This document shows positions 1-64,000 of a DNA stretch of 64,000 bases, in pieces (the first letter of the stretch is position 1; every line of letters begins with the position of its first letter). Under the pieces are notes generated by a model that was not told the origin of the DNA, did no database searches, and worked only from the letters and a program-made list of their open reading frames with translations. The position numbers were made by a program, and so were the translations under genes. Source of the DNA: an uncultured Aequorivita sp. (GTDB lineage: Bacteria; Bacteroidota; Bacteroidia; Flavobacteriales; Flavobacteriaceae). The DNA is taken from positions 62,001 to 126,000 of the forward strand of contig CAKZLK010000043.1 of the NCBI GenBank assembly GCA_937125455.1. Reading direction: 5' to 3'.

Positions 1-274
1 CCTGTTTTTGCATTAAATCCTGAGTGAGGCTTCCTGTAATTTTTCCTATTTGCAATGGATTTCCTTCCACGTAAAGTTCCCACTGGCCTTGTTTGTTTTT
101 CAAAAGAAAATTATTTCCGGCAACAAAAGTGGAGTCATTTATTTTTATTTTTTCTGGGATTGTTGCATTGTATCCACTAATGTCCGGACGGTTATGGATC
201 GATTTTGAAACTCCACAAGAATTCAGAGAAATTATGAAAATTATAAAAACAAAAAACCGCTTTGAAAATTTCAT
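1..274 (-). CDS. C45-family acyltransferase/peptidase-like lipoprotein, partial (C-terminus beyond window)
   Basis: Only the first 91 codons are inside the window; the gene runs off the left edge. The ATG at 274 lies one base after the stop codon of the cupin gene, so translation is probably coupled. The N-terminus has a lysine/arginine start, a hydrophobic stretch and a lipobox-like SLNSC near residue 20, so the product should be a lipoprotein. The visible mature part contains KNKQGQWELYVEGNPLQIGK, which resembles the start of acyl-CoA:6-aminopenicillanic acid acyltransferase-like (C45) proteins, where a short segment precedes the autocatalytic nucleophile. I recall C45-like genes in flavobacterial flexirubin loci, but the catalytic region is not visible. 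The family call is therefore an inference from a short match plus context. Confidence 0.55.
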   Translation of the reverse strand, partial: MKFSKRFFVFIIFIISLNSCGVSKSIHNRPDISGYNATIPEKIKINDSTFVAGNNFLLKNKQGQWELYVEGNPLQIGKITGSLTQDLMQKQ

Positions 275-275
275 C

Positions 276-1163
276 TTAACTGTTTTGGGTTTTCATCTTT
301 GCAGCGTATTTATTGGTTTTTGAAAAGGTTTTGCTCTCTTTGTAATCAATCCATTTCTGACCAAAGGATTTACGCATTATGTTTTCAAAATGCCGCATAA
401 AAAATACATTGTAAAGCATGTTTCCCAAACGGCCAAGATGCCTTGGAAATGCTCTAAGCGTCATCGAAAAACCGCCGTCCAAATATTTTATATAATGCCA
501 ATACCCGCTAGGCATATACAGCGCATCGCCATGTTTCATAGAGGCGTGGAGACCTTCCAAATATCGCAGTGCGGGATATTTTTCAAAATCGGGGTTGTCC
601 AAATCTATGCTTTCCAAATTGTGAACTGCGAAGGGTATTTTATAAATATATTTAGTCTGCTTCGGTGAAAATAAAGTGACACTTTTTGTACCGTGAAAGT
701 GAAAGTGGACTAAATCTGCCAAATCCATATCATAATGCGGTAATACTTTGGAACCTTCTCCTCCAAAGAAAAGCACTGGAAGTCTTTTGAAAAATTTCAA
801 TCCAATGTCTGGGTATTCAAAATCCTTTAAAAGTTCGGGTAATTTCACTTTTAAATCATAAAAAAAGATGCGCAGATCGGTTGGCTTGTTTTTAATTAGC
901 TCAATATAATCCGACATTCTCATTTCTGTAGCAGGTTCGGCGGAATTCTGTTTTCCTTTGGTAGGCTCATTGTTGTATAGCGGAACAGTTTGTTCACCGG
1001 CATGCTGTTGAATATAATCTAAGTTCCATTTTTGGAATGCACCCCAATTTTCAGTCAAGCCTTCAATTAAAACAGGTTTTTGGGGTTTATAATAGTTTTT
1101 AATGAAATCTTTTTTTGAAATATTCCGGACCCGTTCAATTGGTTTTGTTTTTATGTGTCCCAT
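276..1163 (-). CDS. JmjC/cupin_8-like Fe(II)/2-oxoglutarate-type oxygenase
   Basis: This 295-residue protein matches the cupin_8 / FIH-like family. The metal-binding facial triad is visible as H143-x-D145 (in LPHYDMDLAD) and H223 (in SGYWHYIKYL). K160 in HGTKSVTLFSP is where FIH-like enzymes bind 2-oxoglutarate. No signal peptide is seen, so it should be cytoplasmic. Family members hydroxylate protein or small-molecule substrates. The gene lies 12 nt after the CrtI-like oxidoreductase and 1 nt before the C45-like lipoprotein gene, at the far end of the pigment operon. A hydroxylating tailoring role is therefore possible, but the substrate cannot be told from sequence. The fold call is firm and the pathway role is inference. 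Confidence 0.8.
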   Translation of the reverse strand: MGHIKTKPIERVRNISKKDFIKNYYKPQKPVLIEGLTENWGAFQKWNLDYIQQHAGEQTVPLYNNEPTKGKQNSAEPATEMRMSDYIELIKNKPTDLRIFFYDLKVKLPELLKDFEYPDIGLKFFKRLPVLFFGGEGSKVLPHYDMDLADLVHFHFHGTKSVTLFSPKQTKYIYKIPFAVHNLESIDLDNPDFEKYPALRYLEGLHASMKHGDALYMPSGYWHYIKYLDGGFSMTLRAFPRHLGRLGNMLYNVFFMRHFENIMRKSFGQKWIDYKESKTFSKTNKYAAKMKTQNS

Positions 1164-1175
1164 CTCTAAAAGTCA

Positions 1176-2714
1176 TTAATTGATTTCTTCCTTTTTTGTA
1201 GCTTCCAGTATTTTGTTGAGCAAATATTCGCTACCCAAAATTTCCGAACATGTAACCACACCACTAATGGTAACGCCCAAAATGCCATGCATATTTAAAC
1301 TTTGGCCCGTAAAATACAAGTTTTTAATTTTTGTGCGAGGTGAAATGAACGACTTTAGTGGATTGTTAGCATCTTTTACGTAACCATACATTGAACCTTT
1401 GTTGCAACCAATATAATCGCGATAAGACAAAGGAGTTGAAGAGTAAACAGCTTCAATACAATCACGAAGATTCGGGAATTTTTTCTCCAGTTCTTTAATT
1501 ATTACTTCAGATTTATAAGCTTTGAATTCTTCATAGGTTTGGCCGCGATCATTTTTTTGGGCTGCCGTGTTAAAGGTATTTGCCCAAGGCGCTACTTCAT
1601 CAAAGTGCATATAGGTCATCACCGTAATGTTATCGCCATACTCCTCTTTATCCTTTTTGATTCCCATAGAAATCATATAGGCTTCGGGCCAACTTTCCTG
1701 AGTATAATTATGTACGTCCCAAATGGAGCGATAATCTTTAAAATGGTAATAATTATGGTTTAGGTATTTAAAGCAGTTCGGTTTCAGAACCAAATAAAGG
1801 CTAAAAGCAGCAACGGTACTTTCAATATTTTCAATCCGGCTGGTATATGATTTTCTGAAATTATCATGTCCAATCATATCCAGTGTCATCTTTGGATCAA
1901 CGTTTGAAATAAAGATGTCGCCGTATATGGTTTTACCATTTGCAGTTTGCACAGCCGTCACTAATCCGTTTTCAGTTTCAAATTTTGTAACCTCGTGGCG
2001 TTTATAGGCTTTTCCTCCTTTTTCACGAAATCTTGCCAATAGGGCTTTTGTTATTTGGCTTCCGCCGTTGATGCAGCGGTATGAGCTTTCAATATATGAA
2101 TTTACCGATAGCGCGTGCATATAAAAGGGGGTGCGATCACCTTCACCAGCATAAAGTAAATTGCTGCCGCCCAAAACTGCGCGGAGCTTTTCGTTTTCGG
2201 TTATGGAATCTATAAATTCCTTTGCCTTAATTTCAAAAAGCGCGGTATTTTCATAATAGGGCTTTCCAAGTTTTAGGCCATAAAGAGGGAAAAAACTACA
2301 CGTATCCTGCATTTTTTCACAATAAGCATCAATTGCTTTTTCCTCTTCGGGAAATTCTTCGAGTAGTGTTTTTTTGAAGTTTTCGTAACCCTGGGCATGA
2401 CGATATTCCTTGGGATCATTGCCAAAAGTAATCCTATCAAACCCATCCTCATCCATTTTTTTGAGATTGATATCGTCTAAAATATTCAAATATTTAAAAT
2501 ATCTGTATAAATTTTGACCTTCGGAAAGACCGCCAATGTAGTGAACGCCGGTATCAAAAATAGTTTTGTCCCGTACAAATGTCTGCAGGTTGCCACCAAA
2601 CTGCTGATTTTTCTCAAGTACACAAACACTATAACCTTCCTTGGAAAGAATGATTGCCGAAACAAGCCCTCCAAGACCGCTGCCGATGATTACTACATCA
2701 TATTTTTCACTCAT
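1176..2714 (-). CDS. CrtI/phytoene desaturase-like FAD oxidoreductase
   Basis: A 512-residue flavoprotein with an N-terminal dinucleotide-binding motif GSGLGG at residues 12-17, followed by the acidic ELEK-like turn (VLEKNQQFGGN). The C-terminal FTGQSLNMHGILGVTISG is typical of the phytoene desaturase / carotenoid isomerase / retinol saturase group. The start ATG overlaps the stop of the MMPL gene by 4 nt (ATGA). No carotenoid genes are near. In this aryl-polyene cluster it more likely acts on a polyene or alkyl chain (desaturation, saturation or isomerisation) than on carotenoids. The family is clear; the substrate is inferred from context only. Confidence 0.85.
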   Translation of the reverse strand: MSEKYDVVIIGSGLGGLVSAIILSKEGYSVCVLEKNQQFGGNLQTFVRDKTIFDTGVHYIGGLSEGQNLYRYFKYLNILDDINLKKMDEDGFDRITFGNDPKEYRHAQGYENFKKTLLEEFPEEEKAIDAYCEKMQDTCSFFPLYGLKLGKPYYENTALFEIKAKEFIDSITENEKLRAVLGGSNLLYAGEGDRTPFYMHALSVNSYIESSYRCINGGSQITKALLARFREKGGKAYKRHEVTKFETENGLVTAVQTANGKTIYGDIFISNVDPKMTLDMIGHDNFRKSYTSRIENIESTVAAFSLYLVLKPNCFKYLNHNYYHFKDYRSIWDVHNYTQESWPEAYMISMGIKKDKEEYGDNITVMTYMHFDEVAPWANTFNTAAQKNDRGQTYEEFKAYKSEVIIKELEKKFPNLRDCIEAVYSSTPLSYRDYIGCNKGSMYGYVKDANNPLKSFISPRTKIKNLYFTGQSLNMHGILGVTISGVVTCSEILGSEYLLNKILEATKKEEIN

Positions 2715-5700
2715 TTCGTTGTGTTTCGTGATTTTTTAAAGATACTAATATTAGTATTTCGATACACGATTTTATAGCCTAAGGTACTAATATTTTCGAT
2801 TTGTGAAGAAACACATTCTTTTAATAAAACAATGGTTTCTATGGAAAGACTACGCAATTGTTCAATCGCTTCCGATGCCATTTTTTCTGAATTGATAATC
2901 AAGGTATCACTACTTGGAAGTAATGTGGTTTGAACTGATTCTGTAAAATGAAGCCTTCCATATTTTTGTGTGATGTAGCTATTTTGAAGTATTGTTCGTG
3001 TTTCAGCATCTTCAATTAAACTGAAAATTTTTCGATCCGGCCCATCGAGCGCTAAAAGAAAATCAAGCTGTCCGAGATTTTCCGAAATATGGGCAATTGT
3101 CCCGCTTTTCTTAAGTTGAAGTATAATTTCAGAATACGTTTCTGTATTTTCCTTTAAATCTCTATTCACGTTCCTGTAAAGCGTATCGCCTTTATAGCGG
3201 TATTCTTCTAAAACAATTCTGTGAAAATATTTTGGTGTTTCTATCTTTTCACGAAGTTTCACAAACTCACTTTTAAAATAGGCTCCAATTTTTTTAGCTT
3301 GTTGTGTATGATTTTCGCCGAACGAATTATCGCCATTTTTTATTCGTGGCAAAATTTTAACTGTAATGCTTCCGTCTTTTATTATTGGACTTCCTTTTGG
3401 ATTTACTTCACTATTTCCGTGGATCAAAACCGGTAAGATATCAAGGTTGAATTGGTTCGCCAAATAAAAAGCACCTTTGTGAAAACGTTTTATTTTGTTG
3501 CTTTCGCTTCGGGTTCCCTCGGGAAATGCCATAAGCGAATAACCTTGATTTATTTTTTTCTGAAGTGGCTCCAAACTGTTTACTATACCATTGGAAACTG
3601 GATAAAAATCTGCACGCTGTACGGCTTTACCAAAAACTGGCGAATTATAAACCCAATCATTCACCAAAAAACAAATTTTTGGATGTAACATTCCGACCGC
3701 CAAAATATCAAGAAATGAAGTGTGGTTTGCAATAATTACAGCTGGTTTCGAAAAATCTTCTCCAGTATCATTGATAACTTTTTTCTTTACAAACGGATTT
3801 GTGTAAAGCACCGATTTCATAAACTTTGCTATCACTTTATGGAACCAGCCCATTTTAATTTTTTTGCTGATGGGCAAAATCGGCATCAAAGTGATGCTAT
3901 AGATTGATAGACAAATTCCGCCCAAACCGAAATAACCAAAAGAAAATAGCGAATGGATAAACATACGCGGTGTTATTGGCCGTTTTGTATGGCTGCCAAT
4001 AAAAAGTTTAAAAAGCAAAGGCTGGACTGTAAACGACGTAAACATTGCTGAAAAAATTCCAATAATTGAAACAATGGAAATGGAATACAGTGCGGGATGT
4101 TTTGCGAAAATCAAAACGCCAACGCCCAAAATGGTAGTCAAAACCGAAAGCATGATTGAGGTTTTATGCGTCGCCATCACTTTTTCGCCAGTGCGGAGTT
4201 CCTTCAGTAGACCTTTGGTCATAAAAATGCTGTAATCGATTCCCAAACCAAAGATAAATGTGGAAATGATTATATTAAAAATGTTGAATTGAATGTGGAA
4301 AAGTCCCATAATTCCCAACGTTAAAAACCATGTAAGAAATATAGGAACTGCCGTAACCAATGTTAGCGAAAAACTTCGGAAGAAAAGTAAAAGGATAAAA
4401 AGAACGGCAAGCAAGCAATATCCTATAAGACTGTTGAAATCGTTTTTAAGATTACCCAAAAAAGTCTCGTTCATTTCTTGGCGGTCAATCACAATCGTGT
4501 TTGGAATTTTCTTAAAAGTGCTTTTTATCTCTGAAGCATTGTCGTCTTTCAGTTTTATTAAAGTAGTTATGGTTGTGAAATCTGCTTCAGTCGTAATATA
4601 ATCTTCTAAAAGTACGGAAGGAATTTGCTGATAATCTTCTGGTTTCAGTGTATGGAAATCGTTATCCAAAAAAGTATAAAATTGATTAAAAGTAGTAGGC
4701 TTAAAACCGTTTTCGGCACCTCTTTCAACCAAATTGTTTTCAGTACTATCTTTTCGGGCTGCAGTCCAAAACTGATTCCATTGCACAATTTTGTTTCGCT
4801 GGTCGCGTTGGGAATTTACCAAGGCACCAATGGAACTAAAACTGTTTATTTTTCCGTTTTTCTTAAGTAATTCCAAGGTTTCGTGTATGGAATCATTCAA
4901 CTGGAGTGTTCCTTCCACAGACGTTCCGTAGGTGGCCAAGTAAACCGATTTGGAAGAAATATCAGTCAGTTCATCCAAATGCTGCATTGCTGCCTTTATT
5001 TCCGCAGGTTCGTAATTTAATTTTGAAATGTCTTTATTGAATTCAACTTTGTGATAGGTAAAAATGCTCATAACCAAAACCAATCCCAACCCAATAAGCA
5101 TCCATTTATTTTTGTGAAAAGGATAATCCGCAATTTTGTCTAAAAGGTTGATTTGCTGTTTCCGAGAAAGCGGATTTTTGTAAACCAAAGGAATAAAGAA
5201 GAGTGCAAAAACGGAAGCCCCCAAAACGCTTACTGCAGCAAAAATCCCCAAATCCTGCAAAGCTTGAGAATCTAAAAAGAGTAAGCATAAAAACGCCAAA
5301 GCGGTAGTAAGGCTGCTCATTAATATGGGTTCGGTAACGTCTTTATAAAGACTTTCCAACGTCTCATTGTTACGAATATGCGTTAAAATATGCAATGAAT
5401 AATCCAGTGTTACACCCAGCAAAACAGAACCAATTCCCAGAGAAATAGCCGAAATTTCTTCGCGAATTAAATAAAGCAAAGCCACAGCTAAAAGACCGCC
5501 AAAAAGAGTTGGTATGAAAAGAATTATCGGCACATAAAGTTTTCTATAAAAGAAAATAAAGACCAAAATAAGTAACGAGAAAGCGATGCCAACGGTAAAC
5601 TGAATATCGCTTTTAATTTGTTGCGCATTGGCAACTGCGATAAGTGCAGCTCCAAAATATTCACTACTAACTTTTCCAAAATACTTCTGATTTAATGTAT

Positions 5701-6409
5701 TTTGAAGTGCATAAAGCTCTTCTGCAAACTTTGCGTTTTCAGCCGTTTCACTGCTTGAAAATTTTGGCGTGATAAAAAGAAGGATGTTTTTTTCGTCTTT
5801 GCTCACCAAAAAACCATCCTTTAAAACAAAGTCATCCGTAACACCAAGCTGCCGTAATTTCTTTAAAGCGATGAATGAAAGACCCAACGGATCTTTTAAA
5901 ATAATATCTTTTGATACAATGCCCGAAGGCGAAATGAGTGTTCTGTAATTGGCTTCCGTAATAGCAGAAATACTGTCTTTTTGAAGTTTTCCTGAAATGG
6001 TTTTGTAATCCTGTTTATCCAAAAAAAGCGGAAGATTTTGGTAAACAAAATCCATGGTTCTGAGTAAATCGTCATCGTTTACTTTTCCACGAATGTTTTT
6101 TACATACTTTCCGGAATGAACCTGCAGACTATCCACAAATTCCGTGGCATATTGGGTAAGTTCGTCAACAGTAGTTGAATCATTTCGGTGGATGGTTACA
6201 ATGATTTTATCTGTAAAATTTACAGTTTTAAGTACTTTTTGAAGATCCTGATTTTCGCTATTTATGGGAATTAATTTCGAAATATCCTCTTCAAAACGAA
6301 TTTTGGAAACCAAAAAAATTAGTCCAAAAAGCAGCAAAAACAGGGCAAACGCGCTTGCTATTTTATTTTTCAATAAAAATTTATATGCTTTGAAAAACCA
6401 GTTACCCAT
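2711..6409 (-). CDS. MMPL/RND-type exporter fused to PlsC-type acyltransferase
   Basis: About 1232 residues from the ATG at 6409, which overlaps the preceding glycosyltransferase stop by 8 nt (ATGGGTAA). Residues ~1-800 form an MMPL-type RND permease: two sets of membrane helices each preceded by a large periplasmic loop, with GLGIDYSIF and GVTLDYSLH motifs. From ~880 comes a lysophospholipid acyltransferase domain with NHTSFLD (HX4D, near residue 897) and PEGTRS (near 965). A further ~200-residue C-terminal part has a weak Rossmann/methyltransferase-like look but no clear SAM motif. Aryl-polyene clusters encode an MMPL exporter (ApeM-like) as a separate protein, so the fusion could couple acylation to transport of the pigment. 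Operon position and LolA-like partner support an envelope-localisation role. Confidence 0.88.
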   Translation of the reverse strand: MGNWFFKAYKFLLKNKIASAFALFLLLFGLIFLVSKIRFEEDISKLIPINSENQDLQKVLKTVNFTDKIIVTIHRNDSTTVDELTQYATEFVDSLQVHSGKYVKNIRGKVNDDDLLRTMDFVYQNLPLFLDKQDYKTISGKLQKDSISAITEANYRTLISPSGIVSKDIILKDPLGLSFIALKKLRQLGVTDDFVLKDGFLVSKDEKNILLFITPKFSSSETAENAKFAEELYALQNTLNQKYFGKVSSEYFGAALIAVANAQQIKSDIQFTVGIAFSLLILVFIFFYRKLYVPIILFIPTLFGGLLAVALLYLIREEISAISLGIGSVLLGVTLDYSLHILTHIRNNETLESLYKDVTEPILMSSLTTALAFLCLLFLDSQALQDLGIFAAVSVLGASVFALFFIPLVYKNPLSRKQQINLLDKIADYPFHKNKWMLIGLGLVLVMSIFTYHKVEFNKDISKLNYEPAEIKAAMQHLDELTDISSKSVYLATYGTSVEGTLQLNDSIHETLELLKKNGKINSFSSIGALVNSQRDQRNKIVQWNQFWTAARKDSTENNLVERGAENGFKPTTFNQFYTFLDNDFHTLKPEDYQQIPSVLLEDYITTEADFTTITTLIKLKDDNASEIKSTFKKIPNTIVIDRQEMNETFLGNLKNDFNSLIGYCLLAVLFILLLFFRSFSLTLVTAVPIFLTWFLTLGIMGLFHIQFNIFNIIISTFIFGLGIDYSIFMTKGLLKELRTGEKVMATHKTSIMLSVLTTILGVGVLIFAKHPALYSISIVSIIGIFSAMFTSFTVQPLLFKLFIGSHTKRPITPRMFIHSLFSFGYFGLGGICLSIYSITLMPILPISKKIKMGWFHKVIAKFMKSVLYTNPFVKKKVINDTGEDFSKPAVIIANHTSFLDILAVGMLHPKICFLVNDWVYNSPVFGKAVQRADFYPVSNGIVNSLEPLQKKINQGYSLMAFPEGTRSESNKIKRFHKGAFYLANQFNLDILPVLIHGNSEVNPKGSPIIKDGSITVKILPRIKNGDNSFGENHTQQAKKIGAYFKSEFVKLREKIETPKYFHRIVLEEYRYKGDTLYRNVNRDLKENTETYSEIILQLKKSGTIAHISENLGQLDFLLALDGPDRKIFSLIEDAETRTILQNSYITQKYGRLHFTESVQTTLLPSSDTLIINSEKMASEAIEQLRSLSIETIVLLKECVSSQIENISTLGYKIVYRNTNISIFKKSRNTTK

Positions 6410-7595
6410 TATCGAGAATCTTTTTCCGTTCAAACAACGTTAAGAAAACGTAGCCCACAATTCCGCAAGTCACAGCTGCTGTTATTGAAAGTGCCAAACT
6501 ACCAACAATATAGGATTTTAAATATTTCATAAGCTCCAAACTTGGATCAATTTCGCTCATGGAGAGTACAAAATTTTCACCTAAAAGCCAACTGCCCAAT
6601 TTCAAACTGAAATAAAGTATCAAAGGAATAAACGGTGGCAAGCTTACGTTTGAAAAAGCAAAAGCAATCACTTTGTTCAAATTAAAAAGTAGCGCCAAAA
6701 AAATAACGGCTACGGTGTGAAACCCCCAAATGGGGGAAAGACCAATAAAAACGCCAAGTGCAATTGAAAAGGCTTTCTTTTCAGAAGAATCGTCACTGCC
6801 CAAAAAGTCCTCCATTATAAAACGCTTGAGTCCTTTTTTTTTTAATTTCTTAAAAAGATTTAGTGGTTTTATGTAGAGAAATGTAACTAATACAAACCAA
6901 GTATTTAAAATACTGATACGCGTAAAATCCTTAAATGGACGAAAATGTGAAACCCGATCTTCTAATTCATAATGCACCTGAATTGGGATGTTTTTAACTT
7001 CAATATCATTCCATGCGGCTTTTACGATTGCTTCAATTTCAAACTCGAACTTTTTTGTGTAAAATTTCAGTTTTTTCATCGCAAAAAGAGGATATAAACG
7101 AAAGCCAGATTGTGTATCCTGCAGGCGTTTTCCGGTTTCTACCCAAAACCAAAAATTGGAGAACTTGTTGCCAAAACTGCTCTTTTTTGGAACGCCGTGT
7201 TGGGTCATATTCCTCGAACCGATGAGTAAGACCTCTTTATTAGCTTCCTTTTCCAGTGCTTCGATAAAAACTGGAATGTCTTCGGGAAAATGTTGCCCAT
7301 CGCTGTCAATGGTAATGGTGTAGTGATAGCCCAAACTATCAGCGTGTTTAAATCCTTGGCGCAGGGCATTGCCCTTACCTATGTTTTCCGTAAGATGAAT
7401 TTGTTGGATTTGCGGAAACTTTACCAGTATTTCGGAGGTAGAATCTGTGGATCCGTCGTTCACAACAATAACATCTTCCGTATATACCAAAACCCCTTCA
7501 ATAACCCTTTGTAATGTTTTGTAATTATTATAGGTGGGAATAATTACACAACATTTCAGGTTTTTAAGTTTTTCTGAAATTAGATTTTGGTTCAT
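6402..7595 (-). CDS. GT2 glycosyltransferase with C-terminal DUF2062 membrane domain
   Basis: A 397-residue protein. Residues ~12-230 form a DPM1-like family 2 glycosyltransferase: CVIIPTYNN, VVNDGSTDS and the nucleotide-sugar metal site TIDSDGQHFPED. Residues ~255-390 form a DUF2062 domain with about three membrane helices (GVFIGLSPIWGFHTVAV is typical). It probably transfers a sugar from a nucleotide or polyprenyl-phosphate donor at the inner membrane. A 141-nt gap separates it from the upstream gene. That is the largest gap inside this half of the cluster, so a second promoter may sit at 7596-7736, although I see no clean one. The substrate is unknown; it may modify pigment or the anchoring lipid. 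Confidence 0.87.
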   Translation of the reverse strand: MNQNLISEKLKNLKCCVIIPTYNNYKTLQRVIEGVLVYTEDVIVVNDGSTDSTSEILVKFPQIQQIHLTENIGKGNALRQGFKHADSLGYHYTITIDSDGQHFPEDIPVFIEALEKEANKEVLLIGSRNMTQHGVPKKSSFGNKFSNFWFWVETGKRLQDTQSGFRLYPLFAMKKLKFYTKKFEFEIEAIVKAAWNDIEVKNIPIQVHYELEDRVSHFRPFKDFTRISILNTWFVLVTFLYIKPLNLFKKLKKKGLKRFIMEDFLGSDDSSEKKAFSIALGVFIGLSPIWGFHTVAVIFLALLFNLNKVIAFAFSNVSLPPFIPLILYFSLKLGSWLLGENFVLSMSEIDPSLELMKYLKSYIVGSLALSITAAVTCGIVGYVFLTLFERKKILDNG

Positions 7596-7736
7596 TTGGG
7601 AATTGCTTCTTTGCGTTATCTATGCCTTTACAGTCAATCTTGCACCGCAAATACATAGAAAGCACAAAGTAAATATAAGTTTTAGGAATTAAAATAAAAT
7701 TCAAGAACTCTTTTTGTTTAATAAAAATCAGCTTTA

Positions 7737-8225
7737 TTAAAACATTGCTTTCTCATTTTCAGAAAAATTCTCAGAATTAATCACAAAATTTTTCACGATT
7801 TCCTTAGATTTAGCTGAAGAACCATTCGCGTAATTTTTCAATATAAACTCTTTATCTTCTTCAATATTTTTATGGTAACCCAAAAAACGAGGTGAGTTTT
7901 CCTGAACACTCATACGGATGTAACGAATTTCAATATTTGAAGGCTCAGCTTCTATGGCGCTTTCAATTAAGGAAACTCCTTCTTTGAAAAATTCTTTTTT
8001 ATCACTTCTCGATTTGGCAAAATTTGCTTTCAAGGTTGAAGCCGCCCCTTTATAAGCCAGTAAAATAGGTTTGCTTGGGGTTTTTACACTTGCAAGTGCT
8101 GCATTAAGCTTATTAGCGACTTCAGAACTCTCCACTGCTTTTGGATATTCTGAACGGATTTCGTTCAAATCTTGAGCATTCATAGCAAAAGAGATGAAAA
8201 AAAATAGAAGTAATAGATATTTCAT
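7737..8225 (-). CDS. secreted protein of unknown function
   Basis: A 162-residue protein with a clear Sec signal peptide (FFFISFAMNAQ, cleavage after about residue 17). The mature part is charged and probably all-helical (KPILLAYKGAASTLKANF, FKEGVSLIESAIEAEP), with a TPR-like look. It overlaps the stop of the upstream dehydratase-like gene by one base (TAATG), so it is translationally coupled to the pigment operon. I do not recognise a named family. The context suggests a periplasmic helper of pigment assembly or export. Confidence 0.75.
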   Translation of the reverse strand: MKYLLLLFFFISFAMNAQDLNEIRSEYPKAVESSEVANKLNAALASVKTPSKPILLAYKGAASTLKANFAKSRSDKKEFFKEGVSLIESAIEAEPSNIEIRYIRMSVQENSPRFLGYHKNIEEDKEFILKNYANGSSAKSKEIVKNFVINSENFSENEKAMF

Positions 8226-8593
8226 TAGTCAATAACCTTAAATGTAGCACTAAGCTTCAACGCCACTGTATCTTCAAACGAAGTTGTATTTTTTACTTTC
8301 ACTTCGCCATTTTCCTGAAAAATATCAATAGCAATCTGTAAATCTGAATTTTTTTCAGGATTAATAATTGCCATAAATTTTATATTTGAGGAAACTGCCA
8401 AAAACAAGTTTTTACCCGTTGCCTCCTCGGTAAGCTCCTTTATAATTTGAATCATACAAACACCCGGCATTACAGGATTTCCTGGAAAATGACCTTTGAA
8501 AATAGCATGGTCTTTGTTTAAATGGACTTTTGAGAGAATCCCTTCGGAAGTGTTTTCGGTTGAAATAACTTTATATAATCCTTCTATAAGCAT
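8225..8593 (-). CDS. FabZ-like hotdog protein with altered catalytic acid
   Basis: A 122-residue hotdog-fold protein of the 3-hydroxyacyl-ACP dehydratase type. It carries GHFPGNPVMPG with the catalytic-type His at residue 35. At the position of the FabZ/FabA acid (14 residues after the His) there is Gln49 (VCMIQIIKEL) instead of Glu/Asp. It may be an ApeI-like variant, a thioesterase-like protein or an inactive partner. It sits between the lipoprotein gene (1-nt gap) and the secreted protein (1-nt overlap). The fold is firm; dehydratase activity is uncertain. Confidence 0.82.
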   Translation of the reverse strand: MLIEGLYKVISTENTSEGILSKVHLNKDHAIFKGHFPGNPVMPGVCMIQIIKELTEEATGKNLFLAVSSNIKFMAIINPEKNSDLQIAIDIFQENGEVKVKNTTSFEDTVALKLSATFKVID

Positions 8594-8594
8594 A

Positions 8595-9221
8595 TTATTC
8601 CTTTTTAAATTTTTCCAAGTCTATGGTTAACTTGATATTGTTGTGTTTTATAGCAATTGTATCCGCAATTTTTCCCTCGGAAGAAATGAAATCAATTTCC
8701 ACTTTTTCCTTCGTTTTTGACGTATTTACAACTCTTGTGAGCTTTTCGGACTTATCATCCAAAAAATAAAAATTGAACCTTTCATCAGCCTGTGTTTTAT
8801 AAATCCGTTGATTTTTAGATTCATAAACGGCTATAACTTTGGCGCTTTCGGCAACCAATAATTTAAAATCATCTTTTAAAATATTGACAATGAATTTTTT
8901 GTCCAAATCTTCAACCACAAAGTGCTTTGTAAAAGTATCGCCTTCAAACTGAAAATCAAACAACTTACTGCCGAATTCGGTAGTAAAAACAATGCGGTGG
9001 TTTTCAGGTCCAATTTTTTTTAAGATCAATATTCCGCCAAAATTCTTTCCGTAAACTTCAATTTTAGCCTTGTAAACATAATCAATTTCTGAATTCGAAA
9101 AATAAGGATTTTCAACTTCAGTTTTGTTGAAATGCACTTGTCGCAAGCCTTCTGTTGTCTTTAAGGAACACGAAGCCAATCCAAAAATTGACAGAAAACT
9201 AATTGCTAAAAATCGAATCAT
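8595..9221 (-). CDS. predicted lipoprotein of pigment cluster
   Basis: A 208-residue protein whose N-terminus (SFLSIFGLASCS) contains a good lipobox ending at Cys19. The mature part is beta-rich with alternating hydrophobic residues, as in proteins that bind or carry lipids. Its start lies 23 nt inside the LolA-like gene. Aryl-polyene clusters encode a comparable lipoprotein beside LolA- and MMPL-like genes, so a role in moving pigment to the outer membrane is likely. No catalytic motif is seen. The call rests on signal sequence plus context. Confidence 0.72.
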   Translation of the reverse strand: MIRFLAISFLSIFGLASCSLKTTEGLRQVHFNKTEVENPYFSNSEIDYVYKAKIEVYGKNFGGILILKKIGPENHRIVFTTEFGSKLFDFQFEGDTFTKHFVVEDLDKKFIVNILKDDFKLLVAESAKVIAVYESKNQRIYKTQADERFNFYFLDDKSEKLTRVVNTSKTKEKVEIDFISSEGKIADTIAIKHNNIKLTIDLEKFKKE

Positions 9222-9828
9222 CTACTGTGTTGTTTAAAACGCGATTACTGAAAATAATTCGTGTAAAATCTTGCGAAGGCTCCACCATTTTAACTTCATA
9301 CACCTGAGCATCGTCTTTATTGAAAAGCAGTTCAAACGAAGCTATGTAAACAGCTATTTTCTTGTCTTTTGGAATAAAAACCGCTTTGTTGTATTTTGAA
9401 GATTTGAAGAAAGAAACGGTAAAATCGGCATCGTTGAACATATTACCTTTTACGCTATTAACGATCAGTTGGTTCAGTTTTTTAAAGAGTTTGCTATTAC
9501 CTATATCTACCTTGCTTTTGGTTCCACCATCATTAATTAGCAATTGATCTTCCTTAAAAATTACACTGTATTTATATGGATTCGTATATTCCCATTTTAC
9601 CAGATTAGGTGCTTTAAAAACCATTTTTCCTGAAGTTTTCACATCATCAGCCAAAAAATCGAGATGCTTGTATTGCACAAAGTCAGTTTTAATAGTTTTG
9701 GTCGTTTTTGCTGAGGCAATTACCTTTTCTTTAAAAGCAGTAATTTCTGAAGCACTCATCGCAGTTTCCTGCGCCTGAATTGAGCTACCGACAATAATAA
9801 AAAATAGCAATAAAAAATAATTACGCAT
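9199..9828 (-). CDS. LolA-like outer-membrane lipoprotein carrier protein
   Basis: 209 residues from the ATG at 9828, chosen because it begins a signal peptide (NYFLLLFFIIVGSSIQAQ) and overlaps the deacetylase stop by 8 nt (ATGCGTAA). The mature part reads FVQYKHLDFLADDVKTSGKMVFKAPNLVKWEYTNPYKYSVIF, here broken at residues F-L to respect length: it shows the LolA pattern of a 'Q-x-k..l...SG.l.f..P...rWeY..P' strand series. It should be a soluble periplasmic carrier for hydrophobic cargo. Homologous genes (ApeL-like) belong to aryl-polyene clusters and are thought to help localise pigment in the outer membrane. It is a cluster paralogue and not the housekeeping LolA. Confidence 0.82.
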   Translation of the reverse strand: MRNYFLLLFFIIVGSSIQAQETAMSASEITAFKEKVIASAKTTKTIKTDFVQYKHLDFLADDVKTSGKMVFKAPNLVKWEYTNPYKYSVIFKEDQLLINDGGTKSKVDIGNSKLFKKLNQLIVNSVKGNMFNDADFTVSFFKSSKYNKAVFIPKDKKIAVYIASFELLFNKDDAQVYEVKMVEPSQDFTRIIFSNRVLNNTVDDSIFSN

Positions 9829-10597
9829 AGGCTTCAATTTCAAGTAAGCGGTCCACTGGAACCGACTGCAATTTGTGCGATTGCAAAAATAGCAATAACT
9901 GTTCCAATACGGCAATGGTTTTTGCACTGCTATCGTGGAGCAAAATAATATCTCCCTTTTTCAAATTGGATGTAATTCGTTTTAAAATTTTTTCTTCGGA
10001 AAGGTTTATCGTGTCCAGGCTGCGTTTGCTCCAACCGATTGAATAATGTTCCGTGTTTTTTAAAGCTTTTTTGATGTTTGGGTTTGTCACCCCAAAAGGT
10101 GGACGGAAAAGTTTCAAATCCTTTCCAGTAATTTCTTTCAATATTGAATTTGTTTTTTTTAATTCAGCAGTAACTTTTTCTGTAGAAAAAAATCCAAAGT
10201 TCTTGGAATGCGAAAACGAATGGTTACCTATTGTGTGACCTTCATTTATTATTTGCTGAACTAACTCAGGATACTTTTCTGCATTTCTTCCTATTAAAAA
10301 GAAAGTAGCTTTTACGCCGTATTCTTTCAAAAGCGACAAAACTTTTGGCGTAAATTCTAGATTTGGCCCATCGTCAAAAGTGATTGAAATATAGTTTTCC
10401 GAAACTTTATAATGGTGATTCAACGACTTTAGGTGATAGTTCAATCTAATTTGAAAAGACCCAATAGCAGTAATCATAACCCAGATAAAAACAAACACAA
10501 CATATAGCCATGCCGGAATATCACCGAAGAAACCTGCGAGTAGCAGTCCAAAAAACACTACTAAAGCCAGCGCGTTTATGGTATAGAACCTTAACAT
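9821..10597 (-). CDS. NodB-type polysaccharide deacetylase family protein
   Basis: 258 residues from the ATG at 10597, which overlaps the preceding ketosynthase-like stop by 7 nt. The N-terminus has two membrane helices (INALALVVFFGLLLAGFF and LYVVFVFIWVMITAI). A NodB domain follows with the metal/catalytic motif SITFDDGPN and the zinc histidines in IGNHSFSH, plus FRPPFG. Family members remove N- or O-acetyl groups from sugars. Its presence within an aryl-polyene operon, next to a glycosyltransferase, suggests that the pigment or its anchor is glycosylated, or that the fold is reused for another deacylation. The fold is firm; the role is inferred. Confidence 0.85.
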   Translation of the reverse strand: MLRFYTINALALVVFFGLLLAGFFGDIPAWLYVVFVFIWVMITAIGSFQIRLNYHLKSLNHHYKVSENYISITFDDGPNLEFTPKVLSLLKEYGVKATFFLIGRNAEKYPELVQQIINEGHTIGNHSFSHSKNFGFFSTEKVTAELKKTNSILKEITGKDLKLFRPPFGVTNPNIKKALKNTEHYSIGWSKRSLDTINLSEEKILKRITSNLKKGDIILLHDSSAKTIAVLEQLLLFLQSHKLQSVPVDRLLEIEAYA

Positions 10598-11655
10598 TTT
10601 TTCAGTAAAACAAGGCTGTGATTTTGGCCACGATATTGGTTGTAGCAAAGAACCGTTTTAATTTCTGGAATTTTGATTTCGTTAATTTTTATAATTTTTG
10701 GAATTGTTTGGGTTTTCAAAATTTTTGAGCCCAACCAAACTCCAAAAGCAGAAACAGTATTGTTTTCACCAACCAAATGTTTGTAAAAAATTTGCTGGAT
10801 ATTGCTAAAATTACTTTCGGAAAGTTGATTGTAATATGTATCAAAATCAACATCTCCGTTGTTTCCGAAAACGACAACATCAATGTCTTCAACTTTCACA
10901 TTGTTTTCTATCAAAAAGCTTTCAATTGTTTCAGATACTTTTTCTTTTGGAAGTGTATTAAAAGTTTCAACGGCAACCAATTCCGCATAGCAACTTTCTT
11001 GTTTTTCATTGGAAACAACAAAAAAATTGGCTCCTTCGCTGAAAACTGCACCTTCCGTTTTAGAGTTTAAAACCGTTGAAATAGTTACAGGCTCTGGCTT
11101 TATGTGATTAACGACACGATGCACCTTTGTTGTATGATCTCCCAATTCTTCAACACCACCAACCAAAATATGTTCCGCTTCGTCGTTTTCGAGTTGCATT
11201 TTTGCATCCAACAAAGCAGATTCAAACGAAATCGCCGAATGTACGTAGGTAAAATTATAAGCCTTACATTCCATTCCCAATGCAATCTGCCCAGCAACAG
11301 TATTGTGGGTACTTTGAATGAAGGATGTTGGCGTTAAATACTGTTCGTTATTGTCAATAATGGCACTCACAAATTTCTCGGAATCAATCATACAACCCAT
11401 TCCGGTTCCTGTGATTATTGCATCCACAGTTTCTATTCCTGCTTCGTCCATCGCAATTTTGGAAGCGACCACGCCCATTTTTATGCCTTTTGCCATTCTA
11501 CGAGCGGCGGCGGGCGGAATGTATTGTTTGTAATCTGGATCAACTGCAAAAATTACGGTGTCGTTGTAATCAGTAATTTTATCCAAAAACATACTATTAT
11601 CATACGTTTTTTGGGGCGAAATGGAAGCGATGCTATTTATGTATACCTTCTTCAT
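10591..11655 (-). CDS. ketosynthase-like chain-length-factor-type protein
   Basis: 354 residues from the ATG at 11655, which overlaps the upstream ketosynthase stop by one base (TAATG). The thiolase/ketosynthase fold is recognisable, but the active-site Cys segment reads FTYVHSAISFESAL, with Val138 where the nucleophile should be. The usual HGTxTxxND and GHT segments are replaced by FGNNGDVDF and GENNTVSAFG, so both catalytic His are gone. This is what is expected of a chain-length factor pairing with the adjacent active ketosynthase at 11655-12857. The ApeC/ApeO pair of aryl-polyene clusters is a precedent. Heterodimer formation is inferred. Confidence 0.85.
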   Translation of the reverse strand: MKKVYINSIASISPQKTYDNSMFLDKITDYNDTVIFAVDPDYKQYIPPAAARRMAKGIKMGVVASKIAMDEAGIETVDAIITGTGMGCMIDSEKFVSAIIDNNEQYLTPTSFIQSTHNTVAGQIALGMECKAYNFTYVHSAISFESALLDAKMQLENDEAEHILVGGVEELGDHTTKVHRVVNHIKPEPVTISTVLNSKTEGAVFSEGANFFVVSNEKQESCYAELVAVETFNTLPKEKVSETIESFLIENNVKVEDIDVVVFGNNGDVDFDTYYNQLSESNFSNIQQIFYKHLVGENNTVSAFGVWLGSKILKTQTIPKIIKINEIKIPEIKTVLCYNQYRGQNHSLVLLKKC

Positions 11656-12857
11656 TACGCTTCTTTTGAAAATATTACTGTAGAACAATTCCCTCCAAAA
11701 CCAAGTGAATTTGAAAGCACCGTGTTCAATTCTTTTTCTTTCAATTCCGTTTGTGGAATCATTGAAAATTCCTTCATCGGAGTCTTAAAATTCAGGTTTG
11801 GGAAAATCACATTATTTTGAAGTGCCAAAACGGAATAAACCGCTTCAATCGCTCCAGCCGCGGCCAAAGTGTGTCCTGTGAATGCTTTTGTTGAGCTAAA
11901 TTCCGGTAAATCTTCACCAAAAACGCGAAGTATCGCCCTGCCTTCTGAAAGATCGTTATTTCCAGTGGCAGTTCCGTGGGCGTTTATATAATCTATATCT
12001 GAAGCCTTTAAATCTGCAACTTTTAATGCTTTTTCCATTGCCAATGTGGCGCCGTCGCCATTATCGGAAGATGCCGTTTGGTGAAAGGCATCGTTTGCAT
12101 TGCCATAGCCCTTTACATATGCAAGAATTCTTTTGTTTTCGGCTTTAACAACTTCGTCACTTTCCAAAACCAAAAATGCAGCGGCTTCCCCTAAATTCAA
12201 ACCTTTTCGGTTTTCGTCAAAAGGAGTGTTATAGGTATCACTCAATATCATCAAAGTTTTGAAACCGTTGATTGTAAATTTTGAAAGACAGTCTGCGCCA
12301 CCGACCAAAACTCTATCTAATTTCCCAGATTTAATTAAACGCGCGCCAAGCATAATTGCATTTGCTGCGGAAGAACAAGCGGTACTAATTGTTGTTACCA
12401 AGCTCTCTTCAATCCCCAATTGCTCAGCGATTTTCTGTGTGGAATCGCCCGCGTGATGACTTTCAATATATTTTTGTGGTGTTTTTTCGGTAAGATATTT
12501 GTAATAATATTTTTCAGTCATATCCATTCCGCCAACGCTAGTTCCGGAAACGATACCTGTTTTGTATTTTTTGATATCGGTTATTCCTGCATTGGCAATG
12601 GCCTCTTTTGCTGCTATAGCACCGAGCATTGCTGTACGAGAATAATTATTTTCAGGTGGAAGATTAAGTTTGGCAATCAATTCATCATTCGTGAATTTAA
12701 TTTCCCCAACCATAATTTCATCTCGCTGAACAGTTTCAATATTTTCAACGCGGCTGATACCTTTTCTGCAGTTTATGAGCGCATCATAGTTTTCTGTCAC
12801 ATTGTTGCCAATGGCAGAAATAATACCCATTCCGGTTATGGCTACGCCTTTACCCAT
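11655..12857 (-). CDS. 3-oxoacyl-ACP synthase (KAS I/II-type), pigment cluster
   Basis: A 400-residue FabF-type ketosynthase. The catalytic Cys161 (STACSSAANA), His294 (NAHGTATGNND) and His329 (FTGHTLAAAG) are all present. It condenses acyl chains with malonyl-ACP. It lies between an ACP gene (17-nt gap) and a chain-length-factor-like gene (1-nt overlap), which strongly suggests that it is the elongating half of a KS-CLF pair building the polyene chain. Its length is normal for the family. Confidence 0.93.
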   Translation of the reverse strand: MGKGVAITGMGIISAIGNNVTENYDALINCRKGISRVENIETVQRDEIMVGEIKFTNDELIAKLNLPPENNYSRTAMLGAIAAKEAIANAGITDIKKYKTGIVSGTSVGGMDMTEKYYYKYLTEKTPQKYIESHHAGDSTQKIAEQLGIEESLVTTISTACSSAANAIMLGARLIKSGKLDRVLVGGADCLSKFTINGFKTLMILSDTYNTPFDENRKGLNLGEAAAFLVLESDEVVKAENKRILAYVKGYGNANDAFHQTASSDNGDGATLAMEKALKVADLKASDIDYINAHGTATGNNDLSEGRAILRVFGEDLPEFSSTKAFTGHTLAAAGAIEAVYSVLALQNNVIFPNLNFKTPMKEFSMIPQTELKEKELNTVLSNSLGFGGNCSTVIFSKEA

Positions 12858-12874
12858 AAAATTTTCTTAGGAAA

Positions 12875-13132
12875 TCACTTCGTGCGGTGTTCTTCAATAT
12901 AATCTGCCATCACTTGTACAGATTCAAAAATCTTTCTTCCCTCTTTTGGGTCGCTTAAGCGGATTCCATAATCTTTATCGAGCATCACAATAAGCTCCAA
13001 GGCATCGATGGAATCCAATCCAAGACCATCACCAAAAAGTGCATCGTCGTCTGCAATTTCAGCAACTGAAACGTCTTCGAGATTTAATTGTTCAATGATT
13101 TTTGCTTTTAATTCTTCTTTCAATTCGCTCAT
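12875..13132 (-). CDS. acyl carrier protein, pigment cluster
   Basis: An 85-residue acyl carrier protein. The 4'-phosphopantetheine site is Ser41 in GLGLDSIDALELIV. Acidic helices follow as in type II ACPs. The start overlaps the upstream ketosynthase-like gene by 4 nt. It is one of two ACPs in this cluster (the other at 23720-23962) and differs from it around the attachment site. This suggests one carries the aryl-polyene chain and the other the alkyl precursor of the resorcinol, but which does which cannot be told. Confidence 0.93.
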   Translation of the reverse strand: MSELKEELKAKIIEQLNLEDVSVAEIADDDALFGDGLGLDSIDALELIVMLDKDYGIRLSDPKEGRKIFESVQVMADYIEEHRTK

Positions 13133-13746
13133 AATGTGTTGTATAATCTGGTTATTTCTTCTTTTGTATGTTCAAAAACGCCTTCTTTTTCAACTAAATA
13201 GAGAAAGGCTTCGTAGTTATTTTTATCAAAATTTACCCAGCCACAAAGTACTTTTTCGGCTTTTACACTACGCAATAAACTGTTTGCATACAGTTGCAAG
13301 TGCTCTGCATTAAAGCGGTCAAAGATAAAAAAACTATTTTCAGAATACAGCCTGTGTTTAATACTTATCTCTCCCAAACAAATATTTGGAAGAGTATAAA
13401 CAAAAACCGCCGGACTGGGGAAATATTCGGTCTCATTTTCAATAGCTGCCTGATGTTTTCGATCTGTATCCAAACTAGAAGCATTGTTTGAAAAAACTAG
13501 GGCAATATTATTTTCTTCTTCGTTTAAGTTTTCATTTTTCAACAAAACATCTGCGGCAAAAAAAGCAAGTTTACTTAGATTATCCATTTTGAAAAACTTG
13601 GAATAATCTGTTTTGAAAAACTTGTATGCGTTTTTTATAAAGGTTGGAAAATCTTCAGATTTATCACTAAAAAGAACATTTCCATTCAAAGAAACCATTT
13701 GGTTTTTAAGATGGCAATTACTTTTTATGTGAAATTTTTCGTTCAA
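13129..13746 (-). CDS. truncated ketosynthase-like protein (KAS N-terminal fold)
   Basis: A 205-residue protein, half the usual ketosynthase length. It looks like the short 'ketoacyl-synt_2' group: LAFFAADVLL, IALVFSNNASSLDTD and a segment PAVFVYTLPNICLGEIS at the place where a full ketosynthase dimer interface lies. There is no TACSSG-type nucleophile and no HGT/GHT motif. It overlaps the ACP gene by 4 nt. It may be a non-catalytic partner of the ketosynthases. I know such short proteins from flexirubin and aryl-polyene loci, but their function is not established to my knowledge. Confidence 0.72.
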   Translation of the reverse strand: MNEKFHIKSNCHLKNQMVSLNGNVLFSDKSEDFPTFIKNAYKFFKTDYSKFFKMDNLSKLAFFAADVLLKNENLNEEENNIALVFSNNASSLDTDRKHQAAIENETEYFPSPAVFVYTLPNICLGEISIKHRLYSENSFFIFDRFNAEHLQLYANSLLRSVKAEKVLCGWVNFDKNNYEAFLYLVEKEGVFEHTKEEITRLYNTL

Positions 13747-13769
13747 CTTTTATTTTGATTTTAAAGTTT

Positions 13770-14855
13770 TTATAAAGTTTCCTCTGGAGATTTCTTTTCG
13801 CAAATCAACATTGTGTGATATTCGCCTAATTTGATATCTTCTTTTAGTTTCAAACCAGCTTTATCAATTAATTTCAAAAACACACTTGCAGGATACATTT
13901 TGCTATTGCCATTGGCAAGTACTGTAAAATATAGTGAAGTAGCTTCCAAGATAAATTGTGATGACTTAAAATGCTGTCTATCTGTAAAGGTTTCAACAAT
14001 AATCAATTCAGCATTATCATCCATAGAATTTGCGCAAGTACTTAATACTTTCACAATTTCATCTTCGGAAAAACAATCCAAAAATTGGCACATCCAAATC
14101 AAGTCTGCCCCACTAGGAATTTGTGGGTTTTCTGAAAGCCAATCAATAGGGTGGCCAGAAACCCTATCTTTAAATCCATTACTTTCCGCATTTTTCAATG
14201 CAACATTCAACTGACCAGGCAAATCGATGATTTTCACGTCCACATCCTCATTGAAATTACAACATTTCAATGAAAATTTACCTGTGTTCCCACCAATATC
14301 AAAAAGTGTCTTTGGTTTTCTTTTAAATATTATTTCGAGCGCTTCGTCAAAAATATCGTCAGAATAATGATGGTCAAAATCAAACCAAGATTTTTTCTCG
14401 GCAGGCTTAAGTTGCGATAAGCCTTCGTAAATAGTATTCCATTGTCCAAGTTCTTTCAGCCCTTCCGGTTTTCCCGATTTAATGGACTCGTTCAAATAAA
14501 ACAATCCTTTATAGCAAACGTCATGAGTGAAATTGAGGTTTACGCTGGTTGTGGTATTATAATTCAAAAAATAGCCAACTTTTGTCAATTCAAACTTACT
14601 GTCCAAATTTTTGGTTACTATGTTAGATGTTTCCGCAATTTCCAACAATACTCCAACGCCATAAGGACTAAGGGAAAGTTTTTCTGAAATCTCGTTAATG
14701 GTAGGACCGCCATTGTCACGTTGGTCAAAAATATAATCGAGTATGCCCAATTTCCGAAGCGATACCGAAGCCTGGAAAATGAACGGCGCGAAAGCAATCC
14801 GATGTGCTTCTTCTAAAGCTTCAATGGCGTTCATTTTTTTTATGGTTGTTTGCAT
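13770..14855 (-). CDS. SAM-dependent O-methyltransferase family protein
   Basis: A 361-residue protein with an N-terminal winged-helix dimerisation region (residues ~15-110, TINEISEKLSLSPYGVGVLLE) and a C-terminal class I methyltransferase domain with motif I LFDIGGNTGKF and the acidic residue in VKIIDLPGQL. This is the plant-type/acetylserotonin O-methyltransferase architecture, which usually methylates phenolic hydroxyls. In the pigment cluster it could methylate the aryl head or the resorcinol. ATG codons at 14855 and 14834 are both possible; 14855 gives an 11-nt gap from the upstream stop. The family is firm; the acceptor is unknown. Confidence 0.87.
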   Translation of the reverse strand: MQTTIKKMNAIEALEEAHRIAFAPFIFQASVSLRKLGILDYIFDQRDNGGPTINEISEKLSLSPYGVGVLLEIAETSNIVTKNLDSKFELTKVGYFLNYNTTTSVNLNFTHDVCYKGLFYLNESIKSGKPEGLKELGQWNTIYEGLSQLKPAEKKSWFDFDHHYSDDIFDEALEIIFKRKPKTLFDIGGNTGKFSLKCCNFNEDVDVKIIDLPGQLNVALKNAESNGFKDRVSGHPIDWLSENPQIPSGADLIWMCQFLDCFSEDEIVKVLSTCANSMDDNAELIIVETFTDRQHFKSSQFILEATSLYFTVLANGNSKMYPASVFLKLIDKAGLKLKEDIKLGEYHTMLICEKKSPEETL

Positions 14856-14865
14856 TTATGGTTGG

Positions 14866-16014
14866 TTAGTTGTTTGCTTTTTTTAAAATCACCGCCGTGT
14901 TACAGCCTCCAAAACCTGAAGCAGTTTTAAGAAATATGTTTAACTTCTTTGGCGTATTGGTTTTGACGATATTTATATTTTTTGAAACGCCAAGTTCGTC
15001 AAATCCTTTGGATATAAAAAGTACGTTTTTTTTCATAGAATGCATTCCCACAATGGTTTCCAATAGCCCAGATGCACCCAAAGTATGTCCGAAAAATCCT
15101 TTTAAACTGTTCAGCGGCACTTTTTCCATCCCTAATCTACTGAAAGCAATAGATTCCATTTCGTCATTAAAAGGAGTTGCAGTGCCGTGTGCCGAAATGT
15201 AATCGACATTCTCAGAAGTTATATTTGCTTCTTGCAGTGCAGCCTTTACACTACGGAAAAGTCCTTCGCCTGTTCGCGAGGGACCAGAAATATGGTTTGC
15301 GTCGTTACAGGTTGCATCGCCTAAAATTTCAACAGCTTCTTCTGGTAGGTTTTTTTCATCGATAGTCACCAGAACACTTGCCGCCACTTCCCCTAAATTA
15401 ATTCCCATACGGTTTTTATCGTAAGGTTTGCAAGGCGCTGCCGATAAAGCTTGAAACGAATTGAAACCAGAAAGAATAAATTTCGTCACCAAATCGCCGC
15501 TGGCAATAAAAACATAATCGTATTTTTTTTCTGAAATAAAACGTTTTGCAGCAGAAATAGCTAATACGCCAGAAACACAGGCGTTTGAGAGCAAAATTGC
15601 TTCATTTTTAAATCCAAAAAAGGTTTGGATTGTCTTTCCAAGTTCACTCAAATAAGCTCTGCTTTCAGGGAAATCACTCTCTTTTTCAAGCACATCGATA
15701 TTCCCTTTTGTGGTTGAAATCAGCAAGCCTACTTTTTCATTTAAGGGAATATTTGAAGCATCAACCACTTTTTTCAGAGAGAGAATCATCATTTGCTCCA
15801 GCTTCGTAAATTTTGAAGCATCTCCAATCATGTTGAATTCGTTCTCTATTTTTTTCGAAGAAATTAGTGAAGCGCAAAAAGGCTCGGGCAACAGGGAAGC
15901 ATCTTCATATGTATCAAGTCCCGACACACCTTTCGAAATATTTTCTACAACCGCTTCGCTGTTAAAACCTAAGCTGCTATAAATATTATTATATGAAAGA
16001 TATGTTTTTACCAT
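14866..16014 (-). CDS. 3-oxoacyl-ACP synthase (KAS I/II-type), pigment cluster
   Basis: 382 residues from the ATG at 16014; an earlier in-frame start would run into the thioesterase gene. The ketosynthase catalytic set is present: Cys146 (LSNACVSGVL), His276 (SAHGTATPFND) and His310 (GFFGHTLGASG). The region around the Cys (NACVSG) departs from the usual TACSSG and from the other two ketosynthases here, so substrate choice is probably different. It follows the thioesterase gene after 4 nt. Several specialised ketosynthases per cluster is normal for aryl polyenes, where one primes and another elongates. Confidence 0.92.
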   Translation of the reverse strand: MVKTYLSYNNIYSSLGFNSEAVVENISKGVSGLDTYEDASLLPEPFCASLISSKKIENEFNMIGDASKFTKLEQMMILSLKKVVDASNIPLNEKVGLLISTTKGNIDVLEKESDFPESRAYLSELGKTIQTFFGFKNEAILLSNACVSGVLAISAAKRFISEKKYDYVFIASGDLVTKFILSGFNSFQALSAAPCKPYDKNRMGINLGEVAASVLVTIDEKNLPEEAVEILGDATCNDANHISGPSRTGEGLFRSVKAALQEANITSENVDYISAHGTATPFNDEMESIAFSRLGMEKVPLNSLKGFFGHTLGASGLLETIVGMHSMKKNVLFISKGFDELGVSKNINIVKTNTPKKLNIFLKTASGFGGCNTAVILKKANN

Positions 16015-16018
16015 TTTT

Positions 16019-16447
16019 TTAAAGCCCCATTTTCTTCTTCCAATTCGCAAAAAATTCTGGAGGGGTTAACGAAAGTTCACCTTCTTCATTTAAAAAAACC
16101 TGGATGGTTTCGCCCAAACAGGCAAGCCTTCCTTTTGGATCAAAAATTCGATAGTGAAAAATCATTTTCGCCGCGGGCGAATTTATAAAGTTGGTCTTAA
16201 TAGTTGCCACATCGCCATAACGCAAAGGTAGCTTGTGTTCGCACGAAGATTTTACAATTGGGGAAGTGTATCCATTTGCTTTCTGTTCCAAATAGGAAAT
16301 CCCGTGTTCTCGTCCAAAAGCCTCCCGACCATCTTCAAAATACTGGATATAGTTGCCGTGCCATACAATCCCCAAGGGGTCGGTTTCTGTAAAACGAACG
16401 CGGATTTCAGAAGTAAAGCTTATTTCATTTTTAGTGTTAGACGGCAT
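16019..16447 (-). CDS. 4HBT-type acyl-CoA/ACP thioesterase
   Basis: A 142-residue hotdog thioesterase of the YbgC/4-hydroxybenzoyl-CoA type. The signature TDPLGIVWHGNYIQYFEDGRE includes the catalytic Asp of this family near residue 22. It could release or proofread acyl chains on the ACPs (ApeK-like role). Its start overlaps the ABC permease stop by 11 nt. Confidence 0.88.
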   Translation of the reverse strand: MPSNTKNEISFTSEIRVRFTETDPLGIVWHGNYIQYFEDGREAFGREHGISYLEQKANGYTSPIVKSSCEHKLPLRYGDVATIKTNFINSPAAKMIFHYRIFDPKGRLACLGETIQVFLNEEGELSLTPPEFFANWKKKMGL

Positions 16448-17705
16448 TCTTTTTTCTATTATAAATTATTGCTATTATGACTGTTGTGAGGAAGAACAAC
16501 AATAATAACGAAATTTCGGGAAGGATTTTAACAAATCCAACATTTCTTAAAAAAACATCGTAAAATGCTTCCAAGCCCCAATTCATCGGGGAGATTTTGG
16601 AAACTAATTGCATAAACTTCGGCATTACAAAAACGGGGACCCAAACCCCACCAAGTGCAGCCAAAATAACGACCGACGTGGCTCCAAACGGAGCAGCCTG
16701 CTCTTGTGTATTTGCGATGGTTCCCATAAGCAATCCCAGGCCTATTGCAGCCAAACCAGAGAAAATAGCAACGATATAAAGCATTGGCAATTTTCCCGAA
16801 ACATCAACTCCTGGAAGGCCTATTGCCGGAAAAAGATAAATTCCAACAAGCAACATTAACGTGAATTGTATTAAACAAACACCCAAATAAACAATAGTTT
16901 TTCCGCCCAGAACTGTGGCGTAATTAACCGGCTGAGTGCGTAAACGCACAAAAGTGCCTTGGTTTTTTTCCTTTACCAAATTGATGGAAAGTGGAACGAT
17001 GATAAAGAAAATAGCAAACAATGTCCATGCTGGAACGTTGTGCTGGGCTGAGTTTGGAATGATTTCCTCGTTGTTTTTTGTTGGAAGAATTTCTTTGAAA
17101 GCAATAAAGTTTTCAGTGTCGAAAATTGGTTCTGAATCTTCTTCGTCCAATTCTGTTTGAAAAGCTTTGTAAATACTTTGTGTTTCAATTTTTGAAATCA
17201 TTTTTTCGATACCATTCTTCACCGAAGATTTGAAACTAACTTGTGTTGCGGGATCAAAATACAAACGGACTTCCTTTTGCGAAATAACTTCTTTTGTAAT
17301 ATTCAAAGTATCTTCCTCCAGTCCAAATTTTGATAAAATTCCTTCCACATTTTGATCAACTTTCCTCTGAAGCGAAGCTGAAAGATTTTTGGGAATTACT
17401 ATTGCAAGTTGATAGTTCCCTGAGAAAACTGCTTCTTTTGCTTCTTTCTCAGAAGATTTTTGAATAATTTCAAACGAGTTGGATTCTGCAAGGTTTTCAA
17501 TAATATTTTTTGAAACTTCGCCATTGTCATTATCCACCAAAAGCACAGGAATTTTAATATCGCTTATGGTTTTGAAGGTGCTGTCCTGAACCAAAGTAAT
17601 TACAATCAGCAATAAAATTGGCATTATAAAAAGAATAGCTATTCCGCCCAAATCACGGACCAGCAAGAGCATTTCTTTATATGTGGAAGTCCAAAGTTTA
17701 TGCAT
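16437..17705 (-). CDS. ABC-2 type transporter permease, pigment cluster
   Basis: 422 residues from the ATG at 17705, which overlaps the ATPase stop by 8 nt (ATGCATAA). It has one N-terminal helix (GGIAILFIMPILLLIVITLV), a large extracytoplasmic domain (residues ~45-230) and five or so C-terminal helices. This is the YhgE/ABC-2 layout of membrane exporters. With the adjacent ATPase it forms a complete exporter, most likely for the pigment or a precursor across the inner membrane. Substrate assignment is by location only. Confidence 0.88.
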   Translation of the reverse strand: MHKLWTSTYKEMLLLVRDLGGIAILFIMPILLLIVITLVQDSTFKTISDIKIPVLLVDNDNGEVSKNIIENLAESNSFEIIQKSSEKEAKEAVFSGNYQLAIVIPKNLSASLQRKVDQNVEGILSKFGLEEDTLNITKEVISQKEVRLYFDPATQVSFKSSVKNGIEKMISKIETQSIYKAFQTELDEEDSEPIFDTENFIAFKEILPTKNNEEIIPNSAQHNVPAWTLFAIFFIIVPLSINLVKEKNQGTFVRLRTQPVNYATVLGGKTIVYLGVCLIQFTLMLLVGIYLFPAIGLPGVDVSGKLPMLYIVAIFSGLAAIGLGLLMGTIANTQEQAAPFGATSVVILAALGGVWVPVFVMPKFMQLVSKISPMNWGLEAFYDVFLRNVGFVKILPEISLLLLFFLTTVIIAIIYNRKKNAV

Positions 17706-18441
17706 GATCGCGAAGGGCTTTACCGGTTTGTGATAAAAACACATCCTCAAGATTGTTGGCGCCTGTTTGGTTTTTTATCAATTGCGAAGGAATGCCTTTT
17801 ACAATAATTTCGCCATTGTCAATTATGGCTACGTGGGTGCAGAAAAATTCCGCTTCGTTCAAATGGTGTGAAGTATAAACAATTGTAGTTCCTTGCGTAT
17901 TTAGCAATTTTAAATAATCAATTATTACGTTTTTTGATTGTACATCTACGCCAACAGTGGGCTCGTCCAAAAACAACACTTTGGGTTGGTGAAGTATTCC
18001 AGCAATCAAGTTTACGCGGCGTTTCATGCCTCCGGAAAAAGTATCTGTCTTTTTATGGGCAAATTTTGAAAGCCCCATTACCTCGAGATGCTCATTGATG
18101 GATTTTTTAAGAACTTTACCTTTAATTCCATACATACTTCCAAAGTATTGTAAATTTTCAAAAGCGGTAAGCGTTGGATATAAGGCATATTCCTGCGGCA
18201 CGATACCAATTAATTGTTTTAATTGGTTTTTGTTTTCCTTAAAATTCAACCCGTTAATTGTGAATGAACCAGAAGTGGGTTTCAGCAAAGAAGTTAACAT
18301 TGAAATCAACGTAGTTTTTCCAGCGCCATTTGGACCGAGCAATCCGTAAATTTCACCATCTTCAACTTTCAAATCAAGGTCTTTTACCGAAAAGTTCTCG
18401 GCATCCTTATATTTTTTTGAAAGTTGGTTTATTTCTATCAT
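17698..18441 (-). CDS. ABC transporter ATP-binding protein, pigment cluster
   Basis: A 247-residue ABC ATPase. Walker A is GPNGAGKTT (residues ~36-44), the signature is FSGGMKRRV, Walker B is VLFLDEPTVGVD, and the switch histidine is in TSHHLNEAE. It pairs with the permease immediately downstream. The subfamily (CcmA/DrrA-like) commonly drives export of hydrophobic natural products. Confidence 0.93.
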   Translation of the reverse strand: MIEINQLSKKYKDAENFSVKDLDLKVEDGEIYGLLGPNGAGKTTLISMLTSLLKPTSGSFTINGLNFKENKNQLKQLIGIVPQEYALYPTLTAFENLQYFGSMYGIKGKVLKKSINEHLEVMGLSKFAHKKTDTFSGGMKRRVNLIAGILHQPKVLFLDEPTVGVDVQSKNVIIDYLKLLNTQGTTIVYTSHHLNEAEFFCTHVAIIDNGEIIVKGIPSQLIKNQTGANNLEDVFLSQTGKALRDHA

Positions 18442-18471
18442 TTTGCCATAAACTCTGAAAAAAGAAAATTT

Positions 18472-19467
18472 TTAAATTGCCTTTTTCAACTTTTTAAAGA
18501 ACACTTTTTCCAAATCGGCAATATGATCTAATTGGTCAGCAACTTTATTGTAGCTGTCAGTTTGAGCACTACGGTTTTTATAAATACGCGATGCCTCAAG
18601 GGCGAAATCACGCCACAAATCACCAATATCGGTCATTTCCTTTGAAAGTTTAATAAGCTTTTCATTGCCTAAAAGCTTACCAGCTTCTTGTAAAAAAGCT
18701 GCGTAAATATAACGGAATCCGCCACCGCCAGTGCCAATTTCCTCTTGCATTCGCACTACTTGTCCCAAATAATGGTTTGCAGTTTTAATTCCTTTTTTCT
18801 TTGGCCATTTTCGAATTAAGGCTGCTATTTTGTGGATTCCTTTAACCCCAACAAACGAAACTGGCGCCAGCATTGCTTTGCAAGTATCTTTAATTCCTTT
18901 TACAATTGCCTTTTCAAGTTCCAATTTTTCTGGAAAAGCGATGGGATAATACATATGTCCTTTTGGCGCAAATGCTCCTTTTGCAAACCGCACTTTTTCC
19001 AATTCTTTTTCAGAAAGGGAAGTAACGTTTTCCATTACGGGATCACTGATTAAATAACGATTGTTTTCCTTACCGTATACCACCATGTTGTGGGCATTGA
19101 AATGAAAACGGTATTCATCTGGAAAATACACCAAGTTGTATACACCAACTTGTAGCCCAACAGGATTATTTTTTTCAAGATTTTCATCCAAACGTGCTTT
19201 AGCGTCTTTGGGGTTGCTAAATTTTTCACGTTTCATTTTTACGCCCGTGCGCTTTGCGAACTTTTTAAAAATATGTCCAGGCATTGCGCGATACGTAATC
19301 ACAGGAGCATGATTTACCTTTAGCAACGGAATATAACAAAACAACAAACCGCTGCCAATACCAAAAACCATGGGTTCGCTAACGCTAAAACCGTTGTGTT
19401 TCATTAGGTTCGAAACCACTCCATTTTCACAGTGGGCAGATTGGTGGTGGGTAAAGTCTATTTCCAT
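18472..19467 (-). CDS. BtrH-like (BtrH_N) putative acyltransferase
   Basis: A 331-residue protein with an N-terminal BtrH-type papain-like domain: Cys13 (HHQSAHCENGVVSN), His126 (FHFNAHNMVVYG) and Asp142 (YLISDPVM) could form a Cys-His-Asp triad. The C-terminal ~130 residues are helical (DUF4872-like). BtrH of butirosin biosynthesis moves an acyl group from an ACP to an amine. Here the gene follows darA, darB and two hotdog genes, and the pigment made by such clusters is an ester of an aryl-polyene acid and a dialkylresorcinol. I therefore infer that it may catalyse the ester-forming acyl transfer. The start overlaps the upstream stop by one base. No signal peptide is present. Confidence 0.82.
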   Translation of the reverse strand: MEIDFTHHQSAHCENGVVSNLMKHNGFSVSEPMVFGIGSGLLFCYIPLLKVNHAPVITYRAMPGHIFKKFAKRTGVKMKREKFSNPKDAKARLDENLEKNNPVGLQVGVYNLVYFPDEYRFHFNAHNMVVYGKENNRYLISDPVMENVTSLSEKELEKVRFAKGAFAPKGHMYYPIAFPEKLELEKAIVKGIKDTCKAMLAPVSFVGVKGIHKIAALIRKWPKKKGIKTANHYLGQVVRMQEEIGTGGGGFRYIYAAFLQEAGKLLGNEKLIKLSKEMTDIGDLWRDFALEASRIYKNRSAQTDSYNKVADQLDHIADLEKVFFKKLKKAI

Positions 19468-19868
19468 TATTTTGAAATATTCTGAAGTTCTTCAACTGAA
19501 ATTTCAAAAACCTCAGCATAATTGTTCAATGTTTTATGGCTTAATTTTCTAAAAACTGACGGTCTAAAGTGTCGCTTCACTTTCCATTGCCAGAAGCCAA
19601 CGTAGCTTGCCAAAATACCAACATCCATTTTGTGGAGTTCCATATAATATTCAATGGGACTTGTTTCGCCCGCAATTACGCGTTTTTTGGCATCTTCAAT
19701 ACGCTCGTTTATTTCTTCGATTGCATTATTTAAAGCTACGGTTTTTGGTTCCCAGCCGCTACTTCTTTCAGTGGTGTATTCGCCATTGTCATCAACAGCA
19801 TAACACAGTTCCTTGAAATTTGCAGATTCCAAGTTGCTTTTGTCCTGTGGCACTTCTTTTTTCTTCAT
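19467..19868 (-). CDS. small cytoplasmic protein of unknown function in pigment cluster
   Basis: A 133-residue soluble protein, charged and probably mostly helical. A C-terminal segment (SHKTLNNYAEVFEISVEELQN) looks like the tail of an XRE-type helix-turn-helix or an adaptor helix pair. Translation is coupled to its neighbours: 2-nt gap upstream and 1-nt overlap with the BtrH-like gene. I do not recognise a family. Its fixed place beside the BtrH-like enzyme suggests that it is a partner of that enzyme. Confidence 0.72.
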   Translation of the reverse strand: MKKKEVPQDKSNLESANFKELCYAVDDNGEYTTERSSGWEPKTVALNNAIEEINERIEDAKKRVIAGETSPIEYYMELHKMDVGILASYVGFWQWKVKRHFRPSVFRKLSHKTLNNYAEVFEISVEELQNISK

Positions 19869-19870
19869 AA

Positions 19871-20329
19871 TCAGACTTCATGGATTAAAAAATTCATGGT
19901 AGAAGATACAATTAATTTTTCAGCAAGAAATGTTTGGGCCTCTAGGCTGCACATTGTCATTTCGCCTGTATCAAATCTGGAAAGAAGTTTTGCTTTTGTA
20001 ATGATGGTTTCACCCACTTTTGGAAGTTCATAAATTTCCACTTTCTTGACCGCACTGATGTAGCCAACCAATTTATTACCCTTTCCTTCTAAATCGTCCT
20101 TGTCAAAAAAACTTTGTCCTACCACTCCCGAAGCGGCTTGTGCTGCGTTTTCAATAAGTCCAATTTCAGAAAGTTTTCCGTCTTTCAAAAAAATACATTT
20201 TTCAGAAATATAAAATTGGGTTGAAACTGAATTTTCGTCAATTTCAAGCACCGAGGTAACCATCAACATCGGTTCACGATGTGGCAAAAAATTGGAAATA
20301 TCGATATTTGAAACGTTCGGCGCTTTCAT
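19871..20329 (-). CDS. hotdog-fold 3-hydroxyacyl-ACP dehydratase-like protein (ApeP-like)
   Basis: A 152-residue hotdog protein with FLPHREPMLMV at residues ~14-24 and GLIENAAQAASG at the acid-bearing helix. The HFPGxPxxPG motif of FabZ is missing, as in the ApeP-like dehydratase group of aryl-polyene clusters. It is adjacent to and similar in layout to the next hotdog gene (20329-20766). The two could form a heterodimer, one supplying the His-side and the other the Glu-side of the active site. Dehydratase function is inferred. Confidence 0.82.
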   Translation of the reverse strand: MKAPNVSNIDISNFLPHREPMLMVTSVLEIDENSVSTQFYISEKCIFLKDGKLSEIGLIENAAQAASGVVGQSFFDKDDLEGKGNKLVGYISAVKKVEIYELPKVGETIITKAKLLSRFDTGEMTMCSLEAQTFLAEKLIVSSTMNFLIHEV

Positions 20330-20766
20330 TAAGTAGCCAGTACAGTTTTCATTTCGCTGGCAGCGATTATTTTTCCATCACATTCGGTTTCAGCCGTTAC
20401 TAAGGTAACGCCCATAATATCGTGTAGAATTATTACCGTTGTTTTAAGTTCTTTTCCAACGGAAGGAAGTCCAAAAATTTCGGCTTTTTTTATTGCTCCA
20501 ATATAGCCGGTTGGCGCATCTTCCTTTTTCAAAAAAAATTGATAGCCAGTGTAAAGCGCTACCGTTTGGGCCATATGTTCAATCAAGCCTGGGGCAGTAA
20601 ATTTATTGTCTTTTGTGAAAATATTTTCTTTGGAAATGGTCAAACCCGCAACCACCTTTTTTTCTTCAAAATGAAGTAGCTTGTCCACCATCACGAACGG
20701 CGATTTCTGCGGAATTAATTTTCCGATGAATTCTTTATCCGTTATTTTTTCGATAAATACATCCAT
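20329..20766 (-). CDS. hotdog-fold 3-hydroxyacyl-ACP dehydratase-like protein (ApeP-like)
   Basis: A 145-residue hotdog protein starting 1 nt after darB, with LIPQKSPFVMVDKLL at the N-terminus and the acid-bearing helix APGLIEHMAQTVAL. The first motif has Gln-Lys where its neighbour has His-Arg (LPHRE), so this copy lacks the N-terminal His. The pair presumably removes water from 3-hydroxyacyl-ACP to build the conjugated polyene. It overlaps the following hotdog gene by one base. Confidence 0.84.
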   Translation of the reverse strand: MDVFIEKITDKEFIGKLIPQKSPFVMVDKLLHFEEKKVVAGLTISKENIFTKDNKFTAPGLIEHMAQTVALYTGYQFFLKKEDAPTGYIGAIKKAEIFGLPSVGKELKTTVIILHDIMGVTLVTAETECDGKIIAASEMKTVLAT

Positions 20767-21900
20767 TTAAACTACCGTCAAATATGCATACGAATAAGCG
20801 AAGCGAGCACTTTCTGGAACTTGAAGAAATATTTTATCTCCTTTTTTAAGTTTTCCGGAATGCACCAATTCTTCTAACATAAGATAGATAGAACCCGCGC
20901 CAACATTACCCACTCTTTGGAGGTTCAAAAACCATTTTTCCCATGGTAAATGCAAGCCTTGTAGTTCAATTTCGTTGTAAAGATTTTCCTTGAAATAATA
21001 AGAAGAAATATGTGGAAGGTAATAATCAATATCGTCTTCGGTAATATTGTGCTTTTCCATGGCCAGCTTCATGCTTGCAACTCCTTTTTGAAGGATATTT
21101 TCACCAAGCAATTTCACATCTTGCTTCATAGCAAAAAGCGATTTTTTACCCCAAACATCTGCAGGGTATTCGCTCCATGGTTTTAGGCTTCCATCTTCTA
21201 GCTTGTCACCGCCGGCATACATACAGGTGTCAAGTTCAAACGCATAACTGTAGCCTTCCATCCATTCAATTTTAAGGGGCGTTTGACCGTTAGGTTCACT
21301 TTCTAAAAGGAAAGCACCCGCGCCGTCGGAAAGCATCCAACGCAAAAATTCTTTGTTAAAGGCAAGAATGGGATGCTCTTCAATTTCTTGTAAATGTGCT
21401 ACTTCGTCTTCAAAAATATCTGACTTCATCCACGATGAAGTACGTTCAGAACCTGTACAAACAGCATTTTTCACTTGTTCAGATTTTATGGCCATATAAC
21501 CATATTTCAAAGCATTCATTCCACTACAGCAAGCGCCGGATGGGGAATTTACTTCAAGATTTCCATTTTTTAAAAAGCCGTGCACCATTGCGGCGTGGCT
21601 TGGTAATATCTGGTCTGGACTGGAAGTGCCACAGGACAGCAATTCAATTTCGTTTTTGTTGAAAGTTTCATCGCACAATGCTTCAACTGCCTTTGCTGCA
21701 AGTTGTGCATTGTTATGGGTTACTTTTCCATCTTTATCAATGGCGTAGTAACGTGTTTTTATTTGGTTGTTCCGAAGGATAATGCGGCGGGCTTTTGAGG
21801 TTTTTCCATTTATAACTCCAAGTTTTTCCTCCATCGCCTCATTGTCCACAGGCTCATTGGGCAAAAACTTCGCAATCCTTGTAATATATACGTTCTTCAT
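20767..21900 (-). CDS. darB: DarB: KAS III-type dialkylresorcinol-forming ketosynthase
   Basis: A 377-residue KAS III-like enzyme. The nucleophile segment is SPSGACCSGMNAL, with Cys125 in the usual place before S-G. The His (LPHISSYYF) and Asn (RVGNVGAGSIY) segments of the KAS III triad are visible. DarB enzymes condense a 3-oxoacyl thioester with an enoyl thioester to give a cyclohexanedione, which is aromatised to the dialkylresorcinol. The gene overlaps darA by one base (TAATG). The pairing with a DarA homologue and a polyene cluster makes the flexirubin assignment strong. Confidence 0.92.
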   Translation of the reverse strand: MKNVYITRIAKFLPNEPVDNEAMEEKLGVINGKTSKARRIILRNNQIKTRYYAIDKDGKVTHNNAQLAAKAVEALCDETFNKNEIELLSCGTSSPDQILPSHAAMVHGFLKNGNLEVNSPSGACCSGMNALKYGYMAIKSEQVKNAVCTGSERTSSWMKSDIFEDEVAHLQEIEEHPILAFNKEFLRWMLSDGAGAFLLESEPNGQTPLKIEWMEGYSYAFELDTCMYAGGDKLEDGSLKPWSEYPADVWGKKSLFAMKQDVKLLGENILQKGVASMKLAMEKHNITEDDIDYYLPHISSYYFKENLYNEIELQGLHLPWEKWFLNLQRVGNVGAGSIYLMLEELVHSGKLKKGDKIFLQVPESARFAYSYAYLTVV

Positions 21901-22817
21901 TAATCTTGCTTTAATGCAACTGATGAATAATATGCTTTATCCCGCTGTATTTTACGATACATTGGAAAATAAGTGAGCAAAAATACAACAAATACTATTG
22001 GTGCTATTAGCCATATTGCAAATAACAAATAATATTTAAAAAAAACGAGCCATTTCTTTCTTTCTTCACCTTCTTTTTTAATTAAGTGATTGGCCCATTT
22101 TGTGAAAACAACATTTCCACGAATATCGGTGGCAATCAATGATGGATCTACTTTTACAGCACCCACATCCAAAAGATCTTGTTGCAGACTTGAATATTCA
22201 TTTTGAATCAAAGCCTTTTTAATAGGAAATCCAAAACGGGAAGCTGCTTCTATATCGTTATCGGAAACTCCTGGCTTTGGAAAGACTCCAAGCATTTTGG
22301 TCTTTTTTCCGCCCATCAACCAATGCACGATTGTAATGACACTGATGTGGTTGAGATTTCTGTCGACTAAAGCAACGTTTCCAACCAAATTTGCATTGTT
22401 TGAAACCAATAATTTCTTCATTTTTTCCTGCGCCATAATCCACATATTTCGGCTGGCGGAAACTGTGACAACAGGTGTATTGCCTAATATTTTTTTTGCT
22501 TCTTCAGATTTTAAAAATGAGTTGATAGGGATGGAAGGAGTTAAGTACCAAGTGGTGTAGCCTAAAACTACTAAATCGTAATTTTTCTGAAGAATTTCCT
22601 GAGGAATCGCTTCCAGCGGCGCTGGAATTTGGAGGAATGTTTCTGGAAAAGCACCATAAAATTCTTCCTGTTTCCAAGGAAAAGGAAATTTTTTCCTAGG
22701 AACAATTTCGCAATAAGAAATATTTACTTTTTTATCTGAAACTGTTGAAGCAATGTTCTTCAGAATATCAAAAAGCTGTCCGGTTTGTGAATAATAAATT
22801 ACGAGTACTTCTTTCAT
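21900..22817 (-). CDS. darA: DarA: dialkylresorcinol condensing/aromatising protein
   Basis: A 305-residue protein with a flavodoxin-like N-terminal domain (VLVIYYSQTGQLFDIL, phosphate-binding loop SQTGQ) and a C-terminal hydrophobic helix (YYLLFAIWLIAPIVFVV, residues ~265-288) followed by basic residues, so it is probably anchored to the inner membrane. DarA homologues are described as acting with DarB in dialkylresorcinol formation, aromatising the cyclohexanedione product. The flavodoxin fold fits an oxidation step. The gene lies immediately upstream of darB. Confidence 0.9.
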   Translation of the reverse strand: MKEVLVIYYSQTGQLFDILKNIASTVSDKKVNISYCEIVPRKKFPFPWKQEEFYGAFPETFLQIPAPLEAIPQEILQKNYDLVVLGYTTWYLTPSIPINSFLKSEEAKKILGNTPVVTVSASRNMWIMAQEKMKKLLVSNNANLVGNVALVDRNLNHISVITIVHWLMGGKKTKMLGVFPKPGVSDNDIEAASRFGFPIKKALIQNEYSSLQQDLLDVGAVKVDPSLIATDIRGNVVFTKWANHLIKKEGEERKKWLVFFKYYLLFAIWLIAPIVFVVFLLTYFPMYRKIQRDKAYYSSVALKQD

Positions 22818-22820
22818 TTT

Positions 22821-23702
22821 TTAATCATCCGTTTCCCAAAAATCAAAATAGTTGAACCATTGCAAGGGATATTTTTTGAGCATCCATTCCACACTTTGGG
22901 TATATTTTTTTAGTAGTCCTTGAGCGTCTCGGTTTTTAACTTCAACTTGGCGGGCATACAGATGGTAGTGCTTGTTGGTTTCCTTCATAACGTACACAAA
23001 TAACACTGGAACGTTGAGCCTACTCGCCAATAAAAATGGGCCGGCGGGAAAGTTTGCCTCTTTTCCCATAAGTGATTCCGTCAAAACTTTTTGGTCTTTC
23101 ATATATCTATCGCCTGTGAAACAGACCAATTCGCTATTAGTCAGCGCATTGTTTATTTCAAAAATATGCGACATATCTTCCTTTACCAAAATAAATTTCA
23201 CCTTGGAACGCATGGTTACTTTTTCCATATATTCCTTGATGTTTTTATGTTCAGCATCGGTAGTAACAAGACTTATTTGCGAACGGGTATCAATTTCTTC
23301 AAAAAAGAATTCAGCTATTTCAAAATTACCTACATGTGCACTAATCATTATGCCTCCTTGTTTCTTATCAAGAAGATCAATAATGTTTTCCACCCCATCA
23401 CATTCTTGCGTAAACCTATTTTTGAGACCAGAGGAAATTGCGGCCTTGTCTATAATGGTTTTCCCGAAGGTGTAATAACTTTTATATATACTAAAAAGAC
23501 TTTTAAAAGAGGAGTATTTCAGTCTTTTTCTAAAATAATAGTAGATGGAACGGGTACTTTTTCCGGCGAAGAATACGTAATAAAGAGCAACGAAGTAGAG
23601 CAGTCCGTATGCAGCGCGAACACCTAATTTTCGTATAAAGAATATAAATATTTTATACCCTAAAACGGTTCCTTTGCTTTTGCCTTCCCATTCACCTGCC
23701 AT
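22821..23702 (-). CDS. LpxL/HtrB-like lysophospholipid acyltransferase family protein
   Basis: A 293-residue inner-membrane acyltransferase of the LpxL/LpxM type. An N-terminal membrane segment (GLLYFVALYYVFFAG) is followed by the HX4E catalytic motif HVGNFE (His123, Glu128) and the C-terminal QWFNYFDFW. It probably transfers an acyl chain from ACP to a lipid-like acceptor. In aryl-polyene clusters a homologue attaches pigment or fatty acid to an anchor. Here it is also a rival candidate for joining the polyene acid to the resorcinol. It precedes darA by 3 nt. Confidence 0.88.
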   Translation of the reverse strand: MAGEWEGKSKGTVLGYKIFIFFIRKLGVRAAYGLLYFVALYYVFFAGKSTRSIYYYFRKRLKYSSFKSLFSIYKSYYTFGKTIIDKAAISSGLKNRFTQECDGVENIIDLLDKKQGGIMISAHVGNFEIAEFFFEEIDTRSQISLVTTDAEHKNIKEYMEKVTMRSKVKFILVKEDMSHIFEINNALTNSELVCFTGDRYMKDQKVLTESLMGKEANFPAGPFLLASRLNVPVLFVYVMKETNKHYHLYARQVEVKNRDAQGLLKKYTQSVEWMLKKYPLQWFNYFDFWETDD

Positions 23703-23719
23703 AAATAATTACTGCAATT

Positions 23720-23962
23720 TCAGGCAACTTTCTTTTCAATTAGGTCGTAAAAATCTTGAAGTGTTATAACATTAATGAAATCTTCACCAGTCAATTTCAC
23801 GCCAAAATTGGCCTCAATGGCAACAACCAAATCTACAAAGTCCAAGCTATCCAACTCTAAAGTCTCTTTTAAGTTTGCCCTTGGTTCAATGTCTTCGGTT
23901 TCTACCTCAAACTCATCTACCAAAAAGTAGTTTATCTTCTCAACTATAACTTCTTTATTCAT
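23720..23962 (-). CDS. acyl carrier protein, pigment cluster
   Basis: 80 residues from the ATG at 23962, two bases after the upstream ketosynthase stop; an upstream GTG would give five extra residues and is less likely. The phosphopantetheine site is Ser39 in LELDSLDFVDLVVAIE. It is the second ACP of the cluster and lies between a ketosynthase and the LpxL-like acyltransferase, so it may carry the chain that the acyltransferase uses. Confidence 0.93.
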   Translation of the reverse strand: MNKEVIVEKINYFLVDEFEVETEDIEPRANLKETLELDSLDFVDLVVAIEANFGVKLTGEDFINVITLQDFYDLIEKKVA

Positions 23963-23964
23963 TT

Positions 23965-25185
23965 TTAATGTGTGCACTTTTTAATAATTAATGCGGAATT
24001 GGTTCCCCCAAACCCGAAAGAATTGGACAAAAATACATCAATTTTTCTATTTAACGTTTTGTTAACAAGGTTTAATTTTGAGGCAGCCTCGTCCGGTGTT
24101 TCAAGATTTATGTTTGGCGCAATGAAAGAATGCTCCATCATCAACATCGAATAAATCACTTCACTTGCTCCAGCCATCCAGCATTCGTGGCCCGTCATAG
24201 ATTTTGTAGAACTAACACAGGGACCATTTTCGCCAAAAACTTCAGTAATTGCAAGTGCTTCGTTTGCATCGCCAACTGGTGTCGAAGTTGCATGTGCATT
24301 TACATAATCTATTTTGGAAGCATCTATGTTTGCTTGTTTCAAAGCCATTTTCATAGCTCTTGCAGGACCATCAATGTTTGGGGTTGAAATGTGTTCGCCA
24401 TTGGAAGAAAATCCATAGCCGATAATTTCACCTAAAATTGGGGCACCTCGTTTTATCGCACTTTCGTAACTTTCAATAACCAACGAAGCCGCTCCTCCAC
24501 TTGGCACCAATCCATCGCGATCTTTATCAAATGGACGACACGCTTTAGTTGGGTCAAGTTGGGTTGAAAAAACGCCGAGTCCATCAAAACTGCCCATGGC
24601 AAGTTCATTTATCTCTTGTGCCCCACCAGAAATTATGCAATCCTGCAATCCATTTTTTATTAAGAAATAGGCCATCCCTATAGAATGTGAACCACTTGCA
24701 CAGGCTGCGCTGATTGTAAAATTAATCCCTTTTAACTTAAAAATAGTTGAAAGGTTCATTGTAACGGAAGAGTTCATAGCTTTAAAAATAGCTCCCGAAC
24801 CCACAAGAGTAGTATCCTTTTTCTCTCGAATTTTATCAACAGATTCAATTACAGATTTTGCTGTACTGTCATTACCATATAGAATACCTACTTCGTTTTC
24901 GTCAAGAAATTGCTGATCTATTTTAGCGTTTTTAAGTGCCTCAACGGTTGCGGCATATGCATAAGCTCCTTCTTCGCCTAAACTCACGCGCTCTCTTCGG
25001 GAGAGTTGCTCTTTCAAATTGGGTTCTTCAACCCAGCCTGTTAAACAAGAGCGATAGCCAAAGTCCTTTCGTTTTCCGTCACATATAATCCCCGATTTTC
25101 CATTATATAACGATTCTTTTACTTCCTGCAAGTTTTTACCAATGCAGGAATAAATACCCATTCCAGTAATTACTACTCTTCTCAC
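23965..25185 (-). CDS. 3-oxoacyl-ACP synthase (KAS I/II-type), pigment cluster
   Basis: A 406-residue FabB/F-type ketosynthase with Cys162 (ISAACASGSHSIG), His298 (NAHATSTPVGD) and His333 (MTGHECWMAGA). The AHATSTP variant and the CWMAG segment match the ketosynthase placed next to FabG and ACP genes in aryl-polyene clusters (ApeR-like). It should use malonyl-ACP and the ACP encoded immediately downstream. It begins 12 nt after the ketoreductase. Confidence 0.93.
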   Translation of the reverse strand: MRRVVITGMGIYSCIGKNLQEVKESLYNGKSGIICDGKRKDFGYRSCLTGWVEEPNLKEQLSRRERVSLGEEGAYAYAATVEALKNAKIDQQFLDENEVGILYGNDSTAKSVIESVDKIREKKDTTLVGSGAIFKAMNSSVTMNLSTIFKLKGINFTISAACASGSHSIGMAYFLIKNGLQDCIISGGAQEINELAMGSFDGLGVFSTQLDPTKACRPFDKDRDGLVPSGGAASLVIESYESAIKRGAPILGEIIGYGFSSNGEHISTPNIDGPARAMKMALKQANIDASKIDYVNAHATSTPVGDANEALAITEVFGENGPCVSSTKSMTGHECWMAGASEVIYSMLMMEHSFIAPNINLETPDEAASKLNLVNKTLNRKIDVFLSNSFGFGGTNSALIIKKCTH

Positions 25186-25197
25186 GTCTCCTTCGTT

Positions 25198-25950
25198 TTA
25201 TGAATAAATACCACCATTAATATTAATCACTTCTCCTGTTATGTATGACGCTTTTGGTGATGCTAAAAAACTAACCAAATGCGCCACTTCTTCAGCTTCT
25301 CCAAAACGATTTGCTGGAATCATTTTTTTAAGCTCTTTTTCATCAAGTTCAGCCGTCATATCACTTTTAATAAAACCTGGCGCTACAGCATTTACAGTGA
25401 TATTCCGCTTTGCAACTTCCTGGGCCAATGCTTTTGTAGCGCCAATAACAGCTCCTTTAGCTGCGGAATAGTTGACCTGCCCGGCAGTTCCTTTTAGTCC
25501 AGAAACAGAAACCATATTGATGACTCTTCCATATTTATTGACAAGTAATTTTTGAATCAACGCATTTGTAACGTTATAAAAACCGTTCAGACTAGTGTTG
25601 ATGACACTGTGCCAGTCTTCGGGCTTCATCCACATAAACAAGCCATCTTTCGTTATTCCAGCATTATTTATAATTACCTCAATGATAGCGTCTTTGTTGG
25701 CTTCATGCCATACGTCAAATGCCTTATTAACAGATTCAATGTTGGTTACGTCAAATTGGATTATTTCACCTTTCTTGCCAAGCGCTTCCACTTCTTTAAG
25801 GGTCTGCATTGCAGCTTCTTTATTGCCATTGTAATTAATCAACAGGCTGTAATCTAAATCTTTTGCCAATTGCAAACAAACTGCACGGCCAATGCCTCGT
25901 GAACCTCCAGTTACTAATGCGTATTTCTGTTTTGTTTTTTTTTCTTCCAT
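25198..25950 (-). CDS. 3-oxoacyl-ACP reductase (FabG-like SDR), pigment cluster
   Basis: A 250-residue short-chain dehydrogenase. The NADPH motif is TGGSRGIGRA (residues ~14-23); NNAG is at 95-98. The catalytic Ser148, Tyr161 and Lys165 (YSAAK) are present. It reduces 3-oxoacyl-ACP during polyene chain building (ApeQ-like). The next gene upstream (WG-repeat protein) ends 51 nt away; from here to 7737 the genes are packed with gaps under 31 nt. Confidence 0.92.
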   Translation of the reverse strand: MEEKKTKQKYALVTGGSRGIGRAVCLQLAKDLDYSLLINYNGNKEAAMQTLKEVEALGKKGEIIQFDVTNIESVNKAFDVWHEANKDAIIEVIINNAGITKDGLFMWMKPEDWHSVINTSLNGFYNVTNALIQKLLVNKYGRVINMVSVSGLKGTAGQVNYSAAKGAVIGATKALAQEVAKRNITVNAVAPGFIKSDMTAELDEKELKKMIPANRFGEAEEVAHLVSFLASPKASYITGEVININGGIYS

Positions 25951-26001
25951 TTAATTTTTTCTCGGAAAGTCACAAAGACTTAAGATTGTCTTTTTTTATT
26001 T

Positions 26002-27135
26002 TTACTTCGAAGTATCTACAAAAGCTTCGGCATTTTGATGCCATTTGCCTATAACTTCACCGTTTTCATTGATAAAGCCCCATTCTTTATTTTTCTTTAC
26101 GCGAGCAATGCCGTCAATAAAGCCTTTGTCAGATCCGCTTTGCAAAAAGCCGAACATTCCTATTGAAATATCATACTCCATTGGGATTACTAATTTTCCA
26201 GTTTTATCAACAAAACCCCATAGTTTTTTTTCTTTCACAGGGGCCAAGCCATTATCGGAAAATATTTCGGCATCTCTATATTTTGTATCGATTACCATTT
26301 CTCCTTTTTCATTAATATACCCCCATTCTTTGTCTTTATTCACAGGCGCAAGACCAGCGTTGAAAGCGCGGACCTTATCATAAGAGGGCTGGATTATCCA
26401 TTCGCCCTTACCGTTTATGAAACCCATCATTTTATTACTTCTAGCATACGTTAATGGGGAATCGTTTGTGAAATCCCAAATTTTATCTACACCATTAATT
26501 GGAGTAAAAGTTTCGTTAATCAGCACGCCAAAACTATCACCTTTTCTGGCCCAAATTCCGTTTTTGCTGAAATCGCCAATTTCGTTATAATCTGCCGGAA
26601 CAAATACTTTTCCTTTTTTATCTAGCAATCCCCAAGTTTCACCATTTTTGAATTTTGCATATCCGTTATTGAAACCTTTAATTTCATCATATTTTGGTTC
26701 CAGAATGGCTTTACCGCTTGTGTCTATTAAACCAATTTTTTCGCCACTTTTAATTATGGCTACTCCATTATCAAAATCGTAAACTTTATCGGTTGGGGGA
26801 ATATTTAAGGCTTCCCCTTTATTGTTAATGTATTTCCATTCATCATTCTGCATTACCACAGCGTAACCAGAATTAAATTCTTTTACCCGATCATACGTTG
26901 GTTGAATTACCCATTCACCAGAAGTATTTATAAATCCCCATTTTTTGTCTTTCATAGCTGCAGCATACTTGCCTGAAAAGCTAGCAGCCTTTTCAAATTG
27001 TGGTTGGATAGCATATGCGCCAGTTTTGTTTATATAACCAAACAAATCGTTGTCACGTACCAAAGCCAGTTCCTGTGCAAAAACTGCGGTTGTTACTAGT
27101 GAAAAAATAAGTGCGAAAGAAAAAATTGTTTTCAT
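26002..27135 (-). CDS. secreted WG-repeat protein
   Basis: 377 residues from the ATG at 27135, which begins a clear signal peptide (FSFALIFSLVTTAVFAQE). The rest consists of about ten WG repeats of ~35 residues (e.g. KWGFINTSGEWVIQPTYD, KEWGYINEKGEMVIDTKY). WG repeats form beta-structures in exported proteins of unknown function. It lies between the ammonia-lyase and ketoreductase genes, in the same direction. A TATTTTTG element at 27179-27186 suggests it may also have its own promoter. No link to pigment chemistry is visible, so it may be a passenger or an envelope partner. Confidence 0.88.
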   Translation of the reverse strand: MKTIFSFALIFSLVTTAVFAQELALVRDNDLFGYINKTGAYAIQPQFEKAASFSGKYAAAMKDKKWGFINTSGEWVIQPTYDRVKEFNSGYAVVMQNDEWKYINNKGEALNIPPTDKVYDFDNGVAIIKSGEKIGLIDTSGKAILEPKYDEIKGFNNGYAKFKNGETWGLLDKKGKVFVPADYNEIGDFSKNGIWARKGDSFGVLINETFTPINGVDKIWDFTNDSPLTYARSNKMMGFINGKGEWIIQPSYDKVRAFNAGLAPVNKDKEWGYINEKGEMVIDTKYRDAEIFSDNGLAPVKEKKLWGFVDKTGKLVIPMEYDISIGMFGFLQSGSDKGFIDGIARVKKNKEWGFINENGEVIGKWHQNAEAFVDTSK

Positions 27136-27178
27136 AATGATATCGTTTTGAGTTAGATGAGGAGAGACGAACAATTTA

Positions 27179-27186
27179 CAAAAATA
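27179..27186 (-). promoter_or_regulatory. candidate -7 element for WG-repeat gene
   Basis: On the minus strand this reads TATTTTTG, an exact TAnnTTTG Bacteroidota -7 element, 44 nt before the start codon. No good TTTG -33 element is seen at the expected distance, so support is moderate. Confidence 0.35.
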
Positions 27187-27194
27187 TTTCGTTC

Positions 27195-28721
27195 TTATTT
27201 TGTAGAATCCATCAAAAATTCTTTCACCTTGTTCACGTAGGGATACATTGTTACGTCTTCCTTGAAAACGGGTACTATGGCTCGGATTTCATTATACATT
27301 TTTTTGGTTTCCGACGAAACTTGGTCCTGAACCTTTAAATATTCTATTGCTTGGACGATTGTTATAAGCTCTATTGCAACTACTTCAAAAGCGTTTTCAA
27401 TCACTTTCTTGGCAATCAACGCAGCATTTGTTCCCATACTAACAATATCCTGATTGTCATTGTTGTTTGGAATACTGTGCACGTACATTGGGTTACTGAG
27501 CATTTGGCTTTCTGCGGTGGTAGAAGTGGCTGTAAATTGCACGCCCTGCATTCCAAAATTCAATCCCAACTTGCCCAGATTAACGAACGGTGGAAGTATA
27601 TCATTCAACTTTGAATTCAGTAAATAATTCAATTGGCGCTCGGAAAGCATCGTCATTTTTGCAACCACTATTTTCAGTTTGTCCATTTCCAAGGAAACAT
27701 AATCGCCATGGAAATTTCCGCCGTGATAGACATTTCGTTTTTCTACATCAACAATTGGGTTGTCGTTTGCTGAATTTACTTCTTCGATCAATATTTTTTC
27801 AACGGAATTCAGGGTATCCAATACAGGCCCCAAGATTTGAGGAACACAACGCAACGAATAATATTCCTGCACTTTTTCTACAAAAACTTCATCGTTTACA
27901 TTTCCATTGTATAAATGATGCTCCCGCTTTCGGGTCAGGCTGCTGTCTTTTAAATGGTCGCGCATCTTTTCGGCAATTTGGCGTTGCCCGTTGTGCTTTT
28001 TGGTTTGATTCAGTTCAAACGAAAGGTGATCGTCATAGGCTTTTACAATTTCGTTTATGGCAGAAGATGCTTTAATCATCCAGTCCATAATACGTTTTGT
28101 GTAAAGCACATTAACAACCCCTATACCAGTCATAACTGAAGTTCCATTCATCAATGCCAATCCTTCGCGGAGTTCAACTTGTATGGGTTGAAGGTTTTCA
28201 ATTTTAAAAACCTCTTCCGTTTTTCTAAGCTCTCCTTTATAAAAAACTTCGCCTTCGCCTATCAACACTAAAGCCAAATGGGCAAGCTGCACCAAATCGC
28301 CACTAGCCCCTACACCACCGTGCTCATAGATAAGAGGGATAATGTTCTTATTTAATAATTCGCCCATCAACTTAATAACTGAAGGGTGAACGCCACTGTT
28401 ACCAAGGCTCAAAGTATTTAAACGCGCAAGCATAGCAGCGCGAACATATTGTGCTGGAATTGGATTTCCCGTGCCAGAAGAATGACTGCGGATAAGGTTA
28501 TACTGTAACTGAATGCGCTCGTCGTCTTTTATTTTGTATTGCGCCATGGGACCAAAACCCGTATTGACACCGTAAATAATTTTGTTTTCAGAAAATTCTT
28601 TCAGAAATTCAAAACTGTTTTGAACCCTTTCTATTATATCTTTGTGAAGTTGGACGGATTCACCATTAAAGATTATTTTATCAAAATCGGCTATTTCCAG
28701 TTTTCCTTGTAATGTTGGCAT
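27195..28721 (-). CDS. tyrosine ammonia-lyase (HAL/PAL superfamily)
   Basis: A 508-residue aromatic amino acid lyase. The Ala139-Ser140-Gly141 triplet in HGGVGASGDLVQL makes the MIO cofactor; the catalytic Tyr50 is in IYGVNTGFG. The substrate-selecting segment is YNLIRSHSSGTG (residues 74-85), which as I remember it is the same as in the Flavobacterium johnsoniae tyrosine ammonia-lyase of the flexirubin cluster, and other blocks (NNNDNQDIVSMGTN, FVNLGKLGLNFGMQGVQF) also agree. It should convert tyrosine to 4-coumarate, the aryl starter of the polyene. It is the first gene of the leftward cluster and is divergent from the halogenase. A histidine lyase role is unlikely here because no other histidine-degradation genes are present. 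Confidence 0.9.
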   Translation of the reverse strand: MPTLQGKLEIADFDKIIFNGESVQLHKDIIERVQNSFEFLKEFSENKIIYGVNTGFGPMAQYKIKDDERIQLQYNLIRSHSSGTGNPIPAQYVRAAMLARLNTLSLGNSGVHPSVIKLMGELLNKNIIPLIYEHGGVGASGDLVQLAHLALVLIGEGEVFYKGELRKTEEVFKIENLQPIQVELREGLALMNGTSVMTGIGVVNVLYTKRIMDWMIKASSAINEIVKAYDDHLSFELNQTKKHNGQRQIAEKMRDHLKDSSLTRKREHHLYNGNVNDEVFVEKVQEYYSLRCVPQILGPVLDTLNSVEKILIEEVNSANDNPIVDVEKRNVYHGGNFHGDYVSLEMDKLKIVVAKMTMLSERQLNYLLNSKLNDILPPFVNLGKLGLNFGMQGVQFTATSTTAESQMLSNPMYVHSIPNNNDNQDIVSMGTNAALIAKKVIENAFEVVAIELITIVQAIEYLKVQDQVSSETKKMYNEIRAIVPVFKEDVTMYPYVNKVKEFLMDSTK

Positions 28722-28782
28722 TTATAGTTGAATCAAATGTTTACTAAATTATAGTCTAAAATAAATTGTTAACTTTAGATTG

Positions 28783-28790
28783 CAAATTTA
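28783..28790 (-). promoter_or_regulatory. candidate -7 element for flexirubin operon
   Basis: The 99-nt gap between the divergent lyase and halogenase genes contains, on the minus strand, TAAATTTG (TAnnTTTG consensus) 62 nt before the lyase ATG. No convincing -33 TTTG lies upstream, and no clear element was found for the halogenase. This gap must hold both promoters. Confidence 0.35.
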
Positions 28791-28820
28791 GAATTTTTTA
28801 ACAATCTATATCTTAATAAT

Positions 28821-30065
28821 ATGAATGATATTACTGTTGATGTGTTAATTATTGGTGCAGGACCTTCGGGTTGTGTAGCAGCTTCCTACTTAAAAAACAA
28901 TGGAATAAGCGCTAAAGTAGTTGAAAAAAGTAAGTTTCCACGTTTTGTGATTGGTGAAAGTCTTTTGCCACGTTGCATGGATCACTTTGAGGAAACCGGG
29001 CTTTTAGATTGTTTGATGGAGCAGAAGTTTGAAATTAAGGCTGGAGCACGATTTTTAAAAGATGATATTGTTTGTAATTTTGATTTTGGAAAAAAACACA
29101 CTCCCGGCTGGGATTACACCTGGCAGGTTCCACGTGCAGATTTTGACAATACCCTTGCCGAAGAAATCGTAAAAAAAGGGGTTGATGTTTCCTTTGGGCA
29201 CGAAGTTACTTCGGTAGAATTTGATGAGAATGGAAATTCCACAACAACAGTTAAAAATGAAGAAGGAAACGAATATAACATAAAAGCAAAATTCATCATC
29301 GATAGCAGTGGTTATGGAAGAGTTTTACCGCGTTTACTGGATTTGGAAAAACCCTCTACCCTAAACCCGAATTCGGCTATTTATACCCATGTAAAGGAAA
29401 CAGAACGCCCCGACGGTGTTGAAGGCACACTTATTACTTTTGATGTTGTGAAAGACGAAGTATGGCTTTGGGTGATTCCTTTTTCTAACGGAAACACGAG
29501 CATTGGATTTGTTGGGCCTACAGCGTTTATTGAATCCTTTAAAGGCACAAATGCTGAAAAGCTAAGTGAAATGCTGAAAATTTCTGATTACTATTACGAC
29601 AGGTTAAAAGATCAAGAATTTCTTTTTGAACCACATATAATAAAAAACTATTCAAAAGCTGTAAAACAACTTTACGGAAAAGGCTATGCACTCACGGGTA
29701 ATAGTGCTGAGTTTTTGGATCCAGTATTTTCATCTGGTGTTACTTTTGCCACTGAGTCTGGATTGAAAGCAGCAAAATTAATTACCAAAGAATTGAATAA
29801 TGAAAAAGTAGACTGGGAACAAGATTACACTGGTTATATAATGAAAGGTGTTGATGTTTTCAGAACTTATGTTAGCGAATGGTACTCGGGCAATCTTCAA
29901 AAAATATTTTTCCACCGTCCTGAAAACCCTGTGATAAAAGAGCAGATTTGTGCAGTACTTGCGGGCTATGTTTGGGATGAAACCAATCCCTTTGTAAAAA
30001 ACCACAACCGCCTTGTAAAGACGGTTGCTAAGGTTATTGATATGGAGAACGAGCGGGTGAGCTAA
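28821..30065 (+). CDS. flavin-dependent halogenase-family protein, pigment cluster
   Basis: A 414-residue FAD enzyme of the tryptophan halogenase / phenolic halogenase superfamily. FAD binding is at GAGPSG (residues 12-17). The halogenase-type WxWxIP motif is WLWVIP at 215-220. A catalytic-type Lys is in EIKAGARF (Lys73). The FxxPxxSxG motif reported for active halogenases is FLDPVFSSG at 298-306. It is transcribed divergently from the tyrosine ammonia-lyase across 99 nt. Some flexirubins are chlorinated on the aryl ring, so chlorination of the coumaroyl head is the likely role. A phenol hydroxylase activity remains possible. The gene ends 4 nt from the convergent secreted-protein gene. Confidence 0.85.
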   Translation: MNDITVDVLIIGAGPSGCVAASYLKNNGISAKVVEKSKFPRFVIGESLLPRCMDHFEETGLLDCLMEQKFEIKAGARFLKDDIVCNFDFGKKHTPGWDYTWQVPRADFDNTLAEEIVKKGVDVSFGHEVTSVEFDENGNSTTTVKNEEGNEYNIKAKFIIDSSGYGRVLPRLLDLEKPSTLNPNSAIYTHVKETERPDGVEGTLITFDVVKDEVWLWVIPFSNGNTSIGFVGPTAFIESFKGTNAEKLSEMLKISDYYYDRLKDQEFLFEPHIIKNYSKAVKQLYGKGYALTGNSAEFLDPVFSSGVTFATESGLKAAKLITKELNNEKVDWEQDYTGYIMKGVDVFRTYVSEWYSGNLQKIFFHRPENPVIKEQICAVLAGYVWDETNPFVKNHNRLVKTVAKVIDMENERVS

Positions 30066-30069
30066 TTTT

Positions 30070-30672
30070 TTATTTAGCCTTTTTCTTAATATTTGCCGCA
30101 ACTTCTTTAGCTAATTTCGCGTAAGCTTCAGAAATTCTGTAACCAGAATCGTAGTCCATTCCGAAAGCTCCGTTTCCTTCAACTTTGGTATAATCTGCTG
30201 AAAAAATAACGTTGCTTGGATCTCCAGTTTTATATACCGAAATAGTAGCTTCTATCTTTGAGTTTTTTCTAACCACACCCACGTTGTAACCAGCGTACAT
30301 CATTGTGGTGTGAACTTTCATTGTATATTCAGCGCCAATGTCTTTCCCTACTTTTATTTCACCATCGTCAAAACGTTTGTTGAATGATTCGATGAACTTA
30401 GGCTCATAACGATTTGGGCGGTCAGCAAACCAAGATTCCTTGAATTTTTCACCAGATTCTGGATTTTTCTCATCTCTTTTTGCCATTTTATCCTGTAGAA
30501 ACTCTTCTTCAGATTTGTATTTTGGGATGGAAAGGTCTGAATAATCAAACTCGAGATTGTAGGCAGCAATTCCTTTTAGGTTTTTGAAATCACCTTTTGT
30601 TACTTTCACTTTTTGTGAAAACATTAAAGAAGTGCAAAGCATCAAGGCAATCAGCATTAATTGTTTTTTCAT
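30070..30672 (-). CDS. secreted protein of unknown function
   Basis: A 200-residue protein with a Sec signal peptide (LMLIALMLCTSLMFSQ). The mature part is a mixed alpha/beta domain (GEIKVGKDIGAEYTMKVHTTMM, SNVIFSADYTKVEG) resembling flavobacterial periplasmic proteins related to lipoprotein/efflux families (a DUF4410-like pattern of variable strands). I do not recognise a defined function. It converges on the halogenase gene with a 4-nt gap and no visible terminator between them. Confidence 0.8.
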   Translation of the reverse strand: MKKQLMLIALMLCTSLMFSQKVKVTKGDFKNLKGIAAYNLEFDYSDLSIPKYKSEEEFLQDKMAKRDEKNPESGEKFKESWFADRPNRYEPKFIESFNKRFDDGEIKVGKDIGAEYTMKVHTTMMYAGYNVGVVRKNSKIEATISVYKTGDPSNVIFSADYTKVEGNGAFGMDYDSGYRISEAYAKLAKEVAANIKKKAK

Positions 30673-30703
30673 AATTAATTTATTTAATGGTTATTAGATT
30701 TCA

Positions 30704-30732
30704 CAAACATATTAAAATATTATTCAAACTTA
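30704..30732 (-). promoter_or_regulatory. tandem -7 elements upstream of secreted-protein gene
   Basis: On the minus strand two TAnnTTTG matches follow each other: TAAGTTTG (30725-30732) and TATGTTTG (30704-30711). They lie 32-60 nt before the start of the 200-residue secreted protein. -33 elements are not clear, so one or both may be used. Confidence 0.38.
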
Positions 30733-30880
30733 GAAATAAAAAACCCCCCAACCGATTTTTATAATTGGGATATGCAAACTGAAAACTGCAAAAAACCCAA
30801 AGGCAAGAAACTTTTGAAATTTTGCCATCCCCGGTCTCGTGAAACAAAAGGTTTTTTATTATTTGAAGAAGTTACATAAG

Positions 30881-30917
30881 ATAAAAAACCTCAATCTTTT
30901 TCAAGATTGAGGTTTCA
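30881..30917 (-). terminator. intrinsic terminator of tRNA-Gln
   Basis: A perfect 13-bp stem (AAACCTCAATCTT / AAGATTGAGGTTT, 30886-30898 with 30903-30915, 4-nt loop) is followed on the minus strand by a run of T residues. It starts about 8 nt after the tRNA 3' end. Confidence 0.85.
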
Positions 30918-30922
30918 TTTAG

Positions 30923-30995
30923 TTGGCCCACTAGGGCTCGAACCTAGACTCTTCTGTACCAAAAACAGACGTGTTGCCAGTTACACCATGGGCCA
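30923..30995 (-). tRNA. tRNA-Gln (anticodon UUG)
   Basis: The 73-nt cloverleaf has a 7-bp acceptor stem (TGGCCCA / TGGGCCA) and discriminator A. The anticodon stem TCTGT/ACAGA encloses the loop TTTTGGT, giving anticodon TTG. The T-arm contains GGTTCGAGCCC. CCA is not encoded. It is flanked by a promoter and terminator of its own, so it is a single-gene unit. Confidence 0.93.
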
Positions 30996-31056
30996 ATTCC
31001 AAAAACATTGAGCTTTCGCCCACCTAAACTAAAAATATTTTTTAGCTTGGGAGGTG

Positions 31057-31087
31057 CAAATTTAATACAAAGTTTGTCTTGTACAAA
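31057..31087 (-). promoter_or_regulatory. Bacteroidota-type promoter of tRNA-Gln
   Basis: On the minus strand TTTG (31084-31087) and TAAATTTG (31057-31064) are separated by 19 nt, an exact match to the TTTG-N19-TAnnTTTG promoter. The start would fall near 31050, giving a ~55-nt 5' leader. The leader itself contains an imperfect hairpin (31019-31056). Confidence 0.65.
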
Positions 31088-31230
31088 TATTTTATACAAA
31101 AAATGCAGTTTGTTATACGCAAACCTTTTTCATGTTAAAAATATCACATCATATTGCACGTTACATCAATTAGATACTTGGGGCTATCTATATTATTAGT
31201 AAATTCGTCCCATTAAAATTTTATGCATAT

Positions 31231-34200
31231 ATGGGTTCTTTCAATTTTACAAAATGGAACAAAATTACCGGTTGGCTTGTTTTTGCAATCGCTCTTACTA
31301 CATATTGGCTAACGGTAGAGCCGACGGTAAGTTTTTGGGATTGTGGCGAATATATTGCTACAGCCAGTAACCTTGAGGTTGGTCACCCACCAGGAGCACC
31401 ACTCTTTCAGCTTTTGGGGGCATTTTTCTCCATTTTTGCACCAGACGCTTCATATATAGCGCTCACCATTAATCTAATGTCTGTTTTTGCTAGTGCATTC
31501 ACTATTCTGTTTATGTTTTGGTCACTAACCATTTTGCTTACCAATGTGGTTTCAAAACACCAAGAAATTGATAGGACAAGTGCTATTGCCATAATTGGAA
31601 GTGCAGCAGTGGGTTCGCTCGCCTTTGCTTTTACAGATAGTTTTTGGTTCAATGCTGTTGAAGCGGAAGTTTATGCAAGTGCTGCCTTCTTAATGTCCGT
31701 TTTATTCTATACCGCGCTGCGTTGGGAACGCGAAATGTTAGAGCCTCGCGGCAATCGCTGGGTAATTCTTATTGCGTTTATCATCGGGCTTTCCTTTGGG
31801 ATCCACTTTATGGCTTTACTGACCATTCCCGCCATAGGATTTTTGTATTTCTTCAAACATTATAAAACCATTACTGTAAAAAATTTCATAATTGCCAATA
31901 TTGTCACTGTAGCTATTCTATTATTCATTTTTAAGCTTCTATTGCCAATGACCATGAAGTTTTTCAGTGCTTCGGAATTGTTTTTTGTAAACAGCATCGG
32001 GCTTCCTTTTAACTCTGGGACTATTTTCGCTGCAATACTATTCATCGTTCTTTTCGTTTACGGTTTACGCTTAACACGAAAAAAGGGATTTGCGCAATTA
32101 AATACACTGCTTCTTTGCGTACTTTTTATTTTCATAGGGTTTTCCAGCTGGTTGATGCTTCCAATTCGTGCCAATGCCGGTACAGTTATAAACGAAAACA
32201 ACCCTAATAACGCCCGTGAACTTCTGGCCTATTACAACCGTGAGCAATATCCGGAAACGCATTTATTCTACGGTCCTCTTTTCACTGAAAGCTATGTAGG
32301 ACTTGATGAAAACAACCCTTATAAAGACGACAAGCCTAAGTACGAAAAAGATGAGACGACAGGTAAATACGTGATCGTAAACAACTACAAAAATGCAAGC
32401 CAAAATACGGAGGATTCGCAAAAGGCTTTTCTGCCCAGAATGTGGAGTACAGAGCACGCATCAAACTATATGGAATTTACAGGTGGGCTTGATTTTTCGG
32501 TTAAAAGTGAATACTTAAGCGAACCGCGACTTGTTGATGAAGTCAATAAATTTAAACAGGCCAACAACCAAGGATTGGTTGATAAAGACGATTACGACAA
32601 GTTCCTGAAGAATTTTGGCCAATATCTAGACATCAAAAAACCTTCTTTCTTTCAGAACATGAAGTTTATGTTTGAGTTCCAGTTTGGGTATATGTACTGG
32701 CGCTATTTTATGTGGAATTTCACGGGAAGACAAGATGATGTGCAAGGCCAATACACAGATTTACACGGAAATTGGATAAGTGGCATAAAATTTATTGATG
32801 AGCTCAGATTAGGAAATCAGGACAAACTGCCATCTGATATGAAAAATAACAAGGCGCGTAATACTTACTTTTTTCTTCCTCTTATTTTAGGCATTATTGG
32901 CTTAGTTTTTCACTTTAAGAACGATCAAAAAAGTTTTTGGGTATTACTGGTATTATTCCTTTTCACAGGACTCGCCTTAAAGATATACCTCAACGAAAGA
33001 CCTTTTGAACCTCGCGAGCGTGATTATGCTTTAGTTGGTAGCTTCTATGTTTTTGCAATGTGGATAGGTTATGGAGTGTATGCGCTGTTTGACCTTATGA
33101 AAAATTATCTGAAACCAAAAGTGGCACTTCCCTTAGTACTCATTGTTTCAGCCCTAGCGGCACCTGTTTTGTTGGCAACCCAAAACTGGGACGACCACGA
33201 CCGAAGCAATCGTTATACCACACAATCGATGGGCAAAATGTACCTTGATTCATGCGACAAAAACGCAATACTCTTCACTATTGGAGATAATGACACTTTT
33301 GCACTTTGGTATGCACAGAATATTGAAGGTTATCGCCAAGATGTACGCATTGTTAATACTAGTCTGTTCCAAACAGATTGGTATATTGACGATATGAAGA
33401 AAAAAGCATTCACAAGCGATCCAATTCCTTCACAATTAACTCACGATAAATACAAGTGGGGTTCACGTGACTTTTTAATCTATCAAAAAACAACCCAGGA
33501 TACTATTGACATAAAGACCTGGATGAATTTTGTAGCAAACGACAGTCCCGCAACCCAAATGGAACTTCCAAGCGGGCAGGAAGTAAATACCTTCCCTTCA
33601 AAAGTAATCCGTGTGCCTGTAGATAAAGATGCAGTCCTACGAAACGGAATTGTCGACCCAAAAGATGCTGATAAAATTGTTCCGTATATAGATATTAATT
33701 TGAAAGGCGATGTTATTTATAAAAACCGAATGCTAATGCTGGACATCATTGCCAATAACAACTGGGAACGCCCAATTTATTTTAGCGGCGGAAGCTTTGG
33801 CGACGATGACTATCTATGGATGAAAGATTATCTGCAATTAGATGGTGTGGTTTATAAATTAGTTCCAATAAAAACTCCAATAAACAAACGTAGTCCTTTT
33901 GATATGGGCCGAATTGACGCTGACAAAATGTATGATATTGTTATGTCTTGGGATTGGGGGAACAGCGGCAGTCCGGATATTTACCATGACACTGAAACAA
34001 GAAGAAACGGCATTACCTACCGAAGCAACCTTGCGCGTCTTGCTGAAACTTTAATAAACAATGACGAAAAAGACAAGGCCGAAAAAATATTGGACCTTGC
34101 TATGGAAAAAATGCCTGTGAAATATTTTGAATATTACAGTTTGTTAGAGCCATACGTTATAGGGTATTACGAATTGGACAAAAAGGAAAAAGCACGTAAG

Positions 34201-34554
34201 GTGTATGAAGATGTTTCCAGAATGTATCAAGAACACTTGACCTATTACAATAGCTTGAAATTCAATAAACAGCGCGCCATTGCTTCAGACATTATAAGTG
34301 ACATGGAGCGATATAGAAGCTTAGTTCAGCTGGTAGTGATGTATGATGATGAAACTTATGCCCGAGCCCAAGCAGCTGAGTTTAATGATTACTTGAAATT
34401 GTTCCGTCATTTCTATTCGCCAGATGAAGCAATGGATATAGACAAAGACCTTGAAAAGGATTCTACTGTTCAAATACCTTTGGATTCAAATCTTTTGAAA
34501 AAAATGGAAGAAGAGCCCACTAAAAAGATTGAAAAGAAAGTTCCAATAAATTAA
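31231..34554 (+). CDS. DUF2723 family integral membrane protein (putative O-mannosyltransferase-like)
   Basis: A 1107-residue protein. About ten to twelve membrane helices lie in the first ~670 residues. The DUF2723 signature [30 protein letters not shown] is present near residue 34 (shown here only as the key residues W-D-C-G-E-Y and H-P-P-G-A-P). The large extracytoplasmic C-terminal half ends in TPR-like helices. The membrane half has the layout of GT-C glycosyltransferases, with an acidic pair in the first loop (DCGE). Family members are very common in Bacteroidota and are annotated as protein O-mannosyltransferase-like. The deacetylase gene follows after 5 nt, suggesting a shared role in surface glycans. 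Confidence 0.85.
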   Translation: [1107 protein letters not shown]

Positions 34555-34559
34555 AACAA

Positions 34560-35189
34560 TTGAAGTTTAACTTAGTAAAAATGCCCAGATTCATTCAGCG
34601 GTTATACCCTGAAAGAATCTGGGCATTTTCGCATTCCAAAAATTCTGTATACCTAACTTTTGACGATGGCCCAATTCCAGAAGTGACCCCTTGGGTTTTA
34701 GATGAGCTTAAGAAACACAACGCAAAAGCAACCTTCTTCTGCATAGGCGAAAATGTTCAAAAACATCCCGAGATTTTCCAAAGAATTCTTTCCGAAGGCC
34801 ATTCCGTGGGCAACCACACCTTCAATCATTTGAACGGTTGGAAAACATCTACTTCTGAATATATTGAGAATATTGAAAAAGCTAAAAGACAGATGCACAA
34901 TTCAGAATTCAAAATTCAGAATTCAAAATTATTATTTCGTCCGCCATACGGGAAAATCACTTCAAAGCAGGCTAAAACGCTTCAAAAGAAAGGGTTTAAA
35001 ATTGTGATGTGGGATATAATCAGCTATGATTTTGATACGAACATTTCTGAAGAAGAATGCCTCCAAAATGTTTTGAAAAATATCAAGCCCGGAAGTGTGG
35101 TGGTTTTTCACGATAGCTTAAAGGCAGAAAAAAACCTTCGGTATGTGTTGCCGAAGGTTTTAAGTATTTTTTTTAGTAGTTGTATTTAA
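34560..35189 (+). CDS. NodB-type polysaccharide deacetylase family protein
   Basis: A 209-residue deacetylase starting at a TTG codon (34560). An ATG at 34581 is possible, but the TTG start keeps the conserved N-terminus (KFNLVKMPRFIQRLYPERIW). The NodB motifs are VYLTFDDGPIP, IGNHTFNHLNGW and LFRPPYGKIT. No signal peptide is seen. It follows the DUF2723 gene by 5 nt and its stop overlaps the convergent gene at 35186 by 4 nt. Residues ~114-123 (HNSEFKIQNSKL) derive from a 14-nt tandem repeat inserted in frame, a low-complexity stretch just before the RPPYG motif. Confidence 0.88.
   Translation: MKFNLVKMPRFIQRLYPERIWAFSHSKNSVYLTFDDGPIPEVTPWVLDELKKHNAKATFFCIGENVQKHPEIFQRILSEGHSVGNHTFNHLNGWKTSTSEYIENIEKAKRQMHNSEFKIQNSKLLFRPPYGKITSKQAKTLQKKGFKIVMWDIISYDFDTNISEEECLQNVLKNIKPGSVVVFHDSLKAEKNLRYVLPKVLSIFFSSCI
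34899..34930 (+). repeat. in-frame 14-nt tandem repeat inside deacetylase gene
   Basis: Two adjacent copies of ATTCAGAATTCAAA (34900-34913 and 34914-34927) followed by ATT. The 13-mer AAAATTCAGAATT within it recurs, inverted, in the intergenic region at 56257-56269. The repeat adds HNSEFKIQNSKL to the protein without breaking the frame. Confidence 0.75.
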
Positions 35190-36679
35190 TTTATAGTTGC
35201 ATTTAATGAGGCACTTTCAATATTTCCATTTCCACTTTCTCTTTCTGCCCAAACCTCAATAAAATCATCTGTGTCTAACTCGATAGTACCCACTATTGGA
35301 ATTGCTATAACTTCACTTGTGCTGGTAGTAAGTCTTCCATAAACCTTAGTCTCCGGAATAACTGAAGCTGAACCTGAACCACTTCCTTTTGCTATATACA
35401 ATACATACGTAGTAACTAATGGAGTCCCAGTAAAACTTGTTGAAAATGAAAGTGATGCATTCACTTGAAAGAACCTCTTTTTATTTCCTTTATATATAAG
35501 TCTATTATTTCCACTTCTTTCAAATCTAAATAAATTAGTGGAAGTTGTAGGTCCATTCAACTTTTTTCTACTGGATACTCCTGTTCCAGTTAATGTAGTA
35601 GTTACTGGACTTGATATCGAAGCAGTTAAATTTATATTACCTGTTGCGACATCATCAGATTCTCTGGGAATCCCAGGGCTATTAACCGACCAATTTTTAT
35701 TAAAATTAAAACCTGTGTAAGACCCAGAAGTATATTTTTTAATATATCCTCCTGGGGCAGAAGTCGTTCCTGAAAAAGCCGTTCCTTGTAAAACTCCATT
35801 ACCTACGGTAGGATTTGAACTAACATCTATTGCTACATCGGAGTCATTGACAATAGTAAAGCCACTCACTTTTTCAATTAACCCAAAGGTGCCTGTAAAG
35901 GTTTCAAATGTTCCATTGTTTGTATCTAACCACGCTTGATTGTTCAGTAAAAGATTTCCAATACTCGTATAAGTTACACCTGTTGTATTTCCAATAAATT
36001 GAACAATACTACCAAAATATAAACCTACATTGGCAATTGTACCCACATTAGCAAAATTTGCTATAACTGTATTTTGAACCAATAAAGACGAACCACTTGT
36101 AATGTCAAAGGCACTTCCACCACCTGTTAAAGTAACATTTCGAATACTTCCGCCAGTACTGCCTTGAAAGATGGGTCCAGTTGCCCTTGTTAATATATCT
36201 TCATTTGCATCAAGACCAGAAACGTAGGCGTTATTTAAATCTATTGGAAAAGCCAGTGTGATTTGTCCATTTATTTCATACAAAGTATTTGTTTGAAGTA
36301 AATATTTTGAACCTCCCCCCGCTGCTAATTCTGGAGCCAAATCTGCAACAGATTTAATTAATTTATAATTGTTTCTTTGATTGGAACTAGAATTTATTTT
36401 TACCCAAGTGGTAGTAGGTAAATCATAATAATAGAAAGATTTAACGTCAATATCATATACCAAAAGACTATTGGCGGGTGTAGTTATTGCCAATCTTTGT
36501 GCAGAAGTCATTCGAGGTACCAAAAGCCCTTTTGAGGTAGAAGTAATATCAAGCATTGATGAAATATCTGGATTAGTATTTCCAATACCAACCTGTGCCT
36601 GTGAGATCATTGAAAAAAATAAAAATGCAAAAAGAATAGATCTTGCAAAAAAGCAGGACCCTGTGTAGGAAAATTTCAT
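35186..36679 (-). CDS. secreted surface-type protein with flavobacterial 'GIGNTNPD' N-terminus
   Basis: A 497-residue protein. The signal peptide (ILFAFLFFSMISQAQ) is followed by VGIGNTNPDISSMLDITSTSKG and LLVPRMTSAQR, a signature of large secreted proteins in Flavobacteriia. The middle is Gly/Ser/Thr-rich with beta-strand repeats (TGGSIRNVTLTGGGS, LLVQNTVIANFANVG), like a right-handed beta-helix or tail-fibre-like fold. No T9SS sorting domain is seen at the C-terminus. A TAATTTTG element at 36711-36718 lies 32 nt upstream. Its stop overlaps that of the convergent deacetylase gene by 4 nt. Function is unknown; a surface or adhesion role is likely. Confidence 0.82.
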   Translation of the reverse strand: MKFSYTGSCFFARSILFAFLFFSMISQAQVGIGNTNPDISSMLDITSTSKGLLVPRMTSAQRLAITTPANSLLVYDIDVKSFYYYDLPTTTWVKINSSSNQRNNYKLIKSVADLAPELAAGGGSKYLLQTNTLYEINGQITLAFPIDLNNAYVSGLDANEDILTRATGPIFQGSTGGSIRNVTLTGGGSAFDITSGSSLLVQNTVIANFANVGTIANVGLYFGSIVQFIGNTTGVTYTSIGNLLLNNQAWLDTNNGTFETFTGTFGLIEKVSGFTIVNDSDVAIDVSSNPTVGNGVLQGTAFSGTTSAPGGYIKKYTSGSYTGFNFNKNWSVNSPGIPRESDDVATGNINLTASISSPVTTTLTGTGVSSRKKLNGPTTSTNLFRFERSGNNRLIYKGNKKRFFQVNASLSFSTSFTGTPLVTTYVLYIAKGSGSGSASVIPETKVYGRLTTSTSEVIAIPIVGTIELDTDDFIEVWAERESGNGNIESASLNATIN

Positions 36680-36710
36680 AGCGTTGGGTATTAAGTAAAG
36701 ATTTTTCCGA

Positions 36711-36718
36711 CAAAATTA
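36711..36718 (-). promoter_or_regulatory. candidate -7 element of surface protein gene
   Basis: TAATTTTG on the minus strand matches TAnnTTTG and is placed 32 nt before the start codon. A clear -33 is missing. The 219-nt gap 36680-36898 otherwise shows no gene or terminator. Confidence 0.4.
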
Positions 36719-36898
36719 GGTAAATTAATCAGAAAAAACTGTCATTTTAACGAAGAAATTATGTCTCTTGAATCATTTTGTAGGAATTTGAACCAAGAGA
36801 TAAACTTGCTAAGAATATACACAGGAAAACTTAAATGTTTAAATATTAATAAACACTCGGAGGGAAAAATTGAAAAGATTAGATTTGACTATAAGCCT

Positions 36899-37195
36899 TT
36901 AAACATACTCATTAACAAGCCCAATAAGTGTATTGGCATCTTGTTCTCCGCTTTGGCGCCATTTCATTTCGCCATTTTTATAGATCATCAATGTAGGAAG
37001 ACCTTTCACCCGAAGTGCTTCGGCAAGTTCCTTATTTTTGTCTATATCTATTTTTATCACCCGGGCCCTATCACCAAGTGCAGCGGCAACATCTCGTAAA
37101 ACGGGATGCATCTCTTTACAAGACTCATCCCATTCTGCATAAAAATCCAGTAATACTGGGACGCGGGTTTCAATTAATTCTCCAAATTTTGACAT
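36899..37195 (-). CDS. thioredoxin-fold protein with WDESC active site
   Basis: A 98-residue thioredoxin-like protein without signal peptide. The usual WCGPC is WDESC: Trp22, Asp23, Glu24, Ser25, Cys26. The nucleophilic first Cys is replaced by Asp and only the second Cys remains. The cis-proline segment GLPTLMIYKNG (Pro67) is intact. It cannot act as a normal dithiol reductase; a monothiol, chaperone or redox-sensing role is possible. A TATATTTG -7 element (37228-37235) lies 33 nt upstream, so it can be transcribed apart from the phosphoesterase gene. Confidence 0.87.
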   Translation of the reverse strand: MSKFGELIETRVPVLLDFYAEWDESCKEMHPVLRDVAAALGDRARVIKIDIDKNKELAEALRVKGLPTLMIYKNGEMKWRQSGEQDANTLIGLVNEYV

Positions 37196-37227
37196 CTATC
37201 TATAGTGTTACTTGAACAATTGTATTA

Positions 37228-37235
37228 CAAATATA
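37228..37235 (-). promoter_or_regulatory. candidate -7 element of thioredoxin-fold gene
   Basis: TATATTTG on the minus strand matches TAnnTTTG, in the 54-nt gap after the phosphoesterase stop. No clear -33. Confidence 0.4.
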
Positions 37236-37249
37236 ACATTTCCCGATTA

Positions 37250-38476
37250 TTATACGGTATTCTGCCTTTTTTTAAGTTCGATTACAGAAATTTCTGGCCA
37301 GATACCAACACGTCCTGGATAGCCCAAAAAACCGAAACCACGGTTCACGTTTATATATCTTCCAAATTCCTCGTAGATTCCTGCCCAATTTTTATACCTA
37401 TATTTTATGGGGCTCCATTTTATTATTCCAGGAATTTCAATTCCAAATTGCATTCCGTGTGTATGGCCGCTCAATGTTAAATGAAAATGTCGTGGATCGT
37501 CCTTTACCTTTGCCTGCCAATGTGATGGATCGTGGCTCATCAAAATTTTAAAATCACTATCTGAAATTCCTTCACAGGCTTTGTCTAAATCACCAGCTTG
37601 TTTAAAACCGTTTTCGCCCCAATTTTCAACACCCACCAAAGCAATTTTCTGCCCATTTTTTTCGAAATATCTATTTTCATTCAGCAGCAGATCCCAACCC
37701 ATTTCTTTTTGAAGTGATTTCAACTTCTCAAGGTTTTCAGCTTTTTTAGTAGCACTTTTCCAATTTACATAATCACCATAATCGTGGTTCCCCAAAATAG
37801 AGTAAACACCTTGCGGAGCCTTCAAAGTTGAAAAAAGTATTTTCCAATCGTTCATTTCATCTGCGACATTGTTAACCAAATCACCTGTAAAAAGAATCAC
37901 ATCGCTTTGCTGTTCATTTATAAGATTAACGGCATATTCAACTTTGCGGTGGTTGTCAAAACTACCGCTGTGCACATCGCTAATCTGAGTTAAAGTAAAA
38001 CCGTCAAATTCATCTGGAAGATCATCAAATTCCAAAGCATATTTAAGCACTTTATAATTGTACTTGCCTTGAACCATTCCGTAAAGAAGCGATGCAAAAG
38101 GAATGGCTGCAATTCCCAATGCAATAGTGCTCACAAATTTTCTCCGCGAAGCCATGAAATTTGCTTCAGTACTTCCGGAAACTTTCATAAAAATACCAAC
38201 AAAAAAACGGGCAACATCTTCGCCGAACATAAAAATGACGAGCAATAGCTTTGGTACAAATACAGCGAGAAAAATTCCAAAGAAATACATTTTTGGAGCT
38301 TCCATCATTTTTGCGGAACCAAAAAACGACAATTCATAAATCAGTCCGGCCAATACAGCCAGTGAAATGAAAACATAAAATCCATGAAACCACGGACTTT
38401 TTGTAATCGTCTTTACAGCCTGAAAGGCATAAATATCAACAAGAATATAAATGATTATAAAAATGAACCAACGCAT
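37250..38476 (-). CDS. membrane-anchored metallophosphoesterase
   Basis: 408 residues from the ATG at 38476 (an ATG 36 nt upstream is also in frame but gives an unusual N-terminus). About four membrane helices occupy the first ~115 residues. The phosphoesterase domain has the metal-binding motifs ISDVHSGSFD, FTGDLVNN, GNHDYGD and, at the C-terminal side, SGHTHGMQFG. This is the YkuE/calcineurin-like group, whose members hydrolyse phosphoester bonds in lipids or other substrates. The catalytic domain follows a Tat-like or membrane segment and should face the periplasm. The natural substrate is unknown. Confidence 0.9.
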   Translation of the reverse strand: MRWFIFIIIYILVDIYAFQAVKTITKSPWFHGFYVFISLAVLAGLIYELSFFGSAKMMEAPKMYFFGIFLAVFVPKLLLVIFMFGEDVARFFVGIFMKVSGSTEANFMASRRKFVSTIALGIAAIPFASLLYGMVQGKYNYKVLKYALEFDDLPDEFDGFTLTQISDVHSGSFDNHRKVEYAVNLINEQQSDVILFTGDLVNNVADEMNDWKILFSTLKAPQGVYSILGNHDYGDYVNWKSATKKAENLEKLKSLQKEMGWDLLLNENRYFEKNGQKIALVGVENWGENGFKQAGDLDKACEGISDSDFKILMSHDPSHWQAKVKDDPRHFHLTLSGHTHGMQFGIEIPGIIKWSPIKYRYKNWAGIYEEFGRYINVNRGFGFLGYPGRVGIWPEISVIELKKRQNTV

Positions 38477-38577
38477 AGCATAGATAGAATTTTTAAAGAT
38501 AGTATGTTTCAAAAAACTGAAATGCTACTTCACTTTATTTTAACTGTTTTAGTATCTTTTCAAAATATTTTTTTGAA

Positions 38578-41484
38578 ATGCGAAATATTTCCTCTCTTAT
38601 CTTTATTCTCTTTTCTATTTTCTGTTTTTCCCAGGAAAATAGTTCTTCCGAAAAATTAAGCTCATACGTAAATCCCTTTATTGGCACTGGCGGCCACGGC
38701 CATACCTATCCTGGTGCCACGATGCCTTTCGGAATGATGCAATTGAGCCCGGACACACGTTTAGAGGGCTGGGACGGTTGTAGTGGTTATCATTATAGTG
38801 ACGAATATATTTACGGATTTTCACACACCCACCTCAGCGGAACGGGCGTCAGCGATTATGGCGATGTACTTTTGATGCCTACAAATACAGTAAATTTCAG
38901 TAACGGCGCAGATGGAAACTCGGGCTACCGCGCCCATTTTTCACATGAAAATGAAACTGCCTCTCCGGGTTTTTACAAAGTACTATTAGATGAAACAAAT
39001 ATTGAAGTGGAGCTAACAGTTTCCAAAAGAAGCGGAATTCACCATTATACTTTTCCAAATAACTCAAAACAGATTGTAATTCTCGATCTCGAACATCGCG
39101 ACAAAGTGTTGAGTTCTGAAATAAATAATATTTCAAAAACCGAAATTTCTGGCCATCGTCATTCCGAGGCTTGGGCAAAAGACCAGCGCCTTTTCTTCAA
39201 TATTGAATTTTCAAGACCTTATAAAAGCGTGACTTTTTTAAATGATAAAACCAAAGGCGAAAATGTGAAAGCAGCTTTTGAATTTGATAATTCAGAAGGA
39301 AATGAACTTGAAGCAAAAGTCGCTATTTCTGCAGTTGACGAAGCTGGCGCTAAGAAAAATTTAGAAGCAGAAATAAGGAATAAATCTTTTCAGCAAATAA
39401 AAACCGAAGCCGAAACGGCTTGGGAAAATCAGCTGAAAAAAATAGAAGTCGAAACCCAGAATAACGATCAGAAGACCATTTTTTACACTTCGCTTTATCA
39501 CACAATGTTAGCACCAAACCTCTACCAAGATATTGATGGTCGTTACCGAGGAATGAATTTGAAAATCCACCAAAGCAATGATTTTGAAAACTACACGGTT
39601 TTTTCGCTTTGGGATACATATCGTGCCGCACATCCGCTTTACACCATTATTGAAAAAGAACGAACTTCTGATTTCATCAATTCACTTTTAGCAAAATATG
39701 ACGAAGGTGGAATTCTACCAATCTGGCCATTGGCAGCTAATTACACGTGGTGCATGGTTGGCTATCACGCCGTCCCCGTAATAGCTGATGCATACTTAAA
39801 AGGAATCGGCGGTTTTGATGCGGAAAAAGCTTTGGAAGCGATGAAAAACAGCGCAATGCAGGATAAATTGGGATTGAAAAGTTACAAGGAATTCGGCTTT
39901 ATTCCGGTGGAAGAAGAAAGTGAATCAGTTTCTAAAACCCTCGAATACGCCTATGATGATTGGACGATTGCACAAATGGCGAAAGCGATGGGAAAAACAA
40001 AGGATTTTCAAATTTTTTCCGAAAGAGCACAAAACTATAAAAACGTTTATGACCCCGAAACTAAGTTCATGCGTGGTCGTTTTCGAAATACTTGGTTTGC
40101 ACCATTTGATCCGTATGAAGTGAATTTCAATTATACCGAAGCAAATTCGTGGCAATATAGTTTTTACGCGCCCCAAGATATTTCGGGATTGATAGATTTA
40201 ATGGGGGGTAAAGCTGAATTTGAAAAACAGCTCGACAAACTATTCACTGCAAAAAATGAAACCTCGGGGCGCGAACAGGCTGATATTACAGGCTTAATTG
40301 GTCAATATGCACACGGAAACGAGCCGAGTCACCATATGTCCTATCTCTATAATTTTGTAAACAATCCAGCAAAAACACAAGAAAAGGTTCACCAAATATT
40401 AAATGAAATGTACCAAAATGCTCCAGACGGAATCTCTGGCAACGAAGATTGTGGACAGATGAGTGCTTGGTATGTTTTCAGCGCGATGGGATTTTATCCC
40501 GTCACCCCGGCTAGCGACCAATATATTATTGGGACGCCTTTGTTTGAAAAAGCTACAATTAATTTAGAAGATGGAAAGACCTTTGAAATTGAGGCTGAAA
40601 ACATTTCTGGTGAAAACAAATATATCGCTTCGGCAAAACTGAACGGAAAGTCTTTAAAAAGAAGTTTCATACAGCATTCCGAAATTATGAATGGAGGAAA
40701 ACTGGTCTTTAAAATGACGAATACTCCTTCAAATTGGGCTTCTAAAGATGATGAAATTCCAAAAACAGAAATTACCGAAAACTTGATTGTTCCTGCCCCT
40801 TTTATTTCAAAGGGAAGTGTGGCATTCAAAAATGAAACTGAAATTTCGCTGGATGTTGTTCCGTCTGAAACCGAAATTTTTTACAGTCTAAATAATAGTA
40901 ATTTTAGAATGTACAGTGGACCATTTACAATTTCAGAAGAAACAGAATTAAAAACATATGCCTCCAATGGTTTTGGAAAAGAAAGCAACATTCTTTCAAC
41001 CCATTTTTATAAAATTGACCCAAATCTCAGCATAACACTGGAAACAGAATACGCCAACCAATACAACGGCGGTGGCAAAAACGCATTGATTGATGGGGTT
41101 CGCGGTTCAATTGATTTTAGAACCGGTGCTTGGCAAGGGTATCACGATAAAGACTTAAGGGCTACCGTTAATTTAGGTTTTTCAAAAGAAGTGAAAACGG
41201 TTTCGGTGAATTTTCTTCAAGATCAACGCAGCTGGATTTTTTATCCAACGGAAATTTCCTGCTCCGTTTCAGAAAACGGAAAAGATTTTACGGAGCTGCC
41301 AATCCAAAAAATCGATGCCGAAAAACCCTCGGAAGAATCGGGAATCAAAACAATTCAATTCGAAATAAATAAAAATATCCAATATCTAAAAATTACCGCA
41401 AAGAATTTTGGCGATCTTCCGAAAGGTCATTTGGGGTATGGTGGAAAAGCTTGGCTTTTTGTAGACGAAATAGAAGTACATTAA
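38578..41484 (+). CDS. GH92 family alpha-mannosidase with C-terminal accessory domains
   Basis: A 968-residue secreted glycoside hydrolase with a signal peptide (LIFILFSIFCFSQ). The GH92 hallmarks are VNPFIGTGGHGHTYPGA at residues ~30-46 (split: VNPFIGTGG / HTYPGA), FSLWDTYRAAHPL, GNEPSHHMSYLYNF and GNEDCGQMSAWYVFSAMGFYP (key residues G-N-E-D-C-G-Q-M-S-A-W). These enzymes are calcium-dependent exo-alpha-mannosidases acting on high-mannose N-glycans. From ~730 follow a chitobiase-type C-terminal domain (YSLNNSNFRMYSGPF) and an F5/8-type carbohydrate-binding region to the end. It leads an operon with a glycosylasparaginase and sugar transporter. A TATCTTTT element lies 17 nt upstream. Confidence 0.93.
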   Translation: MRNISSLIFILFSIFCFSQENSSSEKLSSYVNPFIGTGGHGHTYPGATMPFGMMQLSPDTRLEGWDGCSGYHYSDEYIYGFSHTHLSGTGVSDYGDVLLMPTNTVNFSNGADGNSGYRAHFSHENETASPGFYKVLLDETNIEVELTVSKRSGIHHYTFPNNSKQIVILDLEHRDKVLSSEINNISKTEISGHRHSEAWAKDQRLFFNIEFSRPYKSVTFLNDKTKGENVKAAFEFDNSEGNELEAKVAISAVDEAGAKKNLEAEIRNKSFQQIKTEAETAWENQLKKIEVETQNNDQKTIFYTSLYHTMLAPNLYQDIDGRYRGMNLKIHQSNDFENYTVFSLWDTYRAAHPLYTIIEKERTSDFINSLLAKYDEGGILPIWPLAANYTWCMVGYHAVPVIADAYLKGIGGFDAEKALEAMKNSAMQDKLGLKSYKEFGFIPVEEESESVSKTLEYAYDDWTIAQMAKAMGKTKDFQIFSERAQNYKNVYDPETKFMRGRFRNTWFAPFDPYEVNFNYTEANSWQYSFYAPQDISGLIDLMGGKAEFEKQLDKLFTAKNETSGREQADITGLIGQYAHGNEPSHHMSYLYNFVNNPAKTQEKVHQILNEMYQNAPDGISGNEDCGQMSAWYVFSAMGFYPVTPASDQYIIGTPLFEKATINLEDGKTFEIEAENISGENKYIASAKLNGKSLKRSFIQHSEIMNGGKLVFKMTNTPSNWASKDDEIPKTEITENLIVPAPFISKGSVAFKNETEISLDVVPSETEIFYSLNNSNFRMYSGPFTISEETELKTYASNGFGKESNILSTHFYKIDPNLSITLETEYANQYNGGGKNALIDGVRGSIDFRTGAWQGYHDKDLRATVNLGFSKEVKTVSVNFLQDQRSWIFYPTEISCSVSENGKDFTELPIQKIDAEKPSEESGIKTIQFEINKNIQYLKITAKNFGDLPKGHLGYGGKAWLFVDEIEVH

Positions 41485-41513
41485 AACATGATAAAACTGA
41501 AAATTAAAATGTT

Positions 41514-42512
41514 ATGAAACGCAGAAAATTCATTCAAAATGCTTCCCTATCCACCTTTGGAATTGCTGTGGGAAGTTCAGTTTTTGCTTCGGAAAAAAAT
41601 ATTTTTTCTTCAGAAGAAAAATCCACTCAGATTGAAACTGCCAATTTTCCGCTGGTAATCGCCACTTGGAACGTAAATGATAGTACCGCAGAAGCTTGGC
41701 GCGTTTTGCAGGAAGGGAAATCTGCACTTGATGCTGTAGAAAAGGGCTGTATGATTGAAGAGGCTAATGCTGAAGGACAATCCGTTGGAATTGGCGGACT
41801 GCCAGATCGTGATGGAAATGTTACACTGGATGCTTGCATTATGGATAGCAAAGGCGATTATGGTGCCGTGGTCTATCTTCAGAATATTATGCACCCAATT
41901 TCCGTGGCAAGAAAAGTAATGGAAGATACGCCGCATGTTATTTTAGCTGGAAAAGGCGCAGAGCAATTTGCGATTTCCGAAGGATTTAAACCTATAGATC
42001 TACTTACTGACGCATCCAAAAAAGCTTGGGAGGAATGGAAAAAGACTTCAAAATACAAACCAATCATTAATATAGAAAATCACGATACTATAGGGATGCT
42101 GGCTATCGATAAGAATGGTGATATTTCAGGAGGTTGTACAACTAGTGGTCTAGCATACAAAATGGGCGGTCGCGTTGGCGATTCCCCAATAATTGGTTCG
42201 GGACTTTTTGTAGATAATGAAGTGGGTGGTGCTACTGCAACGGGCCTGGGCGAAGAAGTTTTAAAAACCGTTGGCAGTTTTTTAATTGTTGAATTAATGC
42301 GCCAAGGCAAAACTCCGCAAGAAGCCTGCGAAGAAGCTATTGGAAGAATAATCAAAAAAAGTCCGAATTATAAAGATTTTCAAGTGGGCTATATTGCTGT
42401 AAACAAAAGAGGTGAAACAGGTTATTATGCTATTCACGATGGGTTTTGGGTAACGAAATATCAAAACGAAAAGAACGAAAATATTCCTTCAGATTTTTAT
42501 AATAAAAAATAG
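41514..42512 (+). CDS. N4-(beta-N-acetylglucosaminyl)-L-asparaginase (glycosylasparaginase)
   Basis: A 332-residue Ntn-hydrolase. The self-cleavage site gives an N-terminal Thr192 in ENHDTIGMLAID, the typical HDTIG signature; GRVGDSPIIGSG and GATATGLGEE of the substrate pocket follow. The N-terminus KRRKFIQNASLS plus hydrophobic stretch is Tat-like, so export is likely. The enzyme cleaves the GlcNAc-Asn bond of glycoasparagines, the last step of N-glycan removal. It lies 29 nt after the GH92 mannosidase and 19 nt before a sugar transporter. Confidence 0.92.
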   Translation: MKRRKFIQNASLSTFGIAVGSSVFASEKNIFSSEEKSTQIETANFPLVIATWNVNDSTAEAWRVLQEGKSALDAVEKGCMIEEANAEGQSVGIGGLPDRDGNVTLDACIMDSKGDYGAVVYLQNIMHPISVARKVMEDTPHVILAGKGAEQFAISEGFKPIDLLTDASKKAWEEWKKTSKYKPIINIENHDTIGMLAIDKNGDISGGCTTSGLAYKMGGRVGDSPIIGSGLFVDNEVGGATATGLGEEVLKTVGSFLIVELMRQGKTPQEACEEAIGRIIKKSPNYKDFQVGYIAVNKRGETGYYAIHDGFWVTKYQNEKNENIPSDFYNKK

Positions 42513-42531
42513 CATCAATAACTACCAACTT

Positions 42532-43845
42532 ATGACTGAAAAAAAATCCTTCCACTCGGCATTTATTACCGTTACTGTGCTTTTTTTCCTTTGGGGATTT
42601 ATCACCGTTTTGGTTGACAGTTTGGTTCCACGGTTAAAAGACGTTTTTGAACTCAGTTATTTTCAAGCGGTATTGGTTCAATTTGCTTTCTTTTTGGCCT
42701 ATTTGGTGATTTCTCTTCCTGCAGGAGCGCTACTTTCGCGAATTGGTTATCAAAAAGGGATAATTGTCGGCTTGATTACAATGGCTGTTGGTTGCTTGCT
42801 TTTTTACCCCGCCGCTTCCGAAAGGGAGTTTTGGATATTTTTAGTTGCTTATTTTACGCTCGCAGGTGGAATAACGGTGCTACAGGTAGCAGCAAATCCA
42901 TATGTTTCAGTTTTGGGAAGTGAAAACGGTGCATCAAGCCGTTTAAATCTTTCTCAAGCTTTTAATTCCTTGGGAACAGCTATCGCTCCTTTAATTGGTG
43001 CTTCTTTTTTGTTGAGCGATACTATTAAGTCTTCTAAAGAAATTTCAGTCTTGACAGATCTTGACCGAAGCGCTTATTACATTTCCGAAGCATCCGCTGT
43101 ACAAACACCGTTTCTTTTTATTGCTGCATTTATAGGTTTTTTGGCGCTACTATTCGTATTCATAAAACTTCCAAAAATTTTAGAAAAAAGTCCCGTGGGC
43201 GCTTACGGAAAATTGCTGAAAAACAAAATCGTTATGCTCGGCGCACTCGGGATTTTCCTTTATGTTGGCGCCGAAGTTGCAATCGGTAGTTTTTTGGTCA
43301 ATTATTTCCTCAGCATGAATCTTTCTGAAGTTATTTTAGAAAACTCAACAATGAAATATATTGCCGAAAATCTATTAAATACTGATTTAAACTCTATTGA
43401 CAACAAAGCAATTGTTGGGGCATTCGTTGTTTTTTATTGGAGTGGCGCAATGATTGGAAGGTTCATAGGAGCTTATCTTACACGAATTATGAAGCCTACG
43501 AAAGTACTTTCAGTGTTTGCATTTTTAGCGGTATTGTTGTTGCTGGTTTCTATGAATACAGACGAACTTGTGGCAATGTGGTCAATACTCGCAGTGGGAC
43601 TTTTCAACTCAATAATGTTCCCAACCATCTTTGTATTAACTATTGATGGTTTGGGCGATTTAAAACCTCAGGCTTCTGGTCTACTTTGTATGGCCATTTT
43701 TGGTGGCGCTGTAATTCCGCCGATGTATGGATTTTTGACAGATAATATTGGATTTAAAATGGCATTGGTTTTAGTCATTGCCTGTTACTGTTACATACTT
43801 TATTTTGGAATATTGAAAGGGAAAAAGAAAATTCCAAGTCTATAA
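42532..43845 (+). CDS. FucP/NagP-type sugar MFS transporter
   Basis: A 437-residue permease with 12 membrane helices. The FucP-group signatures are FFLWGFITVLVDSLVPRLK near residue 17 and GGITVLQVAANPYVS near 117. It should import a monosaccharide (mannose, N-acetylglucosamine, fucose or glucose) with protons. Being the last gene of the mannosidase-glycosylasparaginase operon, it probably imports mannose or GlcNAc released by those enzymes. Confidence 0.9.
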   Translation: MTEKKSFHSAFITVTVLFFLWGFITVLVDSLVPRLKDVFELSYFQAVLVQFAFFLAYLVISLPAGALLSRIGYQKGIIVGLITMAVGCLLFYPAASEREFWIFLVAYFTLAGGITVLQVAANPYVSVLGSENGASSRLNLSQAFNSLGTAIAPLIGASFLLSDTIKSSKEISVLTDLDRSAYYISEASAVQTPFLFIAAFIGFLALLFVFIKLPKILEKSPVGAYGKLLKNKIVMLGALGIFLYVGAEVAIGSFLVNYFLSMNLSEVILENSTMKYIAENLLNTDLNSIDNKAIVGAFVVFYWSGAMIGRFIGAYLTRIMKPTKVLSVFAFLAVLLLLVSMNTDELVAMWSILAVGLFNSIMFPTIFVLTIDGLGDLKPQASGLLCMAIFGGAVIPPMYGFLTDNIGFKMALVLVIACYCYILYFGILKGKKKIPSL

Positions 43846-43906
43846 ATTTCAAGTTGTTAGGTTTTGTGATAATTAATATAGTATCTTAGAAAAAGATTAC
43901 AAAAAC

Positions 43907-45859
43907 TTGAAAACCTCACTTTCACTTTTGATCTTTATAACAGGAATCACTGGTTTTTCTCAAGAAAAAACAAGGGTTAATACTGCGGTTATAGATTCTA
44001 TCTTAAATACTGTAGAAAAAATCCCAACAGCAGATGGGAAAGTAACTTCTTTAAGTCGAGCTACAAGCAAACTGCGTTATGGGGCAGGTAGTTTAGAACT
44101 CATCAAAAAATCTGAAGAGATTTCAAAAAAAGAGAATACCCCCAAATTACTTGCCACCACCTACTATTACTACGCTAACTATTATTATTACAATACAAAT
44201 TTAGACTCTTCAATTTTTTATATTCAAAAATCAAAAGACTTTATCCGTGATGACGAACTTCCGTTTTTAAGGTCTTCCGTCTTAAATACAGAGGGCGGGG
44301 TATATGTACTTAAAGGAGATATGCCCAAAGCACTTTCCCTTACATTAAAATCAAAGGAATTTCTGGATAAAGTAGATACTACAAGTCTGGTAAGCGATGA
44401 AAAGATAATTTACAAAAAAGAGCGCCTCTCGTTGGACAATAGCATAGCCAATTTCTACAATCAAATGGAGGAATATGAAAAGGCTAGCTATTATTATGAC
44501 AAAGGTTATAAAACTGCTATGCAAGACAAATCCTATATCGCTGCTGGAGTTTTTAGAACCAACAAAGGAGACCTCTACCTAAATACTGAAGAGTATGACA
44601 AGGCTTTGGATGCTTTTATTGAAGGCAAACAATTGAAAGAAAAAGGTCGGGCTCCAGAATTGTTACTCGTAAATTCAGATTTGAATATTGGTATTGCACA
44701 CACAAATCTGAATAATTTTGATGAAGGCCTACCCTATTTAAATAACGCCATTTCATTTTATGAAAGCAGCAATATATCAGGAAAACTTGCTGAATCACTA
44801 GCATATCGAGGCGATCATTATCTGAAACAAAAGAAGTATGATTTAGCAATTATGGATTGTATGAAGTCGAAAGAAATCACTTCTTCAACCGAAAACCTTC
44901 AAGTGTTTTCAAAAGCGTGCAACTGTTTGTATGTAGCCTATAAAGCAATGGGAAATTATGACGAATCGCTTGTAAATTATGAACTTTTCGTGGATGCGCG
45001 CGAAAAAATATTTAACGAAAAAAATATAAAGAAGCAGACACAGCAGGAAATGCAGTATGAATTCAACAAAACCTCAGCGGTAAAGAATGCTGAAATAATT
45101 GCTAGTGAAAAAGAAGGAAGACTATATTCCATACTTGCCAGTATCGGATTTTTATTTGCAGCATTTTTAGGATTTTTCTTTTATAAGAATCGAAAAAAGA
45201 ATCTATCCTTGGCTAAACAGAAAAAACTTTTGGAAACAACTATTGACGAAAAAAATGTGCTTCTAAAAGAAACCCATCACCGTGTAAAAAACAGCTTCCA
45301 AATAGTTTCCTCACTTCTCTATCTGCAATCTGAAAATATGGTAGATAAAGAAGCACAAATTGCACTGCGCGAAGCTCAAAACAGAGTTCGATCGATGGTA
45401 TTGATTCATCAAAGGCTATACAACAAAGACCAATTGGTGGGCATTGATAGTAAAGAATATTTGGAAGCTTTGACCAAAGATATTTTTGAAACCCATCAAT
45501 TTCAAAAAGAAACTTTACCCTATAAACTAAATATAGAGTCCATAATACTCGGCATTGAAACCATTACACCTATTGGCCTTATTTTGAATGAATTGATAGT
45601 TAATGCCTTAAAGCACGCCTTTTCAACTATAACTCCAGAAAGCATTCTTTCGGTAGATTTTGAAAAAAAGGATGATGAACTTCTTCTAAAAGTTGTAGAT
45701 AACGGAAAGGGATTTGAAGGAGAAATAAAAGAGACTTCCTTCGGAATAAAATTGATGAATGCCCTTTCAAAAAAATTAAAAGCCACTTTAAACTATAATT
45801 CTTCTGTAAATAATGGAACCAAAGTTATTCTGAAAATAAAAAAGTTTGAAATACTTTAG
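43907..45859 (+). CDS. TPR sensor histidine kinase (HisKA_2 type), TTG start
   Basis: A 650-residue membrane kinase. The only start that keeps the signal peptide (KTSLSLLIFITGITGFSQ) is a TTG at 43907. About six TPR motifs fill residues ~60-380. A membrane helix (LYSILASIGFLFAAFLGFFFY) lies at ~406-426. The HisKA_2 phosphoacceptor is H457/H458 in ETHHRVKNSFQIVSSLL. The ATPase domain has LILNELIVNALKHAF, VVDNGKGF and GIKLMNALSKKL. The response regulator gene follows after 21 nt. Ligand unknown; the extracytoplasmic TPR domain suggests a protein or peptide signal. Confidence 0.9.
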   Translation: MKTSLSLLIFITGITGFSQEKTRVNTAVIDSILNTVEKIPTADGKVTSLSRATSKLRYGAGSLELIKKSEEISKKENTPKLLATTYYYYANYYYYNTNLDSSIFYIQKSKDFIRDDELPFLRSSVLNTEGGVYVLKGDMPKALSLTLKSKEFLDKVDTTSLVSDEKIIYKKERLSLDNSIANFYNQMEEYEKASYYYDKGYKTAMQDKSYIAAGVFRTNKGDLYLNTEEYDKALDAFIEGKQLKEKGRAPELLLVNSDLNIGIAHTNLNNFDEGLPYLNNAISFYESSNISGKLAESLAYRGDHYLKQKKYDLAIMDCMKSKEITSSTENLQVFSKACNCLYVAYKAMGNYDESLVNYELFVDAREKIFNEKNIKKQTQQEMQYEFNKTSAVKNAEIIASEKEGRLYSILASIGFLFAAFLGFFFYKNRKKNLSLAKQKKLLETTIDEKNVLLKETHHRVKNSFQIVSSLLYLQSENMVDKEAQIALREAQNRVRSMVLIHQRLYNKDQLVGIDSKEYLEALTKDIFETHQFQKETLPYKLNIESIILGIETITPIGLILNELIVNALKHAFSTITPESILSVDFEKKDDELLLKVVDNGKGFEGEIKETSFGIKLMNALSKKLKATLNYNSSVNNGTKVILKIKKFEIL

Positions 45860-45880
45860 TATCTTTAAGAAAAATCATCT

Positions 45881-46567
45881 GTGAGCCATTTAAAAATCTA
45901 CATTGTAGAAGACGACCCCTTAATTGCTTTAACGATTGAAACAGCATTGAAAAAACAAGGCTACACCATTTGTGGAAATGCCGACAATGTTGAGGAAGCC
46001 ATTGAAAAAATAAAAACCAATAATCCAGATCTTGTACTTGTGGACATTCAACTAGACGGCGAAAAGGACGGGGTGCACCTTGCTGAAAGTCTAGACAAAC
46101 TTGAAATTCCGTACATCTATTTAACTTCACAAACAGATCCACATACAGTACAAAGAGTAAAGGAAACAAGGCCGCTGGGCTACATTGTAAAACCATTTAC
46201 GGAAAATGGTTTAAGAAGTAATATTGAAATAACCTGGAGTAATTATAAAAAAGATGAGGAATATCTTGTTTTTTCGGCAAATAATGAACTTCATAAAATT
46301 AAACAATCGCAAATTCTTTATCTAAAAGCATTTGATAATTATTGTTATGTGGTGACCTTAGATCGGGAATATTTGGTGCCGAAAACACTTAAATTTTTGG
46401 CGTCCCAACTAAATACTGAAAGATTCATAAAAACACATCGCTCCTATTTTGTTAACCTTCTGAAAATTGATGGATTGAAAGCAGATTCCTTGCTCATAAG
46501 CAATATTGAGATACCCGTAAGCAATTCAAAAAAACCCGAGCTTAAGCAATTGCTGCACAGACAATAA
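45881..46567 (+). CDS. LytTR-family response regulator, GTG start
   Basis: A 228-residue regulator. The receiver has the acidic pocket VEDD (residues 9-12), phosphoacceptor Asp55 (LVLVDIQLDG) and Lys in GYIVKPF. The LytTR DNA-binding domain covers residues ~135-228 (ILYLKAFDNYCYVVTLDR, FIKTHRSYFVNL). It begins at GTG; no in-frame ATG precedes the receiver. It is the partner of the histidine kinase immediately upstream. Its targets may include the glycan operon next to it, which is inference only. Confidence 0.92.
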   Translation: MSHLKIYIVEDDPLIALTIETALKKQGYTICGNADNVEEAIEKIKTNNPDLVLVDIQLDGEKDGVHLAESLDKLEIPYIYLTSQTDPHTVQRVKETRPLGYIVKPFTENGLRSNIEITWSNYKKDEEYLVFSANNELHKIKQSQILYLKAFDNYCYVVTLDREYLVPKTLKFLASQLNTERFIKTHRSYFVNLLKIDGLKADSLLISNIEIPVSNSKKPELKQLLHRQ

Positions 46568-46745
46568 GTAAACTTCACTAAAAAAAACAGGCCTTTCACT
46601 AAAAAATTATAACGATTCTTCTGTAACAGTATATATTAGAGGAGCATTAAGGTTTGGTTTCTTAACTTTTTCAAATGAAAAATTCAAGACTTCAAAAAAG
46701 TTCAAAATAAATAACTGCAATTGGGAAAATTTCAATTGTTCTAAT

Positions 46746-46779
46746 AAAGAAAGCCACGGTGGGGTGTGGCTTTCTTTTT
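46746..46779 (+). terminator. intrinsic terminator after the two-component system
   Basis: A perfect 12-bp stem AAAGAAAGCCAC / GTGGCTTTCTTT (46746-46757 with 46766-46777), 8-nt loop, followed by TT on the plus strand. It lies 179 nt after the regulator stop, leaving a long 3' UTR or a separate short transcript. Confidence 0.75.
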
Positions 46780-46880
46780 AATAGTTTTTTAATAATGCTG
46801 AATTAAGGATAAGGTAATAGTAAGCTATTAGTTTTGACCTGAAACCAATCGTGATCAAATTGTTTTCATTTTTCAGTGTT

Positions 46881-46920
46881 AAAAAGTAAAGTCGCTTTTG
46901 AGGAGGAGCGACTTTTGCTT
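46881..46920 (-). terminator. intrinsic terminator of cyanophycin synthetase gene
   Basis: Stem AAGTCGCT / AGCGACTT with an outer AAAAAG / CTTTTT pair, followed on the minus strand by a T run. It begins 1 nt after the cphA stop codon. Confidence 0.75.
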
Positions 46921-46921
46921 T

Positions 46922-49558
46922 TTATTGTGCAAAGATCATTTCGCCTTTGCTTTCTAGTTCCTTAAATTTCATTACAAGATCCAGAGCATCCGGAATTACA
47001 TCGCTGCAACAAATAATCAAAGAACCCTTTTTGGCATTTTTAACTGCATGCGTAATGGCTTCTTTTTCTGAAGGAATGATAGTCGTTTTTTTGTTTGGAT
47101 CGCTCATTTTTATTCCATCATTCAGCATTTTTATTAAATCTTCTTCCGATTTTCCGCGAAGATTTTTATCCTGCCTAATGATTATTTCATCAAACATCTC
47201 TGCAGCTATGCTACCCAATTCATTGGTATCTTCTTCTCTTCTATCACCCACACCAGCAATAATTCCTACTTTTTCGGTAGCTTCCAAAGTATCTGTAAAT
47301 TTTTGTAGCGCCCGCATTCCTGCTGGGTTATGTGCATAATCAAGCAAGATGCTGAAATTTTCAAATTTGAAAAGGTTCAGTCTTCCTGGTGTTTGCGAAG
47401 CCGATGGAATAAAGGTTTCCAAAGCCATTTTCATATCTTCAATACTTATGCCTCGAACATTTGCAGCAATAATTGCAGGAAGTACATTTTGAATCATAAA
47501 AGTTGCCTTTCCACCATAAGTCAATGGAATATCTTCAGCTTTCATAATGCGCATTTTCCATGTACCACGACAAAGTGTAACGTATCCGTTTTCATAAATA
47601 GCAGTAATCCCGCCTAATTTTTGAAGTGCTTTTATTCGAGGGTTTTCCTCATCCATAGAGAAAAGAGCAAGGTTGCAATTGATGCTTCTTCGCATATCAT
47701 AAACCAAATCGTCATCGGCGTTCAAAATAGCGTATCCATCTGGTAAAACTGTTTCAGGAATTACGCCTTTTACTTTCGCCAGTTGCTCCACAGTGTGTAT
47801 ACCTTTAAGCCCCAAATGATCTGCAGCAACATTGGTTACAATACCAACATCACATTTTTTGAAACCGAGCCCAGCACGTAAAAGTCCGCCACGAGCACAT
47901 TCCAAGACAGCAAAATTTACAGTAGGATCTTTCAGAACAAATTCAGTACTTGCAGGACCTGTACAGTCACCTTTCATCAATAATCTGTTTTGAATATACA
48001 CGCCATCACTAGTTGTGTAACCCACTCTGTAGCCTTTCATTTTTGCCATATGTGCAATAAGGCGTGTTGTTGTTGTTTTTCCATTAGTTCCTGTAATTGC
48101 GATAATAGGTATTCTTCCTGTATTGCCTTGCTGTGGAAATAGTTTATCGACAACTGGAGCGGCAACATTTCTGGGCAAACCAGATGTTGGGGCCAAGTGC
48201 ATTCTAAATCCTGGGCCAGCATTCACTTCCAGCACTGCACCTCCAGTTTCTTCTAATGGTTTGCTTATGTCTGTGGTCATAATATCTATCCCACAGATGT
48301 CAAGATCTATTATTTTTGAAATTCGTTCTGCCATTGAAACATTTGACGGATGCAAAATATCTGTTACATCTTCCGCTGTACCTCCCGTGCTTAGATTTGC
48401 GGTATCTTTTAATATTACTATTTCATCTTTTTGAGGAACAGAATCTTCCGTATACCCTTTGGCAGCAATGATGGTTTTGGTCAAATCATTAATAGTGATT
48501 TTTGTAAGTACATTTTCGTGTCCATAACCGCGACGCGGATCCTTATTAACTTTGTCAACCAGCTCTTTTATTGTTGATTCTCCGTCACCAACAACATTTG
48601 CTGGGGTTCGCTTTGCAGCAGCCACCAAAACATTGTTTATAACCAACAATCTGTAATCTTCACCAGTAATATATTTTTCAATAATTACTTTTGAGGAAAC
48701 ATTTTTCGCGGCGTGAAATGCCACCAATGCATCTTCGTAATTATTAATGTTTACTGTAATTCCACGACCGTGGTTTCCCCCTACAGGTTTTACAACCAAA
48801 GGAAAACCAACATATCTGCAAGAAGCTTCCAAGCTACTTTCGCGACCAATAATATCGCCCCGGGGAACAAGTACTTCCGCTTGTTCCAAAAGGTATTTTG
48901 TGTCTTCTTTATCGCAAGCAATCTCTACACCAATACTACTAGTTTCAGAAGTTACGGTAGCTTGAATTCTTTTTTGATTAGCACCGTAACCCAATTGGCA
49001 AAGAGAATATTTATTTAAACGAATCCATGGGATACCACGGGCTTCAGCTTCTTCGACAATAGAGCCTGTACTTGGCCCCAAGCGTTCGTCTTCTCGAATT
49101 TCGCGCATTTTTTGAATATCTGCTTCCAAATCATAATCCTTCCCATCAATTAATGCCTGACAAATTTCAAAAGCTGCTTTGGCAGCATAACGCCCCACGT
49201 TTTCTTCAATATAACTGAAGACAACGTTGTACACGCCTTTCTCGCCATAATCTCGTGTTCGGCCAAAACCAGTGTCCATATCTGCCAAAGTCTGAATCTC
49301 TAGGGCAATGTGTTCAATAATATGACCCATCCAAGTTCCGTCTTCAACTCTTTGGAAAAAACCACCAGGTTCACCTACGCTACAACGATGACTGTACATA
49401 CTAGGAAACATCTTTTTCAGTCGGTCATTAAAACCTTCGATCTTATTGGAAGGAAGCTCTTCCATTTCTTCGAGGTCTAGGACCATTACAATTAATTTAT
49501 GACGGCGAATGGACCAATAATTTGGTCCTCGCATGGCGTTTATTTCCCTAATTTGCAT
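46922..49558 (-). CDS. cphA: cyanophycin synthetase
   Basis: An 878-residue enzyme of the size usual for CphA1. The N-terminal domain (REINAMRGPNYWS) is followed by an ATP-grasp domain (residues ~215-460; FPLVVKPVGGNHGRGITVN) and a Mur-ligase-like domain with the P-loop ITGTNGKTTTTRLIA near 490 and NVAADHLG. It polymerises aspartate and arginine into multi-L-arginyl-poly-L-aspartate (cyanophycin) using ATP. It is divergent from cyanophycinase across 96 nt, so storage and breakdown genes share one intergenic control region. Confidence 0.95.
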   Translation of the reverse strand: MQIREINAMRGPNYWSIRRHKLIVMVLDLEEMEELPSNKIEGFNDRLKKMFPSMYSHRCSVGEPGGFFQRVEDGTWMGHIIEHIALEIQTLADMDTGFGRTRDYGEKGVYNVVFSYIEENVGRYAAKAAFEICQALIDGKDYDLEADIQKMREIREDERLGPSTGSIVEEAEARGIPWIRLNKYSLCQLGYGANQKRIQATVTSETSSIGVEIACDKEDTKYLLEQAEVLVPRGDIIGRESSLEASCRYVGFPLVVKPVGGNHGRGITVNINNYEDALVAFHAAKNVSSKVIIEKYITGEDYRLLVINNVLVAAAKRTPANVVGDGESTIKELVDKVNKDPRRGYGHENVLTKITINDLTKTIIAAKGYTEDSVPQKDEIVILKDTANLSTGGTAEDVTDILHPSNVSMAERISKIIDLDICGIDIMTTDISKPLEETGGAVLEVNAGPGFRMHLAPTSGLPRNVAAPVVDKLFPQQGNTGRIPIIAITGTNGKTTTTRLIAHMAKMKGYRVGYTTSDGVYIQNRLLMKGDCTGPASTEFVLKDPTVNFAVLECARGGLLRAGLGFKKCDVGIVTNVAADHLGLKGIHTVEQLAKVKGVIPETVLPDGYAILNADDDLVYDMRRSINCNLALFSMDEENPRIKALQKLGGITAIYENGYVTLCRGTWKMRIMKAEDIPLTYGGKATFMIQNVLPAIIAANVRGISIEDMKMALETFIPSASQTPGRLNLFKFENFSILLDYAHNPAGMRALQKFTDTLEATEKVGIIAGVGDRREEDTNELGSIAAEMFDEIIIRQDKNLRGKSEEDLIKMLNDGIKMSDPNKKTTIIPSEKEAITHAVKNAKKGSLIICCSDVIPDALDLVMKFKELESKGEMIFAQ

Positions 49559-49626
49559 ACGTTGGCAGTTTTGTTAGTTTATTTCGAATTTGATAAATAT
49601 ATGATTAATTTTTATAACAATTAGCG

Positions 49627-49634
49627 TATTTTTG
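49627..49634 (+). promoter_or_regulatory. candidate -7 element of cyanophycinase gene
   Basis: TATTTTTG matches TAnnTTTG and lies 20 nt before the cphB start codon. The -33 element is not clear. No comparable element was found for cphA on the other strand. Confidence 0.45.
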
Positions 49635-49654
49635 CCCACAAATCAAATAAATTC

Positions 49655-50527
49655 ATGGGCGTAAAAGGAACACTAATCCCTATTGGCGGTAACGAAGACA
49701 AGGGCATTGAACAAAGTGAAATATATACGTTAGAATATATTCAAGAAGGTATTCTTTCTCGAGTGGTTAGGGAAAGTGGTGGCAAAGATGCTATAATTGT
49801 TATTATCCCAACTGCTTCAAGTATTCCGAATGAGGTAAGCGAAAATTACCTTCAAGCTTTTGGTAAGTTAGGCTGCAAAAATGTTCAAGTAATGGACATT
49901 CGCAACCGTGAAGAAGCTGAGGACCCAATAAACCTTGACTTAATGAAAAAGGCTGATTGTGTCATGTTTTCAGGTGGTGACCAATCTAAAATAGTCCAAT
50001 ATATAGGCGGAACACAACTTCACAAAATCATTCAAGAACGATACGAAAAAGATAATTTCGTTATTGCCGGAACCAGTGCAGGTGCTATGTGCATGAGCCA
50101 AGAAATGATTAAAGGCGGTGGTATTAAAGAGGCTTTTACAAAAGGTGCAGTGTCTATGGGAGAAGGCATGGGTTTTATTCCGAACTTGATCATAGATTCA
50201 CACTTTATTCGTCGCGGACGTTTTGGAAGACTTGCCGAAGCAGTTGCACGTTTCCCCAAACTTATTGGTATTGGTTTGGCTGAAGACACCGGACTTGTTA
50301 TAAAAAAGTGCAATATAGTTGAAGTGATTGGTTCAGGAATGGTCATCCTTTTTGACCCAAGAAAATTGAAGCACAACAATCAGGCAATGGTTGAAAATGG
50401 TACGCCAATGTCTCTCAATAATTTAAAAACGCATATTTTGGCGAATGGCGACCGTTTTGATATTAAGAAAAACAAACTTAAAATATCACCCTATCACCTT
50501 CGGGTAGTTGAGTCTCAAACTTTGTAA
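49655..50527 (+). CDS. cphB: cyanophycinase
   Basis: A 290-residue serine exopeptidase of the S51 family. The catalytic Ser141 is in AGTSAGAMCMS; FSGGDQSKI and the conserved DSHFIRRGRFGRL (around 180) are typical of cyanophycinases. No signal peptide is seen, so it is the intracellular form that releases beta-Asp-Arg dipeptides. Its 3' end overlaps the convergent isoaspartyl peptidase gene by 13 nt. Confidence 0.95.
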   Translation: MGVKGTLIPIGGNEDKGIEQSEIYTLEYIQEGILSRVVRESGGKDAIIVIIPTASSIPNEVSENYLQAFGKLGCKNVQVMDIRNREEAEDPINLDLMKKADCVMFSGGDQSKIVQYIGGTQLHKIIQERYEKDNFVIAGTSAGAMCMSQEMIKGGGIKEAFTKGAVSMGEGMGFIPNLIIDSHFIRRGRFGRLAEAVARFPKLIGIGLAEDTGLVIKKCNIVEVIGSGMVILFDPRKLKHNNQAMVENGTPMSLNNLKTHILANGDRFDIKKNKLKISPYHLRVVESQTL

Positions 50528-51450
50528 ATACCAATATCCTTTTTCCCTTCGGAAGTTTTAAAGGCACGATACATTCCCTCGGTGTTGAACGGCATTGCAA
50601 TGTTTCCATCAGCATCAACCGCAATTAAACCTCCATCTCCACCAATTTCTAAAACCCTTTTGTTTATTACTTCGGAAGCAGCCTCTTGTAGAGACATTCC
50701 TTTATATTCCATTAAACAGGAAACATCATAAGCCACCACACCACGGATGAAATATTCACCGCTACCCGTGCAACTTACTGCGCAGGTTTTATTTTTGGCA
50801 TAGGTTCCAGAGCCAATCATAGGGCTATCGCCCACGCGACCCCATCGCTTGTTTGTCATGCCGCCTGTTGAGGTTGCAGCGGCAATATTCCCGTTTTTAT
50901 CGCAAGCTACAGCACCAACGGTGCCGAACTTGCCCTCCTTTTTCATACTGTGATCCAGCTGAAATTTATCGCTATCCTTTATATTTTGCCATTGTTGGTA
51001 GCGGTGTTCGTCATAAAAATAATCTGGAGTTTCTAGATTGTATTCCAAACTTTTTGCGAAACGCATAGCGCCTTCACCTGCCAGAAAAACGTGGTCGGTT
51101 TTTTCCATTATATCTCGCGCCAATGAAATTGGATTTTTAATCCCAGTAATTAAAGAAACAGCTCCAGCATCCAAAGTGTTCCCGTCCATTATAGCAGCGT
51201 CCATTTCGTGGGTGCCATCATTGGTAAAAACACTTCCTTTTCCAGCGTTGAAAAGCGGCGAATCTTCCAAATGTTTTACTGCAGTTTCAACAGCATCCAT
51301 TGCACTTCCATCATTTTCGAGGATGGAATATCCTTTTTCAAGCGCTTCATTTAAAGCCGCTTTGTATTGTTCTTCCTTTTCGGGCGTCATCAATCCTTTT
51401 ACAAGTGTTCCTGCACCACCGTGAATTACTAGGGAAAATTTTTTATTCAT
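50515..51450 (-). CDS. isoaspartyl peptidase / L-asparaginase
   Basis: A 311-residue plant-type asparaginase. The self-processing nucleophile is Thr177 (KFGTVGAVACD). HGGAGTL at the N-terminus and RVGDSPMIGSG and CTGSGEYF of the active site are present. These enzymes hydrolyse beta-aspartyl dipeptides, which fits the final step of cyanophycin breakdown (beta-Asp-Arg to Asp and Arg), given its position next to cphB. It is a distant relative of the exported glycosylasparaginase at 41514 but lacks a signal peptide. Confidence 0.92.
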   Translation of the reverse strand: MNKKFSLVIHGGAGTLVKGLMTPEKEEQYKAALNEALEKGYSILENDGSAMDAVETAVKHLEDSPLFNAGKGSVFTNDGTHEMDAAIMDGNTLDAGAVSLITGIKNPISLARDIMEKTDHVFLAGEGAMRFAKSLEYNLETPDYFYDEHRYQQWQNIKDSDKFQLDHSMKKEGKFGTVGAVACDKNGNIAAATSTGGMTNKRWGRVGDSPMIGSGTYAKNKTCAVSCTGSGEYFIRGVVAYDVSCLMEYKGMSLQEAASEVINKRVLEIGGDGGLIAVDADGNIAMPFNTEGMYRAFKTSEGKKDIGIYKV

Positions 51451-51471
51451 TGCTGTTGTTATTTATTGCCA

Positions 51472-51501
51472 CAAAAGTACGCTTTGGTTTTAAATTTGAA
51501 A
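51472..51501 (-). promoter_or_regulatory. promoter of isoaspartyl peptidase gene
   Basis: On the minus strand TACTTTTG (51472-51479; TAnnTTTG) is preceded at 18 nt by TTTC (51498-51501), one mismatch from the TTTG -33. The start codon is 22 nt away. Confidence 0.5.
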
Positions 51502-51593
51502 CATAAAAGACCTAATAGCTTTTGAAAACCGCTATCTCTTTATTTCATAATTTCTTTTTCTCAGAAAACCCTTCGTTTCTAAAGTGTTCTTTT

Positions 51594-51601
51594 TATTTTT
51601 G
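51594..51601 (+). promoter_or_regulatory. candidate -7 element of polA
   Basis: TATTTTTG matches TAnnTTTG and lies 20 nt before the polA ATG. No clear -33 element. Confidence 0.4.
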
Positions 51602-51621
51602 AAGCATAAGTATTCCAAACT

Positions 51622-54480
51622 ATGTCAGAAAAAAAACGTCTCTTTCTTGTTGATGCCTATGCCCTTATTTTTAGAGGATATTTCGCCTTGATAAAAAATC
51701 CACGATTAAACAGCAAAGGTCAAAATACATCCGCAATTATGGGGTTTATGAATTCACTTATAGATGTAGTGAAAAGAGAACGTCCAGACCATCTTGCCGT
51801 TTGTTTTGACAAAGGCGGCAGTGAAGCCCGGAATGAAATGTTTCCAGACTACAAGGCCAATAGAGACGAAACCCCAGACGCTATTCGGTTTGCCATCCCC
51901 TACATTTATAATATTCTTGAAGCTATGAAAATACCAATCATGGTAAAAGATGGCTTTGAAGCAGATGACGTTATTGGCACTTTAGCAAAAAAAGCTGAAA
52001 AGGAAGGCTACACCACCTTTATGGTAACTCCAGACAAGGATTTTGCGCAATTGGTTTCAGAAAATATATTCATGTACCGACCTGTTTTTGGAGGCGGTTA
52101 TGAAACTTGGGGTATTCCCGAAGTGCAAAAGAAATTTGAAGTAAAAGACCCGCTGCAAGTAATTGACTTTTTAGGAATGATGGGCGATAGTAGTGACAAC
52201 ATTCCTGGACTTCCCGGCGTGGGCGAAAAAACAGCAAAGAAATTTTTAAAAGAATTTGGTTCCATGGAAGGCCTGCTTGCAAATACTGCACAGCTAAAAG
52301 GCAAAATGAAAGAGAAAGTTGAAGAAAACGGCGAACTCGGTTTGCTGAGCAAAAAACTGGCAACTATTATGCTCGATGTACCCGTTGAATTTAACGAAGC
52401 CGATTTTGAAATGTGCCCGCCAGACACTGAAAAAGTGCTGGAAATATTTGATGAACTGGAATTTAGGAGACTAAAAGATAATTTCTTGAATGCCTTTTCC
52501 ATAGAGGGAATGGCATCTTTGGGCACTAGCCGTGTAACTCAAGAAAGCAACAACGTTACAGACACAAAACCGAAACCTGAAAAAAACAATCCTGCTGGCG
52601 AAGGTCAATTTTCACTTTTTGGCAGCGACGGCGATGCTTCGGCTGAAATAAAAAGCTACAACTCCCGCGCAACCATTGAAAACACGGAACATTTCTATCA
52701 AACCGTCCAATCCGGAATGGGTACAAAGCTTTTTCTTCAGAATTTATTGAAGCAGAAAAGCGTGTGCTTTGATACGGAAACCACGGGCCTTAATCCGTTG
52801 GAAGCAGCATTGGTTGGTATTGCTTTTTCTTGGGAAAAAGGAAAAGGCTTTTACATTCCCTTCCCAGAAAATCGTGAAGAAGCACAACAACTTTTGGAAG
52901 AACTCCGCCCGTTTTTTGAAGATGAAAGCATTCAGAAAATTGGTCAAAATTTGAAATACGACATTAAAGTATTAGCCAAATACAATATTTCAGTAAAAGG
53001 AAAATTGTTTGACACCATGCTTGCGCACTATCTCATAAACCCAGATATGCGTCATAACATGGATATTTTAAGTGAAACGTATTTAAATTATACGCCCGTT
53101 TCCATTACAGAGCTGATAGGTAAGAAAGGCAAAAACCAGTTGAACATGCGAGACGTTCCACTGGAAAAGCAAACCGAGTATGCCGTTGAGGATGCAGACG
53201 TAACGTTTCAGTTGAAGGAACATTTCGAGAAAGAATTGGGCGACGCAAACACCCAAAAACTTTTTGATGACATTGAAGTGCCTCTTTTACGAGTTTTAGC
53301 AGCTATGGAATTGGAAGGCATCAACCTCGATGAAGGATTTCTAAAAAAACTATCTAAAGAACTGGATACGGACATTCTTCAACTTGAAAAAAATATTTAC
53401 GAAGAAGCTGGTGAAACTTTCAATATTGCTTCTCCCAAGCAATTAGGCGATATTCTTTTCGGAAAATTAAAATTGATAGACAAACCAAAAAAAACCAAAA
53501 CTGGTCAATATTCAACTGCAGAAGATGTGCTTTCCTATTTGGCAAAAGACCACAAAATAATCCGCGATGTTTTGGAATATCGTGGCCTCGCAAAGCTTAA
53601 AAGCACCTATGTTGACGCCTTGCCCGAACAAGTTGAAAAATCTACTGGACGTGTACATACCGATTATATGCAGACCGTTGCAGCTACAGGCCGTTTGAGC
53701 AGCAACAATCCAAACTTGCAAAACATCCCAATTAGAACAGAGCGTGGGCGTGAAGTTCGGAAAGCATTCATTCCAAGAAACGAAGATTACGTTTTGATGG
53801 CTGCAGATTATTCGCAAATAGAACTCCGTATTATTGCAGCTTTAAGCGAAGAAGACAATATGATTGAAGCTTTTAAAAATGGCGAAGATATTCATGCTTC
53901 TACTGCTGCTAAAGTTTTCAATGTTCCTTTAAGCGAGGTTACCCGTGAGCAACGTAGCAATGCAAAAACAGTAAACTTCGGTATTATTTATGGCGTTTCA
54001 GCATTCGGACTAAGCAACCAAACCGATCTTTCCAGAGGCGAAGCAAAAGATTTGATTGAAACCTATTACAAAACCTATCCAAAACTTCGCAATTACATAA
54101 GTGAGCAAATAGATTTTGCGCGTGAACATGGATATGTTCAAACCATTTTGGGCAGAAGACGCTATCTAAAAGACATCAACGGAAGCAACCAAGTTGTGCG
54201 TGGTGCCGCAGAGCGAAACGCCGTGAATGCACCAATACAAGGAAGCGCGGCGGACATCATTAAAATTGCGATGATAAACATTCACAAAAAACTGGAGGAA
54301 GAAAACTACAAAAGCAAAATGCTCCTTCAGGTGCATGATGAACTTGTTTTCGACACCTACAAACCTGAGCTTGAAAAACTAAAAATGATGGTGAAGCACG
54401 AAATGGAAAATGCATACAAACTTACCGTTCCTTTGGATGTTGATTTGGGGGTGGGTGAGAATTGGTTAGAGGCACATTGA
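51622..54480 (+). CDS. polA: DNA polymerase I
   Basis: A 952-residue enzyme with all three domains: 5'-3' exonuclease (residues ~1-290; VDAYALIFRGYFA, GDSSDNIPGLPGVGEKTA split around the helix-hairpin), 3'-5' exonuclease (~350-540) with the DxE metal site intact at Asp384/Glu386 (CFDTETTGL), and the polymerase (~560-952) with DYSQIELR at Asp729 and VHDELVFD near the end. Proofreading should therefore be active. It acts in replication and repair. It is monocistronic as far as seen, with a small TCGC/GCGA hairpin and AATTCC-type repeats after the stop. Confidence 0.97.
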   Translation: MSEKKRLFLVDAYALIFRGYFALIKNPRLNSKGQNTSAIMGFMNSLIDVVKRERPDHLAVCFDKGGSEARNEMFPDYKANRDETPDAIRFAIPYIYNILEAMKIPIMVKDGFEADDVIGTLAKKAEKEGYTTFMVTPDKDFAQLVSENIFMYRPVFGGGYETWGIPEVQKKFEVKDPLQVIDFLGMMGDSSDNIPGLPGVGEKTAKKFLKEFGSMEGLLANTAQLKGKMKEKVEENGELGLLSKKLATIMLDVPVEFNEADFEMCPPDTEKVLEIFDELEFRRLKDNFLNAFSIEGMASLGTSRVTQESNNVTDTKPKPEKNNPAGEGQFSLFGSDGDASAEIKSYNSRATIENTEHFYQTVQSGMGTKLFLQNLLKQKSVCFDTETTGLNPLEAALVGIAFSWEKGKGFYIPFPENREEAQQLLEELRPFFEDESIQKIGQNLKYDIKVLAKYNISVKGKLFDTMLAHYLINPDMRHNMDILSETYLNYTPVSITELIGKKGKNQLNMRDVPLEKQTEYAVEDADVTFQLKEHFEKELGDANTQKLFDDIEVPLLRVLAAMELEGINLDEGFLKKLSKELDTDILQLEKNIYEEAGETFNIASPKQLGDILFGKLKLIDKPKKTKTGQYSTAEDVLSYLAKDHKIIRDVLEYRGLAKLKSTYVDALPEQVEKSTGRVHTDYMQTVAATGRLSSNNPNLQNIPIRTERGREVRKAFIPRNEDYVLMAADYSQIELRIIAALSEEDNMIEAFKNGEDIHASTAAKVFNVPLSEVTREQRSNAKTVNFGIIYGVSAFGLSNQTDLSRGEAKDLIETYYKTYPKLRNYISEQIDFAREHGYVQTILGRRRYLKDINGSNQVVRGAAERNAVNAPIQGSAADIIKIAMINIHKKLEEENYKSKMLLQVHDELVFDTYKPELEKLKMMVKHEMENAYKLTVPLDVDLGVGENWLEAH

Positions 54481-54580
54481 TCGCCTTGGAGCGAAAATTC
54501 CAAAAAAACAAATTCCAAATTCCAAAAAGACTATTTCCCTTTTGTGAAATTATATATATTGTGCCCTGAAAACCCAAATT

Positions 54581-56158
54581 ATGAAAAAGATTATTACCCT
54601 TTTCGTACTATTGCTTTCAGTATTTTCCTTTTATGCCCAAGACCCAAACATCCTTTGGCAGCGAACTATTGGTGGGAGTGGAGATGAAACACTTTATAAT
54701 ACAAAACAAACACCAGACGGTGGTTATATTGTTGGAGGAGGTTCAGGATCAGATATTTCAGGAGATAAAACTGACGCTTCCAATGGAAGTTTTGATAGTT
54801 GGATTGTAAAACTAAATTCTTCAGGAACTATTGAATGGCAGAATTCTATTGGCGGAAATGCTTCAGATGATCTTCACTCAATTGAGTTAACTTCTGATGG
54901 CGGATATATTTTAGCAGGCGAATCGACTTCAAATATTTCAGGCGATAAAACTGAAAATTCTAGAGGTTTGGATGATTATTGGATCGTAAAACTTGATGCA
55001 TCAGGAAATGTGGAGTGGGATAAAACCATTGGAGGTAGTGATTCTGAAAGTTTTCCTCAAATAAAAGTTATTAGCGATGGTTACTACATAAGTGGTGATT
55101 CCTGGTCTAATATTTCTGGCGACAAGTCAGAAAACGCAGTTGGAGATGATGATTATTGGCTATTGAAATTGGACTCTGCTGGTACTATTGTTTGGCAAAA
55201 GACAATTGGAGGATCAACTTATGATACATTCTCGTCAATGGCATTGACTTCAGATGGTGGATGTATTCTTGGAGGATATTCAGAATCCAATATTTCCGGT
55301 GACAAAACTGAAAACTCAAAAGGCGGATATGATTATTGGATTGTAAAACTAAATTCTTCAGGAACTATTGAGTGGGATAAAACTATTGGAGGAAACGAAA
55401 CAGATGTTTTGAATTCTATAATTCAAACGTCAGATAACGGTTTTCTATTATCAGGCAGATCCTCATCAGGTATTTCGGGCGATAAAACAGAAGTTTCATT
55501 AGGTGGGCCAGATTATTGGATTATTAAACTAAACTCCTCTGGAACAATAGAATGGCAAAATACTATTGGAGGCAATGATATTGACCAAGCATATTCTGCA
55601 AACCAAACCTCCGATGGCGGTTATATTATAGGCGGGTTCTCCCGGTCTGCTATTTCAGGGGATAAAACTGAAAACGGGCAAGGCAATTTCGATTGTTGGT
55701 TAGTTAAAATAAATAACGTTGGTATTATTGAATGGCAAAATACTATTGGTGGAAGTGAAATTGATGGTATAACTTCAGTTATGCAATCTTCCGATGGAAG
55801 TTATATCTTGGGAGGAAACTCACAATCAAATATATCAGGTGATAAAACTGAAAATTCTCGAGGCGGTCAAGATTTCTGGATCATAAAACACGCCCAAACC
55901 TTAGACCTCGAAGAAAACCCGTTTGCAACAGCAATAACCCTCTACCCCAGCCCTGCAAAAAACACATTACAAATCAACACCCAAGACAAAACCATAGACC
56001 AGGTTAACATTTACACAATGACGGGCAGCAAAATTTTGCAACTAGAGGTTGACACTGTTTCCCCAAGCGTGGATGTTTCCAGCTTGGCTTCGGGCGTTTA
56101 TTATGTACAACTATATTCTGGAAAAAATGTGGCGTTGAAAAAGTTTGTGAAAGAATAA
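54581..56158 (+). CDS. T9SS-exported protein with seven ~58-residue repeats
   Basis: A 525-residue secreted protein. Signal peptide (LFVLLLSVFSFYAQ), then seven repeats each beginning W-(Q/D)-x-(T/S)-I-G-G, with D-G-G-Y-I-x-G-G and I-S-G-D-K-T-E in the middle and D-Y-W-I-V-K-L at the end. This pattern looks like a beta-propeller-like or delta-60-repeat fold. The last ~80 residues are a type A T9SS sorting domain (ITLYPSPAKNTLQI, LASGVYYVQLYSG, KKFVKE). It is exported across the outer membrane and anchored or released. No enzyme motif is seen. Confidence 0.9.
   Translation: MKKIITLFVLLLSVFSFYAQDPNILWQRTIGGSGDETLYNTKQTPDGGYIVGGGSGSDISGDKTDASNGSFDSWIVKLNSSGTIEWQNSIGGNASDDLHSIELTSDGGYILAGESTSNISGDKTENSRGLDDYWIVKLDASGNVEWDKTIGGSDSESFPQIKVISDGYYISGDSWSNISGDKSENAVGDDDYWLLKLDSAGTIVWQKTIGGSTYDTFSSMALTSDGGCILGGYSESNISGDKTENSKGGYDYWIVKLNSSGTIEWDKTIGGNETDVLNSIIQTSDNGFLLSGRSSSGISGDKTEVSLGGPDYWIIKLNSSGTIEWQNTIGGNDIDQAYSANQTSDGGYIIGGFSRSAISGDKTENGQGNFDCWLVKINNVGIIEWQNTIGGSEIDGITSVMQSSDGSYILGGNSQSNISGDKTENSRGGQDFWIIKHAQTLDLEENPFATAITLYPSPAKNTLQINTQDKTIDQVNIYTMTGSKILQLEVDTVSPSVDVSSLASGVYYVQLYSGKNVALKKFVKE
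54655..55889 (+). repeat. seven coding repeats of ~175 nt
   Basis: The seven protein repeats are visible in the DNA as variants of 'ATTTCAGGnGATAAAACTGAAAA' and 'ACTATTGGAGG'. Copies differ at many third positions and are not identical, so they are old duplications under coding selection and not a recent amplification. Confidence 0.8.
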
Positions 56159-56177
56159 AAAGTATTAACCTGTCCGT

Positions 56178-56237
56178 TCGAGCGCAGTCGAGAACTCCAG
56201 ATTTTTGTATATTATAGTAGGTCTCGATTGCGCTCGA
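56178..56237. repeat. intergenic inverted repeat (TCGAGCGCAGTCGAGA type)
   Basis: TCGAGCGCAGTCGAGA (56178-56193) and its inverted copy TCTCGATTGCGCTCGA (56222-56237), one mismatch that a G-U pair tolerates, flank 28 nt. Repeats with this core are scattered in many Flavobacteriaceae genomes. Adjacent DNA (56257-56269) holds a second element that matches the insertion in the deacetylase gene. The stem has no T-run, so it is not a typical terminator. Confidence 0.7.
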
Positions 56238-56346
56238 CCAGACATAATAATATTTCAATTCTGAATTTTGAGTTTTTAGTCTTGTCTTTGATCTTGGCTC
56301 TTGTAGCAAAGCGACCATTTTTTCAAAGAAAATTTATTTCCCACGC

Positions 56347-56377
56347 CTTGCTTTTCAAATAAATAACACTACATTTG
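56347..56377 (+). promoter_or_regulatory. rplM: Bacteroidota-type promoter of rplM-rpsI
   Basis: CTTG (56347-56350) and TACATTTG (56370-56377) are separated by 19 nt, matching TTTG-N19-TAnnTTTG with one mismatch in the -33. Transcription should start near 56384, about 70 nt before the rplM ATG. Confidence 0.6.
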
Positions 56378-56380
56378 CAC

Positions 56381-56412
56381 CCCTCTTAGACAAAATCCGT
56401 TTTGTTTGAGGG
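56381..56412 (+). promoter_or_regulatory. 5' leader hairpin of rplM mRNA
   Basis: The arms CCCTC (56381-56385) / GAGGG (56408-56412) and GACAAAA (56389-56395) / TTTTGTT (56400-56406) form a stem around the loop TCCG. The hairpin lies at the very 5' end of the predicted rplM transcript. Its place fits an autoregulatory ribosomal-protein leader, but I do not recognise a named RNA family. Confidence 0.4.
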
Positions 56413-56452
56413 TGAGAAAACAATGATTTATTAACGATTGACAAAAAACTAA

Positions 56453-56908
56453 ATGGATACATTAAGTTACAAAACAGTATCTGCTAACAAGAATACCGTT
56501 GTAAAAGAATGGTTGGTAGTAGATGCGGACGGGCAAGCATTGGGTCGTCTTGCAAGCGAAGTTGCTAAATTACTTCGCGGTAAGCACAAACCTAGTTTCA
56601 CCCCTCACGTAGATTGCGGTGATAACGTAATTATTATTAACGCTGGTAAAATAAACCTTACTGGTAACAAATGGAACGACAAAACGTACATTCGCCATAC
56701 AGGCTATCCTGGTGGACAACGTAGCCTTACCGCTACTGAGATGTACAAAAAAGATCCTGCAAGGCTTGTTGAAAAAGCTGTGAAAGGAATGCTTCCTAAA
56801 AACAAATTGGGCGCGGAAATCTTCAGAAATCTTAAAGTTTATGTAGATGAAAACCACGGTCAAGAAGCACAAAAACCTAGAGCTATTAACTTTAACGACA
56901 ACAAGTAA
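56453..56908 (+). CDS. rplM: 50S ribosomal protein L13
   Basis: A 151-residue protein with the L13 core: [20 protein letters not shown] (residues 19-38), [24 protein letters not shown] and AVKGMLPKN. Length is normal. It overlaps rpsI by one base (TAATG), the conserved L13-S9 gene pair. The long 5' leader carries a hairpin. Confidence 0.98.
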
Positions 56909-57294
56909 TGGAGACAATTCACAAAATAGGCAGAAGAAAAACCGCTGTTGCACGTGTGTACCTTAAAGAAGGTAAGGGAAACATTACTATCAACAAGCGT
57001 GAATTGGAAAACTACTTTCCAACTGGAACACTTCAGTATAAAGTAAAACAACCTTTAACACTTACAGATAACGAAACAACTTTCGACATTACCGTAAACG
57101 TATTTGGTGGTGGAATTACCGGTCAGGCAGAAGCAATTCGCCTTGCTATTTCCCGCGCTATGTGTACGCTGAATGACGAAAACCGCGGTATCTTAAAACC
57201 AGAAGGTTTGCTTACAAGAGATCCAAGAATGGTAGAGCGTAAGAAATTCGGACAGAAGAAAGCGCGTAAGAAATTCCAGTTCTCTAAACGATAA
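56908..57294 (+). CDS. rpsI: 30S ribosomal protein S9
   Basis: A 128-residue protein with the S9 pattern: GRRKTAVARVYL at the start, GGGITGQAEAIRLAISRA, and the basic C-terminus KFGQKKARKKFQFSKR that reaches the ribosomal P site. It is translationally coupled to rplM. A strong hairpin follows 10 nt after the stop. Confidence 0.98.
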   Translation: METIHKIGRRKTAVARVYLKEGKGNITINKRELENYFPTGTLQYKVKQPLTLTDNETTFDITVNVFGGGITGQAEAIRLAISRAMCTLNDENRGILKPEGLLTRDPRMVERKKFGQKKARKKFQFSKR

Positions 57295-57304
57295 TATTAT
57301 TATT

Positions 57305-57348
57305 CAACTCACATTGGGTATCTCATTCGGGATACCCAATTACAGTTG
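57305..57348 (+). other. large hairpin between rpsI and rpsB
   Basis: A 10-bp stem ATTGGGTATC / GATACCCAAT (57313-57322 with 57331-57340) is extended by CAACT / AGTTG (57305-57309 with 57344-57348) across a 3-nt internal loop. No T-run follows, so it is a processing, stabilising or leader structure more likely than a terminator. Confidence 0.65.
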
Positions 57349-57385
57349 AAATGTTCATATTCATTATTAATTAAATAAGCTGTTA

Positions 57386-57437
57386 TCCGCCTTAGCGGAG
57401 TTAGTTTAGCATCTAAACCAAAGTCCGCCTTGGCGGA
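57386..57437. repeat. two TCCGCCTTxGCGGA palindromic repeats upstream of rpsB
   Basis: TCCGCCTTAGCGGA (57386-57399) and TCCGCCTTGGCGGA (57424-57437) are near-identical direct copies of a short palindrome, 38 nt apart, in the untranslated region before rpsB. They could pair with themselves or with each other. Confidence 0.65.
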
Positions 57438-57477
57438 TAGGTTGCTATCCTTTCACAGAACGTAAACTAAAACAAAA

Positions 57478-58362
57478 ATGGCAAAAAAAATCGAAGTAAA
57501 AGACTTACTTGAAGCTGGTGTGCATTTTGGCCACCTAACCCGCAAATGGAACCCAAACATGGCGCCGTATATCTATATGGAGCGCAACGGGATCCACATT
57601 ATAAATCTTTACAAAACTGCTGCAAAAATTCAAGAGGCTAACGAAGCCCTTAAAAAAATTGCAGCTAGTGGACGCAAAATCCTTTTTGTAGCTACCAAAA
57701 AACAAGCAAAAGACATTGTTGCTGAAAAAGCAAAGAATGCGAACATGCCTTACATCACTGAAAGATGGCCTGGCGGTATGCTTACCAACTTTGTAACTAT
57801 TCGTAAAGCCGTTAAGAAAATGGCTTCTATTGATAGAATGAAGCAAGATGGTACTTTCAACACCCTTTCAAAGAAAGAGCGTTTGGCCGTAGATCGTCTT
57901 CGTGCTAAATTGGAAAAGAACTTAGGTTCCATTTCAGATATGAGCCGTCTTCCTGCAGCACTTTTTGTTGTAGATACAACTCGTGAGCACATTGCGGTTG
58001 CTGAAGCTTTAAAGTTGAACATTCCAATCTTTGCGATGGTTGATACTAACAGTGACCCACGCGTTATTGATTATGTAATCCCATCTAACGATGATGCTTC
58101 AAAATCTATTGAAAGCATTATGAACTTTGTTTCTGAAGCTATTGTTGAAGGTCTTTCTGAAAGAAAATCTGGGAAAGATGACGATAGCGATGACGAGGAA
58201 GGAATGGAAAAAAAGGCAAAGGCTCCTAAAAAAGAAAAAGAAGTGAAAAAAGCGAAAGCTGAAGTTCCTTCAACTGACGAAGAAGATGTTGAGGCAATGA
58301 AAGAGGCAAAAGAGCCTGTGCGTCAGAAGTCGAAAAAAGAAGTTCTAAACGAAGAAGAATAA
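57478..58362 (+). CDS. rpsB: 30S ribosomal protein S2 with long charged C-terminal extension
   Basis: A 294-residue protein. Residues ~1-230 are standard S2: LLEAGVHFGHLTRKWNP, GTDNI-type segment replaced by VDTTREHIAV, ERWPGGMLTNF and DTNSDP. The last ~65 residues are a Lys/Glu/Asp-rich tail (GKDDDSDDEEGMEKKAKAPK, split here from the following basic blocks), about 40-50 residues longer than typical S2. The tail is probably disordered. The gene is preceded by a structured 183-nt leader and followed by a terminator. Confidence 0.97.
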   Translation: MAKKIEVKDLLEAGVHFGHLTRKWNPNMAPYIYMERNGIHIINLYKTAAKIQEANEALKKIAASGRKILFVATKKQAKDIVAEKAKNANMPYITERWPGGMLTNFVTIRKAVKKMASIDRMKQDGTFNTLSKKERLAVDRLRAKLEKNLGSISDMSRLPAALFVVDTTREHIAVAEALKLNIPIFAMVDTNSDPRVIDYVIPSNDDASKSIESIMNFVSEAIVEGLSERKSGKDDDSDDEEGMEKKAKAPKKEKEVKKAKAEVPSTDEEDVEAMKEAKEPVRQKSKKEVLNEEE

Positions 58363-58381
58363 TAACGGTATCTTAAAATTT

Positions 58382-58433
58382 AAAAGTCGTTTAGTTCTTT
58401 TCTTTATTGAAAATATATTGAACGACTTTTTTT
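58382..58433 (+). terminator. terminator after rpsB
   Basis: AAAAGTCGTT (58382-58391) pairs with AACGACTTTT (58421-58430). An inner TTTTC / GAAAA pair closes the long loop, and T residues follow. It would end or attenuate transcription between rpsB and tsf. Confidence 0.75.
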
Positions 58434-58459
58434 AATATTAAACTTAAAAATTTATAAAA

Positions 58460-59425
58460 ATGGCAAACATAACAGCCGCAGAAGTAAATAAACTAAGACA
58501 AGCCACCGGAGCTGGAATGATGGACTGTAAAAAGGCATTAGTAGAAGCAGACGGAAATATGGAAGAAGCAATTTCAATCCTTAGAAAAAAGGGACAGAAA
58601 ATTGCTGAAAAAAGAGCAGATCGTGACTCAAGCGAAGGAGTTGCTACAGTAAAAGTTAACAGCGATAACACAAAAGGTGTTGCTATTTCATTAAACTGTG
58701 AAACTGACTTTGTTGCCAAAAACGACACCTATGTGGAAATGGCAAACAAAATGGCTGAAGTTGCTTTGAACACTTCTTCAAAAGATGAGTTTTTAGCTGC
58801 AGATTTTGATGGAATGACCGTTGCTGAAAAATTAATTGAGCAAACCGGTGTAATTGGTGAGAAAATAGAGATTGGCGGTTACGAAATATTGGAAGCTCCA
58901 TTCGTAGGTTCTTACGTTCACGGTAACAAAATTGCTGCCTTAACAGGTCTTTCAAAAGCAGTTGATAATGCTGAGGAATTGGCTAAGGACGTTTCTATGC
59001 AAGTAGCCTCTATGGGTGCAACTACGCTTTCTTACAAAGATTTTGATCCAGAATTCGTTGCTTCTGAAACTGAAGCGCGAATTGCTGTTATCGAGAAAGA
59101 AAACATCGAGTTGGGCCGTTTGGGAAAAACGCTTAAAAACGTACCAAAATACATTTCAAGAGCACAATTAACTCCAGAAGTTTTGGCGCAAGCTGAAGCG
59201 GATGCAAAAGCTGAATTGAAAGCTGAAGGCAAACCAGAGCAAATCTGGGATAAAATTCTTCCGGGAAAATTAGAGCGTTTCATTAGTGACAACACCACAA
59301 TGGACCATGAAAAAGCGTTGCTTGATCAAAACTTTATTAAAGACGAAAAGAAAAGCGTTGCAGATTACGTAAAAACGTATGGCGATGTTGAAGTAGTTGG
59401 CTTTAAAAGAGTTTCTTTGGCATAA
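58460..59425 (+). CDS. tsf: elongation factor Ts
   Basis: A 321-residue EF-Ts. The N-terminal UBA-like helix (VNKLRQATGAGMMDCKKAL) and the EF-Tu contact TDFVAKN (in LNCETDFVAKND) are visible. The protein is slightly longer than the E. coli form (282), as is common in Bacteroidota. It recycles EF-Tu by nucleotide exchange. rpsB-tsf order is conserved, but a terminator lies between them. Confidence 0.98.
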   Translation: MANITAAEVNKLRQATGAGMMDCKKALVEADGNMEEAISILRKKGQKIAEKRADRDSSEGVATVKVNSDNTKGVAISLNCETDFVAKNDTYVEMANKMAEVALNTSSKDEFLAADFDGMTVAEKLIEQTGVIGEKIEIGGYEILEAPFVGSYVHGNKIAALTGLSKAVDNAEELAKDVSMQVASMGATTLSYKDFDPEFVASETEARIAVIEKENIELGRLGKTLKNVPKYISRAQLTPEVLAQAEADAKAELKAEGKPEQIWDKILPGKLERFISDNTTMDHEKALLDQNFIKDEKKSVADYVKTYGDVEVVGFKRVSLA

Positions 59426-59449
59426 GCTTTTAAACAAATTAATTCTATA

Positions 59450-59483
59450 AAAAAAGAGGCTGATTTATTTCAGCCTCTTTTTT
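59450..59483. terminator. bidirectional terminator between tsf and M23 peptidase gene
   Basis: A perfect 13-bp stem AAAAAAGAGGCTG / CAGCCTCTTTTTT (59450-59462 with 59471-59483) with an 8-nt loop. Both sides give T-rich ends, so it can stop tsf transcription on the plus strand and the peptidase gene on the minus strand. Confidence 0.88.
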
Positions 59484-59536
59484 ATTTAAAGATGTCTTAT
59501 TGTTTCTGTTTAGCATAAGACAAAATAAAACTTTAA

Positions 59537-60931
59537 TTATTCTTTTTCAATCCTCCTTATAGTCTTTTTTCCTTCGGAATAAATAACGGCTATATACATT
59601 CCTGTTTTAAAATTATCTATATTCAGTTGTGTTTTTTCTGTTAAAGGTTTAACCTCCAAGGATTTTCTTCCCACAATATCATAAATTTCTACTTTTTCAA
59701 TTTCAGTATTTGCTTCAATAAATAGTATGTTTGAGGTAGGATTCGGATAAATTGTTATCGCTGTTTCTTGCAAATCCGCTATTCCCAAATTTGTACGTAT
59801 GCCGAAAATGGTTTCATAGCTATTACCTCCAAATTGGGCAGTAATTGTGTAAATACCATCTGGCCAAGTATTGTCTACGGGGAAATTCCATTGTGCCCAA
59901 GCTGCTGAATAATCTGGCCACGTGGAGGTGAAATCATAATCATAAAGTATACTTCCATCGGGCTTGTATACTGTAATATGGGTATTGGAATTCATTTGGA
60001 TATCTCTGTAGAATATTCTAAACCTTATCGTTTCTCCTGTATCAAAGTTAAGTTCTTCATACGTATTCTCAACCACCCCACAATCGGTATCAAAATTATC
60101 AGAATTATGGGTAGAAAGTGTCAATATTTCTGGCACAAAATATGCTGGTTGGTTTATCCACCAACTGTCGGCATTCATGCTATTACAAGGTCCTGCATAA
60201 GGGTCAATAAGATTATTGCCAGAATCATGTACTTCAAAATGCAAGTGTGGAATATCACTACTTCCAGAACTACCTGCTCTTCCCAAAAATTCGCCTGCAG
60301 CAACTGTATCACCAATATTTTTTGAAGTTGTGCTACCACTTTTAAAATGCCAATACCAGCTTCTTGATCCGTCAGAGTGCTCTAAAATAATCCCATTCCA
60401 ATTTGGATTTCCACTATTATCACAGTTGTGATCAAAGTTTCCGTCGCGTTTGTCCACGATTATTCCTGGCGCTGCTGCAACTACCTCCATAACATCTTCT
60501 TCCATCTTTTTCCATGGGTAAGGCCATACCACATAATCAGTCCCTGCGTGATTACCAGTTGCCCAATCATAGGTCCTTTCTCCACAGTTATAATCTAACA
60601 AATTTCCATTGGCAGTGAGGTCTTGATCTACTTGATTAAATAAGGAATAATAGCCGTAATCATTAAATCCCGGTTTTGGGCGAAAAGGCAATATAAATAA
60701 TGGATGGCTGCCACGATGCTGAAATGCATCTGGAGTTTTTTGAAGGATTAGCTGTTTGTTGGCTTCAATTTCCTGTATAACTTCTTGTCTTAAGTCATCG
60801 GAAATACATGCTGTTTTAGATAGCGAAACAGGATGAAAAGATACCGGAGATGGCGGGGTCTTAAAATCTTTATTTTGAGCGCTCATAAAGGTTGAAATGC
60901 CAAATAATAAGAAGAGTAATCTTGTTTTCAT
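59537..60931 (-). CDS. secreted M23 family metallopeptidase with T9SS sorting domain
   Basis: A 464-residue exported peptidase. Signal peptide (LLFLLFGISTFMSAQ), then the M23/LytM domain with zinc ligands His128 and Asp132 (GNHAGTDYVV) and the HxH motif H229-L-H231 (IPHLHFEVH). A beta-sandwich region follows and a type A T9SS sorting domain ends the protein (ITIYPNPTSN, FKTGMYIAVIYS, IRRIEKE). M23 peptidases cut peptidoglycan cross-bridges or glycine-rich peptides; secretion out of the cell suggests action on other bacteria or on proteins. It lies inverted between tsf and pyrH, breaking the usual rpsB-tsf-pyrH-frr block. Confidence 0.92.
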   Translation of the reverse strand: MKTRLLFLLFGISTFMSAQNKDFKTPPSPVSFHPVSLSKTACISDDLRQEVIQEIEANKQLILQKTPDAFQHRGSHPLFILPFRPKPGFNDYGYYSLFNQVDQDLTANGNLLDYNCGERTYDWATGNHAGTDYVVWPYPWKKMEEDVMEVVAAAPGIIVDKRDGNFDHNCDNSGNPNWNGIILEHSDGSRSWYWHFKSGSTTSKNIGDTVAAGEFLGRAGSSGSSDIPHLHFEVHDSGNNLIDPYAGPCNSMNADSWWINQPAYFVPEILTLSTHNSDNFDTDCGVVENTYEELNFDTGETIRFRIFYRDIQMNSNTHITVYKPDGSILYDYDFTSTWPDYSAAWAQWNFPVDNTWPDGIYTITAQFGGNSYETIFGIRTNLGIADLQETAITIYPNPTSNILFIEANTEIEKVEIYDIVGRKSLEVKPLTEKTQLNIDNFKTGMYIAVIYSEGKKTIRRIEKE

Positions 60932-61090
60932 GATGATATTATTTTAAGGATTAATTGTGTGTTAATATTGTTATATCGAAATTGTTTGGAGAATGTCATC
61001 ATAAAACACTAGTATTTGTAATCTTTTAGAAGAAGTCCATTTTCAAAAGCTACTTTTTTCAATTACTCGCACCGCATCAATATTTTTCTT

Positions 61091-61098
61091 TATTTTTG
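61091..61098 (+). promoter_or_regulatory. candidate -7 element of pyrH
   Basis: TATTTTTG matches TAnnTTTG and lies 18 nt before the pyrH ATG, giving a leader of about 12 nt. No clear -33 element. Confidence 0.4.
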
Positions 61099-61116
61099 CT
61101 CCAGCAAAACCATAAC

Positions 61117-61824
61117 ATGCACTATAAAAGAATTCTTTTAAAACTTTCAGGCGAAGCCTTGATGGGCGATCAGCAATACGGCATTGACCCTATTCGGCTT
61201 AAGGAATATGCCCAAGAAATAAAACAGATTACCGATAAAGGCGTTGAAGTAGCAATCGTAATAGGTGGGGGAAACATCTTTAGAGGGTTGTCTGGTGCCA
61301 GCAGCGGCATGGACCGTGTGCAGGGCGATCATATGGGTATGTTGGCAACCGTGATTAACGGACTGGCATTACAAAGTGCATTGGAAAATGAAGATGTACC
61401 AACACGTTTGCAGAGCGCCATCAACATCAATGAAGTTGCAGAGCCTTTTATACGCAGAAAAGCTATTCGCCATTTAGAAAAAGGGCGTGTTGTTATTTTT
61501 GGAGGTGGTACTGGAAACCCATATTTTACTACAGATTCTGCCGCAGTTTTACGAGCAATTGAAATCGGTGCCGATGTAATTTTGAAAGGAACTCGCGTGG
61601 ATGGCATCTACACCAGTGACCCCGAAAAGGACAAACTTGCAACAAAATTCGATTTTATTAGTTTTGAAGATGTGCTACAAAAAGGATTGAAAGTAATGGA
61701 CACCACTGCTTTTACATTAAGTCAAGAAAACGAACTGCCAATCATTGTTTTTGATATGAACACAAAGGGAAATCTTTTGAAAGTAGTTTCAGGAGAAAAA
61801 ATTGGCACGAAAGTAAATTTATAA
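61117..61824 (+). CDS. pyrH: UMP kinase
   Basis: 235 residues from the ATG at 61117, chosen because it gives the conserved start [16 protein letters not shown]; a TTG 21 nt upstream is less likely. Glycine-rich nucleotide-binding loops ([29 protein letters not shown]) and DGIYTSDP are typical of bacterial PyrH. It phosphorylates UMP to UDP for nucleotide supply. frr follows after 49 nt. Confidence 0.97.
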
Positions 61825-61873
61825 CAATTGGTTTAATTTTTGAGAAGCAAAATGCAGCTTAAAAAAATTTAGT

Positions 61874-62428
61874 ATGGAAGACGAAATAGATTTTATAATT
61901 GACGGTACAAAAGAAGCAATGGGTAATGCCCTGAGGCATCTTGAAAAGGAACTGATAAACATTCGTGCCGGAAAGGCTTCACCTGCTATGGTGGGGAGCG
62001 TAATGGTAGATTATTATGGAAGCCAGACCCCATTGAGCCAAGTTGCAAATGTTAGCACGCCAGATGGAATGACCATTTCTATCCAACCTTGGGAAAAAGG
62101 AATGATTCCTGAAATTGAGCGCGGAATTCACTTGGCAAACATCGGTTTTAATCCAATGAATAATGGCGAGAGCGTAATTATATCTGTTCCACCTTTAACC
62201 GAGGAGCGCAGAAGAGATTTAGCAAAACAGGCTAAAGCTGCTGCCGAAGAAGCAAAAATTGGAGTTCGTAACGATCGTAAAAATGCCAATAATGATGTAA
62301 AGGGATTAGAAATTTCAGAAGATCTTAAAAAAAGCTTAGAAGAAGACATTCAGGAAATGACTGATCAGCATATTAAAAAAATTGATGAGATTTTGGCTAA
62401 AAAGGAAAAAGAAATAATGACTGTATAA
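61874..62428 (+). CDS. frr: ribosome recycling factor
   Basis: A 184-residue RRF. Landmarks are LRHLEKELINIRAGKASPAMV, VDYYGSQTPLSQVANV, PWEKGM and the conserved PPLTEERRRDLAKQAK. It splits post-termination ribosomes with EF-G. It is the last gene of the translation block and has its own terminator. Confidence 0.98.
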   Translation: MEDEIDFIIDGTKEAMGNALRHLEKELINIRAGKASPAMVGSVMVDYYGSQTPLSQVANVSTPDGMTISIQPWEKGMIPEIERGIHLANIGFNPMNNGESVIISVPPLTEERRRDLAKQAKAAAEEAKIGVRNDRKNANNDVKGLEISEDLKKSLEEDIQEMTDQHIKKIDEILAKKEKEIMTV

Positions 62429-62452
62429 CAGACATTATCGTTAAACTAAATA

Positions 62453-62483
62453 CAATAAAGCGGCAACTTTGCCGCTTTATTTT
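62453..62483 (+). terminator. terminator after frr
   Basis: A perfect 12-bp stem AATAAAGCGGCA / TGCCGCTTTATT (62453-62464 with 62469-62480) with a 4-nt loop, followed by TTT. Confidence 0.85.
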
Positions 62484-62521
62484 TACTTTTAAGAAAACAG
62501 AAACTTTTCCTAATATACCTT

Positions 62522-63805
62522 ATGCGCAAAATAATGTTCCTTCTTTTATTGCTGATTGGATTTTCGGCTTTTGCGCAAGAAACCAATGAAAAAAAGAATG
62601 ATTCTATTTCTGAAATAACCGAAACGATTTCTGAAATATCTAAAGAAAAAGGACATCCACTAACCACAGGTTATTTTCCAGTTGGCTTTTTCGACATTGA
62701 TCTTAAGACACTTTTTAAATATAACGCTCACGAGGGATTCCGTTTGGGCGTGGGAGGCGTTACCAATGACAAACTTTTTAAAAAATACAGACTGGGCGGC
62801 TACATTGCATACGGGTTTAAGGATGAAGTTTTTAAGTATAGCATTGGTGGGAGTGCACTTCTGAACAAAGAAAAGAAGGCATGGTTGAGCTTGTATTATA
62901 CAGACGACATTAAAGAGATTGGGACTTATGACTTTTTGACTGACGCCCGATTTTATTCACTTTTTGAACCACGCTTGCTAAATATCCTGCAGTTTTATAA
63001 TTACACGCAATGGCAGGCAAACATACAGAGTGAGTTTTCACCAAAAATACTTGCGGAGTTTCGAGTGGCGTATTCGGACGTTGGTAATTTTGAAAATTAT
63101 TTTTTTATAAAAGATGGCAAAGAATATCACGATTATCAACTATCAGAGGCCATTCTTTCTTTTCGGGTGAAACTGCGAACGGATTCTATTGTAAATGATG
63201 ACGGAATAAAAGTGGCTTCCGATCTTTTGCCGAAAGTGAGTGCGCAAATTACTAAAGGGTTTAAGGGAATTGAAGGCAGCGATTTTAATTATACAAAGTT
63301 TGGACTGAAGCTTGATTATGAAGTTGCGCGAAAGAACCTTTCTTCCACTAGTTTTTTACTCCAGGGTGAGCTTGCGACTGGTGATGTACCATTGACGCAC
63401 CTTTTTCACGCTTTCCCAAACCAGCCTACAAAAAGCACTATTACAAAACGGTTTTCGGTGGCGGGCGTGCAAAGTTTTGAAACGATGTATTTTGGTGAAT
63501 TTTATTCTGATAAATTGGCAATGCTACAGATGAAGCATATGTTTAGAAGGTTTAAGCTAGCTGAGAAGTGGAATCCGGAATTGGTGTTAATTTCCCGCCA
63601 CGCTATTGGCGATATGAGTAATCAAGATAGTCATTTTGGGATTCCTTTTGATAAGCTGGACCATTTTTACAACGAAGCGGGCTTGGAACTTAACAAGATT
63701 GCGCTTGGCTTTGGATTGAGCTTTGCATATCGTTATGGTTACTACAATCTGCCTAGTTTTGAGGATAATGTTTCCTTTAAGTTTACATTTAATTTGAAGA
63801 TTTAA
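62522..63805 (+). CDS. outer-membrane beta-barrel protein (DUF5686-like, barrel part only)
   Basis: A 427-residue protein with a signal peptide (MFLLLLLIGFSAFAQ). The rest is a run of amphipathic beta-strands (EGFRLGVGGVTNDKLFKKYRLGGYIAYGF in pieces; KIALGFGLSFAYRYGYYNLP) ending in an aromatic/Ile-terminated strand (FKFTFNLKI), as in outer-membrane barrels. The segments HAFPNQPTKSTI and ETMYFGEFYSDKLA resemble the C-terminal barrel of flavobacterial DUF5686 proteins, but the carboxypeptidase-regulatory-like N-terminal domain of the full-size family is missing, so it is about half length. Transport or assembly function unknown. Confidence 0.75.
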   Translation: MRKIMFLLLLLIGFSAFAQETNEKKNDSISEITETISEISKEKGHPLTTGYFPVGFFDIDLKTLFKYNAHEGFRLGVGGVTNDKLFKKYRLGGYIAYGFKDEVFKYSIGGSALLNKEKKAWLSLYYTDDIKEIGTYDFLTDARFYSLFEPRLLNILQFYNYTQWQANIQSEFSPKILAEFRVAYSDVGNFENYFFIKDGKEYHDYQLSEAILSFRVKLRTDSIVNDDGIKVASDLLPKVSAQITKGFKGIEGSDFNYTKFGLKLDYEVARKNLSSTSFLLQGELATGDVPLTHLFHAFPNQPTKSTITKRFSVAGVQSFETMYFGEFYSDKLAMLQMKHMFRRFKLAEKWNPELVLISRHAIGDMSNQDSHFGIPFDKLDHFYNEAGLELNKIALGFGLSFAYRYGYYNLPSFEDNVSFKFTFNLKI

Positions 63806-63902
63806 TTGATGGCTGACTGAGGGCGGAGCAGATTGCAAAAGTGAACTAGCAAGGGGATTGTACAACAGGTACTATTTTATCAATAATCACCGGATCCACT
63901 AT

Positions 63903-64000
63903 TTAAAGCAGCACTTCGTTGACTAATAATTTTTTCAACTTCACACGGATTTTCCCATTGCTACCATAGTTCGCTTTAGTTTTTATTTGTAATGAATAAT
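63903..64000 (-). CDS. possible 3' end of a gene entering from the right edge
   Basis: A minus-strand frame of 32 codons is open from the window edge to a TAA at 63903-63905 (ending KLKKLLVNEVLL). It is too short to identify and could be open by chance. The DNA at 63806-63902 shows no gene or terminator. Confidence 0.3.
   Translation of the reverse strand, partial: YSLQIKTKANYGSNGKIRVKLKKLLVNEVLL

Follow-up and report, generated by a model that had tools for sequence, protein, structure and literature searches.

Results

In the window, i.e., the whole 64,000-nucleotide stretch of DNA that was analysed, positions 18472-19467 are filled by a single open reading frame on the minus strand, which encodes a protein of 331 residues; plus-strand frame 1 across the same positions contains several stops. 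The sequence-only reading had placed a BtrH-like protein here, and such a protein is indeed encoded: residues 12-143 (19039..19434, minus strand) match the Pfam domain BtrH_N (PF14399, E 1.8e-52, 177.6 bits against a cut-off of 29.7) and residues 154-327 (18487..19008, minus strand) match DUF4872 (PF16169, E 1.2e-64, 217.7 bits against a cut-off of 28). A match to Peptidase C39 (PF03412) reached 15.1 bits, below the Pfam cut-off of 22, which leaves the protein outside that family. Over residues 4-328 it scores 517.1 bits (cut-off 300) with the NCBIfam equivalog model NF053550 (DarH_acyl, ‘BtrH-related acyltransferase DarH’), of which it is a plain member with no sequence difference, and it is the one DarH match in the source genome. 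The gene had been put forward as a candidate for the ester-forming step of flexirubin biosynthesis, and it stands as one; what had been overlooked is that NCBIfam already names an acyltransferase DarH. In short, darH is an ordinary, already named part of the flexirubin cluster, and we propose that its product is a polyenoyl-ACP:dialkylresorcinol O-acyltransferase.

The location of the gene downstream of darA, darB and the hotdog genes had been described correctly, but its constant partner, darG, which sits in between, had been missed. This gene (19467..19868, minus strand) encodes 133 residues that match the NCBIfam model NF053545, ‘flexirubin biosynthesis protein DarG’ (214.4 bits, cut-off 170), and no Pfam family over cut-off; its stop codon and the darH start share one base (TAATG). 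Also on the minus strand lie darB (20767..21900), the gene for the dialkylresorcinol ketosynthase (NCBIfam NF053539, 669.8 bits, cut-off 550), and beside it, in a conserved pairing, a gene for a flavodoxin-like dialkylresorcinol aromatase (21900..22817), whose flavodoxin match is below cut-off and whose name, darA, we took from the published gene layout. Of the two hotdog-like genes near this pair, one has a sub-threshold FabA match and the other no Pfam match. An LpxL-like acyltransferase gene (22821..23702, minus strand; PF03279) adjoins darA. On the other side of darH, the same strand carries an ABC transporter ATPase (17698..18441), identified by Walker A and signature motifs in its sequence, and its partner, an ABC-2 type permease (16437..17750) with NCBIfam matches below cut-off, hereafter the ABC pair.

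Further along the minus strand are the polyene ketosynthase (11655-12857), a chain-length-factor-like (CLF) gene (10591-11688) that served as our polyene marker in Bacteroidota, a 1240-residue MMPL exporter with a C-terminal PlsC domain (2711..6433; PF03176, PF01553) and, at the window’s edge, the first 91 residues of an AAT/C45-like lipoprotein (1..274). The last of these has a lipoprotein-like N-terminus, and PF03417 matches the whole protein, whose gene extends beyond the window (L042:15614-17275); we take it to be the C45-like lipoprotein named in the sequence-only reading. Left of the window the cluster continues (L042:11062-17275, G000:C43) with this PF03417 (AAT) protein and an AMP-binding ligase-like gene, followed by rimP- and nusA-like genes.

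We then considered DarG more closely. In 58/58 loci rows it precedes DarH on the same strand (57 distinct genomes, with the window’s own as the 58th), with another open reading frame between the two in a single locus, L104. This constancy suggests that DarG and DarH form a two-gene unit. The DarG HMM matched all three positive controls and nothing in 30 stretches that have polyene genes only, DarB only or a DarH paralogue. As for what DarG might be, Pfam gave only a weak helix-turn-helix likeness (HTH_26 in 9/37 members, best E 0.002). The idea that DarG is an AziU2-like partner of an AziU3-like protein was set aside, as a 37-row profile retrieved no convincing solved relative (best E 0.35). 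Separately, one Bacteroidales MAG (G395) carries two DarG-DarH pairs: a canonical one (L155:7304-8735), accompanied by DarA, DarB and the ABC pair, and a second, divergent one (L067:4992-6386, L141:8993-10390), whose DarH is 37% identical and which lies inside a second polyene cluster. No DarA or DarB was found in the stretch of this second cluster that was examined, and the divergent pair may couple a polyene with some other acceptor.

The catalytic triad that had been proposed for DarH, i.e., Cys13 as nucleophile (codon 19429..19431), His126 as base (19090..19092) and Asp142 as third member (19042..19044; all minus strand), was followed across 59 aligned DarH rows (one gene entered twice, which leaves 58 distinct genes, each from its own genome; L080 and L081 were omitted, being truncated at the locus edge). 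The positions had been given correctly, and all three residues are invariant in 59/59 rows. Loss of the triad among cluster homologues, which had been named beforehand as a point to check, thus did not occur in the alignment. Among seven more distant paralogues, Cys13 and His126 are present in 7/7, and Asp142 is aligned in 4/7. Cys13 and His126 thus appear to be conserved across the BtrH_N / DUF4872 family, where their role would be catalytic. Within DUF4872, the motif E-x-x-G-T-G-G-(G/A)-G-F-R (residues 242-252, 18712..18744, minus strand) is near-absolute. In a FastTree phylogeny, the 59 DarH rows stood apart from the seven paralogues (support 0.88), and the 26 proteobacterial DarH rows formed one clade (support 0.998).

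To relate DarH to the two halves of the pigment, we recorded its co-occurrence with DarB and with a polyene marker, which differed between samples: the window CLF in Bacteroidota and PF13723 elsewhere. A CLF match was counted at E<1e-40, a limit set after seeing a gap between 1.9e-41 and 1.6e-9. Among 395 Bacteroidota genomes, DarH passed its cut-off in 31, DarB (model NF005293) in 32 and the CLF marker was present in 34, although polyene-only genomes are under-counted here, since some polyene clusters of this phylum may escape the window CLF (PF13723 is present in the control Bacteroides ihuae). All 31 DarH genomes had both DarB and the marker. The genomes that exceeded this set were G238, with DarB and the marker, and G118 and G394, with the marker. 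In three further genomes (G280, G254 and G219) a DarB-like protein fell below cut-off; among the matches listed, these had no DarH match, and their best CLF match was 1.6e-9, in G280. As an aside, the CLF matches in G285, G367, G057, G265, G118 and G394 each contain one internal TAA, which is probably an edge effect of overlapping genes.

The same association was seen in Gammaproteobacteria. Among 321 genomes, DarB passed its cut-off in 18 and DarH in 15, all within those 18. PF13723 was sought in 70 of the genomes and found in all 15 with DarH; by class, it was present in 18/18 with DarB over cut-off, 0/4 with weaker DarB, 0/2 with only a DarH paralogue and 6/46 others. A third sample came from a contig scan with a GC-rich pattern derived from the DUF4872 motif, and so is not random but biased towards GC-rich genomes and DarH. 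It yielded 17 loci, 15 with DarH (37-64% identity) and two with distant paralogues (26-27%); the DarH hosts include Azoarcus, Thauera, Dechloromonas agitata, Solimonas, Sinimarinibacterium, Niabella, Parapedobacter and deltaproteobacterial MAGs. DarB passed its cut-off in 15/15 DarH hosts and 0/2 paralogue hosts, and PF13723 was found in 14/15 and 0/2, respectively, the one miss being G397, a MAG. Without overlap, the scan contributed 14 further DarH genomes, 14 with DarB and 13 with the marker.

Since one genome (G399) was present in two samples, the pooled set comprised 60 distinct DarH genomes, with DarB in 60/60 and the polyene marker in 59/60 (all but G397). DarH was thus found only where resorcinol genes occur, and, with that one exception, only where polyene genes occur as well. 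It was not found in the eight polyene-only genomes identified (G118 and G394; G412, G423, G439, G451, G459 and G460) nor, among the matches listed, in seven genomes with a weaker DarB and no marker (G280, G254 and G219; G488, G713, G430 and G635). Neither half therefore seems to need DarH, which appears where both meet. It was also absent from 14/14 control genomes, among which Bacteroides ihuae shows PF13723 together with a match to the DarB family; two controls match the DarB family, and one of them, either Bacteroides ihuae or the other, does so over cut-off. In G017, DarH is retained with the DarG-DarH, DarA-DarB and CLF genes lying in three different places. Fisher tests gave very small values, which ignore the kinship of the genomes and are given no weight here; the genomes are related, and the counts are not independent events. 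Taken alone, this pattern would not separate the ester-forming enzyme from DarG or the ABC pair.

Conversely, of 50 sampled genomes in which DarB passes its cut-off and a polyene marker is present, 46 have DarH, the exceptions being G238, G515, G609 and G632. In the last three, DarA and DarB share a contig and PF13723 lies on a different one, and no DarG, DarH or ABC pair was found in the stretches examined. Split contigs are no excuse for their lack of DarH, because three DarH genomes (G399, G573 and G590) likewise have their polyene genes on other contigs. In G238, a chromosomal DarB sits behind a TetR gene (L043:8521-10252), with no DarA found in the 20 kb examined. DarB genes placed directly behind a TetR/HTH regulator were also observed on three Bacteroidales plasmids, of Prevotella, Bacteroides and Phocaeicola (L063, L064 and L065), with no DarA in the stretches examined. 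On the strength of this shared layout and of the 20 kb searched for DarA, we take the G238 gene to be a probable orphan DarB and not part of a resorcinol pathway, which would make G238 no true counterexample. The product of such TetR-linked orphan DarB proteins may be a signal. All four exceptional genomes are predicted not to make the ester.

We further compared polyene clusters with and without DarH, labelling orthologues by their best blastp matches to window proteins, such that a gene scored as absent may be a missed divergent one, above all in Gammaproteobacteria. The polyene clusters of G118 and G394 showed no DarA, DarB, DarG, DarH or ABC pair in the stretches examined, and that of G238 showed no DarA, DarG or DarH, its lone DarB lying elsewhere. 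The ABC ATPase was found in none of the DarH-less polyene clusters examined. In these three DarH-less Bacteroidota clusters the LpxL-like gene was present in 3/3, the MMPL gene in 3/3, its PlsC part in 2/3 (missing in G118, whose 812-residue MMPL protein, L045:13375-15813, lacks it), the AAT/C45-like gene in 2/3 and the AMP-ligase in 2/3. Being kept without the resorcinol module, these genes probably serve the polyene itself. We judged that the LpxL-like acyltransferase serves the polyene and not the ester; PlsC, the AAT-like gene and the AMP-ligase are less firmly excluded, since each is missing from one of the three clusters. By comparison, nine joined clusters (six Bacteroidota and three proteobacterial) contained DarA, DarB, DarG and DarH in 9/9 and the ABC pair in 8/9. 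The comparison indicates that genomes expected to join the two halves are recognisable by DarG and DarH and, in most cases, by the ABC pair; of these proteins it is DarH that has the Cys-His-Asp triad and an acyltransferase family name, which would single it out as the candidate enzyme.

Two further features of the joined clusters were recorded. A gene for 162 residues with a signal-peptide-like start (window 7737-8225) is present in 5/6 tabulated Bacteroidota joined clusters, in several of them beside DarA, and in 0/3 DarH-less polyene clusters; it may be another gene of the resorcinol module. In addition, four proteobacterial DarH loci (L135:5741-7262, L137:6252-7726, L138:4753-6083 and L082:6039-7446) encode an acyl carrier protein (ACP) of their own, which bears an LDS(L/V)D motif, and a ketosynthase whose active-site cysteine is kept; ABC transporter genes adjoin them. 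This ACP fits an ACP-bound donor for DarH, and could also serve resorcinol synthesis.

Among the closest known systems is BtrH of the butirosin pathway, which acylates an amine. DarH and BtrH have the BtrH_N domain in common, a likeness drawn from domain and description; the two differ in the proposed acceptor of DarH, a phenol, in its proposed acyl group, a long aryl polyene, and in the presence of DarG beside DarH. That BtrH transfers acyl groups from an ACP, as the sequence-only reading had it, agrees with the literature, where it is described as an acyl carrier protein:aminoglycoside acyltransferase (PMC10318531).

Searching a DarH profile against the PDB retrieved only AziU3 (7wuw, 7wux) and Azi29 (8gs1) as natural relatives, and these weakly: the whole-sequence E was 1.2e-4, and the best stretch, residues 79-145 around His126, had an E of about 0.004, near search noise, with a designed helical protein scoring better in the same search (E 1.8e-6). 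The match to these two azinomycin pathway proteins leaves the Cys13 region of DarH uncovered. AziU3 and Azi29 carry out aziridine chemistry (aziridine formation), so that belonging to this family does not by itself imply acyl transfer.

Flexirubins have a long history as a marker of Bacteroidota (PMC3992019), a use that has been disputed (PMC3949708). In Azoarcus sp. BH72, the same ester was predicted from mass spectrometry for the pigment arcuflavin, and the genes are ordered darA-darB-darD-darE-darF(ABC)...darI(ABC permease)-darC(ACP)-darJ(KS) (PMC3949708). Here darE (azo0290), beside darD, darB and darA, is annotated as a ‘BtrH-like peptidase’ of the dar cluster; naming differs from ours, as darH in BH72 is a PilT-domain gene, and the accessible parts of that paper give no role for darE (PMC3949708). 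Among the loci compared here, those of Thauera, Dechloromonas, an Azoarcus MAG and a further two Rhodocyclales have a DarH with 43-46% identity. For the joining step, the sequence-only reading had stated that no enzyme was firmly assigned. We likewise found no tested enzyme in the literature searched, but a proposal does exist, namely a ‘ligase-like enzyme (FlxW)’ (PMC3992019, in its accessible parts). No test of DarH or DarG was found either, in a search of open-access papers, which may miss a published assignment.

Discussion

Taken together, these results support the hypothesis that DarH is the enzyme that forms the flexirubin ester, a reading to which we assign a probability of roughly 0.75. 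It had been offered as one candidate among several, and is strengthened in two respects: DarH tracks DarB and the polyene genes in two phyla, and the rivals named alongside it (the LpxL-like acyltransferase, the PlsC domain of the MMPL fusion and the C45-like lipoprotein), while indeed present in the cluster, persist in polyene clusters that have no resorcinol module. The phyletic argument, the weakening of these rivals and the DarG-DarH unit are what is new here.

Several other explanations were weighed against this one. The ester could be formed by another protein of the cluster, with DarH as an accessory: the LpxL-like, PlsC and AAT/C45-like proteins all belong to acyltransferase families, the cluster also contains an AMP-ligase-like gene, and the FlxW proposed for the join was described as ligase-like (PMC3992019). 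Yet DarH-less Bacteroidota polyene clusters hold the LpxL-like and MMPL genes throughout, and PlsC, the AAT/C45-like gene and the AMP-ligase in two of three, and we consider this explanation unlikely. DarH could instead work solely on the resorcinol half, for example by providing DarB with acyl chains, by swapping these or by trimming off products, as might be imagined from its position among the dar genes and from the presence of DarB in every DarH genome. Nevertheless, darA and darB of Chitinophaga pinensis, expressed heterologously, gave a dialkylresorcinol (PMC3992019), three genomes (G515, G609 and G632) have DarA and DarB without DarH, and all but one of the 60 DarH genomes carry the polyene marker; a role confined to the resorcinol thus seems highly improbable.

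A third possibility concerns export and not ester formation, with DarH acting as a C39-like protease or as an accessory of the ABC transporter. The sub-threshold C39 matches, the placement of BtrH_N near families C39 and C70 (PMC10318531) and an ABC ATPase within 3 kb of DarH in 37/58 loci rows all lean this way. Against it, DarH is not fused to a transporter, the product of the pathway is not a peptide, and no ABC ATPase was found in the remaining 21/58 rows, many of whose loci reach only about 1.5 kb; we hold this explanation to be quite improbable.

If DarH does form the ester, the reaction may be pictured as follows. The Cys13 thiol, activated by His126 and Asp142, would take the completed aryl-polyene acyl group from the phosphopantetheine arm of an ACP, and its transfer to Cys13 would give an acyl-enzyme. 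A phenol group of the dialkylresorcinol, itself the product of DarA and DarB, would then attack this acyl-enzyme, releasing the polyene ester. DarG would probably act as a stabilising or docking partner of DarH, and the adjoining ABC pair would move the product on. In this scheme the role of DarG is inferred, as are the ACP as donor, the acyl-enzyme and the ester as product.

More tentatively, and with rather less than even confidence, we suggest that DarG and DarH constitute an obligate two-protein phenol O-acyltransferase, in which the BtrH fold is reused and DarG docks the ACP or holds the resorcinol. The pair would then be a portable joining module through which, in Bacteroidota and Proteobacteria alike, the separate pathways for polyene and resorcinol come to yield one hybrid membrane pigment, and the divergent pair of G395 would join a polyene to another acceptor.

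In the literature searched, the joining enzyme has so far only been guessed at, and assigning the step to DarH (with DarG) makes it testable. If the assignment is true, phenol ester formation would be added to the repertoire of BtrH-type enzymes, and the DarG-DarH gene pair would serve as a marker that predicts from a genome whether the bacterium makes a joined pigment or a separate polyene and resorcinol.
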